From: Opitutaceae bacterium
GTDB lineage: Bacteria; Verrucomicrobiota; Verrucomicrobiia; Opitutales; Opitutaceae
Length of the DNA: 37,896 bases
Direction of reading: 5' to 3'
Assembly: GCA_005792355.1 (NCBI GenBank)
Contig: SXSC01000411.1
Span: 1 to 37,896, forward strand
Positions 1 through 37,896 of the stretch are shown here, in pieces. The position numbers and the translations under genes were made by a program. Position 1 is the first letter of the stretch. The number at the start of each line of letters is the position of its first letter. The notes under the pieces are model-generated. The model was not told the origin of the DNA. It did no database searches and saw nothing but the letters and a program-made list of their open reading frames with translations.

Positions 1-77
1 GCTCGGCTCCGCCACCGGGGGCTCCGGCCTGGAGGGTTGGTCTGCGCTCTTCGTTACTAGTTGGTTGGACATCTGGT
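1..77. other. Downstream flank of the GH106 gene, no gene recognised
   Basis: These bases lie beyond the stop codon of the GH106-like gene. They are GC-rich at the left end and contain a short CTCC/GGAG inverted match, but I see no convincing terminator with a T-tract and no coding segment that can be recognised in so short a piece. The left neighbour lies outside the window. Confidence 0.4.
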
Positions 78-2993
78 TCATTGGCTTTCGGGTTTACTAT
101 CCCGTGTCCAAGGAAATCGGTGGCGACATAGGACGTCCTTGTTCCGGGATTGTTGGTCGCCAATGAGGCGGTTGGCCCACGTATTGACCACGGTCACTTC
201 CAACTCGTTGCCCGCCGGGCGCAGCTTGTCCGTCACCTCCACCCGGAACGGCGGCGTCCATACAATCCCCAAGTCCACGCCGTTGATTTTGATCCGTGCC
301 AGCTTGTGCACGGCGCCCAGATCAATAAACACTTGTCGGTCGTTCTGCAGCCCGGCTGGCCGATCGAATTTCTTTCGGTAGACCGCCTCTCCCGAGTAGT
401 ACTTGATTCCCTCTTCGGCGCTCAGGTTCCACGCCGTGAGTTCTGGGAAGACCATCCGCTCCTTCGGCCCGCCCCAGGCCGGATCGAAAGTGACCTCGTA
501 GGGGCCGGCGAGTGGGCCGAGAATCCTCTCCTCCGCGAAGTTCATTTCACCCGACGCGGCCGCCTGGCGGGCACCTCCTCTCGTAAAGACCACGAAATAG
601 CTTCCCTGTGCGGCAAAGCGCAATGGAACCTCCACCGTACCGCCGCCCATCGTGAATTGCGGCAACGAACGGTGGGTGCCGGTCAAGGGATCCCACAGTT
701 CGGGTGCCGTACCGTCGGTGCGGAACGCACATTTGGTCTCCACCGCGGTGGCTTCGCGGTTGGACACAAAAAAGATATCCCGCTCCGCCGTGCGGCGCAG
801 GTGCCAACGCACTGGACCCGCCGAGGCGAAGACCGGCGGTGTGCCCCACTCCTGCAAAAGTGCGGCGGTGGAAGCATACGAGGGGTACATCTTGTCGGCG
901 CTGGCCGGCGCAGTGCTCTCCCCGCCCCAGACGATGCGACCCTTGCCCAGCCTGCGCTCAGTTACTTGCGCCGGAACCTCGCTTCCGCCCCAGATGCGGC
1001 GCGCCAACGTATTTACTCTTTCATCACACTGCGGATAGCCGGAGAGGCTGGGCGATTTGCCCGGGGGTGCGCCAATCACGGTGGCTCCGTCCCGTACGAG
1101 TTGCTCGATCGTCGCGAGTAACTCCGGCGTCATGGTCTTCCACGTCGGCAGGACCAGCAGACGGTACGAACTGCCCTCGGCAAACGCAATGCGGCCCCCT
1201 TCGACCTTAGAGCGAGACGCGAGAATGCGCGGACTGACCGCATCGAATCCATATCCCTTTTTCTCGCGCAACAGTCCCGTGCCTTGCATGGCATCCTCCG
1301 GCGGCAGGAAGATGTGCGGCGCGCCCTCCGGCGTGAGATAGAGTATGTCGGCGACGGATACTCCCTGACGCAGCATCTGCCCGCAGCGGGCGATGTACTC
1401 GTGGAACGGGCCGACCATCGGCCAAAAAGTCTGATGTCGGTGCCACTGGACGCCATAGGGTCCCATCGCCATTCCCGGCCTGGGGCCATCGCTTCCGAGC
1501 GGCTGGTGCTGGTACGTGTGGATGATGAAATCGTTGATGCCCATAGCCAACGCCCAGTCGGTCTGGTTCTTCATGCCAGCAGGGGAGTCCACAAAGCCGT
1601 GCTTGGGATGGGCGGTAAATGCCTCCGCCCGGACTACGGGGCGCCCCAGCGTGTGAGCGATCGAAGCCGCCTCGATGCAGCTGTACACGGTGTCGATGGT
1701 CCCGGACCAGAATTCGCAGGACGGGACATCGGCCACTGCGCCAAGATCCAGATCGCCGGCCGGGTTCATGTCGTAGAATTGGCTGGAATAGTAAAAGCCG
1801 TTCTCGTGGGCGAGCCGCCGGATCATCTGGGCGTGGTTCTGGATCACCAGTTCTTGAGCGGTTTGGCGGAGATCCCACAGGAAGCGCTCCGTCTTCTCCC
1901 GTGAGCTCACCACCCGTCCGCTGTAAGCGGGGAAGAACGGCAGTGGATCGTAACCCCGGCGCTGCTGGAACTCCGCGCGGAAGGCGCCGGACCAGTTCTG
2001 CGCACTGGATTCCCAACTGTCCAAATGCAAGGCCGTCCATCCCCGGCCTGGCTGGCGGTGGCCGACCTTGTCGATGAGCTTTCGGTGGAACTGTTCGAAA
2101 TGATAGGCGAAAGCCTCAGGGTTGAACCGGTCGGATTCAAAGCCGTGTCCGGGCGTAGGCGCGGGGCGTGTGGTCGCGCCGGTGCTGCGCGCGGCGAACC
2201 GCATGACGGTCCACTCGCCCGGTGGAATTTCCCAGTCGAGCGATCCGTCCTTCCGCAGATGCGGGGAAAGATCGAGCATCTTGGCGGGGTTGATGACCGC
2301 GTTCTGCGGCGGCTCCGGATATGCAGCCGATGACTCGATATATCTGGGTACATGCTTCCAGATGGAATAGGGCTGCGTATCGTAGAGGGCCTTGACGTCC
2401 AGCTGGTCGGTGGGAGCCGTCATGGCCGGGGTCGGAAAGGCCAGCACCGCGACGTCGGTGTGCCAGGCCTGCCGCTTCTCGGTCAGCTCGCGCGAGAGCC
2501 CCGCAAAGGGCGAGGGCCTGCGTGGTCCGGGAACCGGCAGAGTCGTGCTGATTCGACCCGGACCCTTGACTTGCACCACACTGGACTGGAGGTGCTGCAT
2601 CGACTGGGCGGGAGCGATCCAGGGACCGCCCGCCCCGCACCAGCCGGGTCCGGTACCGAGAATTATCTCCATACCCAACTTGTCGGCTAGGCGGACGGCG
2701 TGGGCAAAGTTGTCCTGCCACGCTTCGCTCATGAAATCCACCGGCCCGCGGGGTACGCCGATGTTGACCTCGAGAAGGAGGGCCTTGCGCAGGCCCGCCC
2801 GGTGCATCGCCTCGAGGTCGGCGGTCATGCCCTCCCGGGTTTGGTTTCCATCCATGAAATACCAATACACTCCGGGGCGGGCGGAATCCGGCGGTTGCGC
2901 AAACTGCGCCGCGAGCGTATCCGCGTGGCCGCGGACCGACAAGGCCGCCAGGCCCAGGGCGACCAGCGCCGCCCTGCGCACCCCGGCGGACAT
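78..2993 (-). CDS. GH106-like alpha-L-rhamnosidase, exported
   Basis: A protein of about 971 residues resembling GH106 enzymes, which hydrolyse alpha-L-rhamnosides. After a signal-peptide-like start (MSAGVRRAALVALGLAAL) come the family-like block VYWYFMDGNQTREGMTADLE, typical of enzymes that open with a conserved W/Y-x-F/W-x-DG strand, then LGTGPGWCGAGGPW. The C-terminal sugar-binding beta-sandwich ends with EVTVVNTWANRLIGDQQ, a hallmark of this family and of the GH2-type accessory domain. The start at 2993 is chosen because it gives a clean signal peptide. An alternative ATG at 3092 overlaps the sulfatase stop as ATGA, which would mean translational coupling and 33 extra residues. It is last in the isomerase-sulfatase-GH106 operon, so it probably acts on a rhamnose-containing, perhaps sulfated glycan. 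The family call rests on motif recognition; exact substrate is unknown. Confidence 0.82.
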   Translation of the reverse strand: MSAGVRRAALVALGLAALSVRGHADTLAAQFAQPPDSARPGVYWYFMDGNQTREGMTADLEAMHRAGLRKALLLEVNIGVPRGPVDFMSEAWQDNFAHAVRLADKLGMEIILGTGPGWCGAGGPWIAPAQSMQHLQSSVVQVKGPGRISTTLPVPGPRRPSPFAGLSRELTEKRQAWHTDVAVLAFPTPAMTAPTDQLDVKALYDTQPYSIWKHVPRYIESSAAYPEPPQNAVINPAKMLDLSPHLRKDGSLDWEIPPGEWTVMRFAARSTGATTRPAPTPGHGFESDRFNPEAFAYHFEQFHRKLIDKVGHRQPGRGWTALHLDSWESSAQNWSGAFRAEFQQRRGYDPLPFFPAYSGRVVSSREKTERFLWDLRQTAQELVIQNHAQMIRRLAHENGFYYSSQFYDMNPAGDLDLGAVADVPSCEFWSGTIDTVYSCIEAASIAHTLGRPVVRAEAFTAHPKHGFVDSPAGMKNQTDWALAMGINDFIIHTYQHQPLGSDGPRPGMAMGPYGVQWHRHQTFWPMVGPFHEYIARCGQMLRQGVSVADILYLTPEGAPHIFLPPEDAMQGTGLLREKKGYGFDAVSPRILASRSKVEGGRIAFAEGSSYRLLVLPTWKTMTPELLATIEQLVRDGATVIGAPPGKSPSLSGYPQCDERVNTLARRIWGGSEVPAQVTERRLGKGRIVWGGESTAPASADKMYPSYASTAALLQEWGTPPVFASAGPVRWHLRRTAERDIFFVSNREATAVETKCAFRTDGTAPELWDPLTGTHRSLPQFTMGGGTVEVPLRFAAQGSYFVVFTRGGARQAAASGEMNFAEERILGPLAGPYEVTFDPAWGGPKERMVFPELTAWNLSAEEGIKYYSGEAVYRKKFDRPAGLQNDRQVFIDLGAVHKLARIKINGVDLGIVWTPPFRVEVTDKLRPAGNELEVTVVNTWANRLIGDQQSRNKDVLCRHRFPWTRDSKPESQ

Positions 2994-3088
2994 GTACGTT
3001 GTCGGTCGTTCTCCCTCCCGAGGATCATGGCTGGTCGGCAGGTGGGAAGTGTCGCGCGAGAGATCGTATGTCGGGAGGAGCATGGGCT

Positions 3089-4657
3089 TCATGGCTGCCG
3101 GTTTTGCGGTGATGCGGGACCGGGCTGCGCCGGGACGGCCACCTGAGGGAGAAGATCATGGGGACGCCCTTTCAGGATGCCGGTGAAGGCATTCCAATTG
3201 CGCTGCCGGCGGGCCTCCCGGTCCCCCTCGCTGATGACCGCGCCGATGAGCGCCTGGTAAGGCACCCCCTGGTCGGCGTACTTTCGCATCCACTCGAGGG
3301 TCTTCCGGTGCAGCTCGGCGCGAAGTTCCGGCTGGTGGGGGGAGTTGAAGAGATTGTCTTTTTCCGACGGGTCGGCCTCCCGGTTGAAGAGGCAGTTCCA
3401 GCTGATTCCGTCCGGCTTCGAGAAGAACATCTCCCGGTAAAGCGAAGTGGTCCCTCCGCTGGTGTCGAAAGTATAGGTGTGCCGCCGGGTGTAGACGCCC
3501 CGGAAGTCGAGCGGGGGGAGGAACAGCGGCACCGAGTCGACCGCGTCGTCCCGCTCGGCCAGGATGGCGGCGGCGAGTTCGCGGCCATCGCAGGTCGCAG
3601 GCACCGGCAACCGCATCAGTCCAAGGAGGGTCGGCATGAGGTCGAGGGCGCCGACGAGCAGCTCGCTCACCCTCGGCCGCAGCACCCGCGGATAGCGCAC
3701 GAGCAACGGCACGCGCACGGACTCCTGCTCCGGCCGCATCTTGTTATGTACAAACCCATGGGAGTGGAGCGTGTCGCCGTGGTCCGAGGTGAACACCACG
3801 ATGGTGCGATCATCGATTCGCTGGGCCCGGAGCGCATCCATCAGCCAGCCGAATGCGCGGTCGATGCTGGTGACCATCGCCATGTGTCCCTGATAGATGC
3901 GGCGGTTGCGCGGCGTATCGGCCACGTTGTCCCGCAGTTTCAATGTGGCGGGATCGTAAAGCGCGAGGCAGTCCTCGGGGGCGGCGTAGGTTTCATGCCC
4001 GCCGCCCCAGTTGTGGGGCGGATGCCAGGAAAGAAACAAGGCGAAAGGCCGCTCCGCGTGTTTCTCGATAAACTCGATGGCCTGGCGGGTTTGGGCATAG
4101 GGCTCCCAATCGCCATAGCCCTGCTTGATCCCCTGGTCGTCCCAGTAGTAGGCGCGCTCGGCGTCGTAGACCAAGGTACAGTTGTTCGTCAGGAACTCGT
4201 GATCGAATCCGTAGCGGTAGGGTCCCGGAGGCACCGGACGATCCCGGTTGCCGCCGTACAGATGCCATTTGCCGTAATACCCCATCCGATACCCCTGGTC
4301 GCGCAGCACTTCACCGAAATATTTGCCTTCACCCGGCAGCATGCGCACGTCGTTCTCGAAGGCGCCGCTCTTCAACGGGTGCTGGCCCGACAGCAACAAA
4401 CCCCGATAGGGCGTGCAGATGGGGGCATTCGAGATGCAGTGGTTGAATCGCACGCCCTGCGCCGCCAGCCGATCAAGGTTCGGAGTCTTGACCTGGGCAT
4501 TGCCGTAACAGCCCATCATGTCCCAGGACTGTTGATCGCTGAACACGAACACGAGGTTGGGGCATTGGCCAGTCGTCGGGACCGGTCCCACCGCGGGGGC
4601 GGAGGACAACGGCGAAAACAGGCAGACGATCGGAATGAGCCACTGGTAGAGTTTCAT
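3089..4657 (-). CDS. S1-family sulfatase, exported
   Basis: A type I (formylglycine) sulfatase of about 522 residues that removes sulfate esters from sugars. Residues 1-23 form a signal peptide (MKLYQWLIPIVCLFSPLSSA). The metal-site strand FVFSDQQSWD lies near residue 37, and the maturation signature CTPYRGLLLSG starts at Cys81. Cys81 is the residue converted to formylglycine, so a maturase (FGE or anSME) is needed and is not in this window. GYYGKWHLYGG and FTSDHGDTLHSHG supply the other active-site and metal ligands. The start at 4657 is preferred over 4684 because it begins the signal peptide. It lies 72 bp after the isomerase-like gene and overlaps the possible upstream start of the GH106 gene by ATGA, so the three are likely co-transcribed. 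Subfamily and substrate cannot be read from the sequence. Confidence 0.9.
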   Translation of the reverse strand: MKLYQWLIPIVCLFSPLSSAPAVGPVPTTGQCPNLVFVFSDQQSWDMMGCYGNAQVKTPNLDRLAAQGVRFNHCISNAPICTPYRGLLLSGQHPLKSGAFENDVRMLPGEGKYFGEVLRDQGYRMGYYGKWHLYGGNRDRPVPPGPYRYGFDHEFLTNNCTLVYDAERAYYWDDQGIKQGYGDWEPYAQTRQAIEFIEKHAERPFALFLSWHPPHNWGGGHETYAAPEDCLALYDPATLKLRDNVADTPRNRRIYQGHMAMVTSIDRAFGWLMDALRAQRIDDRTIVVFTSDHGDTLHSHGFVHNKMRPEQESVRVPLLVRYPRVLRPRVSELLVGALDLMPTLLGLMRLPVPATCDGRELAAAILAERDDAVDSVPLFLPPLDFRGVYTRRHTYTFDTSGGTTSLYREMFFSKPDGISWNCLFNREADPSEKDNLFNSPHQPELRAELHRKTLEWMRKYADQGVPYQALIGAVISEGDREARRQRNWNAFTGILKGRPHDLLPQVAVPAQPGPASPQNRQP

Positions 4658-4729
4658 CTGGGAAGGGTTAGAAAGTCGGGCCACTAGGGAGAATTGCCGC
4701 GGAACGGGGACGCGGAGAGCGTCGGTGCG

Positions 4730-6196
4730 CTAGCACACGCGCACGACCTGCATCCCGAGCAGCGCGCCTAGTTTTTCGAGTTGGGGCGTGAGGTGGCCGA
4801 CCCCGACGGCACAATGGTGCGCGGGACCGTGCGAATTCCAGCGCGTGACAAAGTCCCGCGCACCGCAGCTGAAGCGGTAGCGGCTGTTGGTGTTGCCGAT
4901 CTCGAGGATCGGGCCGGGCACCGACTCCGCCTCGGCACAGAGCAGGGCCAGTTTTCCCCCACCCGCCTCGATGACCGAAAGCAGCGTCACCGGGCCGTGC
5001 TTCACCGCCATCTCGACAGAAACCCCGCGGCCCACCATGCCGTGGTAGACTTTCAACGGCCGCACCTTGGTCTTGCCCTGCGCGATCGCGATGTGGCCCG
5101 GGCCGTCGTGGCCCATAAGGACGACGTCGTCGTTGAAATCCATCGCGTAGTATTCGGTGAAAGAGCCCCCCACGCCGAACAGGTCGAGGATCTTCATCGC
5201 CTGCACGTTCTTCACCTCATACTCGCCGGCGACGGGCACACCGCGCGCGGTGAGGAGCGTCGTGCCGAGGATGATCGAGGCGAGGGTGGCCTCGTTTTCA
5301 GCGACGCCCGTACCCTTGTAGAAATACGCCATGGAGCCGAGTCGGTGCTCCGCGACCAGGCGATCCAAGGCGACCGAGGTACACGCCGCCTGCTCCAGAT
5401 CCTCGCGAGCGCAATCCGACTGCACGTCGAAGACGTCGTGGAATTCGCGCCAGCGTGCAGCCACAGCCTGTGCGGTGACTTCACGACGGAAGGCCGCGAG
5501 TTCATCCACCTCCAGCATCTCGATATGCGTGCCAAAGACCGCACACTGCAGGGTAACATCAGAATAGATATCGAGCATCCCGCTGTAATAGTGCCCCATG
5601 AGCCCGAGCCGGTTTTCGGCCATCGCCGCCGCCACGCGCGCCGCTTCCACCCACTGGTCGACTTCGTTCCAGCAAACCGGATCTCCCTCCATGACGCCGG
5701 TCACCTGATGGAAGCAGACGTTGGCCCGCTTGAAAACGTTGGCGATCTCCGGGACCGGACAGGCCCCGCAGTGAGCGAGCCATTCGCCCGTCATCTGCGT
5801 GCGGTCGCCGAGGGCATTAAAGGTCGCGTAATCAATCGCCGGCTCCGGCGCCAGGTTCAGGACGATCACCGGGACTTTGGCCCGTCGGACCACGGGCAGC
5901 ACTGTCGAGGAGAGCGCGTAGGTCGTGACGTGAAGGAAAATCAGGTCGACGTCCTGGCGCCGAAACTCCCGGCCAGCCGCGTACGCGCGATCGGGCGTGT
6001 CCACCAACCCAAGGTTCACCACCTCCACCCCCGGCCGCACCAGCTTCTGTTCGACCCGCCCGAGATAACCCTCGAGCCGTTCCTTCAGCCCGTGGAACTG
6101 CGGCCAATAGGCATCCAGACCGATGCCGAACAGGCCGATCCGAACGGGCGCGACGGCGGGAGAAATCATCCCTGCGGACATTGCAGAAAAACGCAT
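4730..6196 (-). CDS. L-arabinose/L-fucose isomerase-like protein
   Basis: A cytoplasmic protein of 488 residues of the L-arabinose/L-fucose isomerase superfamily, enzymes that interconvert aldoses and ketoses. It begins with a Rossmann-like strand (RIGLFGIGLDAYWPQFHGLKE), has LIFLHVTTYALSSTVLPVV and GLMGHYYSGMLDIYSDVTLQ, which resemble the AraA fold, and ends with a block containing GHLTPQLEKLGALLGMQVV. The start at 6196 is fixed by an AAGGAG Shine-Dalgarno seven bases upstream; the open frame extends further to 6313 but without support. It is first in the operon with the sulfatase and GH106 genes and is divergent from an AraC regulator. Because the downstream enzymes release rhamnose, an L-rhamnose, L-fucose or L-arabinose substrate is all possible. 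No rhaA, rhaB or rhaD homologue is present in the window. Confidence 0.75.
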   Translation of the reverse strand: MRFSAMSAGMISPAVAPVRIGLFGIGLDAYWPQFHGLKERLEGYLGRVEQKLVRPGVEVVNLGLVDTPDRAYAAGREFRRQDVDLIFLHVTTYALSSTVLPVVRRAKVPVIVLNLAPEPAIDYATFNALGDRTQMTGEWLAHCGACPVPEIANVFKRANVCFHQVTGVMEGDPVCWNEVDQWVEAARVAAAMAENRLGLMGHYYSGMLDIYSDVTLQCAVFGTHIEMLEVDELAAFRREVTAQAVAARWREFHDVFDVQSDCAREDLEQAACTSVALDRLVAEHRLGSMAYFYKGTGVAENEATLASIILGTTLLTARGVPVAGEYEVKNVQAMKILDLFGVGGSFTEYYAMDFNDDVVLMGHDGPGHIAIAQGKTKVRPLKVYHGMVGRGVSVEMAVKHGPVTLLSVIEAGGGKLALLCAEAESVPGPILEIGNTNSRYRFSCGARDFVTRWNSHGPAHHCAVGVGHLTPQLEKLGALLGMQVVRVC

Positions 6197-6320
6197 TGGA
6201 GAACTCCTTGGTTCAATTTTGTCTGGGGTGGCAGCGCGCATCTTGGGGTTTCTTGAATGCTGAGAATACACGATTGATGCAGCCGTTGGAATAGCGTTAC
6301 TGATCATTTTCATATACTAA
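6197..6320. promoter_or_regulatory. Divergent promoter region, isomerase operon and araC
   Basis: This 124-bp gap separates the isomerase-like gene (minus) from the AraC gene (plus) and must hold both promoters. It carries two copies of TGGGGT on the plus strand (6224-6229 and 6244-6249), 20 bp apart, within slightly larger similar blocks (GTCTGGGGTGGC, ATCTTGGGGTTTC). Direct repeats two helical turns apart suit an AraC-type dimer, but the repeats are short. The AT-rich stretch CATTTTCATATACTAA lies directly before the araC start. Confidence 0.4.
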
Positions 6321-7232
6321 ATGCCCTTTCCCCATTCCGACTACTTTCGTTACTTTTCGCCCTCGCGCGACATCAAGGCGTGGGGACTGGGCGTGACCGC
6401 CGCTGGCTTCACGCATGTCAAGCCCGGCAGCAGTTACCCGCCTGGCCACCACCCGACCGACCACGACTTTGCCTGGGAGCACGGCCGCATCCTGGAGGCG
6501 CTGCAAATCGTGTTGATCGTTTCCGGCAGCGGTACGTTTGAGATGAGCGGGGGTGGCGCCAAACCGCTCGTTTCGGATTCGGTGTTCGCGATCTTGCCGC
6601 GGACCTGGCATCGCTACCGCCCCAACGTTGCCACTGGCTGGGTCGAGTCATGGGTCGAGGTGCAGGGTCCCGTCATCGCCGAGTTACTCCGCAAAGGAGT
6701 GTTCTCCAAAGAAAGCGTCGTGCGCTCTGGCGCCACGGCCGCTGGACTTGATGCGGCCCTGGAGGCGTTGCATGCGATCGCCCGAGACGCGGGCCCTGGA
6801 TTCAACCCCGAACTCTCCGCCCACGCGCTGGCTGTAGTCGCAGCCTGGCGGCGAATCGGGATGATCCAAGAGGAACAGCCCCAAGCGCGACGTGCGGTCG
6901 TCGCCGCGGAACGGTACCTCGCCGATCATTTTTCCGAGCCGGTCAATGTGCAGGCCCTCTCGAAGAAGCTCGGGATGGCCTACTCTCACTTTCGCCGGGA
7001 ATTTCAGCACCACACCGGTTTCGCACCGTGGCGATATGTCTTGCACCTACGTTTGAGCCGGGCTCGGCGCATGCTCGTTTCTAGCCAAAGCACTCTCGAA
7101 GATATTGCCGCGCGGCTTGGTTTCAGTTCCCCCTTCCACTTTTCCGCGGCATTCAAGCGCACCTACGGCGTATCGCCGAACCAGTGGCGCAAAGAGATGC
7201 GCACGCACTCCCGGTCCGGAGGGCCTGCGTGA
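6321..7232 (+). CDS. AraC-family transcriptional regulator
   Basis: A regulator of 303 residues. The N-terminal half looks like a cupin-type sugar-sensing domain (GHHPTDHDFAWEHGRILEALQIVLIVSGSGTFEM, given here in pieces: HHPTDHDF, YRPNVATGWVESWVE). The C-terminal ~100 residues form the double helix-turn-helix: the first HTH in VNVQALSKKLGMAYSHFRRE, the second in LEDIAARLGFSSPFHFSAAF, then the AraC signature tail KRTYGVSPNQWRKEMR. The divergent arrangement with the isomerase-sulfatase-GH106 operon suggests it controls that operon and perhaps itself in response to the released sugar; this is inference. It ends just before a strong hairpin shared with the convergent SGNH gene. Confidence 0.9.
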   Translation: MPFPHSDYFRYFSPSRDIKAWGLGVTAAGFTHVKPGSSYPPGHHPTDHDFAWEHGRILEALQIVLIVSGSGTFEMSGGGAKPLVSDSVFAILPRTWHRYRPNVATGWVESWVEVQGPVIAELLRKGVFSKESVVRSGATAAGLDAALEALHAIARDAGPGFNPELSAHALAVVAAWRRIGMIQEEQPQARRAVVAAERYLADHFSEPVNVQALSKKLGMAYSHFRREFQHHTGFAPWRYVLHLRLSRARRMLVSSQSTLEDIAARLGFSSPFHFSAAFKRTYGVSPNQWRKEMRTHSRSGGPA

Positions 7233-7287
7233 TATATGTTTGTTGTTGGTTCGTCAGAATCCGGGCTTCCGGCGAACGGGTTTCAGT

Positions 7288-7308
7288 CCGACGGACGGCG
7301 TCCGTCGG
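7288..7308. terminator. Hairpin between convergent genes
   Basis: A perfect 9-bp stem, CCGACGGAC-GGC-GTCCGTCGG, with a three-base loop lies in the 82-bp gap between the stop of the AraC gene (7232) and the stop of the SGNH hydrolase gene (7315). There is no T-run on either side, so if it terminates it is not a classic intrinsic terminator. Its place between converging genes fits a bidirectional transcription stop. Confidence 0.55.
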
Positions 7309-7314
7309 GTGAGT

Positions 7315-8205
7315 TTACAGGGAAAGGAGACGCACCACGAGCGGTTGTAGTTTGGCGGCGAAGAATTCGTAGCCGCTGTCCTGGGTCAGGTGGATATTGT
7401 CCGATTGGAAGAGCCCCCGTTTGAGCGTGCCGTCCGGCGCCGTCGTCTCGCGCCAGAGATCCAGCACCTGTACCTGGGGGTCGCGGGCAAGTTGCAGCGC
7501 ATCGATCGCGGCGTTGGTTTGCCTGATGTCCTCGTAGAAAGGGTGCCCCGGCGCGTGCGCTGGAAATATCTTCACTGCGATCAGCGGCGCGTGCGGGAAA
7601 CTGCCGCGAAGGTTGGCGACGCACGCCTTGACCCCCTGCGCGGCGGCGGCGACGCCCGTCTCCCGCGTGAAAAACATGTTGTTGTTGCCGATGAGCAGAA
7701 CGACGAGGCGCGGCTCGAGACCGGCGACCCCGCCGTGGTCGAGGCGCCAGAGCACGTTCTGCGTTTTGTCGCCGGCGATGCCGAGGTTAATGGTCTGGTA
7801 GCGGCCAAAGTGTTTTTGCCACGCAGCGTTGAGCGGCTTGCCGTCCAGCACACTCCCCCATTGCTGGGTGATGCTGTCGCCGACCAGGAGGATGTCGATC
7901 GGCCCGCGATTGGCCTGCACGTGTTGCACCAGTTTCGTGTGGGACTCCAGCCAGCGAGTGCCGCCCCAATGCCCGGCGGACGGAGTGACGGGCCACAGGG
8001 CCGGCTGATGTTTCTTCTCATCCGCGCCCGGCCGCCGTTCGTGCTCCGGACGCAGGACGTAGTTTGTTTCCGCTTCGGTCAGCGGCCAGCCGGCGGGCTG
8101 CGGTTCGGCGGCGGACGCCACGGCCAACGCGAGCAGCAGAGCGGAAAAGAGCGGGGCGATTCTCCGGTTCAGCCAGGACGGGCGGAAGCAGCAGGGAGCA
8201 GGCAT
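7315..8205 (-). CDS. SGNH/GDSL-family hydrolase, exported
   Basis: A protein of 296 residues with a signal peptide (hydrophobic core APLFSALLLALAVASAA, cleavage before EPQPAG). The SGNH blocks are in order: block I LLVGDSITQQWG with the nucleophile Ser, block II INLGIAGDKTQN with Gly, block III VVLLIGNNNMFF with Asn, and block V QSDNIHLTQDSG with the catalytic Asp and His. It matches the platelet-activating-factor acetylhydrolase-like branch, common next to polysaccharide-degrading genes, where such enzymes often remove acetyl groups from sugars; that role is an inference here. It is a single gene on the minus strand, convergent with the AraC gene, with a short perfect palindrome about 60 bp upstream of its start. 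Confidence 0.88.
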   Translation of the reverse strand: MPAPCCFRPSWLNRRIAPLFSALLLALAVASAAEPQPAGWPLTEAETNYVLRPEHERRPGADEKKHQPALWPVTPSAGHWGGTRWLESHTKLVQHVQANRGPIDILLVGDSITQQWGSVLDGKPLNAAWQKHFGRYQTINLGIAGDKTQNVLWRLDHGGVAGLEPRLVVLLIGNNNMFFTRETGVAAAAQGVKACVANLRGSFPHAPLIAVKIFPAHAPGHPFYEDIRQTNAAIDALQLARDPQVQVLDLWRETTAPDGTLKRGLFQSDNIHLTQDSGYEFFAAKLQPLVVRLLSL

Positions 8206-8263
8206 GCGAATTGGTTCTTGGATCGGGAAGCCTGATAATACGGTAGAGTGGCGTGGCGCGTCT

Positions 8264-8282
8264 TGTCGTTAGAATAACGACA
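8264..8282. promoter_or_regulatory. Perfect palindrome upstream of SGNH gene
   Basis: TGTCGTTA-GAA-TAACGACA is an exact 8-bp inverted repeat with a three-base spacer, centred about 68 bp upstream of the SGNH hydrolase start. Size and symmetry suit a dimeric repressor operator, but a small transcript hairpin is equally possible. I found no second copy in the window. Confidence 0.4.
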
Positions 8283-8341
8283 CTCAGCTGGCTACCTCGC
8301 CCAGCGTCTTCTCGAACGAGATCTCTCCTAAGTCAGGGGTT

Positions 8342-8420
8342 GCACCGCAGAGACGGCGGAGGTCGCAGAGGTCGGAAAGCGGAGGATATTCTCTGCGATC
8401 GGCTTGGGTCTCTGCGGTGC
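8342..8420. repeat. Hairpin-forming GCAGAG-type intergenic repeat
   Basis: The outer arms GCACCGCAGAGA (8342-8353) and TCTCTGCGGTGC (8409-8420) are perfect 12-bp inverted repeats. Inside them CGCAGAG (8364-8370) and CTCTGCG (8391-8397) form a second inverted pair. The left half reads as loose tandem repeats of a GCAGAG-like unit and the right half as their inverse. The design parallels the CCCACGGAA element at 30359-30426, so both may belong to a class of non-coding intergenic elements. Confidence 0.6.
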
Positions 8421-8653
8421 TCCCTGCCTTGGTCCCGTCCCAACGTCGGAAGAAGAGGCCTGGAATTTGGCTGAGGAGGATCGCGCGCTCCCAATCCGAT
8501 ACAATCACTACAGCCAACGCGCGGATCGGGCCGTCGGTTCTGCGCCGCGCGTGTCCGCCCGACATGGCCTTGTCGTTCCAACAATCGGCTTCCACCTCCG
8601 CCCAGCCCATGGCGGACAGGCGTGCGCATTCCCCGCGCGGCCGAGCTCGGAAG
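8421..8653. other. Gene-free stretch, no feature recognised
   Basis: Between the hairpin repeat and the end of the nucleotidyltransferase partner gene I find no coding segment with recognisable family motifs. An open frame runs through it on the minus strand (8284-8775), but it reads through the repeat and overlaps the partner gene, so I treat it as spurious. It may hold remnants too eroded to recognise. Confidence 0.35.
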
Positions 8654-9067
8654 CTACGCGCGATGGAGGGCGTCTTCGCTCGTAAAAAGATTCCGCTCCC
8701 GGAAAGCCGGCGGCGAATCACGGAGCAGCGTCGCGCGGGCCCAGGCATCGGGCAGCGCGAACCACGGGTGGGCAAGCCGGCGGTATTTCTTGTCGGTCCA
8801 CGCGGGCGCCCGCAGCCCCAGCCGGTGTGCCAGATGCGCAGCCACGGCCGCGAGATAGGCGTCCTGCACGGCGTCCCCCGTCCGGGGCGGTTCCGTGCGC
8901 AGGCTCGCGGCTACGCGAACGGCCGCCCGCGGCTGCTTCGCGAGCAGATTTACGTGATCGAGGAAGTCCGCGAGATTACATCCGATGTCCGCGGTGGTCT
9001 CCGCGTCCCGTACGACCTCAAACAGGCTCCGCGGTCGTCGCCAACCCCGCTGGGTCGCCTCAACCAT
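8654..9067 (-). CDS. Small conserved protein paired with nucleotidyltransferase
   Basis: A protein of 137 residues that I cannot assign to a named family. It is rich in Ala and Arg, probably all-helical, with the blocks PRSLFEVVRDAE near the start and FRERNLFTSEDALHRA at the end. Its start overlaps the last eight bases of the upstream nucleotidyltransferase gene, so the two are translationally coupled. The first 20 residues recur beside the decayed nucleotidyltransferase copy at 25.4 kb, which shows the two genes travel as a unit. The pairing suggests a toxin-antitoxin-like module, with this as the partner of an AbiEii/MNT-type nucleotidyltransferase; that is inference from context. Confidence 0.65.
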   Translation of the reverse strand: MVEATQRGWRRPRSLFEVVRDAETTADIGCNLADFLDHVNLLAKQPRAAVRVAASLRTEPPRTGDAVQDAYLAAVAAHLAHRLGLRAPAWTDKKYRRLAHPWFALPDAWARATLLRDSPPAFRERNLFTSEDALHRA

Positions 9068-9638
9068 GGCGCACCTCCTGCAGGAGCTTTTCGATCAGCC
9101 ACCGTTTCCCCGGCTCCAATGCGCCGGTGCCATAGTATTCGGCGGCAATCCTGTCGACCTCCGCCATGGAGCGGATCGATAGGGCGCGCAGCAGAAACTT
9201 GATGTCCGCCAGATCGCCGGCGCGGAACGGCGTCGGCAGCCGACCCGCCCGGCATTTCATGGCGAGCAGGTATTGGGCCGAGGGCCGGGTGATCACCAGG
9301 CCTGGGATCTGGAGCTGGGAAAAAGCGATCCGCGTTTCCCGCCGGGCCACAAACGCACCCACGCCGTTGTTCATCCAATCCTCCGGCAGGTTCTGCTCGC
9401 GTGCCACCTGTTTGATAAACGGCTCCACGATCTCTGGGGGATGGAAGATGGCGTCGATGTCCTTGGTGGTTTCCCGGCAGTCGTAGGCGAGCATCATGAC
9501 GGTGCCGCCGTAGACGGCGATTTCAACGCGGCTTTGCTGTTTCGCGCAAAGTTCGCCCAAGCGCGTCAGCGCACGGATGATATCGGCCCGGGAGAGGCGG
9601 CGGGACGGCTTGGGCATACCGGCAGGTTGCGAGGCCAC
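9060..9638 (-). CDS. Nucleotidyltransferase-like protein (DUF6036/AbiEii-type)
   Basis: A protein of 192 residues with a minimal nucleotidyltransferase fold. EIAVYGGTVMMLAYDCRETTKDIDAIF, quoted in pieces as YGGTVMM and TTKDIDAIF, gives the G-G/T-x-n-D-x-D metal site, followed by a helical tail with QYLLAMKCRAGR, as in AbiEii/DUF6036 proteins that transfer nucleotides to RNA or proteins. A second possible start lies at 9617. It precedes and overlaps the 137-residue gene by eight bases. A broken paralogue lies at 25365-25578. Proteins of this sort are often toxins or defence components, but the activity of this one cannot be read from sequence. Confidence 0.75.
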   Translation of the reverse strand: MASQPAGMPKPSRRLSRADIIRALTRLGELCAKQQSRVEIAVYGGTVMMLAYDCRETTKDIDAIFHPPEIVEPFIKQVAREQNLPEDWMNNGVGAFVARRETRIAFSQLQIPGLVITRPSAQYLLAMKCRAGRLPTPFRAGDLADIKFLLRALSIRSMAEVDRIAAEYYGTGALEPGKRWLIEKLLQEVRHG

Positions 9639-9787
9639 CCAGCATGATGCAAGCGACGGGTGTCCGGGGCGGCCTGCTGCGATGCCCGGTCCCAGCCGGG
9701 CGGCGGAGTTCTGAGGATCGACGAGGTCCGACGCGGGAAGGGCGCAATTCTTGTCGCATGAATTATGGGTACGGACTCCTTTTATTC

Positions 9788-9969
9788 ATGGACGAAATCT
9801 TGCCACGGCCAACCTGGCGGGCCCGTTTCCTGCGATCGGTCCGGGAGTTTCCGGTCACCGTGTTGCTCGGTGCCCGCCAGGTCGGAAGTCTACGCGCGTG
9901 ATTCGGGTTTGCTGCCCGCGTTGCTCGACATCGAGGCGGAGCGGCAGCTCATGGGCCACGCTCAGGCCC
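9788..9969 (+). pseudogene. Internally deleted DUF4143-type AAA ATPase remnant
   Basis: The first ~33 codons, from ATG 9788 (MDEILPRPTWRARFLRSV), reach into the Walker A loop (VTVLLGARQVG). At about 9888 the Lys-Ser/Thr of Walker A is lost and the reading frame changes. The next ~26 codons (VYARDSGLLPALLDIEAERQ, then LMGHAQ) resemble the C-terminal RDSGLLhaLLgi...GHP segment of the same family. Compared with the intact homologue at 27244-28488 (414 residues), more than 200 central residues and the last part are gone. The remnant runs directly into an aroE 3' fragment. The gene cannot make a working ATPase. Confidence 0.7.
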
Positions 9970-9996
9970 ATTGCGAACGGCATCCTGCTCTACAGT

Positions 9997-10326
9997 CTAA
10001 CGTCCGCGGGCCTGCCCTCCGAAGCCTTGGCGACGGAGGGCGCCCTCGTCATCAACGCCACCAGCGCCGACCTCCGCCCCGACGACCCGTTGCCCATCGA
10101 CCTCGCCACGCTGCCGAAGCCGGCCGCCGTCTTCGACATGATCTACAACCCGCCGCAGACCGCGCTCCTCCGCGCCGCCGCCACGCTGGGTCTGCCGCAC
10201 GCCAACGGCCTCGCGATGCTCGTCCATCAGGGCGCGAAGTCCCTCGAAATCTGGAGCGGCGCCCCTGCTGCGCAAACCGCCCCCACGATGCTCGCCGCCG
10301 CGCGGGCCGCGCTGGGTGGCGCTTGA
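9997..10326 (+). pseudogene. aroE: 3' fragment of shikimate dehydrogenase gene
   Basis: About 110 codons ending at TGA 10324-10326 match the C-terminal half of AroE, which reduces 3-dehydroshikimate in aromatic amino acid synthesis. The recognisable blocks are LVINATSADLRPDDPLPID, AAVFDMIYNPPQTALLRAA and NGLAMLVHQGAKSLEIWSG. The N-terminal substrate-binding half (roughly 160 residues) is missing and no start codon with support exists. The left edge is placed approximately. It follows the truncated ATPase, which marks a deletion or insertion junction around 9970-10000. A complete aroE must exist elsewhere if the organism makes its own aromatic amino acids. Confidence 0.75.
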
Positions 10327-10354
10327 CTCCGGTCGGCCGCGTCCGCCGCGCGGA

Positions 10355-10693
10355 TCAGTCCTGGTGGAACACTTCTTCCATGTCGGCCCACCACTCGTGG
10401 GCGGCGCGGCCGGCGAGCGGTTGCTGGCAGGGTTTGCAGACCGCCCACCATTTTTGCGTCGTGGGATCGGCGGCCATCCGGGCCATGTCGGCGGCGAAGT
10501 CCGTTCCGGTATACTCGAAATAGCTGAACAGATAATGCTGCCCGTCGTCGAGTTGGCGCAGGTAGATGGAGTAGTTTTGGATGTGGCACTGGCGAATCAT
10601 CGCCAGCACGTCGGGCCAGACGGCGGCGTGCAGCCGCTTGTATTCTTCGATCTTGTCGGGGCGGAGGCCGATGACGGAACCGTATCTTTTCAT
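10355..10693 (-). CDS. rhaM: L-rhamnose mutarotase
   Basis: A cytoplasmic protein of 112 residues that interconverts alpha- and beta-L-rhamnopyranose and so feeds the correct anomer to catabolism. It aligns with E. coli RhaM (104 residues): EEYKRLHAAVWPDVLAMI carries His22 at the same position as the catalytic His of the E. coli enzyme, NYSIYLRQLDDGQHYLFSYF matches the beta-strands, and QKWWAVCKP matches the conserved WW segment, ending in EEVFHQD. The start at 10693 gives the family length; the open frame runs back to 10759 without homology. It is the last gene of the four-gene rhamnose operon, ten bases after rhaT. Confidence 0.92.
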   Translation of the reverse strand: MKRYGSVIGLRPDKIEEYKRLHAAVWPDVLAMIRQCHIQNYSIYLRQLDDGQHYLFSYFEYTGTDFAADMARMAADPTTQKWWAVCKPCQQPLAGRAAHEWWADMEEVFHQD

Positions 10694-10703
10694 GGCGGGA
10701 GGT

Positions 10704-11771
10704 TCATTTGGGGGCGAGATCGCCGAGGTAATTGCCGTAGGTGAGAAGCAACACCGCACCGACGAGTACGGCCAGCGCGGCGCCGATCGTGGTGTGAGTT
10801 AGACGGCGGCAGGTGCGCCACTCGCTCAGGGCGATGCCCACGACGTTGCTGAAGAGCACGAGCATGATCATGTGGATCGCCCAGCTGGTGAACTTGTAGG
10901 TGCCCATGCGCACATGGCCGAGGTTGTAGAAGAAGAATTGGCCGTACCAGAAGAGCCCCGTGATGATCGCCATCGCCCAGTTCACCGGCAGTCGCGCCTC
11001 CTCCGGACCCGCGGGGAGCTCGACAATTTCGCCCAGTGTCCGGTGCTTGCGGTGGAGATACAGGCAGTAGATCGCCGTGGTCAGGAAGGCCCCCGTGTTG
11101 GAAAAAATGTAGACCACATTGCCGCGCCACACGCCGGCGCCGTGTGCCGAGGCCACGTCGGCGATCGGCTCACCCGCCTCGAGCGCAAAACCGTACACGG
11201 CCGAGAGCACACCCGCCAGCAGCGAGAGCGCGAGACCCTTGGCGAGGGAGAATTCACCCTTCGTGTCCTGGGCGGTGAGGTCGTTCTCCTTCAAGCGACC
11301 CGCCCAACCGGCGCCGGCGATGCCGATCGCGCCCACCACGATGCCGGCCACGATCCAACCCGCGCCGGTCTTGTCGAGCGTGGTTCCCAGTGTGCCCTTG
11401 ACGATCGGGGGTATCAGAGTTCCCAACACGCTGGAGAGGCCGACCGCGATCGCGTAGGTGAGCGAGAAACCGATGTAGCGAATCGACACGCCAAACGCCG
11501 TGCCGCCGATGCCGTAGGCCGCACCGAGCAGAAACGATTGCAGCATCGCCCCGCGCGGCGCCTCGCGCAGCACGGCCGCCAGATCGGGAATCGTCGCCAT
11601 CGCCCCGACGATCGGCAGCAGGAACCAGCAGAACGCCGCCTGCGTGAGCCAGTAGGTCTGCCAGGACCAGCGCTTGACCTGCTTCTGCGGTGTATAACAC
11701 GTCGCGGCAAAGAACGCCCCGACAGCGTGCAGCGCCACGCCGAGGAGGGGATTGGAGGTGATGGGATCCAT
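10704..11771 (-). CDS. rhaT: L-rhamnose-proton symporter
   Basis: An inner-membrane protein of 355 residues (E. coli RhaT has 344), with about ten hydrophobic helices. Family blocks include the N-terminal HAVGAFFAATCYTPQKQVK and WETYW-like SWQTYWLTQAAFCW, SIRYIGFSLTYAIAVGLSS followed by LGTLIPP, GVLSAVYGFALEAG, and WYGQFFFYNLGHVRMG near the C-terminus. It imports L-rhamnose with protons. It starts nine bases after the GH38-like gene and is followed after ten bases by rhaM, so the genes are one transcript. Together with RhaM it is the firmest evidence that this operon handles L-rhamnose. Confidence 0.93.
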   Translation of the reverse strand: MDPITSNPLLGVALHAVGAFFAATCYTPQKQVKRWSWQTYWLTQAAFCWFLLPIVGAMATIPDLAAVLREAPRGAMLQSFLLGAAYGIGGTAFGVSIRYIGFSLTYAIAVGLSSVLGTLIPPIVKGTLGTTLDKTGAGWIVAGIVVGAIGIAGAGWAGRLKENDLTAQDTKGEFSLAKGLALSLLAGVLSAVYGFALEAGEPIADVASAHGAGVWRGNVVYIFSNTGAFLTTAIYCLYLHRKHRTLGEIVELPAGPEEARLPVNWAMAIITGLFWYGQFFFYNLGHVRMGTYKFTSWAIHMIMLVLFSNVVGIALSEWRTCRRLTHTTIGAALAVLVGAVLLLTYGNYLGDLAPK

Positions 11772-11780
11772 GAAAGTCGA

Positions 11781-14366
11781 TTACTGGCCACCGGCGGGTG
11801 GATGGCCCTTCACGCCGGGGAGATAACGCCGCAGTGCCGCGCGCTTCGCCTCCGGCACGAGTTCGTCCCACTCCGTCAAAGCCTTGATTTCCGCCACCGC
11901 TGTCGCGGTGGTGAAGCGCAGAGTCACGATTTGCTGGGGGCGAATGGGGAAGGTGTATTTCGGCCCGCCGCGCAGCGGCTGCCGCCGGCCGCCCACGAGG
12001 TCTGTCAATGCCGCGCCGCGGTGCGTAAGATCGAGCATCACGCTGGCCTCGCCGCCGCGCCCGAGGCACTCCGCCAATCGCAGCTCGATCTCGCCGCCCT
12101 CGCGGCGCAGGGCTTCGACGATTACGTTGTCGCTGGTCTGCAGGAAAGACCGCGGCTTCGTCGCGGCACAGCCGTCGACCACGATGAGCGGTTGGTTAAA
12201 CTCCCACGCGAGCTGTGGCACGCGCGCCGTCGTGAAGTCCCCGGCGTGCGCGACCAGGGCGTAGCGCACGACATGGCGTCCCGCTCCACTCAGCCAGGAG
12301 TTGGGGTGCCCGCGATATTTCTCGGCCGCGTTGTAGAGGTAAATGACCGCCGTGCGGTCGTTGATCTCGCGGCCGCTGAGGCCCTGGTCCAGCAGCGCCA
12401 GCCCGCCGCCGGCCATCTGATAATGCGACCAGCGCACGGCCGGCGTGATCCCTTTACTGAAGCCGGACAACGCCGGGTTAGGTGTCGCCCAGGCGGCATG
12501 CGCGAACCCGTACGGAATGCCGCGCCGCACTTCGCGCACCGGCTCCGCCAACGGAAATTCGGCCACGACCACCGTGCGATCGGGGAGATCGTTGAGCTCG
12601 GTCTCGCAGTCGATCCGGGGATGCGCGCGATGGAAGGTCATGCTCCGGCGCAGGCGCCCGCCGCCAACAAAGGTCGATTCCGCTTCCACCACCACGGCGT
12701 CCGCACTTTCGCGGACACTGAGGCGCACCGCGGGCTGGTTCGAGTCGGCCACGCGCTCCCGCTCGGGCCGGTCCACCATGTGGTCGGCCGGACTGCCGGC
12801 CTTCTTCTTCGGCTGCTCCGCCACGACGACATTGGCCGGGCCACCGAGCATCTCGCGTCCGTCGGGCCGAAACTTGAGACTGAGAAGCGCAGCCGTGCTG
12901 GGATCGAGGCGCACCGTGTAGTGCTTCGTCTCAATCACCGCCGGCAGCGTGGCCTCTTTCGTGGCTTCCGGCGCGGATGCCGCACCGAAGGCACCGCCTG
13001 CCAACGTGGGCATATCCTGTCGCCGCCAGTTGAGGGGATTGAAGGCCACGGTGTTGGTGCCGGCACCCAGGAGGGATCGCGTGGCAGCGGTGGCGATCTC
13101 GCGCGCCCTCTTCTCCACCCATTCGAAACGGTCGCGGGCGTCCCAGCTGCGTTCGTGTTCGAAGACCATGCCACCCGCCGCGCCCCACAGCGTGTTGCGG
13201 TCCATGTTCAGGCAGAGGAGCAGCCAGGCGTGATAGAGCGCCTGCGTGGGATACACGTAGGCACCGCGCAGGCTGGCGGCCGTGGCGAGCATCTCGGCCG
13301 CCTGCAACTGTTGCTCGCATCGGCGGAACCAGGCCTTGACGCGCGGATTCTGGATCCAAAACGCGTTGTAGTTGAAGAGCGTGCCGCCGCGCATCACCGG
13401 CAGCCGGAACGCCCCGGAACGAATGCCCGGCCACAGCGCATCGAGGTAGCGGGCCGACGTGGCGAACTGGACATCGAACTCCGGCGCCGTCTGCCGGAAT
13501 TGTCGCAGAAATTCTCCGGGATATGGCTTGTGGAGCGGAGCCAGGCTGTAGTCGGCACTGCCGCCGAAGAGCAGCAGCGGAGCGCCAGGCGGGGAGCGCC
13601 GGGGTTCGCCGCCGGAAGGACGGGCATTCTTTTGGATCTCCTCGGGCGTGAGTGGCGTCGGATCGGCCCGCCACTGCAGGTCCGCCCGCAGCTCCGCGAG
13701 CTGTTTTTCGCTGAGCGGCGTCGTCGACTTGAAAACGGGAGACCAGTCGGCGTAGCGGCCCGGGGACACCGCCAGCGCGCGCGTGCCGTCGGGAGACTCG
13801 GCCCAGTGGATGACACTGCCCGTCGGGTTATGCCGGCAGTAGGCGAAGCCGTCGAGCCCGAGCCCCGCCGCAATCTGCGCCATCTGCTCGTGAACGCCGG
13901 TCACATCGATCATCCAGGCGAGCCGCGGCCGCACGCCGAAGATGGCCTGCTGCCAGCGCAGTCCCTCCACGCCGCATTTCACCAACGCCTCGCCCCCGGA
14001 GAGGTTGATCGTCGGCTCGAGGAAAAAGGCGTTGCAGAGCTCAACGCGCCCCTCGCGAATCCGCTGCTTGAGTTCCGCCGCGCGCTCGGGCCGGAAGTTC
14101 AGCATCGCGATCAAGTTGTTGCACTCGGAGAGGGCAAAACTGTACGCCGGATCATCGCGCACGCGGTCGAGATGATCGAAGTAGGAGTTGGCGCAGTAGT
14201 TGCGCTCGGTCGACCAGTCGGTGAGCCAGCCGCAGCTCGCCGGATGGAAGTTCGACACCACGTAGACCGGCCGGGGCAGCTCGGCCGCACCGGCGAGAGC
14301 GGAGATCGCGAGCCCGAGAGCCGCACCCCGCAGTTGCCATGATGGGAAACGCCAGCGGGCTTTCAT
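11781..14366 (-). CDS. Divergent GH38-like protein, exported
   Basis: A protein of 861 residues with a signal peptide (LGLAISALAGAAE) and the general layout of GH38 alpha-mannosidases: N-terminal barrel, helical region, large C-terminal beta-sandwich. GH38-like stretches are ERAAELKQRIREGRVELCNA, SGGEALVKCGVEGLRWQQ and MIDVTGVHEQMAQIAAGLGL. The usual zinc motif H-x-D near the N-terminus reads FHPASCGW (His41 but Ala43), and the position where the nucleophile Asp is normally found reads FFLEPTIN (Thr119). Both points are by-eye alignments. The protein is therefore either inactive or works on other chemistry. The start at 14366 overlaps the stop of the URO-D-like gene as ATGA, showing translational coupling; the longer open frame to 14564 is not needed. 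Its place between a URO-D-like gene and rhaT suggests a role with rhamnose-containing glycans. Confidence 0.7.
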   Translation of the reverse strand: MKARWRFPSWQLRGAALGLAISALAGAAELPRPVYVVSNFHPASCGWLTDWSTERNYCANSYFDHLDRVRDDPAYSFALSECNNLIAMLNFRPERAAELKQRIREGRVELCNAFFLEPTINLSGGEALVKCGVEGLRWQQAIFGVRPRLAWMIDVTGVHEQMAQIAAGLGLDGFAYCRHNPTGSVIHWAESPDGTRALAVSPGRYADWSPVFKSTTPLSEKQLAELRADLQWRADPTPLTPEEIQKNARPSGGEPRRSPPGAPLLLFGGSADYSLAPLHKPYPGEFLRQFRQTAPEFDVQFATSARYLDALWPGIRSGAFRLPVMRGGTLFNYNAFWIQNPRVKAWFRRCEQQLQAAEMLATAASLRGAYVYPTQALYHAWLLLCLNMDRNTLWGAAGGMVFEHERSWDARDRFEWVEKRAREIATAATRSLLGAGTNTVAFNPLNWRRQDMPTLAGGAFGAASAPEATKEATLPAVIETKHYTVRLDPSTAALLSLKFRPDGREMLGGPANVVVAEQPKKKAGSPADHMVDRPERERVADSNQPAVRLSVRESADAVVVEAESTFVGGGRLRRSMTFHRAHPRIDCETELNDLPDRTVVVAEFPLAEPVREVRRGIPYGFAHAAWATPNPALSGFSKGITPAVRWSHYQMAGGGLALLDQGLSGREINDRTAVIYLYNAAEKYRGHPNSWLSGAGRHVVRYALVAHAGDFTTARVPQLAWEFNQPLIVVDGCAATKPRSFLQTSDNVIVEALRREGGEIELRLAECLGRGGEASVMLDLTHRGAALTDLVGGRRQPLRGGPKYTFPIRPQQIVTLRFTTATAVAEIKALTEWDELVPEAKRAALRRYLPGVKGHPPAGGQ

Positions 14367-15565
14367 AAGGTTTCGTCGAACTCGCCGAGTTCGAGCGGAT
14401 AGCGCCCGTACTCGCGCACCAGCTGCACGATGTAGTCGTAGGTCGCGCCCGACACACTGCTGCTCACGGAGTGGTCCGACTGGAAGATCATCCCGCCCCC
14501 CTTGGCCGCGTTGAGCTTGCGCAGGACCTCGCGCATGATCGCCGCGCGATCGCCGCTCTCCCACACCTGCATGTCGCTGTTGCCGCAGAAGCCGATGCGG
14601 TGCCCGTACTGCCGGCGCAACTCCACCGCATCCATGCCGGCCTTCACCTCGAGCGGATTGTAGGCATCGATGCCGATCTCGATGTAGTCGGGGAAGATTG
14701 CCTTCACGTTGCCGCAGCCGTGATAGATCACCGGCAGGCCGGCGGCGTGCGCCGCCCCGGCGATCTGCGCGACCCAGGGCTTGAAATACTCGCGCCAGTA
14801 GACCGGCGAAAAGAGCATGCTCTTCTTGTAGGCGACATCGCCCCAGATCACGAAACCGTCGAGCAGCCCCGCGCCCGCGGCGATCTCGGCCTTGGCCATC
14901 GCCAGATGATGCGCGCCGATCCGGTTAATCACTGCCCCCATCTCCTCCGGATACTCGCCCATCCACAATAACGCGTTTTCCTGGCCGATGAGCCGCGTAA
15001 GGCACTCACTCACCTCGATCATGCTGCCATACACGGGAAAATCGGGCCGGAGCGACTTGACCGTCTCGATCCACGCAGGCGAGTTGCGGGCGAACCCATC
15101 GCCCACGCCCGCGATCTGATTGTCCCCCGCGCTGAAGAAGCGCCGCGGGTCGTCCGGCGGATCGAACTGCGCGCCCTGGAGTTTCTCAAACGTGTCCGTC
15201 TCCCAGGCGCGCATCTCCGGCATCGGATAGGAGAAATGCTTGTGCATGATCGCGCCGAAACCGGTCTTCACCGTCACCTCCTCCGCCGTCTCGCTGAGCG
15301 TCTCGAAGGGCCGGATCCACGGGTCCATGTTTGGCACCGTGACGATCCAATCGAGGTCGTAGTGATAATACGGATTCGCGTCGTCGGGCAGGCCAAGCTC
15401 CTGCCGCCAGCGGCGCGTGAAGCCGCCCCAGAAGAAATCACTGATCGGCACGCAGTCCGGCTCCTCGTGACGCAGCGCCTGGTTCATGCGCTCGAGTTTG
15501 CGCAGGGTGTTGGGCTTGCGCGCGGCGGTCTCCGCGCTCTTGCCGACGGTGTCGAACATGCTCAT
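14363..15565 (-). CDS. URO-D-like (MtaA/CmuA-type) protein in rhamnose operon
   Basis: A soluble protein of 400 residues of the uroporphyrinogen decarboxylase superfamily, which also holds cobalamin- or corrinoid-dependent methyltransferases. Visible blocks are ALRHEEPDCVPISDFFWGG, the barrel strand DGFVIWGDVAYKKSMLFSP, GLPVIYHGCGNVKAIFPDY with a possible metal-binding His/Cys pair, and NPLEVKAGMDAVELRRQYG. It is not a heme-pathway hemE by context: it is the first gene of the rhamnose operon and is coupled by ATGA overlap to the GH38-like gene. Members of this branch recur in verrucomicrobial sugar clusters with no assigned role. The start at 15565 is one of two close ATGs (15559). A shared AraC-type operator lies 72 bp upstream. 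Confidence 0.75.
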   Translation of the reverse strand: MSMFDTVGKSAETAARKPNTLRKLERMNQALRHEEPDCVPISDFFWGGFTRRWRQELGLPDDANPYYHYDLDWIVTVPNMDPWIRPFETLSETAEEVTVKTGFGAIMHKHFSYPMPEMRAWETDTFEKLQGAQFDPPDDPRRFFSAGDNQIAGVGDGFARNSPAWIETVKSLRPDFPVYGSMIEVSECLTRLIGQENALLWMGEYPEEMGAVINRIGAHHLAMAKAEIAAGAGLLDGFVIWGDVAYKKSMLFSPVYWREYFKPWVAQIAGAAHAAGLPVIYHGCGNVKAIFPDYIEIGIDAYNPLEVKAGMDAVELRRQYGHRIGFCGNSDMQVWESGDRAAIMREVLRKLNAAKGGGMIFQSDHSVSSSVSGATYDYIVQLVREYGRYPLELGEFDETL

Positions 15566-15612
15566 GGGAAAAATGCGGCGCGGTCGGGACAATCGACCAC
15601 GCCAACTCGCGC

Positions 15613-15674
15613 ATCATAACGGATCCGCCGGGCGTTTGGCTATGCCGGATCCGCGCGAAGTTGTGTCTGATTCG
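15613..15674 (-). promoter_or_regulatory. Candidate AraC operator and promoter of rhamnose operon
   Basis: On the plus strand two similar half-sites, TATGCCGGATCC (15641-15652) and TGTGTCTGATTC (15662-15673), lie 21 bp apart, as in classic AraC-family operators. The 38-bp block 15637-15674 matches 30 of 38 bases, without gaps, to 24445-24482 upstream of the GH29 gene; mismatches cluster in the spacer. For minus-strand transcription, TATGAT (15618-15613) fits a -10 box, and the proximal half-site would sit at the -35 region. The predicted start of transcription would leave a leader of about 40 bases before the URO-D-like gene. Confidence 0.65.
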
Positions 15675-15861
15675 TGCGCCGTGTCTCCAGGCCGAAGAAA
15701 ACCCGCGCCTCGAACAACCGGCCGGTCTGCCACTTCGTTCAATCCAGGCCGAGGCGCTGGCATGGAACATGCGCACACGGTCAAACTTGGCGATCCGCGC
15801 TTCTTGGCCGTGCCTTTGCCGGAATTCTGGGAAATGTAGGCGCGCCTTTCGGCGTCAAGGT

Positions 15862-15910
15862 GTCGCAAACGCTGCCGTCCAAACCAGCGTGGTCAGATCG
15901 GCAGACGGCC
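15862..15910. repeat. Direct repeat copy 1 flanking small gene
   Basis: This ~49-bp stretch closely matches 16159-16207 in the same orientation, with shared runs such as GCAAACGCTG, CCAAACC and CGGCAGACGGCC. It lies just downstream (in the minus-strand sense) of the 73-residue gene, while copy 2 lies directly upstream of its start. The period is about 297 bp. Confidence 0.65.
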
Positions 15911-15933
15911 TCTACCCGGTGCTCGATCGGCTT

Positions 15934-16155
15934 TCAGCGCGTGCTCACCCGCCCGGTCCGCAGCTCAATGATCGCATCGACATCGACGATCTGCCCGCCG
16001 CCGTTTTCCTTCCACACTATCAACGTCCGCCGGTTGGGCGCAATCGAGACGAAATCCGGATGCGGAACACGAATCGTACGGTCACTTGGCAGGACGATCG
16101 CAAACGGCCGGAAGGGCGCAGCATGTAACCGCTCCTTGATTTGATCGGCGTCCAT
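15934..16155 (-). CDS. Small conserved hypothetical protein (73 aa)
   Basis: A protein of 73 residues starting MDADQIKERLHAAPFRPFA and continuing with PSDRTIRVPHPDFVSIAPN and a closing strand QIVDVDAIIELRTG. It resembles a short beta-rich family that I recognise as widespread in verrucomicrobial and planctomycete genomes (pattern M-x-x-x-Q-I-K-x-x-L-x-x-x-P-F-x-P-F), with no known function. The start at 16155 is where the conserved motif begins; the open frame continues to 16299 through the repeat. The gene is bracketed by the two copies of a ~49-bp direct repeat, so it may have moved or been duplicated as a small cassette. Confidence 0.6.
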   Translation of the reverse strand: MDADQIKERLHAAPFRPFAIVLPSDRTIRVPHPDFVSIAPNRRTLIVWKENGGGQIVDVDAIIELRTGRVSTR

Positions 16156-16158
16156 GTT

Positions 16159-16207
16159 CGTGCAAACGCTGCTTTCCAAACCCGCGTTGTCAAACCGGCA
16201 GACGGCC
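16159..16207. repeat. Direct repeat copy 2 flanking small gene
   Basis: Second copy of the ~49-bp direct repeat seen at 15862-15910. It lies immediately upstream of the 73-residue gene, so it probably contains that gene's ribosome entry and perhaps its promoter. The copy downstream would then be a duplication scar. Confidence 0.65.
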
Positions 16208-16235
16208 ATTTGATCCCCCTGGGTTGATCCCTTTT

Positions 16236-16532
16236 TCAACCAAGGCGGTGAACCCAGTAGTTCGGCTCGCGGTGGAGGGGCATGACGGCGAGAATCCAAA
16301 TGTCGGCCGGGCGCTCGACGTAGAGGATGCCGTAGGGAAACTCGCGGGTGAAGTGGCGACGGACGGGTGGGCTGATTTGGCGGAAGGTTTGCGGTCGCGC
16401 GCAGACCTCAGCAATCAGGCGCTCAATCTCGTCGTAGAACCGGCCGCCGAGTTCTGGGCTGATGGCGGCGTAATGCTGCGCGGCCTCGGCGTATTCTTGG
16501 TCGGTCTCGGGGTGGAGGGCGTGTGGCTTTAC
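16236..16532 (-). CDS. ParE/RelE-family toxin-like protein, start codon lost
   Basis: About 98 residues of the ParE/RelE plasmid-stabilisation fold: HPETDQEYAEAAQHYAAISP, GGRFYDEIERLIAEVCARP, RRHFTREFPYGILYVERPAD and the closing strand IWILAVMPLHREPNYW. ParE toxins poison gyrase and RelE toxins cut mRNA; which applies is unknown. Homology begins at a GTA codon (16532-16530) that overlaps the antitoxin stop as GTAA. A GTG there would give the common GTGA overlap, so a single G-to-A change seems to have removed the start. No ATG, GTG or TTG replaces it nearby; the only upstream ATG in frame (16637) would add 35 unrelated residues. The toxin is probably silent or poorly made. Confidence 0.7.
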   Translation of the reverse strand, partial: VKPHALHPETDQEYAEAAQHYAAISPELGGRFYDEIERLIAEVCARPQTFRQISPPVRRHFTREFPYGILYVERPADIWILAVMPLHREPNYWVHRLG

Positions 16533-16762
16533 CGGCCGACGATCTTCCGAATACGCGCCGACGTGATGTGCCCGGGGACGGGCTTGACCGTGCCGTTTTC
16601 CATCTCGGCGAGGCGGCGCGTCGCGGTGGCGGTCCACTTCTGTTCGATCTTTGGATCAAGGGGCCCGTGAGCGGCGAGCGTGATGCGCTCGAGCAACTCG
16701 GGCAACTGCTCGGGCGGGAGCTTGCGCGTCTCTTCGACAATTTGTTCGAGCGTCAACGGCAT
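16529..16762 (-). CDS. Addiction-module antitoxin, TIGR02574-like
   Basis: A protein of 77 residues (MPLTLEQIVEETRKLPPEQL, then PELLERITLAAHG) of the small helical addiction-module component family that pairs with ParE/RelE-type toxins. The second half has the usual WTATATRRLAEMENGTVKPV segment (xxRxxEixxGxvxxvpg) that wraps the toxin. The start at 16762 is the start of the homology; upstream in-frame sequence to 16930 is unsupported. Its stop TAA overlaps the first codon of the toxin. It would bind and neutralise the toxin and normally represses the pair. Confidence 0.75.
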   Translation of the reverse strand: MPLTLEQIVEETRKLPPEQLPELLERITLAAHGPLDPKIEQKWTATATRRLAEMENGTVKPVPGHITSARIRKIVGR

Positions 16763-16863
16763 GGCGGAAATCAAACGCGAATACGTGGCAGCGTCAATCG
16801 GCGGATTCGTGGCGCGTGCCCAAGTGGCCGACGGTGCAGAGGGCGGGGAGCGGAGAGTCCACG

Positions 16864-16918
16864 GGGTCAACCCGCTGATCGCTATTCCAAGGGCGAGTAG
16901 CAAACAGCGGGTTGACCC
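16864..16918. repeat. 14-bp perfect inverted repeat (REP-like hairpin)
   Basis: GGGTCAACCCGCTG (16864-16877) and its exact reverse complement CAGCGGGTTGACCC (16905-16918) enclose a 27-base loop. It lies 37 bp beyond the stop of the GH28-like gene and about 100 bp upstream of the antitoxin gene. It could end transcription of the GH operon or be a REP-like element of the type mobilised by the RAYT transposase family, a broken member of which is at 36.2-37.2 kb. Confidence 0.6.
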
Positions 16919-16954
16919 TCGTTTGATCACGCCGCGGGTCGAGGGACCGGAGCG

Positions 16955-18427
16955 CTACCGCTTCAATCCCGTCAGATCCGAGTCCACCGTGATCCTGCCC
17001 GGGCCGGGCGACACCTTGGCGGAAAAGTCATCGTGGAACTCCAGGTTCGAGGAGGTCTTCAGCACGATCTCCTTGTTCGGCACGCTGTTCATCAGGAGAT
17101 CCATCGTCCCCGGCTGGTTGAACACGCAGCCGTAAAGATTGATCTTGGTCCGGCCATAGTCGGGCATCGCCTTGTTGCCGTGGAAATCGATCCGGCTGTT
17201 GCGGAAACTGCAGTTCGCGATCGTCAACACATCGACCGGGGTGCCGATGGAGAGGAACTCCTTCCTCTGGTCATGGAGGACCCGGATGTTGTCGAAGGTC
17301 AGCTGCTCCTGTTGCGGGACCTTCGCCCCCGGGTAATAGGAACGGCTGAACCGATCGTTGTCGAAGTGCACCGAGAAGCCGATGCGCGGCTTCCCGAGGA
17401 AGATGTCCCGGAAGACGACGTTCCGCACGCCCGCGGTGTAGGTCACGTCGTTTTGCACGACGACCCAGGTGATGCCGTCGAGCACCTGCGAGCCGCTCGC
17501 GTGGGCGGGCTGGGTGGTGGACGGGTACCGCTTGCCGTCCGGACTGCCGAAGACGCGGTAGAGCCGGCCGTGGGCGACCACTGTATCCGATTTCTGGACT
17601 TCCATTCCCGCCTGCCAGTCAATCCAGGCTCCGGCCAGAATGCGGCAAAAGTAACCCACGGGTTTCTTCCCGTCGGCAAGGTCGTGACAGTTTTCCACCA
17701 CGCCGTCCTCGATCCAGCCCAGCTCGGGGTTGCCGACATCGTAGTCGTGGGCGTTGAGGGCGACGGCGTCATCGTAGGTCCGGAACGTGCCGCGGCTGAT
17801 CGTGAAGCGCTTGCCCCGGCCGAGGTGCACGCCGTCCTTGTCGCCCTGCAGGATGACGTCGTTGATGACGATGTCCTCGAAGGTGCAGACATGGATCCCG
17901 TACTGCAACTTGCCGATGTCGAGGCAGCGGAAGCGTTCGATGCGCAGGTCCTTCACGTAGAAAAACGCGAGCTGGCCGTGCAGCCCGTACACAAGGAATT
18001 TCCTCACATCCATGCCGTTGACGATGATCGACAGGCCCTCCACGGAGATGTGCTCGTCGTAGGTCTTGGTCAGCGCGCCCTTGTTGAGCAGCACGTGCGA
18101 GAACGCGCCCTGCTCGTCGATTTTTTTCAGGAAGACGTTGTGGCCAAAGATCAGCGACGTATGGCTGCTGAGGAAAACGGTGCCGGCGACCTTGTAGGTG
18201 CCGGGCTGGCTCACGATGATCGTGCCCGTCTGGTCCACCGCGCGCTGCAGCGCCTTCATGTTTTCCAGTCCGCTGGTGTCGGGCGAAAAGCCGAAGTGCG
18301 CGGCGTTCACAAAACCGGCCGGCGCGACGGACCCGGCGGCGGGAGCGGCCGGTGCCGGTTGGCTGCGAACGGAGACAAGTCCGGCAGCGAGGGGCAGCAG
18401 GAGGAGGGCGATGTGGAGGAGTTTCAT
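16955..18427 (-). CDS. GH28-like right-handed beta-helix protein, exported
   Basis: A protein of 490 residues with a signal peptide (MKLLHIALLLLPLAAGLVSV). After a pectate-lyase-superfamily-like opening (NAAHFGFSPDTSGLENMKAL, LQRAVDQTGTIIVSQPGTYK) it is a beta-helix of repeated short strands, e.g. NVVFRDIFLGKPRIGF and VLTIANCSFRNSRIDFHG. DGVHLGRGKRFTISRGTFRT and TYDDAVALNAHDYD resemble the GH28 active-site G-x-D-x and D-D-x-V/I-A segment, with Asp-Asp retained. GH28 enzymes cleave galacturonans or rhamnogalacturonans; the exact substrate is not readable. It is the last gene of the TonB receptor-GH127-GH28-like operon, 25 bp after GH127. The start at 18427 gives the signal peptide. Confidence 0.75.
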   Translation of the reverse strand: MKLLHIALLLLPLAAGLVSVRSQPAPAAPAAGSVAPAGFVNAAHFGFSPDTSGLENMKALQRAVDQTGTIIVSQPGTYKVAGTVFLSSHTSLIFGHNVFLKKIDEQGAFSHVLLNKGALTKTYDEHISVEGLSIIVNGMDVRKFLVYGLHGQLAFFYVKDLRIERFRCLDIGKLQYGIHVCTFEDIVINDVILQGDKDGVHLGRGKRFTISRGTFRTYDDAVALNAHDYDVGNPELGWIEDGVVENCHDLADGKKPVGYFCRILAGAWIDWQAGMEVQKSDTVVAHGRLYRVFGSPDGKRYPSTTQPAHASGSQVLDGITWVVVQNDVTYTAGVRNVVFRDIFLGKPRIGFSVHFDNDRFSRSYYPGAKVPQQEQLTFDNIRVLHDQRKEFLSIGTPVDVLTIANCSFRNSRIDFHGNKAMPDYGRTKINLYGCVFNQPGTMDLLMNSVPNKEIVLKTSSNLEFHDDFSAKVSPGPGRITVDSDLTGLKR

Positions 18428-18452
18428 AGGGGAGGACGGGGCGCGCCGGGTT

Positions 18453-20246
18453 TCATCGGCCGGAGAACAGTTCGTCGTCCACGGCGACGCGGTAGTCGCG
18501 GAGGCGAAAATAGGTCGCCTTGCCTTCGGCATTGGGAAATTCCGTCAGCGTCAGTTCGTAGTCGGCTTTCTGGCCCAGCCCGAAACCGGCTTTCCACATC
18601 TGCACGCCACCGCCCAGCCCGTCGGGGCGCACGGCCGTGTTGCGCACCGGCTCGCCGAGCGAGTCCGGATTGATCGCGAGATAACCGAGCTCGGTGCCGT
18701 CGAGCTTGGCGAGCGCCGGGTGCTGCGCCGGATCCAGACAGAACACCTGCGGGCCACGCATCACGGCGACCCGCCCGGCTTGGCGCTGGCGTCCTTTCAC
18801 GAGCCGCCATGCCATCGGCATCTCCAACCCAACCTCGTCGCCCGGTCTCCACTCGCGTCGCACCTCGAAGAACGCCCCCGGTTTGACCGCGCCGCGCGCC
18901 GGCTGGCCGTTGACGGTCACGCTCGCCCGCGCCGCCCACGACGGAATCCGCAGGCGCAACGTGAAGACCGTGGGTTTTTCGGGCGACACGGCGAGCCGGA
19001 CGCGACCGGAATTCGGGTAGTCGGTTTCCTGGCGGAAGGTGACGGCATTGATGGTCGCCCGCGCCGGCGCGTACAGGTTCACCGCGACGCCGTCACTGGC
19101 GCGGTAAAACACGAACGCCGGCAGTTCGGCGATGATGCGCCGGAAGTTGCATGGGCAACAATAGGTGTCGGTCTTCCAATAGACGCGGTTGCCCTCCAGC
19201 GGCGCGAAGTAACGCAGCCGCCGGCCATCGGGTGATTGCGAGGCGAACAGCGCGTTGAAGATCGTACGTTCCATCAGGTCGCCCATGCGCGGGTCGGCAT
19301 TGAGGCGGAGCAGGCTGTCGTACACGCGGAGCTGATACGCCAGGGCGCACGATTCACCCACGTCGCCGCGGGCGTCCTGGTCGTCGTTCCAGATTTCACA
19401 CTGGCCGGCGCTGCCGGTGAGCAGCGCGCCGTCGTGGCGCGTCATGAAATCGAGCGCGCGTTGCGCCGGTCCGAGCAGGCGCGCCGACGGCTGGAGCCGG
19501 TGGAGTTCGAGTTGGGCGAGACCCCGCGCCATGTACGCATAGACATGGCCTTCGATGCCCTGCCGGCGACCGATCACGACGCCGAGGTCCCACTCCGGCA
19601 ACGCGCGCGTCTGGGTGACGAACCGGAGATACGCCGCGTCGCCGGTGGCGCGGTGCAGCGCGAGCATCGTGCGCTCGATGCCGGTGAACGCGACGTGCGG
19701 CGCGACCTCCGCGCCGCGCCCCCAGTCCGGCGGCAGCACCGACCAGTGCTTGATGAGGTAATCAGCCGCTTGGCGCGCGGCGGTGAGCGACGGCGCTGCG
19801 CCGAAATGCCGGTGGTCCTCGAGCAACGCCCAGATGAGGTAGCCCAGCTCATGCACGTCCCAAAGCGTCTGGATACGTTTCGCCGGCTCGAGCGTGCCGA
19901 TGTAACCGTCGGCCTCCTGCGCCGCGAGGATCTTGGCAACGAGATGTCGCTTCAACGCGATCACCTGCGGGTCGCCCGTGTGGGCGGCGAATTTCACTAC
20001 GGAGTCGAGCATCATGCCGAGACCGATAAACTTCCCGGTGCGCGGCGATTCCGTGAAGGGCCGCAGAAAGTCGGCGTCGACGTCGAGTTTCAGCAGGTTG
20101 TTGGCGACGGTGATGGCGATGCGTCGCCCGATTTCGCCGCCGACTTTGACTTCGCGCACATCGAGTGGCGCCAGCGCATCGGCCCCCGCCACCGGGAACG
20201 TCGCCGGGAGCAGGGCGAGGAGGATGAGAGGGCTGAGTTTGTTCAT
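18453..20246 (-). CDS. GH127-like beta-L-arabinofuranosidase, exported
   Basis: A protein of 597 residues of the GH127 (formerly DUF1680) family, an alpha/alpha-barrel with C-terminal beta-sandwich. A signal peptide (MNKLSPLILLALLPATFPVA) precedes the barrel: FIGLGMMLDSVVKFAAHTGD, AAQEADGYIGTLEPA and TLWDVHELGYLIWALLEDH are typical. YWKTDTYCCPCNFRR holds Cys363, Cys364 and Cys366, matching the zinc-binding and nucleophilic Cys cluster of GH127. Members hydrolyse beta-L-arabinofuranosides or related pentose and uronic residues, for instance in pectin or extensin. It lies between the TonB receptor (20 bp upstream) and the GH28-like gene (25 bp downstream), so the three are one operon. Confidence 0.85.
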   Translation of the reverse strand: MNKLSPLILLALLPATFPVAGADALAPLDVREVKVGGEIGRRIAITVANNLLKLDVDADFLRPFTESPRTGKFIGLGMMLDSVVKFAAHTGDPQVIALKRHLVAKILAAQEADGYIGTLEPAKRIQTLWDVHELGYLIWALLEDHRHFGAAPSLTAARQAADYLIKHWSVLPPDWGRGAEVAPHVAFTGIERTMLALHRATGDAAYLRFVTQTRALPEWDLGVVIGRRQGIEGHVYAYMARGLAQLELHRLQPSARLLGPAQRALDFMTRHDGALLTGSAGQCEIWNDDQDARGDVGESCALAYQLRVYDSLLRLNADPRMGDLMERTIFNALFASQSPDGRRLRYFAPLEGNRVYWKTDTYCCPCNFRRIIAELPAFVFYRASDGVAVNLYAPARATINAVTFRQETDYPNSGRVRLAVSPEKPTVFTLRLRIPSWAARASVTVNGQPARGAVKPGAFFEVRREWRPGDEVGLEMPMAWRLVKGRQRQAGRVAVMRGPQVFCLDPAQHPALAKLDGTELGYLAINPDSLGEPVRNTAVRPDGLGGGVQMWKAGFGLGQKADYELTLTEFPNAEGKATYFRLRDYRVAVDDELFSGR

Positions 20247-20266
20247 TTAGTTTTCGCCCTCCCGTC

Positions 20267-23200
20267 CTAAAATGAGTACCTTGCCGCGAGCTTGAAGCCG
20301 CGCGGGGCAATGATGCTGAAGGTGTGCGGGGTCGCCACGCGCGCCGGCGAAAGCACGTTGCCCTCGGGCGGGCGCATCGTCGTGCCGATGTACTGCACGT
20401 CGCGGTAATTGAAGAGATTGGAGATCGAGAGATTCAGATCGATCCGCCGCTCCAGCACCTTCACCGGGTAGCCGACAGTGGCAACGCCCGTGTAGTAGGA
20501 CTGGGCGCGCACCACCGTATAGGCATCGCGGGCGGGGTCGTCGATCGCGCGGGCCGCATTGGCGGGATCGACGATCGTATCCGCGCCGCGATAGCCGATC
20601 ACCTGCGGGCCGCGGAACTGCATCCCAAAGCCCAAGCGCAGCCCCTTCAGCTTCTCGCGGCTGACTCGGTAGTCGGTGAACAGATTCACGGTGTACGGCG
20701 TGGACCGGTTCACGTGCTGCGATCCCGACACGACGTTGCGCAGAAAATTCTGGAGGTTGTTCCAGGCATTGGCGCCGCTGTTGCCGTCCGGGGAGCCGGT
20801 CGTCGTGAGCGTGGCAAAATTGTTGGAGTCGATTGTCACGCCGGCATCGGCGAGGATCTGCCGCATCAGCGTGTCGTTGGTCGCCACGAACCGCCGCAGT
20901 TCCGCGTAGGCGTTCTCCTGTTTGGCGTCGGCGAGCGACCCGTTGGCGGTTAACCGCCAATTGGAGGTGAGGTTGCCGACGATCTCCAGTTCGTAGCCCT
21001 CGGCGCGGTAATCGCGGGTGTCGTAGTAGTCGGTCGGCACCGGCTGCATGCCGCGGTTGTTGCGGCCGCCAGTGGAATTGTCGCCGAGCACGTTGACGTT
21101 GCTGATGTCGTTCATCTGCGGCGTGGCGTTGTTGCGGAAGGGCACGCCCTTTTCCGTGCTCTCGTAACGACTGAGATTCACCACCACGCGGCCCTGGAGC
21201 AGGTTGAGGCGCAGGCCGTAGTCGAGTCCCTTGGACGCCGCCGGCGGCGGAATGGAATAGTCCAACAAGGTGAGATTGCCATCGACCGGGCTGAAGCTCT
21301 GCGAGGCGCTGGCCCAGACCGAGAACACCTCGGTGAGGTTGACGATGCCCCCCAGCGAGGTCGTCGGCTTGCTTTGCTTCTGCCTGGGCGGGTTGAAGTC
21401 GTCGCGGAAGCGGTCGTTCGCGTACTGCGCCTGCGGCACGCCGTCGGTGCGGGGCCGCGTGGTCGCGGGCAGGGGCGTCGCGTTGGTGACCACGCCGGCC
21501 GTGCTCTTGGTTTGATAGGTGAGCTTGAAGTAGTCGTCCGGCGCCTCGGGCCGGTAGAAGACGCTCATCGGATCCTGGTAGTCCGCCGGGTAATCCATGG
21601 CCCACCGCGAGTACTTGATGCCCCGCTCAAACGTATCCCAGCGGCTGGCCCCCAACAGGATGAGGCGCTTCTTGAAGAAGGACATCGTCGAGGCGGCGAT
21701 CAGGTTCTGGGTCTCCTGATCGCGGAACTGCACGGAGTCGGGCCGGCCCAGGTTCATCACCCAGCGTGGCGTGACCTCGCGGGTGGTGTTCGTGATCGGG
21801 TCGATCACGCTGACGGGCCCCAGGGCCGTGTTGAGCTCCCGCGTCGGGGAATTGGCGTAGAGCCGGTAATTGAGTTTGTAGGTATCCGAGAGCACGGCCC
21901 CCCAGCGCCGCGCATCGGCCGACAATGGCAGCACGTACAAGGGCTTCGTGGCCTCGTTCTCGTTCGTCTCGTTGGCGCCGATGAGGTTGAACTTGAGATC
22001 GACCCACTTGAAGTTCCGCACGTAGGCCAGCGAGGCGCGCAGGCTCTGCGAGGTAATCAACTGCTGGTTCTGCTCCAGGGAGGTGCCCTCAATGTACGGC
22101 ACGAGCAGGTTGGGGTTGGGCTCGCCCGTGGGCAGCACACGGTTGATGTCGATGTAGACGCGGCTCGTGTTGCTCCACTCCGCGACGTTGCCCCACGACT
22201 TGCGCTTCGTGAGATTGGCCGAGAGCTGGAGCAACAGATGCCGGCCGATGCGCTGATCCAGATACAGCGCCACGTTTTTCAGTCGCTGCACGTTGCCGAC
22301 ACTGTCGAAGAACTGCGGTTTCTCCAGCGACGGGATGACCAGGCCGCGGGCGCCGGCGAGGGCGCGGTCAAAGATGTTGGCGGGCCGGTTGGTCTGCCAC
22401 AGGAACGGCGTGCCATCATAACTCACGCTCGCAAAACCCGTCGGCACGGCCACGCCGGCGACCGTCGTGGGACTGGTCGAGGCGCCGCCCGTGCGCATCA
22501 TACGCCCCCAGTTCACGATCTTGTTCGTCGCGAGGTTGGGGCTGAAGACGTAGTAATTATCGGTGTAGCGGAAGCCGCCGAACTGCCGCTGCTCGGCGGT
22601 CTGCTGCCCCGTGTAAGTGGTGACGCCGTCCCAGGCCGAAATCGCCTCGGTCATGTAGCTGAATGGCTGCTGGCTCTGGCTCTCGCTGTATTCAGTGGCC
22701 AGCGTCAGCCGAGTCGTGGGGGTGAGCTCCGTCGTCACTGCGGGCGCGAAGCCGTACTTCTTCGTGTAGGTGTAGTCCTGCCAGCCCTGGCCGTCCTGCC
22801 ACACCGCGTTGAGGCGCAGGGCCACCTTGCGGCCGAGCGGTTGGTTGTGATCGAAGGTGACGCGTTTGTGATACCACGAACCCGTCTCGAGCCCGACGCT
22901 GGTCGAGCGATGATTGAGCCGCGCCTGCTTGCCCACGGCGTTGGTCGTGCCACCCATGCCGCCGGCCCCGAAGAGAATGGCGTTGGGCCCGCGGGCGAAG
23001 TCCAGTCGCTCCAGATTGAAGGAATCGTAGTTCATGCCGCCCTGCAACGAGGGTGCGGAACTGTCGAAGTTCTTCTGGCTCGCGTTGGCCGCGATGCCGC
23101 GGACGGTGGAAATGCCCGTGCCACCGAACATGGAATCACCGCCGTCATCGGGCGTCGCCACCACGTTGGGCGCCCACTGCTGCGCCTCGACCATGTCGCT

Positions 23201-23518
23201 CAGATTCAGGGCCTCGAGAAACTCCTTCGTCAGCACCGAATAGGACGCGGGGGTGTCCCGCAGATCACTGTTGATGCGCCCGCCGGCGAGCGACTCCTTG
23301 GCCACGAAGCCGACGTCACGCGACGTGTTGACGGTGAAGGCGTCCAGCACGACGGCCTCGCTCGCGGTCTTTGTCGCTGGCGCGGCACTCGGCGCGTTCG
23401 GCACGGACTGCGCCGGGAGGCTCCAGCCCAGCGTCAGGCAGAGGGCAACCGCCAGCGCCGGGCGCCAGTGGCGGGAGGACAGCAGGGAGTAATGCGGGTT
23501 CGACCGGGGGTTGATCAT
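20267..23518 (-). CDS. TonB-dependent outer-membrane receptor
   Basis: A receptor of about 1083 residues that would take up oligosaccharides or other ligands. After a signal peptide (PALAVALCLTLGWSLPAQS) comes the plug with an early VVLDAFTVNT segment, RDTPASYSVLTKEFLEALN, and RGPNAILFGAGGMGGTTNAV, the plug strand seen in nearly all TonB receptors. The remainder is a long beta-barrel ending GFKLAARYSF with a terminal Phe, the outer-membrane insertion signal. It has no STN domain, unlike the receptor at 30.8 kb. No SusD-like lipoprotein accompanies it, as usual outside the Bacteroidota. An alternative start is 23569. It heads the GH127/GH28-like operon and probably imports the substrate of those enzymes. 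Confidence 0.88.
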   Translation of the reverse strand: MINPRSNPHYSLLSSRHWRPALAVALCLTLGWSLPAQSVPNAPSAAPATKTASEAVVLDAFTVNTSRDVGFVAKESLAGGRINSDLRDTPASYSVLTKEFLEALNLSDMVEAQQWAPNVVATPDDGGDSMFGGTGISTVRGIAANASQKNFDSSAPSLQGGMNYDSFNLERLDFARGPNAILFGAGGMGGTTNAVGKQARLNHRSTSVGLETGSWYHKRVTFDHNQPLGRKVALRLNAVWQDGQGWQDYTYTKKYGFAPAVTTELTPTTRLTLATEYSESQSQQPFSYMTEAISAWDGVTTYTGQQTAEQRQFGGFRYTDNYYVFSPNLATNKIVNWGRMMRTGGASTSPTTVAGVAVPTGFASVSYDGTPFLWQTNRPANIFDRALAGARGLVIPSLEKPQFFDSVGNVQRLKNVALYLDQRIGRHLLLQLSANLTKRKSWGNVAEWSNTSRVYIDINRVLPTGEPNPNLLVPYIEGTSLEQNQQLITSQSLRASLAYVRNFKWVDLKFNLIGANETNENEATKPLYVLPLSADARRWGAVLSDTYKLNYRLYANSPTRELNTALGPVSVIDPITNTTREVTPRWVMNLGRPDSVQFRDQETQNLIAASTMSFFKKRLILLGASRWDTFERGIKYSRWAMDYPADYQDPMSVFYRPEAPDDYFKLTYQTKSTAGVVTNATPLPATTRPRTDGVPQAQYANDRFRDDFNPPRQKQSKPTTSLGGIVNLTEVFSVWASASQSFSPVDGNLTLLDYSIPPPAASKGLDYGLRLNLLQGRVVVNLSRYESTEKGVPFRNNATPQMNDISNVNVLGDNSTGGRNNRGMQPVPTDYYDTRDYRAEGYELEIVGNLTSNWRLTANGSLADAKQENAYAELRRFVATNDTLMRQILADAGVTIDSNNFATLTTTGSPDGNSGANAWNNLQNFLRNVVSGSQHVNRSTPYTVNLFTDYRVSREKLKGLRLGFGMQFRGPQVIGYRGADTIVDPANAARAIDDPARDAYTVVRAQSYYTGVATVGYPVKVLERRIDLNLSISNLFNYRDVQYIGTTMRPPEGNVLSPARVATPHTFSIIAPRGFKLAARYSF

Positions 23519-23655
23519 GGTTCGTAAGCGGGATAGTGAAACCAAGATGGAATCGTTGTGCGGGATCATGGGTGAGCTAGGTGTTTAAGGTTGGGTTTGC
23601 CCGGCCGCCTGTTTGGCTGGGTCTGAAAGATCATGGCATGCGGGTCAACACGGCG

Positions 23656-24339
23656 TCACCGCGGGGCTGCGCCCACGAGGCGGCCGAGTTCCCGCAGGCG
23701 CTGCACGGATTTTTCCGGAATCAGCCCGTCGCGATCGGGCGGGACGTTGAGAAGGTAGTTCGCGTTGCGTTCCCGAGACAGCCGGTACGTCTCGGCCATG
23801 CGCTCGACGCTCTGCAGGTCGGCATCGCCCAGCCCAGGGTGCCAGAACCAGCGGGCCTGGGTCTGGAGGGTGTCGCACAGCTCTGCGGGCGACTGATTGC
23901 CGTCCGGGGGCAGCATGCCGGTGTGACCGGGCAGACCGTGTAGCTTGCTGGCCTTTCCCTGCGGGGTTAGCGGCCACTCGTAGCTCAGCACATCGCTCTG
24001 CCGGAGATTGTGCGCGTTGTTGGCGACCAGCACACACGACGGAGCAAGACACCAACCGCCGGTGTGTTTGACGGTGAGGATGGCGTAGCTCATGCCCGCG
24101 GCCTTGGCCGCATCCGCCCACTGCCCGCAATCGAGCTCGGTGGGCGCAAATAGGGCCGGGTCCTCGTGGCCGTTGGCCCATTCGCTGTCGGCAAAGGTGC
24201 TGACGTTGAAATGCAGGAAGAGGCCGAAGCGCCAGGTCGCGAAATCTCTCTGCCGCGGATGCAGCGCGGCCACCTCCGTCGCCACTGCGAGGGTGCAGGG
24301 ATTCGACGCAAGCCCACCCACGAGCAGCAGAATCAACAT
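23656..24339 (-). pseudogene. Internally deleted GH29 alpha-L-fucosidase
   Basis: An in-frame protein of about 227 residues (252 if started at 24414) that resembles GH29, normally 430-500 residues. The N-terminal part is typical: FATWRFGLFLHFNVSTFADS, then WADAAKAAGMSYAILTVKHT and GGWCLAPS. The C-terminal part is also typical: TLQTQARWFWHPG, then SVERMAETYRLSRERNANYL and LLNVPPDRDGLIPE. Between residues near CLAPS and VLVANNAHNLRQSDVLS the barrel middle (roughly 170-200 residues, with the nucleophile Asp region) is absent. The frame stays open, so a product may be made but should be inactive as a fucosidase. The start at 24339 begins a signal peptide (MLILLLVGGLASNPCTLA). Its promoter has the same operator as the rhamnose operon. 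Confidence 0.7.
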
Positions 24340-24420
24340 CCCAAGTGTTCCCCGCGGATGGCGACGGAAGACCGGCTGGTGTCGAGGCAAAGGGGTCCGC
24401 TCGGATCGGCTCATGGGATG

Positions 24421-24482
24421 AGTTTACCCGATTGACGGGCGTCCTGGCTATGCCCGATCCTGTCAAAGTTATGTCCTATTCG
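24421..24482 (-). promoter_or_regulatory. Candidate AraC operator and promoter of GH29 gene
   Basis: Plus-strand half-sites TATGCCCGATCC (24449-24460) and TATGTCCTATTC (24470-24481) form a 21-bp direct repeat (9 of 12 bases identical). The block 24445-24482 is the counterpart of 15637-15674. For minus-strand transcription TAAACT (24426-24421) fits a -10 box 23 bases from the first half-site base, the same distance as at the rhamnose operon. The element overlaps the first codons of the divergent araC gene, so binding could also repress araC. Confidence 0.65.
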
Positions 24483-25334
24483 CTCAAGGGGCACGTCAAC
24501 CGCGGGGCCTACGACCAGCCGTATTCGGGAGTGGGGATCGAGTTCGACCCGCTGGGCGTCAAGCCGGGCCGCACCGGCATCACGCTGCATGAAAGCGGCT
24601 TTCTCCCCGCGAACGACGACTGGAACTTCCCGGCGGTGTTCAGCCCGTTCTGGCGGCTCTACTACAACCGCCAGCGCGGACACTGTGTGCTCTTCGGGGA
24701 GCGCGACATTGAGCTGACACCGCAGCACATCCTGCTGATCCCGCCGCACTGCCTGTTTCACTGTCTCGGCGGGAATCCCGTGCCGACCTTCTGGCTGGCT
24801 TTCAGCTTCACCCAGCGGCCGCACCCGGAGCAGGACGTGCCCATGCTGCTCCCGCCGCGCGACACCGAGCTGTGTCTCATCCGCGACCTGCAGGCGCTCA
24901 TCACGGCCGATGAAAAATGGGATCCGACCGATGCGATCTACCGCAACAGCCTCGCGCTGCTACAGGTCGTGCTGTCGCGTCCGGAACTGCGCTGGCAACC
25001 GCCGGTGCCGGAGCCGATGCTGCGGGTGCGACAATATATCGAAAGGCAGTACGGCACCAAGCTGCTCGCGCCCGAACTCGCACGCCGGGCGGGCCTGAGT
25101 GTCGCCGGTTTCAACCGGGCCTTTCGCCGGCACTTCGGCACGACACCGGCCCAGTATGTGATCGAGATGCGCGTGCGGGAGGCGGCGCGGCGGCTGTTGC
25201 AGACCGACGAAACGCTCGACGCGATCGCCGAAGAGTGCGGGTTCCCGAATCGCGCCTACTTCAGCCGGGTGTTCAAACGCGTGACAGGAGTTGCCCCCGC
25301 CGGATTCCGCACGAAACACCGCAGACCGGAGTAG
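24450..25334 (+). CDS. AraC-family transcriptional regulator
   Basis: A regulator of 294 residues (287 if started at ATG 24471). The N-terminal domain has the sugar-sensing look of this group: GITLHESGFLPANDDWNFPA, FSPFWRLYYNRQRGHCVLF, LTPQHILLIPPHCLFHCLG. The C-terminal double HTH is complete: LLAPELARRAGLSVAGFNRA, then LDAIAEECGFPNRAYFSRVF and the tail KRVTGVAPAGFRTKHRRPE. The exact start is uncertain: no Shine-Dalgarno is visible, and the putative operator covers both candidate starts. It is divergent from the GH29-TonB-GH127-GH28 genes and likely controls them and, by the shared operator, the rhamnose operon. A 3' fragment of a close relative lies at 37298-37392. Confidence 0.9.
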   Translation: MPDPVKVMSYSLKGHVNRGAYDQPYSGVGIEFDPLGVKPGRTGITLHESGFLPANDDWNFPAVFSPFWRLYYNRQRGHCVLFGERDIELTPQHILLIPPHCLFHCLGGNPVPTFWLAFSFTQRPHPEQDVPMLLPPRDTELCLIRDLQALITADEKWDPTDAIYRNSLALLQVVLSRPELRWQPPVPEPMLRVRQYIERQYGTKLLAPELARRAGLSVAGFNRAFRRHFGTTPAQYVIEMRVREAARRLLQTDETLDAIAEECGFPNRAYFSRVFKRVTGVAPAGFRTKHRRPE

Positions 25335-25364
25335 GTTTTACGGTTAGCCCGCCGGGGGCGCGAC

Positions 25365-25578
25365 CCGCACCACCTCGAATAGACTCCGCGGCCCTCGCCA
25401 AGGTCGGCCGACCGGCTTATCCATGGCGCACCTCCGGCAGGAGCTTCTCGACCATCATGACGGTGCCGCCGTAGAGGGCGATTTCAACGCCGGCGTTGCT
25501 GTTTCGCGCAAAATTAGCCCAGGCGCGTCAGCGCACGGATGCTATCGGCCCGGGAGAGGCGGCAGGAGCGGTCGCCCG
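25365..25578 (-). pseudogene. Decayed copy of the nucleotidyltransferase module
   Basis: This stretch matches two separated parts of the intact module at 8654-9638. The bases 25455-25578 match the first third of the nucleotidyltransferase gene but carry a nonsense change (GAA to TAA in the LGELCAKQQ segment) and a one-base insertion soon after. At about 25450 the sequence jumps from YGGTVMM directly to EKLLPEVRHG, the last residues, so roughly 390 bp including the catalytic Asp pair are missing. It then continues into the partner gene start (ATG 25424-25422, 20 codons up to SLFEVVR) before diverging. It is a clear pseudogene and shows that the two genes were mobile or duplicated together. Confidence 0.82.
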
Positions 25579-25668
25579 AAGGGCGGAGGGAAGGTTACGT
25601 TGAGCCCAAGTCCCCCTCGACAACGTGACTTGCCCGCGTTCGGTTAGGGTTCAATGTCATCCGCCGGC

Positions 25669-27039
25669 CTACAAACTCCAGCCCTGGCGGTATTCGGCGC
25701 GGACGTACTTGTTCGCCTCGGGCAGGTTGGTGATTTGCAGATTCGCTGCGTCCCACTCGATACGCGCATCCATGCGCTTGGCGATGTTGCCGAGCAGGCA
25801 GGTCTCGGTGAGCGGACCGCTGTAACCGAAGTGCGCCCCGGGCTGCCGGCCGGCCTTGGCGGCGTCGACCCAGTCCATCTCGTGCGTGCCGACCACGCGC
25901 GGTAGCGACTTTGGCGGGCGTGCGAGGGCCTGCATCGCTGACTCGGGGATCAGCCGCGGCCCCTCGCCGTACACGCCGCACATGATCAGGCCCTTCGATC
26001 CGCGGATCAGCGCCCCACCCTCCTTTGGCATCGAACGGCTGTCCTCCAACTCGGGCGGCCGCGGCGGGCGCGTGCCTTCGTACCAGGTGAGCTTCACCGG
26101 CGGCAACTCGCCCCGCGCCGGAAAACGGAAGGTGACGATCGCGCCGATCGGGTGCGTCTCCGGATTCAGGTCGGTCGAGGTCGCCTCGACGCTGGTCGGC
26201 GCGCCGAGTTTGAGCGCCGAGACCACCGGATCGAGGGTGTGCGCACCGCGGTCTCCCATCATGCCGTTGCCGAAGTCCCACCAGCAGCGCCACGTCATCG
26301 GATGATACGCCCGGTGATAGGGCCGCTCCGGAGCGGGCCCGAGCCAGAGATCCCAGTTGAGCTTGTCGGGCAGCGGCGGCGTGTCCTTCGGCCGCGCCGC
26401 ACCGTACGCTGAACTCCACGGCTTGTGTCCCCACGGGTAGTACGTCAGCGAGCACCAGGCGTCGACCTCGCGCACTTCGCCAATCGCGCCGGACCAGATC
26501 CACTCGCAGATCAGGCGCAAGCCCTCCCCGCTGTGGCCTTGGATGCCCATCTGGGTCGCGACCTTTGAGGCGGCGGCAGCCTTGGCCAGCGTGCGCGCCT
26601 CGTAGAGGTCGTGGCAGAGCGGCTTCTGGCAAAAGACGTGTTTGCCCGCCTGAATCGCCGCCATGGCGATCACCGCATGCGTGTGATCGGGTGTGGCGAT
26701 CATCACCGCATCGATGTCCTTCTGCTGCTCCAGCATCTCGCGATAGTCGGTCCAGACCCGCGCGTTCGGGTACCGAGCGATGGTTTTCGCCGCGTAGCCC
26801 GGGTCGACGTCGCACAGGGCGACGATGTTTTCCGACTCGAGATTGCGCAGGTTGGCGGCTCCCATTCCGCCGACGCCGATGCCGGCGATGTTGAGCTTCG
26901 TGCTCGGCGCGTCGGCGCCCGCCCCAGCCACGACGTGACGGGGCACAAGGAGAAAGGGGGACATCGCGGCGGCCGCTTTCAGGAAGTCACGGCGACTGGA
27001 ACGAGGCGATGTTGCGGGCTGCGAATGAATCGGGTGCAT
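25669..27039 (-). CDS. Gfo/Idh/MocA-family oxidoreductase with Tat signal
   Basis: A protein of 456 residues. The N-terminus carries a twin-arginine export signal (SSRRDFLKAAAAMSPFLLVP). The Rossmann domain follows (NIAGIGVGGMGAANLRNL, the G-x-G-x-x-G dinucleotide loop), then VMIATPDHTHAVIAMAAIQ and the family motif GKHVFCQKPLCHDL with EKP replaced by QKP. The C-terminal domain (WWDFGNGMMGDRGAHTLDPV) is typical of periplasmic Gfo/Idh proteins common in Verrucomicrobiota and Planctomycetota. Such enzymes oxidise or epimerise sugars with a tightly held NAD(P); the substrate is unknown. It is a single gene, with the nucleotidyltransferase pseudogene downstream and a divergent ATPase gene upstream. 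Confidence 0.88.
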   Translation of the reverse strand: MHPIHSQPATSPRSSRRDFLKAAAAMSPFLLVPRHVVAGAGADAPSTKLNIAGIGVGGMGAANLRNLESENIVALCDVDPGYAAKTIARYPNARVWTDYREMLEQQKDIDAVMIATPDHTHAVIAMAAIQAGKHVFCQKPLCHDLYEARTLAKAAAASKVATQMGIQGHSGEGLRLICEWIWSGAIGEVREVDAWCSLTYYPWGHKPWSSAYGAARPKDTPPLPDKLNWDLWLGPAPERPYHRAYHPMTWRCWWDFGNGMMGDRGAHTLDPVVSALKLGAPTSVEATSTDLNPETHPIGAIVTFRFPARGELPPVKLTWYEGTRPPRPPELEDSRSMPKEGGALIRGSKGLIMCGVYGEGPRLIPESAMQALARPPKSLPRVVGTHEMDWVDAAKAGRQPGAHFGYSGPLTETCLLGNIAKRMDARIEWDAANLQITNLPEANKYVRAEYRQGWSL

Positions 27040-27187
27040 GGAGTTTTGGGTGGTCGGAAGCAGGTGTACCGCCGAGGAGGGTAGAAGGATTCTTCCTCCC
27101 TGTCGTGTCGCTAAATTAATGTCCAGAAACCCGACGCCGCCCCGATTCCGCCGCCTCCGGCGACGACCGGCGGATTGCAGGAGAATC

Positions 27188-27243
27188 TTGAAGAACGATA
27201 AATCTAAAGTAGACTTTACTAAAAGGCGGCATATCTTAAACGC
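27188..27243 (+). promoter_or_regulatory. AT-rich promoter region of DUF4143 ATPase gene
   Basis: The 50 bases before the ATPase start are strikingly AT-rich against the GC-rich surroundings. They contain the perfect palindrome TAAAGT-AG-ACTTTA (27205-27218) and CATATCTTAAA just before the ATG. The palindrome could be an operator for the ATPase gene. The different base composition supports recent acquisition of this gene with its own promoter. Confidence 0.45.
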
Positions 27244-28488
27244 ATGTATGACCGATGGTATGCCGGTGAGCTTTTGGCCCGCTTAAGCCGGCCCTACGTC
27301 CATCTCCTCTTTGGGGCGCGCCAGACCGGCAAATCGACCTTGTTGAATGGACTGATTCCGGAAGATGCCCTGCGCTTCAACCTGGCCGACCCGCAGGAGC
27401 GATCCCGGCACCTGGCCCGGCCGGGGGAATTTGCCCAGGCTTGCCGGAACCTGCCGGTGAACCAAAAGGGACAGTTCGTCTTTGTGGACGAGGCCCAGTC
27501 CGTGCCCGCGATCTTTGACGCGGTGCAAGCGCTGCATGACGCCGACAAAACCCGTTGGCGTTTTGTGTTGTGCGGCAGTTCGGCGCGAAAACTGCGCCTC
27601 ACCGGCGCGAACCTGCTGCCGGGCCGCAGCCTGGTGCACCACCTTTATCCCCTGACGCTGGCCGAGCATCCCACGAAGGAGAGCCGGAGTCCACACGCGA
27701 CCTCCCCGCTGCCGTTTCCCTGGCGCGGGGGAACGGCGCCGAAGCATCCCTTTCCCGCATGGGATTTGCTGCCCCGGCTGGCGTATGGCGCCCTGCCTGG
27801 GATCGTGACGGCGGAAGACCAGGATCGCCAGGGTTTGCTAAAGGCGTATGCGTTTGTCCATCTGGAGGAGGAAATCCGACGCGAGGCGCTGGTGAAGGAT
27901 TGGGGCGCTTTTGTACGCTTTCTGCAGCTGGCGGCGGCGGAGTCAGGGCAGATTCTGAACTACGCGAACATCTCGCAGGAAGCGGGCATCTCGCAGCCCA
28001 CGGTGAAGAACTACTATCAATTGCTGGAAGACATGTTTGTGGGCATCCGCGTGCCAGCCTACGCCAAGAGCCCGCGCAAGAACCTGCTCTCGACGCCCAA
28101 GTTCCTGTTCTTCGACCTCGGCGTGCGGCACGCCGCGGCCGGATTGACCCCGTCAATCGAGACCGTGAAAGCGAATCCTGGTCCGGTGTTTGAACAATGG
28201 GTGGGCATCGAACTGTGGCAACGGTTGCAATATCTCGGGACAGGAAAGCTCCATCACCAACGCACGCGCGATGGCGCGGAAGTGGACTTCATCATCGAAC
28301 ACGGCGGCAGCCTGACGCCGATTGAAGTCAAGTGGACGGAAAACCCCACCGTGAACGATGCGCGGCATCTCCTGACTTTCTTGGAGGAAAAAAAGCAGGT
28401 GGCAAAGCAGGGCTACGTGATTTGCCGCTGCCCTCGACCGTTGCAACTGCATGACCGGATCACGGCGCTGCCGTGGTTCTGCCTCTGA
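27244..28488 (+). CDS. AAA ATPase with DUF4143 and nuclease-like C-terminus
   Basis: A protein of 414 residues of the ATPase/DUF4143 family, often found as orphan accessory genes. LLFGARQTGKSTLL is Walker A (residues 21-34), FVFVDEAQSVP is Walker B, and CGSSARKLRLTGANLLPGRS a sensor-like segment. A winged-helix region follows (ILNYANISQEAGISQPTVKN), then the DUF4143 segment KFLFFDLGVRHAAAG. At the end, DGAEVDFIIEHGG and LTPIEVKWT form the D-x(n)-E-x-K pattern of a PD-(D/E)XK-like fold. The function of the family is unproven; links to toxin-antitoxin or defence have been suggested. A truncated relative lies at 9788-9969. It starts with ATG 27244 behind an AT-rich promoter. Confidence 0.85.
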   Translation: MYDRWYAGELLARLSRPYVHLLFGARQTGKSTLLNGLIPEDALRFNLADPQERSRHLARPGEFAQACRNLPVNQKGQFVFVDEAQSVPAIFDAVQALHDADKTRWRFVLCGSSARKLRLTGANLLPGRSLVHHLYPLTLAEHPTKESRSPHATSPLPFPWRGGTAPKHPFPAWDLLPRLAYGALPGIVTAEDQDRQGLLKAYAFVHLEEEIRREALVKDWGAFVRFLQLAAAESGQILNYANISQEAGISQPTVKNYYQLLEDMFVGIRVPAYAKSPRKNLLSTPKFLFFDLGVRHAAAGLTPSIETVKANPGPVFEQWVGIELWQRLQYLGTGKLHHQRTRDGAEVDFIIEHGGSLTPIEVKWTENPTVNDARHLLTFLEEKKQVAKQGYVICRCPRPLQLHDRITALPWFCL

Positions 28489-28669
28489 GCGACTGCATTC
28501 GGCCCCGGTTCCGGCGACGTGAAACTCCTTAGACGAACGAAGCGGCCTTTGCCGTAAGGAAATTTGCTTCCGACCTCCGAAACAGCCAATCTGCTCGACG
28601 GCGCCAGCGTCGGGGTGCGAATAACGAGTCTCCGCGTCGTCTCACCCCCCAAAAAAACAACATCCGGTC
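28489..28669. other. Promoter region of the sigma factor gene
   Basis: This 181-bp gap between the ATPase stop and the sigma factor must hold the promoter of the sigma-FecR-receptor genes. I see no clear -35/-10 pair, Shine-Dalgarno or repeat. A run of C and A (CACCCCCCAAAAAAAC) lies about 15 bases before the GTG start. Confidence 0.35.
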
Positions 28670-29197
28670 GTGGACCAACCCGGCAAAGATACCAGCAATT
28701 GGTTTCTCACGGAGGTGCAACCGCACCGTCCGGCCCTTCGCGCATGGTTGCTGGCGCGCTTTCCTACGCTGCCCGATGCCGATGATCTCGTGCAGGAGAG
28801 CTGCGCGCGTGTGCTGCAGGCACGGGAAACCGCCACGATTCGGTCGACGCGGGCCCTGCTCTTCGCCACCGCCCGCAACCTGGCGCTGGATGCGGTGCGG
28901 CGGCAGCGGGTCATCCGCTTTGAATCTTTTACGGACCAGACGGATTCGTCCGTCTTGATCGATGACAGCGATGTGGTCGCACTTGTCAGCCAACACGAGG
29001 AACTCGAACTCTTGACCCAGTCCATCCAGTCCCTGCCGGCGCGCTGCCGGCAGATCATGACCCTGCGAACTGCGTACGGATTCACGCCGGACCAGATCGC
29101 AGAGAAACTCTCGGTTTCCACGAGCACCGTGGAAAAAGAGATGGCGAAAGGCATCCGCGCCTGCGCGGCGTTCTTCGCGAGTCGCGACCGACGCTAA
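28670..29197 (+). CDS. FecI-like ECF RNA polymerase sigma factor
   Basis: A sigma factor of 175 residues of the extracytoplasmic-function class, recruiting RNA polymerase to a few promoters. Region 2 is in ARFPTLPDADDLVQESCARV (the DAxDLVQE motif binding core polymerase) and TRALLFATARNLALDAVRRQ. Region 4, the -35-binding HTH, is in LPARCRQIMTLRTAYGFTPD followed by QIAEKLSVSTSTVEKEMAKG. It starts with GTG at 28670. The FecR gene follows after 13 bp and an STN-domain receptor follows that, the classical cell-surface signalling order: receptor senses ligand, FecR relays it, the sigma factor transcribes the receptor gene. Confidence 0.9.
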   Translation: MDQPGKDTSNWFLTEVQPHRPALRAWLLARFPTLPDADDLVQESCARVLQARETATIRSTRALLFATARNLALDAVRRQRVIRFESFTDQTDSSVLIDDSDVVALVSQHEELELLTQSIQSLPARCRQIMTLRTAYGFTPDQIAEKLSVSTSTVEKEMAKGIRACAAFFASRDRR

Positions 29198-29210
29198 CCC
29201 ACTCCTACCG

Positions 29211-30257
29211 ATGAAGCTTCCTTCCACGTCCACTCCCGACAGCGCCGCCATCGCCGACGAGGCGGCCCGCTGGCTGGCTCGGCGGGATCGCGGGCTCACT
29301 CCGGCGGAGCAGGATGCGTATGTGCAATGGCTGACCGCCGACCCGCGTCATGCGGAGATTCTGGCCCAGCACGCCGCCGCCTTCGAGCGCATGATGCAGC
29401 TCTATCACTGGCAGCCCGGGCAGAGCGCCGACGCCAACCCTGACCTCTTCGCCCCCCGGCCACTCCGCCCATGGCGCCGTTGGGGCCTGAGCCTGGCCGC
29501 GGCGGCGGCCCTTGTGCTGGGCGGGATGCTCCTGTGGCGCGAAGCCAGCCCGATCGTTGCTCCGGAACATCCCAAGTCCTACTTGCGCGTGAACGAGCGG
29601 CGGGCGTTGCCAGACGGCTCGGTCGTGGAATTGAAGGATGGCAGTCGAATCACCCTCGAGTTTTCCGCGGCAGAGCGGCGGGTGCATCTCATCGGCGAGG
29701 CGCATTTCCAGGTGGCAAAGAATCCGACTCCATTCGTCGTCGTGGCGGGTGGCGTCGTCCTGCGTGCCGTCGGTACGGCCTTCAACGTGCGTCTCGATGC
29801 CGACACCGTGGATGTGCTCGTGACGGAGGGTAAGGTGAGCATGACCAAAACCCCCTTTCCGGAAGTAGATAGCGCGTCGCCGTCGGTGCCGACCACGGTT
29901 GAGGCGGCAGTTCCGGCAAAGCTGATCGCGGCGGGCCAGCGCGCCATCGTGCCGTTGACACCAGAGACGGAGCCGCGAATTAGCCAGGTCTCCCCAGCCG
30001 AGGCGAAGGAGATTCTCGGGTGGCAGGCGCCGCGCCTGCAGTTTTTCGAAACGCCACTCGCGGTGGCGGTCGGAGAGTTCAACCGCCACAACCGGACGCG
30101 TCTCGTGATTGCCGAACGTGAATTGAATGCGGTGCCCATTGGCGGCACGTTCCGGGCCGACAATCCCGAGGGCTTTGTTCGCGTGCTCGAGCTGACGCTG
30201 GAGATCAAAGCCGTGCCGCGTGATGGCGGCGAGATCGTGCTCACGCGGTCGCGGTAA
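29211..30257 (+). CDS. FecR-family anti-sigma regulator
   Basis: An inner-membrane regulator of 348 residues. The cytoplasmic N-terminus (AADEAARWLARRDRGLTPAE-like ADEAARWLARRDRGLT, then AYVQWLTADPRHAEIL) is the sigma-binding DUF4880-type segment, with its typical W-x-x-R and H-A-E motifs. A single transmembrane helix follows (RRWGLSLAAAAALVLGGMLL). The periplasmic FecR domain has LRVNERRALPDGSVVELKDG and HLIGEAHFQVAKNPTPFVVV, then GTAFNVRLDADTVDVLVTEG. The C-terminal region would contact the STN domain of the receptor. It holds the neighbouring sigma factor in check and activates it when the receptor is loaded; the receptor start is 546 bp downstream. Confidence 0.9.
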   Translation: MKLPSTSTPDSAAIADEAARWLARRDRGLTPAEQDAYVQWLTADPRHAEILAQHAAAFERMMQLYHWQPGQSADANPDLFAPRPLRPWRRWGLSLAAAAALVLGGMLLWREASPIVAPEHPKSYLRVNERRALPDGSVVELKDGSRITLEFSAAERRVHLIGEAHFQVAKNPTPFVVVAGGVVLRAVGTAFNVRLDADTVDVLVTEGKVSMTKTPFPEVDSASPSVPTTVEAAVPAKLIAAGQRAIVPLTPETEPRISQVSPAEAKEILGWQAPRLQFFETPLAVAVGEFNRHNRTRLVIAERELNAVPIGGTFRADNPEGFVRVLELTLEIKAVPRDGGEIVLTRSR

Positions 30258-30358
30258 ACCGCACTCCCCCCCCGTGGAAGCCCAAAGAGCAGGGGTGAAA
30301 CTGCAGGGACGGCGCGGATCGCAGGACCGCGCGGCTGCAGACAAGAAACGAAGGAGTG

Positions 30359-30426
30359 GTGCCCACGGAACCCACGGAACCCACGGAAACGGTTCTTTCC
30401 GCGTGTTCCGTGTTTTCTGTGGGCAC
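30359..30426. repeat. CCCACGGAA tandem/inverted hairpin repeat
   Basis: The left arm holds three tandem units of CCCACGGAA-type sequence at a 10-bp period (30361-30389), preceded by GT. The right arm contains the inverse units (TTCCG, GTTCCGTG, TTCTGTGGGCAC). The outermost arms GTGCCCACGGAA (30359-30370) and TTCTGTGGGCAC (30415-30426) pair with one mismatch, so the whole folds as a long hairpin. The layout is the same as in the GCAGAG element at 8342-8420, though the unit sequence differs. Confidence 0.6.
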
Positions 30427-30646
30427 GATGGCCTGGGGCAAGATGCACGCAGCGAAACCGCAAACGCAGAGGGAGTAGAGCAAGCGCCGGTGGAACGACA
30501 GCAGCCTCAAATGCTCGGGCCACGCCGTCACCATTCGTTGAATACGCTAGTCCCCGCTGTCCCTGGATCGCAGCGAAACGCATCGGGCCGACAAAATATC
30601 CGCAGAATTCTTTACGGGAAAGTTCTCCCCGTTCGTCTCCGTACTT

Positions 30647-30663
30647 GGCCGCACCCTGCGGCC
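30647..30663. promoter_or_regulatory. Short perfect hairpin upstream of receptor gene
   Basis: GGCCGCA-CCC-TGCGGCC is an exact 7-bp stem with a three-base loop, about 140 bp before the receptor ATG. It may be part of the 5' leader of the receptor transcript or an operator. There is no T-tract, so it is not a classic terminator. Confidence 0.4.
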
Positions 30664-30803
30664 GACGATGATCACCCCGTGGGTAAAGACGAACTCCCCC
30701 TCCGCTGGCGCAAGCTGCAGGAGGAACTGCTGGCGCCTGATCCGGGCCGGCCACGCCGCGCCGTTATGGTCGTCGAAGGCGCCGCCGGGAAAGCGAGGGA
30801 ACC

Positions 30804-33800
30804 ATGAATACTCACGCTGCCATTACCGGCCGGGTCTTTCGCTGGGTCCAGAGGGTGGCCTGCGCGTTGGCGATTGCCTTGGCGGCCCGCGCGGCCGAGG
30901 AAACGCGGCGGCGTTACGATCTGCCGGCCGGCGACGCCGCCACGGTGCTGCGCCAGTTTGCAGAGGTCTCCGGTCGCGAAATCTTGTTTGCCGCGGAAGT
31001 GGTGCGGGGCATCCGCACCGGCCCCGTGCGGGGCGAATTCACCGCGCTGGAGGCGCTGCACCGTCTGCTCGCCGGCACAAATCTACATGCGATCCCGGAC
31101 GAACGCTCCGGCGCCATCGCCGTGCGCCGCATCCCCGCCTCGAAACCGGCCCGCCCATCGACGGACCTGCCGCGCGCCCCGCCGTCCGTTCCTTCCACCA
31201 CCGCTCAACTCAACCCCAAAGAACCTTCTCCTGTGAAGAACCGTAATTTTCTCTCGCTGCTCGCCACCTGGCTGGCCCTCGCCATCGCGCCGGCCCGTGC
31301 CCAAGTGGCGCCCACCGTCGTACCCGCCCCCGAAAAGGATGACATCGTCAGGCTGAGCGTCTTCACGGTCGCCGCCGAAGACGAAGATGAGTACCGCGCC
31401 GCCAACACCACCACCGGCACGCGCTACAACACCGCGATCAAGGACCTCCCGATGAACATCGAGGTGCTGACCTCGGCGTTCATGCGCGACATCGGCGCCC
31501 TCGATGTGCGCGACGCCCTCGCATACGTCTCCGGCATCCAGCTCGACACCACCACCGCCGTGAATGGCTCCCGCGACAACCCCGAGAACGCCACGCTCCT
31601 CATCCGCGGCATCCCCGCCGCCCTGAAGAAGGACGGCTTCTCCCGCTTCGTCCCGATGGATCCAATCACGACCAGCCGCGTGGACATCATCAAGGGTCCC
31701 GGCGGGGCACTCTACGGCCAGATCGGCACCGGCGGCGTGGTCAACTCCAGCAGCGTCACCGCCGGCGACCGCCAGGTCGTGCGCTTTGGCACCACGGTGG
31801 GCTCGTTCAAGTTCCGCCGCGCCGAGCTGCTGTGGTCGACCCCGCTCGACCAGGCGAAGCGCTTTGGTTTCGCGCTCCCGCTGTCCTACCAGCGCAGCGA
31901 GAGCACCACGATGTATTTTCAGACGAACACCTTCGTCATGAACCCGGCCCTCACCATCAAGGTCGGTCCGAAGACCTCGATCCTCGCCAGCGTCGAATCG
32001 CGCTTCAATTTCCGCGACAACATCCGCGGTTTCTTTCTCACCGACAACACCCTCGCGCCCGACGGCACACCTTATGGCAGCTTCATCGCCGGCCGCCCCG
32101 GCACCAACCGCGTGTTCACCACGCCGAGCCAGCGCGACTTCCGCTTCGACGGCCCCGACACCTTCCGCAAGGAGCGCACCTACGTCACCACCTACCGCGT
32201 CGATCACCGCTTCACCGACAACCTCCAGTGGTGGGGCGGCTTCTCGTCCGAGGACATCAACGTCCGCGATCGCAGCTTCAACATTGCGCTGCGCAACGCC
32301 AACGACGCCTCCATTCCGCTGAAGATTCGCACCGACCCGCGGTTTCTCGCGCTGCTGCGCCCGTCTGCCGGCACCGCGCAGCCGCAGATACTCGATCTCC
32401 GGCCGAACAACGTCACCAACTCCGTGCGCACCGTGCGCCCCACCTGGAAGTCCGAGCTCTACTTCGCCTTCGACACCGGCCCCGTGAAGCACCGCATGAT
32501 CACCGGCATCAGCTATGGCCCGCTGCGCTCCGGCAACAGCGCCCCGAACACCAATTTCTACTACGGCAACACCGGCGCGCCGAACGATTTCATCACCCGC
32601 GCGTGGGAGAACCTTCCCGCCGAGGCGATCCTCTCGCGCTTCCGGAATCCCCGGGACTACACGTCGGTCCGCCGCTGGGACTACGCCAGCTTCAACCAAT
32701 ACCCCCAGGGACCCGAAGCGGCTATCGGCACCAAGGCCTCTTACATCACTTCGCTCTTTTGGGACCGCAACCTCTACGCCAATCTCCAGAGCAGCTTCTT
32801 CAAGGAGCGCCTGCAGACCATCGTCGGCTTCTTCGACACCCGCAACGATCGCGGCGGCAACGTCTACGACGCTGCCGGCAATTACCTCTACAACGGCCCC
32901 GCGCCCGTCGGCAGCCCGAGCGGCACGCCCAGCGGCGTCCGCCGCCCCGAGCCCGTCCGCAATTCCTCGCCGAGCGCGACTATCATCTGGTTGGCCAGCG
33001 ATTCGATTCGCGTCTACGCGAACACCATGAGCGCGCTCGACCCCGGCCCCGCCTACTCGGGCTACGACGGCAACGGCAAGGCCCTCACCGCCGTCGTCGT
33101 GAAAAACGCCGAGGCCGGCATCCGCTTCGATCTGCTCCAGAGCAAGCTCCAGCTCAACCTCGTCGCCTTCACGATGCAGGACCGCGACCGCCCCGTGAAC
33201 TACGGCGCGGCGATCCAGAACCTCCTCGTCTCCCCCACTGGCGGCGTCAACGGCTCCGGCTTCGGCGCCTTCGTCAACACCGACACCGACTCCAAGGGCT
33301 ACGACTTAAAGGTCGACTACGTCCCGCTCCGCAACCTCCGCTTCAACGTCGGCTTCTCCGCCAACGACGTGAAGATCGTCCAGATCGATCCGTTCGCCAC
33401 GCCCGCGAATCCCGATCCGGTGCGGCTCGCCGCGCAACAGCGCTTCGTCGCCGCCGGCGGCGGTTCCAGCCGCTACCTCGGCAAGCCGTCCACCGACATC
33501 GCGAAATATTCCGGCACCGGTTACATCCGTTACGAAATCCCGAAAGGCACGCTCAAGGGCGCGTGGGCCATGCTCGGGTCCAAATACCTTGGCAGCCGCT
33601 TCGCCGAAATCATCTCGGTCAGCAGCACGACCGGCGACGCCACCATCACCCAGTTCGCCGTGCCGTCACACTACCTCTACGACTTCAATCTCGGCTACCG
33701 CCGCAAGATCGGCCGCTACAACACCAACTTCCAACTCAACACCTCGAACCTCGCCAACGACGACAGATTCTACGGCGCGACCTGGCAGGTACCGCGCGCG

Positions 33801-33830
33801 TACCGGTTGTCGGCCACGCTAAGCTTCTGA
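30804..33830 (+). CDS. STN-domain TonB receptor (FecA-like transducer) with internal signal peptide
   Basis: An outer-membrane receptor of 1008 residues. The first signal peptide (RVACALAIALAARAAEE) is followed by an STN domain at about residues 36-105 (RYDLPAGDAATVLRQFAEVS, GREILFAAEVV, ALEALHRLLAGTNLHAI), the part that signals to FecR. After a Pro/Ser-rich linker comes a second signal-peptide-like stretch beginning at GTG 31233 (codon 144: VKNRNFLSLLATWLALAIAP, then ARAQ). The plug (NIEVLTSAFMRDIGALDVRD, VDIIKGPGGALYGQIGTGGV) and barrel follow, ending YRLSATLSF with terminal Phe. The hidden second signal suggests fusion of an STN protein with a complete receptor, or that translation really restarts at 31233. 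It belongs to the sigma-FecR pair upstream. The ligand is unknown; sugar or siderophore are both possible. Confidence 0.88.
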   Translation: MNTHAAITGRVFRWVQRVACALAIALAARAAEETRRRYDLPAGDAATVLRQFAEVSGREILFAAEVVRGIRTGPVRGEFTALEALHRLLAGTNLHAIPDERSGAIAVRRIPASKPARPSTDLPRAPPSVPSTTAQLNPKEPSPVKNRNFLSLLATWLALAIAPARAQVAPTVVPAPEKDDIVRLSVFTVAAEDEDEYRAANTTTGTRYNTAIKDLPMNIEVLTSAFMRDIGALDVRDALAYVSGIQLDTTTAVNGSRDNPENATLLIRGIPAALKKDGFSRFVPMDPITTSRVDIIKGPGGALYGQIGTGGVVNSSSVTAGDRQVVRFGTTVGSFKFRRAELLWSTPLDQAKRFGFALPLSYQRSESTTMYFQTNTFVMNPALTIKVGPKTSILASVESRFNFRDNIRGFFLTDNTLAPDGTPYGSFIAGRPGTNRVFTTPSQRDFRFDGPDTFRKERTYVTTYRVDHRFTDNLQWWGGFSSEDINVRDRSFNIALRNANDASIPLKIRTDPRFLALLRPSAGTAQPQILDLRPNNVTNSVRTVRPTWKSELYFAFDTGPVKHRMITGISYGPLRSGNSAPNTNFYYGNTGAPNDFITRAWENLPAEAILSRFRNPRDYTSVRRWDYASFNQYPQGPEAAIGTKASYITSLFWDRNLYANLQSSFFKERLQTIVGFFDTRNDRGGNVYDAAGNYLYNGPAPVGSPSGTPSGVRRPEPVRNSSPSATIIWLASDSIRVYANTMSALDPGPAYSGYDGNGKALTAVVVKNAEAGIRFDLLQSKLQLNLVAFTMQDRDRPVNYGAAIQNLLVSPTGGVNGSGFGAFVNTDTDSKGYDLKVDYVPLRNLRFNVGFSANDVKIVQIDPFATPANPDPVRLAAQQRFVAAGGGSSRYLGKPSTDIAKYSGTGYIRYEIPKGTLKGAWAMLGSKYLGSRFAEIISVSSTTGDATITQFAVPSHYLYDFNLGYRRKIGRYNTNFQLNTSNLANDDRFYGATWQVPRAYRLSATLSF

Positions 33831-33951
33831 GCGCCATTCCAGGCTCGGCCTTCGAGAATCCATCCTTCCCCGTATCGGCTTACTTCTCGCATTGCTTTCC
33901 GCATTTTGTCAGACACCCGCCCGCACGCCTCTCCGGAGAGCCGGCTTGCTC

Positions 33952-36084
33952 ATGAACCTTGCGCTGAGTTTGACGCTCTCCGGCCTTGCTACAGCCGCGG
34001 TGCCATCTGATCTCCTGCCGCTCAATCCCACCGCGCCGAACTATGCGACGATTTTTCCCAAGGGCGTTCAAATCGGCAACCCGGTTGCGCCCGCAGAAAG
34101 GTTCAAGCTCGGGCATGAAGTTCTCCTTGCTGTTTACGCTTACCTCGCACCAACCAGCCCGGTTGTTGGTGACACCAGTTACCGCGACCGGCTCCTGGTT
34201 CTTTTGGACGACTGCTTCGGGCGATGGGCTCAAGGAAAGGAACTCGCTGACATCACCTGCCTCTGGGAGGCATCCTATGCCTATTACCTGCTGAAAACCC
34301 ATGACCCTGGAGCTCTCTCGGAAGCGCGCGTAGGGCTTTACGAAAGCGCCTTGGAAAAAAACGAGGCTCGCATCCTGAAAGACAACCGCCTGCTGTATGA
34401 TGAAGGCATTCTCGCGAACCTTTGGCTCAATGGCGACATCCGGCTGGCCAAAAGCGTCTATTTTACGGCTCTGGCCCGCAACGATGCCGTAACAGCGGGA
34501 AAGGCGCGCAGGGCGATTGATGAGGTGATGACCCGATCTGCGTTGGGAGACGGAGGCACCCGCTACGTGGGGTTCTGGGGAGAAGTCTCCTCGTATCACG
34601 ACGAGTCCGTGGGCGATCTGATTTGGTGGTGGTTGATTACCGGCTCGCCATCAGCCAAAGCCGCGGTGGATGCCACGTTGCGCTATGCCATGGTCACTAA
34701 CGAGCCGGATGGGTTCACCGGGCAATCCGCGAACATTCCCTACAAGCACATGTATAACAACCTCCCTGGACGGAACTCGGCCTTATGGAAGGCCTATCTC
34801 CACAACGATGGATACAACTACCATTTCGGCGCACTCGCCGAAACGCCCGCCTCCACCGACCTACTCAATGCAATCCTCTATCAGCCGTCGAGAATCACCC
34901 GCATACCACCCCACGATGTCGGGGCATTTTTTGATGCCAATATCCAAGGGCCGCGCGGACGCTTCGGGGGACGATGGGGATGGATTGCGCATGGACGGGA
35001 TGTGCAAAAAGGGGGGCCTGAACATCAGGCACTCATCATCGCCCAAGCCTACGAGGGACGCCAGTGTGGCAAGGCCACTTTTGTTGGAGCCTTTGCGCTC
35101 GGGCCAGTTGCTGACAAAACCTCGCTGAAAGGTGCATTGGACACCGTGCTAGTCGAGTTCAAAGAATCCGCCGGTCCTGAAAAGGATCTCATGCGGGGAA
35201 ATAAATACCGCTACCTTGCTCAAGATGAACAAACCCGCACGATCACTCGCAAGAATTTCGGCTCCCTCTCCACCTCCTACAGGATCTCCCGCCGCACCAA
35301 CTCGCCAGCCACACTCACCTGGGATGCGGGACGAACCCCGTGGCTCGGGCAACAACTTTGGGTGCTCACCGGAGAGCGGATCCTCGGGTTGATGCAAATC
35401 CACTCCGACGCGCCTTCCACGGTTTATGGCCTCGATACGCGGCTTGTGTTTACCGGAGGACGCAAAGGCATCATGGGCAAATTCCATGAACTCACGCAGC
35501 CCGATGTCTCCACCTTCGTGTTCGGCGACCTGCGGGCAAAAATCCATCAGACCACATTCACCGGAAACATCACCCGTCAGCGGATTGCCATCTCTGATGC
35601 AAAGTCCACTGACGACTACTCGGCCCTGGTAAGGGTCTCCGATTCCGCCATTCCCGGGGACGATACGCCCGTCTCCTTTCCGGAGGGAGCCCGGCGCTGG
35701 ATGGTGATCGACATCACCCGGGACAGTCGGAATTTGGCGACATCGGCTGAAAATCTTTTGCCGGAAGATGAAACATGGGCGGTTCTGCAATTTGAAGAAG
35801 AGAACCGGAAAATTCAGATCGTGCAAAATCTCACCTCCACCTGGCAGACTTACCGTGGAAATCTTGTGGTGGGCTCAACCCATGCCATCGCGAGCCTGCA
35901 TCGCAGTTGGAGCGAATCGGTCACTTCTCTTGATGCCTCTACCGGGGCAGTGGTTGTCACCGAAAACGTTCCAGCCTATGGCCACATCATTGCTGTCAGC
36001 AGCAACGAGCCCGATGACCATTCGTATTCCCACCGTGGCTCGGAGGAGGTTTACGGGAAAGGAGCTGACCTCAAAAATCCATAA
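33952..36084 (+). CDS. Large secreted protein of unassigned family
   Basis: A protein of 710 residues with a signal peptide (MNLALSLTLSGLATAAVPSD); the frame is open further upstream with a possible TTG start at 33892. I do not recognise the family. The first half is Leu/Ala/Tyr-rich and looks helical with paired aromatic segments (ITCLWEASYAYYLLKTHDPG, DLIWWWLITGSPSAKAAVDA), reminiscent of an alpha/alpha toroid. The second half is beta-rich (PWLGQQLWVLTGERILGLMQ, VYGLDTRLVFTGGRKGIMGK, RRWMVIDITRDSRNL). Toroid plus beta-sandwich is the plan of several polysaccharide lyase families, so a lyase-like enzyme is possible, but no catalytic motif can be named. Codon use is visibly less GC-rich than in the neighbours, suggesting transfer. 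It follows the STN receptor by 121 bp and may act on the same ligand. Confidence 0.6.
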   Translation: MNLALSLTLSGLATAAVPSDLLPLNPTAPNYATIFPKGVQIGNPVAPAERFKLGHEVLLAVYAYLAPTSPVVGDTSYRDRLLVLLDDCFGRWAQGKELADITCLWEASYAYYLLKTHDPGALSEARVGLYESALEKNEARILKDNRLLYDEGILANLWLNGDIRLAKSVYFTALARNDAVTAGKARRAIDEVMTRSALGDGGTRYVGFWGEVSSYHDESVGDLIWWWLITGSPSAKAAVDATLRYAMVTNEPDGFTGQSANIPYKHMYNNLPGRNSALWKAYLHNDGYNYHFGALAETPASTDLLNAILYQPSRITRIPPHDVGAFFDANIQGPRGRFGGRWGWIAHGRDVQKGGPEHQALIIAQAYEGRQCGKATFVGAFALGPVADKTSLKGALDTVLVEFKESAGPEKDLMRGNKYRYLAQDEQTRTITRKNFGSLSTSYRISRRTNSPATLTWDAGRTPWLGQQLWVLTGERILGLMQIHSDAPSTVYGLDTRLVFTGGRKGIMGKFHELTQPDVSTFVFGDLRAKIHQTTFTGNITRQRIAISDAKSTDDYSALVRVSDSAIPGDDTPVSFPEGARRWMVIDITRDSRNLATSAENLLPEDETWAVLQFEEENRKIQIVQNLTSTWQTYRGNLVVGSTHAIASLHRSWSESVTSLDASTGAVVVTENVPAYGHIIAVSSNEPDDHSYSHRGSEEVYGKGADLKNP

Positions 36085-36131
36085 ACCGAGGCCGTCCCGA
36101 AGCCCAATACCAGTACGATTCTCACCCTACC

Positions 36132-36190
36132 ATGAAAACCACTCCCTCAATTATTTTCGTTGATCGCAGTTCTCGTTGCCCTCTGAACCC
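36132..36190 (+). other. Possible truncated start of a lost gene
   Basis: ATG 36132 begins MKTTPSIIFV, after which a one-base shift would continue as LIAVLVAL before a stop. That reads like a signal peptide broken by a frameshift. It sits 48 bp after the stop of the secreted protein gene and before the transposase pseudogene, so it may be the stump of a gene removed when this region rearranged. The evidence is thin. Confidence 0.3.
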
Positions 36191-36231
36191 CGTCCGACCT
36201 TGGGGAACCGATCCAGGGGGTCCGTAAATTG

Positions 36232-37171
36232 CTAGTCCCTGCCCACCATTCCTGGTCTCGCGGCGTGCACATCGGCGCGGACGGAACCCGGCTTTCCCAT
36301 GCACAGTTTCTCGGCGAGCCAACGATCAGGAGGGGCGACCGCATCACGGAGCTTGCGCGCCAACGCTTGTTTCCAAGGCGCACTTTTCGGAGCCGACGCC
36401 AGTTCCGCTGATGATCGGCCGTTTTCCTGGAGCGCGGATTCCAGCGCTTGCTCCCACCGCTCCGACTGCAGTTCCTTCACCATCCGCTTGCGAAAGCTCG
36501 GGCGCGAGCGCGAGGTGCGCATGCTCGCGGGCAAGGGCTTTGCGCCACGCGGCCGTGCCGATGGCCCAGTCGCGCGAAAAGGCGCCGCGGACCATCCGGT
36601 CGTCATTCGCGTCTCCCCTCGTGATCGCGACGAGATAGGCCGAGTATCCCAGCCACGGCTTGGATTGATTCGCGCAGCCGGCGGTCTCCAGGACGACGGC
36701 GGGCTGGAGCCACGTCGGAGCCGAGCCGGCAAGCCACGCCGACAAACTGCTCGCTGCGAACTGCTCCAAACGCTCCACGGCCACGACGCCGGCGCGAACT
36801 CGGTTGAGATGGATGTAGTCGCACACCCGGGCGAGGTGAGCGTCGTCTTGAATCACGGGCGACTTGTAGCGTCCCTGAAAGACATGGCCGTGCTAACCGT
36901 GAAACCGCAACAGCCGGACGGCGAAGGTCGACTGCAGCGAGTGAATCCCTGCGACCAAGTTTGGCCCCGGCGTCTCGAGGGCGAGATGGAAGTGATTTCG
37001 CATGACAATACAGGCGTGCATTCGCCAACCGAATTTTTCGCACGCTTCGCCCGCGACGCCGACAAACGAACGGCGCGCGCCGGCCGTGGCGAAGATGTCG
37101 TGCCGGAGGTTGCCGTGGTTGATCACATGATACCGGGCGCCGGGAAACTGAATGCGAAGTCGTCGAGCCAT
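36232..37171 (-). pseudogene. REP-associated tyrosine transposase (RAYT), broken
   Basis: A ~310-codon Y1-transposase-like gene of the RAYT/IS200-like group, which acts on REP hairpins. It starts MARRLRIQFPGARYHVINHG at 37171 and has MRNHFHLALETPGPNL with the H-x-H metal motif. An in-frame TAG at 36895-36893 (FHG-stop-HGHVFQGRYKS) interrupts it. It then resumes in the same frame with VFQGRYKSPVIQDDAHLARV and VCDYIHLNRVRAG. Near 36510-36540 the frame shifts: the C-terminal part RKRMVKELQSERWEQALES and RWLAEKLCMGKPGSVR lies in another frame, ending at 36232. With a nonsense codon and a frameshift it cannot give a full-length protein. The hairpin repeats in this window might be related to its former activity. 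Confidence 0.82.
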
Positions 37172-37297
37172 CGCGACAGGTCGGCGCGCTTGAGGTCAAG
37201 AAGCGAGCCCGCCTTAACCCCAATTTCGGGTATGCCAACGATTCTCCGATCGCTGCCGCCGCGGACTAACAATTCACGGACTGACCCCGTCGGGCGG

Positions 37298-37392
37298 GCC
37301 CCCTATTTCAGCCGGGTGTTCAAGCGGGTGACTGGGGAGGCCCCCGCCCGCTTCCGCACGAAGCACCGCAGACCGGAGTAGGTTTTGCAACG
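37298..37392 (+). pseudogene. 3' fragment of an AraC-family regulator gene
   Basis: About 27 codons, beginning around YFSRVFKRVTGEAP and ending ARFRTKHRRPE then TAG, closely match the end of the AraC gene at 24450-25334 (YFSRVFKRVTGVAP, AGFRTKHRRPE). The DNA match extends about ten bases past the stop (GGAGTAGGTTTT). The rest of the gene is absent; upstream sequence is unrelated and leads to the transposase pseudogene. This is a truncation scar of a paralogue, not a working gene. Confidence 0.8.
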
Positions 37393-37408
37393 CACGATCA
37401 TGGTCGTG
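37393..37408. promoter_or_regulatory. Imperfect palindrome upstream of esterase gene
   Basis: CACGATCATGGTCGTG is symmetrical at 14 of 16 positions around a central CATG. It lies about 57 bp upstream of the esterase start. The shape suits a LacI-type operator, but one copy alone proves nothing. Confidence 0.3.
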
Positions 37409-37464
37409 AATTTTGGCTCTGAGCGGTTTCATCAAGATCAAGTCCCTTCGCGTTTCCACCCAAC

Positions 37465-37762
37465 ATGACTCCTCGACTCTACTCTGCTCTGTTCACGGTC
37501 GTCCTTGGCGCCACACCAGCTCTCGCCGACGTCCAACTTGCGCGCGTCTTTTCCGACCACATGGTCTTGCAGGCTCAGCGGCCGGTGCCTGTCTGGGGCA
37601 CCGCCGCCCCCGGTGAGCGAATAGTCGTCGATGTCGCCCAGCAGACCAAGCCCACCGTCGCCGACACTGACGGACGCTGGCGCGTCACGCTCGACCCGCT
37701 CGCCTACGCTCCGGGCCACGCTCCCCAGACCATCGTTGTCCGCGGCACCAACGAAATCCGCT
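37465..37762 (+). pseudogene. Sialate O-acetylesterase-like gene, only N-terminus present
   Basis: From ATG 37465 a signal peptide (MTPRLYSALFTVVLGATPAL-like, cleavage after ALA) leads into VQLARVFSDHMVLQAQRPVP, VWGTAAPGERIVVDVAQQTK and GRWRVTLDPLAYAPG, the N-terminal beta-domain of sialate O-acetylesterase-like enzymes that deacetylate sugars. The family normally continues after VVRGTNEIRL with a strand leading to the active-site block G-E-V-W-L-C-S-G-Q-S-N-M. Here the sequence changes abruptly at about 37763 into unrelated, less GC-rich sequence while the frame stays open to the window end. The catalytic Ser block is not reached. The rest may lie beyond an inserted element outside the window, so this could be an interrupted gene. 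Confidence 0.72.
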
Positions 37763-37896
37763 TGGTCAGCAGAATTCATGGGCGCATTCCGGTTCGGGCA
37801 AATGGCCAAGGTTATGATATAGGGCCACCTCCATTGCCCTATAGGTTCGGAAACCATATGAGCGTCTGGTCACCACTCGGACTTTATTGTTCAAGC
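37763..37896. mobile_element. Possible end of an insertion sequence (IS21-like)
   Basis: The esterase homology stops exactly where TGGTCAGC begins (37763-37770). The following sequence has spaced repeated blocks: TGGCCA (37803-37808), TGGTCACC (37867-37874), and GGTTCGG at 37791 and 37844. An inverted repeat TATAGGGC/GCCCTATA (37818-37825, 37836-37843) is present too. Multiple short repeats of TGGTC/TGGCC and GGTTCGG type recall the ends of IS21-family elements. The window ends before any transposase gene, so this is a tentative call. Confidence 0.4.

Follow-up and report, generated by a model that had tools for sequence, protein, structure and literature searches.

AraC of Escherichia coli, at araI1–araI2, and the class II activators of the AraC/XylS family bind tandem half-sites placed about two helical turns apart. 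The proximal half-site of E. coli AraC lies at the edge of the −35 element, and the protein regulates its own gene from the same intergenic region. RhaS and RhaR of the same species are AraC-family positive regulators of rhamnose genes, with RhaR binding an inverted repeat of 17-bp half-sites, as given in the main text of Rodionova et al. 2013 (PMC3870299). That main text also describes 21-bp direct-repeat operators for AraC-family regulators of rhamnose genes in Bacillales, Bacteroides and Enterococcus, each group having its own motif sequence, and contains 0 occurrences of ‘Verrucomicrobi-’. A limited search of the open-access literature found no described AraC operator for the bacterial group studied here.

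The window, meaning the whole stretch of DNA analysed (37,896 nucleotides), carries two matching sites. One, hereafter the orphan operator, lies on the rhamnose side at 15641–15673 (plus strand; half-sites 15641–15652 and 15662–15673); it has no adjacent AraC gene and aligns to five sites at AraC gene starts. The other, at 24449–24481 (plus strand; half-sites 24449–24460 and 24470–24481), separates an AraC gene from minus-strand GH29, TonB, GH127 and pectinase genes. The main sequence claims of an earlier note on this DNA hold: the ungapped 38-mers at 15637 and 24445 (offset 8808) agree at 30 of 38 positions, both blocks consist of two 12-bp half-sites in direct orientation with a period of 21 bp, and the mismatches favour the spacer, with four in its nine bases and four in the 24 half-site bases, as read from the sequence. 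The half-site consensus of the two blocks is about TATGYCNGATYC and TATGTCNTATTC, and the 21-bp direct repeat, its period likewise read off, is present in 6/6 sites. The degenerate motif, written from the same two sites, matches at three mismatches or fewer in 0 of 100 dinucleotide shuffles, and the best direct 38-mer pair scores 27–29 in six Markov resamples against 30 in the real sequence (direct orientation only). Since 38-mer pairs of 30 or more also occur at five further offsets of the real window, the 30/38 score is not compelling by itself; the compelling evidence for the two sites is their recurrence in other genomes.

A genome-wide search, suggested in the earlier note, gives no support to a general sugar-gene element: the 8.4-Mb draft source genome (G000, 416 contigs) holds three copies at up to three mismatches, two being those of the window and the third lying at the start of a paralogue, on contig C45, that is 88% identical to the window AraC. 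A site model run on G000 at E up to 10 found no site beyond these three; its E-values for the two window sites, both included in the model, are 2e-7 and 1e-9 per genome. Across the family, 4 of 252 genomes have matches to the model, one of them inside a mechanosensitive-channel gene (PF00924). This last match (G146:C28, E 0.001), at a MPDPAEIV that is the start or an inner methionine of that gene, was not accepted, about 0.3 matches as good being expected by chance over 252 genomes; neither was a match in G018:C282 (E 1.6), which agrees at 18/35 positions. A second matrix was built from three G018 and G022 sites, with neither window site used. Over all 35-mers of the window it ranks 24448 first (55.5) and 15640 second (34.4), with 7.4 the next score; in a background scan the four best scores (51–62) are expected to be those of the four training sites, and the fifth is 20.6. 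The letters of a weak third match proposed upstream of the TonB receptor (23612–23626) are present, but do not rise above chance: the count at up to three mismatches is three, which includes both real sites, compared with 1.6 expected, 21/100 shuffles do equally well and the matrix score is −14. We reject it as a third operator on these counts.

The AraC type encoded at 24450 is found in only 3/27 genomes of the genus: G000, G018 and G022. In the latter two (contigs C37 and C19), the same site lies between an orthologue of the URO-D-like gene of the window (86% and 83% identical, respectively) and a divergent AraC gene of the same subfamily, which bears out the proposed link of one regulator type to both the rhamnose operon and the 24450 locus. 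Because these relatives keep the site between URO-D and AraC, the 15641 site is the AraC/URO-D operator minus its AraC; on this comparison the two window sites are homologous by descent, the rhamnose copy being the remainder at a former AraC position. Homology to the AraC loci ends directly after the orphan operator, and the stretch that follows (15675–16954) contains no AraC remnant past the site, parts of it resembling sequence in 14/57 genomes including its own. Outside the genus, 6/6 URO-D orthologues lack both the site and a 24450-type AraC within about 1.5 kb, where covered, so that the rhamnose operon does not need the site and the operator is rejected as a general fixture of the URO-D operon. 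This orthologue search took in 200 family genomes; G018 was not among its matches and was read separately. A third AraC piece in G018, at a contig end (C174, residues 143–294), is possibly the remainder of the C235 copy and was excluded from codon counts and tree. Forks within the subfamily are weakly supported in the tree of AraC copies, of which distances alone were used. Since the known sites are homologous, they make few independent observations, and the orphan operator is a single case.

The orphan operator stands before a −10-like hexamer, TATGAT (15613–15618, minus strand), and a minus-strand operon whose first gene encodes a URO-D-like protein (14363–15565, ATG at 15565; PF01208). A GH38-like glycosidase frame (11781–14564, minus strand) overlaps it, the true start probably being near 14.3 kb, and adjoins URO-D in G018 too. 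Downstream are genes for the L-rhamnose–proton symporter RhaT (10704–11771, minus strand; PF06379 E 2.4e-54) and the L-rhamnose mutarotase RhaM (10355–10759, minus strand; PF05336 E 4.3e-33), with a GH106 rhamnosidase farther along the cluster. The operon appears intact.

At the other locus, the AraC-family gene (24450–25334, plus strand; PF12833 E 2.7e-24) starts at ATG 24450 or at the in-frame ATG 24471, both of which are covered by the 24449 site. The C-terminal double helix-turn-helix of its product is matched by PF12833 at residues 210–288, and the structure model places helices at residues 191–290 with ten-residue-block mean pLDDT of 81–95. Residues 1–190 are predicted as beta strands at a block pLDDT of only 24–64 (4-row alignment), with no Pfam AraC_binding match for an N-terminal cupin-like domain at E 0.001. 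The protein is not an orthologue of RhaS (53.0 versus a cut-off of 288 bits) or of RhaR (40.4, 37.8 and 30.2 versus 363, 525 and 384 bits for three RhaR models). A proposed promoter of its own comprises TTGACG as −35 (24432–24437, plus strand), which 5/5 AraC copies have and the orphan operator lacks, and GATCCT as −10 (24456–24461, plus strand), spaced 17–18 nt in 5/5 copies. GATCCT overlaps the first half-site and is a weak consensus match that the promoter scan did not pick up; a sigma-70 scan of 24380–24520 found no promoter. The AraC-side operator overlaps the predicted AraC start codon, a point absent from the earlier note, and perhaps the gene’s own promoter too. Leftwards, a −10-like TAAACT (24421–24426, minus strand) precedes four minus-strand genes. 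The earlier note linked the site to a GH29 locus, but a working GH29 target is not supported: the gene (23656–24414) is an internally deleted relic of which only N- and C-terminal parts match, about 50 residues separating the two matches compared with about 160 in the C45 GH29. The TonB-dependent receptor (20267–23569; PF07715) is possibly transcribed from the 24421 promoter, cotranscription being suggested by orientation and spacing. Then follow a GH127 beta-L-arabinofuranosidase (18453–20246) and a pectate-lyase-like or rhamnogalacturonase-like protein (16955–18532; weak match, below the Pfam cut-off).

Both hexamers lie on the minus strand, each separated by 22 nt from its proximal half-site. 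The suggested class II geometry agrees with the predicted elements throughout the set: 6/6 sites have TAnnnT 21–22 nt from the proximal half-site, a class-II-like spacing, and the operon-side −35 positions (17-nt spacer) are poor, reading AGCCAA, AGCCAG, TAGCCA, TAGACG, TAGCCG and AGCGAT. The best of the six is TAGCCA at the orphan operator (4/6 consensus match). Because TAGCCA-18-TATGAT passes a simple, loose sigma-70 scan, the orphan promoter might function without an activator.

The AraC starts show signs of conservation at the DNA level. Codons 1–11 of the five AraC genes have a synonymous identity of 0.89, the highest of 177 eleven-codon windows (median 0.63), and an amino-acid identity below the median (34/177 windows as low or lower), within the first 187 codons, where the C235 copy ends. 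Third positions are A or T in 5–7/9 of codons 2–11 versus 2–3/19 of codons 12–30; A/T-rich gene starts are common for other reasons. The positions invariant in the five AraC-start copies are kept at the orphan operator in 8/8 cases in half-site 1, 7/9 in half-site 2 and 4/6 in the spacer; it has lost TTGACG, the final T of GATCCT and the second ATG. These counts set a single orphan against five related copies, and the numbers are small. Half-site 2 differs at two positions that do not vary among the other five, and the orphan operator could be weakened by this.

We propose, with a probability of roughly 0.7, that both blocks are one inherited AraC-type operator and that the orphan copy is bound in trans by the 24450 or C45 AraC, with class-II-like activation. 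The ancestral operator would have been flanked by URO-D, which opens the rhamnose operon, and by a divergent AraC gene whose start it overlapped. In G000 the AraC no longer stands beside URO-D, the operon having retained the operator and its −10, and the parts seemingly serving AraC alone having been lost. AraC 24450, its C45 paralogue or both would probably bind the orphan operator, with the proximal half-site set against the −35 position so as to activate the rhamnose operon in the manner of a class II activator; the inducer would probably be L-rhamnose or a rhamnose-containing oligosaccharide. At the 24450 locus, binding of this kind would switch on the leftward promoter (the GH29 relic and perhaps the TonB receptor, GH127 and pectinase genes) and hinder AraC’s own promoter. 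AraC 24450, which the earlier note considered the obvious candidate regulator, stands as a candidate for both sites, the C45 copy being an equally good one. The analysis demonstrates the sequence features, their recurrence, the synteny and signs of DNA-level conservation; binding, activation, inducer, autoregulation and the choice of acting AraC are inferences. Tentatively, and at slightly less than even odds, the site may be a composite, in which an activator site for a divergent operon, the AraC promoter and the start codon are superimposed in about 60 bp, and which gene loss dissected, leaving a formerly local regulator to act in trans and coupling rhamnose to a pectin and fucoside locus. 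The AraC promoter layer of the composite reads TTGACG, 17–18 nt, GATCCT/GATTGT; when AraC departed from the rhamnose operon, the layer specific to the regulator would have been lost and that of the operon retained.

The most serious rival, although improbable, is that the 15641 block is a dead fragment of the start of a lost AraC gene, a deletion leftover with no present regulatory role. It occupies the relatives’ AraC position, gives MPDPREVVSDS when translated in the AraC frame, compared with MPDPVKVMSYS, and bears the two half-site 2 changes; yet the operator and operon-side −10 survive, correctly spaced, whereas the elements specific to AraC have disappeared, the half-sites keep 15/17 invariant positions against 4/6 in the spacer (again small numbers), and the operon behind looks intact. 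Slightly less probable still is a real operator in a rhamnose operon run by another AraC-family gene (6321–7232), which would bind the 15641 site or make it redundant. The best family match of that protein is RhaS (PRK13503), far below cut-off (72.9 versus 288 bits), and its gene abuts the arabinose/fucose-isomerase-like gene of the rhamnose cluster. This class of site, however, accompanies 24450-type AraC in all three genomes; 31 kb of G022 hold no close counterpart of 6321–7232, the best stretch (37%) falling in the 24450-type AraC; and no convincing site lies near 6321, the matrix score at the gene start (6325) being 6.9, indistinguishable from background, compared with 34.4 for the orphan.

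Common coding for an AraC N terminus, without any DNA-binding site, would suit the overlap of 5/6 sites with a predicted AraC coding start and the weak G146 match at the MPDP start of an unrelated gene. We regard it as very unlikely given that synonymous rather than amino-acid identity peaks in these codons, that the sites have an internal 21-bp repeat, that the sixth is without an AraC gene and that translation of AraC may begin at 24471, in which case half-site 1 would lie outside the coding sequence. A chance likeness between unrelated stretches could draw on the five further window offsets, but it is already refuted by recurrence in G018 and G022 and we give it practically no weight: the relatives-only matrix ranking and the synteny speak against it, as do the E-values from the model trained on both sites.

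The inherited-operator reading yields a candidate operator and regulator pair for rhamnose and pectin use, helpful for annotation and regulon inference, and the comparison of orphan and AraC-start copies hints at how the bases divide between those serving the regulator gene and those serving the operon. The understanding of AraC regulators is unchanged by these sites. Like E. coli AraC at araI1–araI2, the system would combine tandem half-sites, a proximal half-site near −35 and autoregulation, the last as proposed here; unlike it, AraC 24450 misses the NCBIfam AraC orthology cut-off (51.9 versus 208 bits). In contrast to E. coli RhaR, as the main text of PMC3870299 describes it, the repeat is direct, and the regulator falls far below the RhaS and RhaR family cut-offs. 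The closest likeness is to the Bacillales, Bacteroides and Enterococcus systems of that text (PMC3870299), in which 21-bp direct repeats before rhamnose genes go with an AraC-family regulator; the architecture is thus already published and the site type ordinary. Compared with those systems as described there, the operator here differs in overlapping the start of its regulator gene and in having one copy that stands without a regulator gene.

The blocks at 15637–15674 and 24445–24482 align gap-free with 30 identities in 38 bases, and each holds two 12-base half-sites in direct repeat with a 21-bp period, as the earlier note had described with correct coordinates and geometry. Four of the eight mismatches fall in the nine-base spacer and four among the 24 half-site bases. 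One block, hereafter the orphan site (operator 15641–15673), stands before the rhamnose operon with no AraC gene adjoining it. The other (operator 24449–24481) lies at the start of an AraC gene (24450–25334, + strand) and covers the predicted start codon (24450) and a second in-frame ATG (24471), which the first description overlooked. A proposed third match at 23612 is at chance level: against an expectation of 1.6, three matches occur, two of them the real sites, and 21 of 100 shuffles reach as many.

A degenerate motif derived from the two window sites themselves occurs twice in the window at ≤3 mismatches and not at all in each of 100 shuffles. The 38-mer similarity is unmatched in six resampled windows (best 27–29, direct orientation), but five other offsets in the real window also give at least 30 matching bases per 38-mer, so we do not rely on it and take recurrence as the independent test. 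Across 57 genomes, comprising the genome of the window (G000) and 56 relatives, the motif is present in three: G000 itself and the congeneric G018 (two sites) and G022 (one). Within G000 (8.4 Mb, 416 contigs), it has three matches at ≤3 mismatches: both window sites and C45:3470–3502, on another contig, where an AraC gene begins that shares 88% identity with the one at 24450. A scoring matrix trained solely on the three sites in G018 and G022 ranks 24448 (55.5) first and 15640 (34.4) second of all 35-mers in the window; the next scores 7.4.

In both congeners (contigs G018:C37 and G022:C19), the site is flanked on one side by an AraC gene of the 24450 subfamily and on the other by a divergent orthologue, 86% and 83% identical, respectively, of the window's URO-D-like gene (URO-D, 14363–15565, − strand), so the relatives' arrangement is URO-D, site, AraC. 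Downstream of URO-D, G018 has a GH38-like gene and G022 has RhaT; the window has both. At 15641, the window keeps URO-D and the operator, and AraC is absent: blastn and tblastn with AraC detect nothing above background past its first 11 codons at the orphan site. Some segments of the 1,280 bases that follow the site resemble sequence in 14 of the 57 genomes, G000 included. A local direct repeat of ~63 bp (15849–15910 and 16145–16207, 83%) lies in the stretch that AraC occupies in the relatives. The AraC gene at 24450 is 8.8 kb away, has its own operator copy and precedes leftward genes. Behind the orphan site lie URO-D, the GH38-like gene, RhaT and RhaM and, further along the same cluster, a GH106 rhamnosidase, a sulfatase and a sugar isomerase-like protein.

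Members of this AraC subfamily occur in 3 of the genus's 27 genomes. At E 1e-40, 5 of 95 relatives have one, and the two that fall outside the genus show 37–38% identity. The nearest named relatives of the AraC are at most 38% identical and point weakly to a placement of the organism in Verrucomicrobia. Among 252 family genomes, the site model matches four. Three of them are those possessing this AraC; in the fourth, G146, the match falls at a mechanosensitive-channel gene. A search of 200 family genomes gave eight with a close URO-D orthologue (G018, described above, came from a separate reading); of the eight, G000 and G022 have the site, and the other six, all of other genera, have neither site nor recognisable relative of this AraC in the 1.5 kb or less available on either side. 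Further AraC genes with the site, on C45 and G018:C235, are divergent from a GHL6-type glycosidase gene. AraC copies share 89–90% DNA identity within one genome and 80–81% between G000 and G018, although both genomes own a GHL6-linked copy, which indicates that the copies were duplicated separately or homogenised by recombination; gene conversion that included the operator is possible. The AraC 3′ end (25255–25339) matches 37302–37386 at 88%, and these segments, with 25359–25571, 9002–9094 and 9488–9608, are short dispersed repeats of 77–92% identity. A second AraC-family gene (6321–7232, + strand; best family match RhaS, under the cut-off) begins 8 bp from a divergent isomerase-like gene (4730–6313).

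Five of the six sites overlap a predicted AraC coding start, so shared coding had to be excluded as the explanation. In the five AraC genes, codons 1–11 rank first in synonymous identity among 177 windows within the first 187 codons (0.89; median 0.63), and their amino-acid identity is low, with 34 of the 177 windows as low or lower. The third position is A or T in 5–7 of 9 cases in codons 2–11 versus 2–3 of 19 in codons 12–30. The sixth, orphan site has the same motif with no gene there. These patterns support conservation acting on DNA rather than protein; they fall short of proof because the genes compared are related to one another and many gene starts are A/T-rich.

The minus-strand hexamers TATGAT (orphan site) and TAAACT (24449 site) are each 22 nt away from the proximal half-site, in agreement with the promoter geometry first proposed. 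In class II AraC activation, the proximal half-site stands in for the −35 element, and this role is plausible here: TAnnnT lies 21–22 nt from the proximal half-site in all six sites, where −35 hexamers are poor. The orphan site speaks against a class II assignment in that its TAGCCA-18-TATGAT passes a loose sigma-70 scan, so some promoter activity without AraC is possible. Between TATGAT and the URO-D start, the predicted leader contains a terminator-like hairpin with a T run (15576–15604, − strand), possibly an attenuator; by eye, the URO-D leaders of G018 and G022 have no comparable T run. On the AraC side, TTGACG is followed 17–18 nt on by GATCCT or GATTGT in all five AraC copies, overlapping half-site 1. 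This pair could be AraC's own promoter, with a start immediately before the ATG at 24471, and bound AraC would then repress itself; the promoter scan does not call the pair, so we offer it as a proposal.

The orphan site lacks TTGACG; its counterpart of GATCCT has lost the final T, and GTG replaces the second ATG. It keeps invariant positions in half-site 1 (8/8), half-site 2 (7/9) and spacer (4/6), together with the operon −10. This single case fits an operator that continues to serve the operon in the absence of its former AraC neighbour, and a recent deletion of AraC, with nothing selected, may also explain it. As a whole, we favour, with a probability of roughly 0.7, an inherited AraC operator kept at the rhamnose operon after AraC loss, with predicted activation in trans.

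At the GH29 locus that the earlier note connected to this operon, behind the 24449 site, the GH29-matching gene (23656–24414, − strand) is still an open frame and matches only both ends of the full-length GH29 in the C45 cluster (483 aa, PF01120 over positions 16–345 of 345); in the C45 protein, ~160 residues separate the two matching parts. Matches in other genomes lie in open frames of 356–1255 aa and cover the N-terminal part of the window gene alone. The missing middle should hold the nucleophile, and the gene is probably a relic. Next on that strand come genes for a TonB receptor, GH127 and a pectinase-like protein; they are putatively cotranscribed, and the 24449 promoter may matter for them.

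Among the papers listed in a limited literature search, none treats an AraC operator in Verrucomicrobia, judged by title and abstract opening. Rodionova et al. 2013 (PMC3870299) report 21-bp direct repeats, with sequences specific to each group, for the AraC-family regulators of rhamnose genes in three groups. The present site shares that architecture, already a known type; the interest lies in the proposed composite operator and its retention once the regulator gene was lost.
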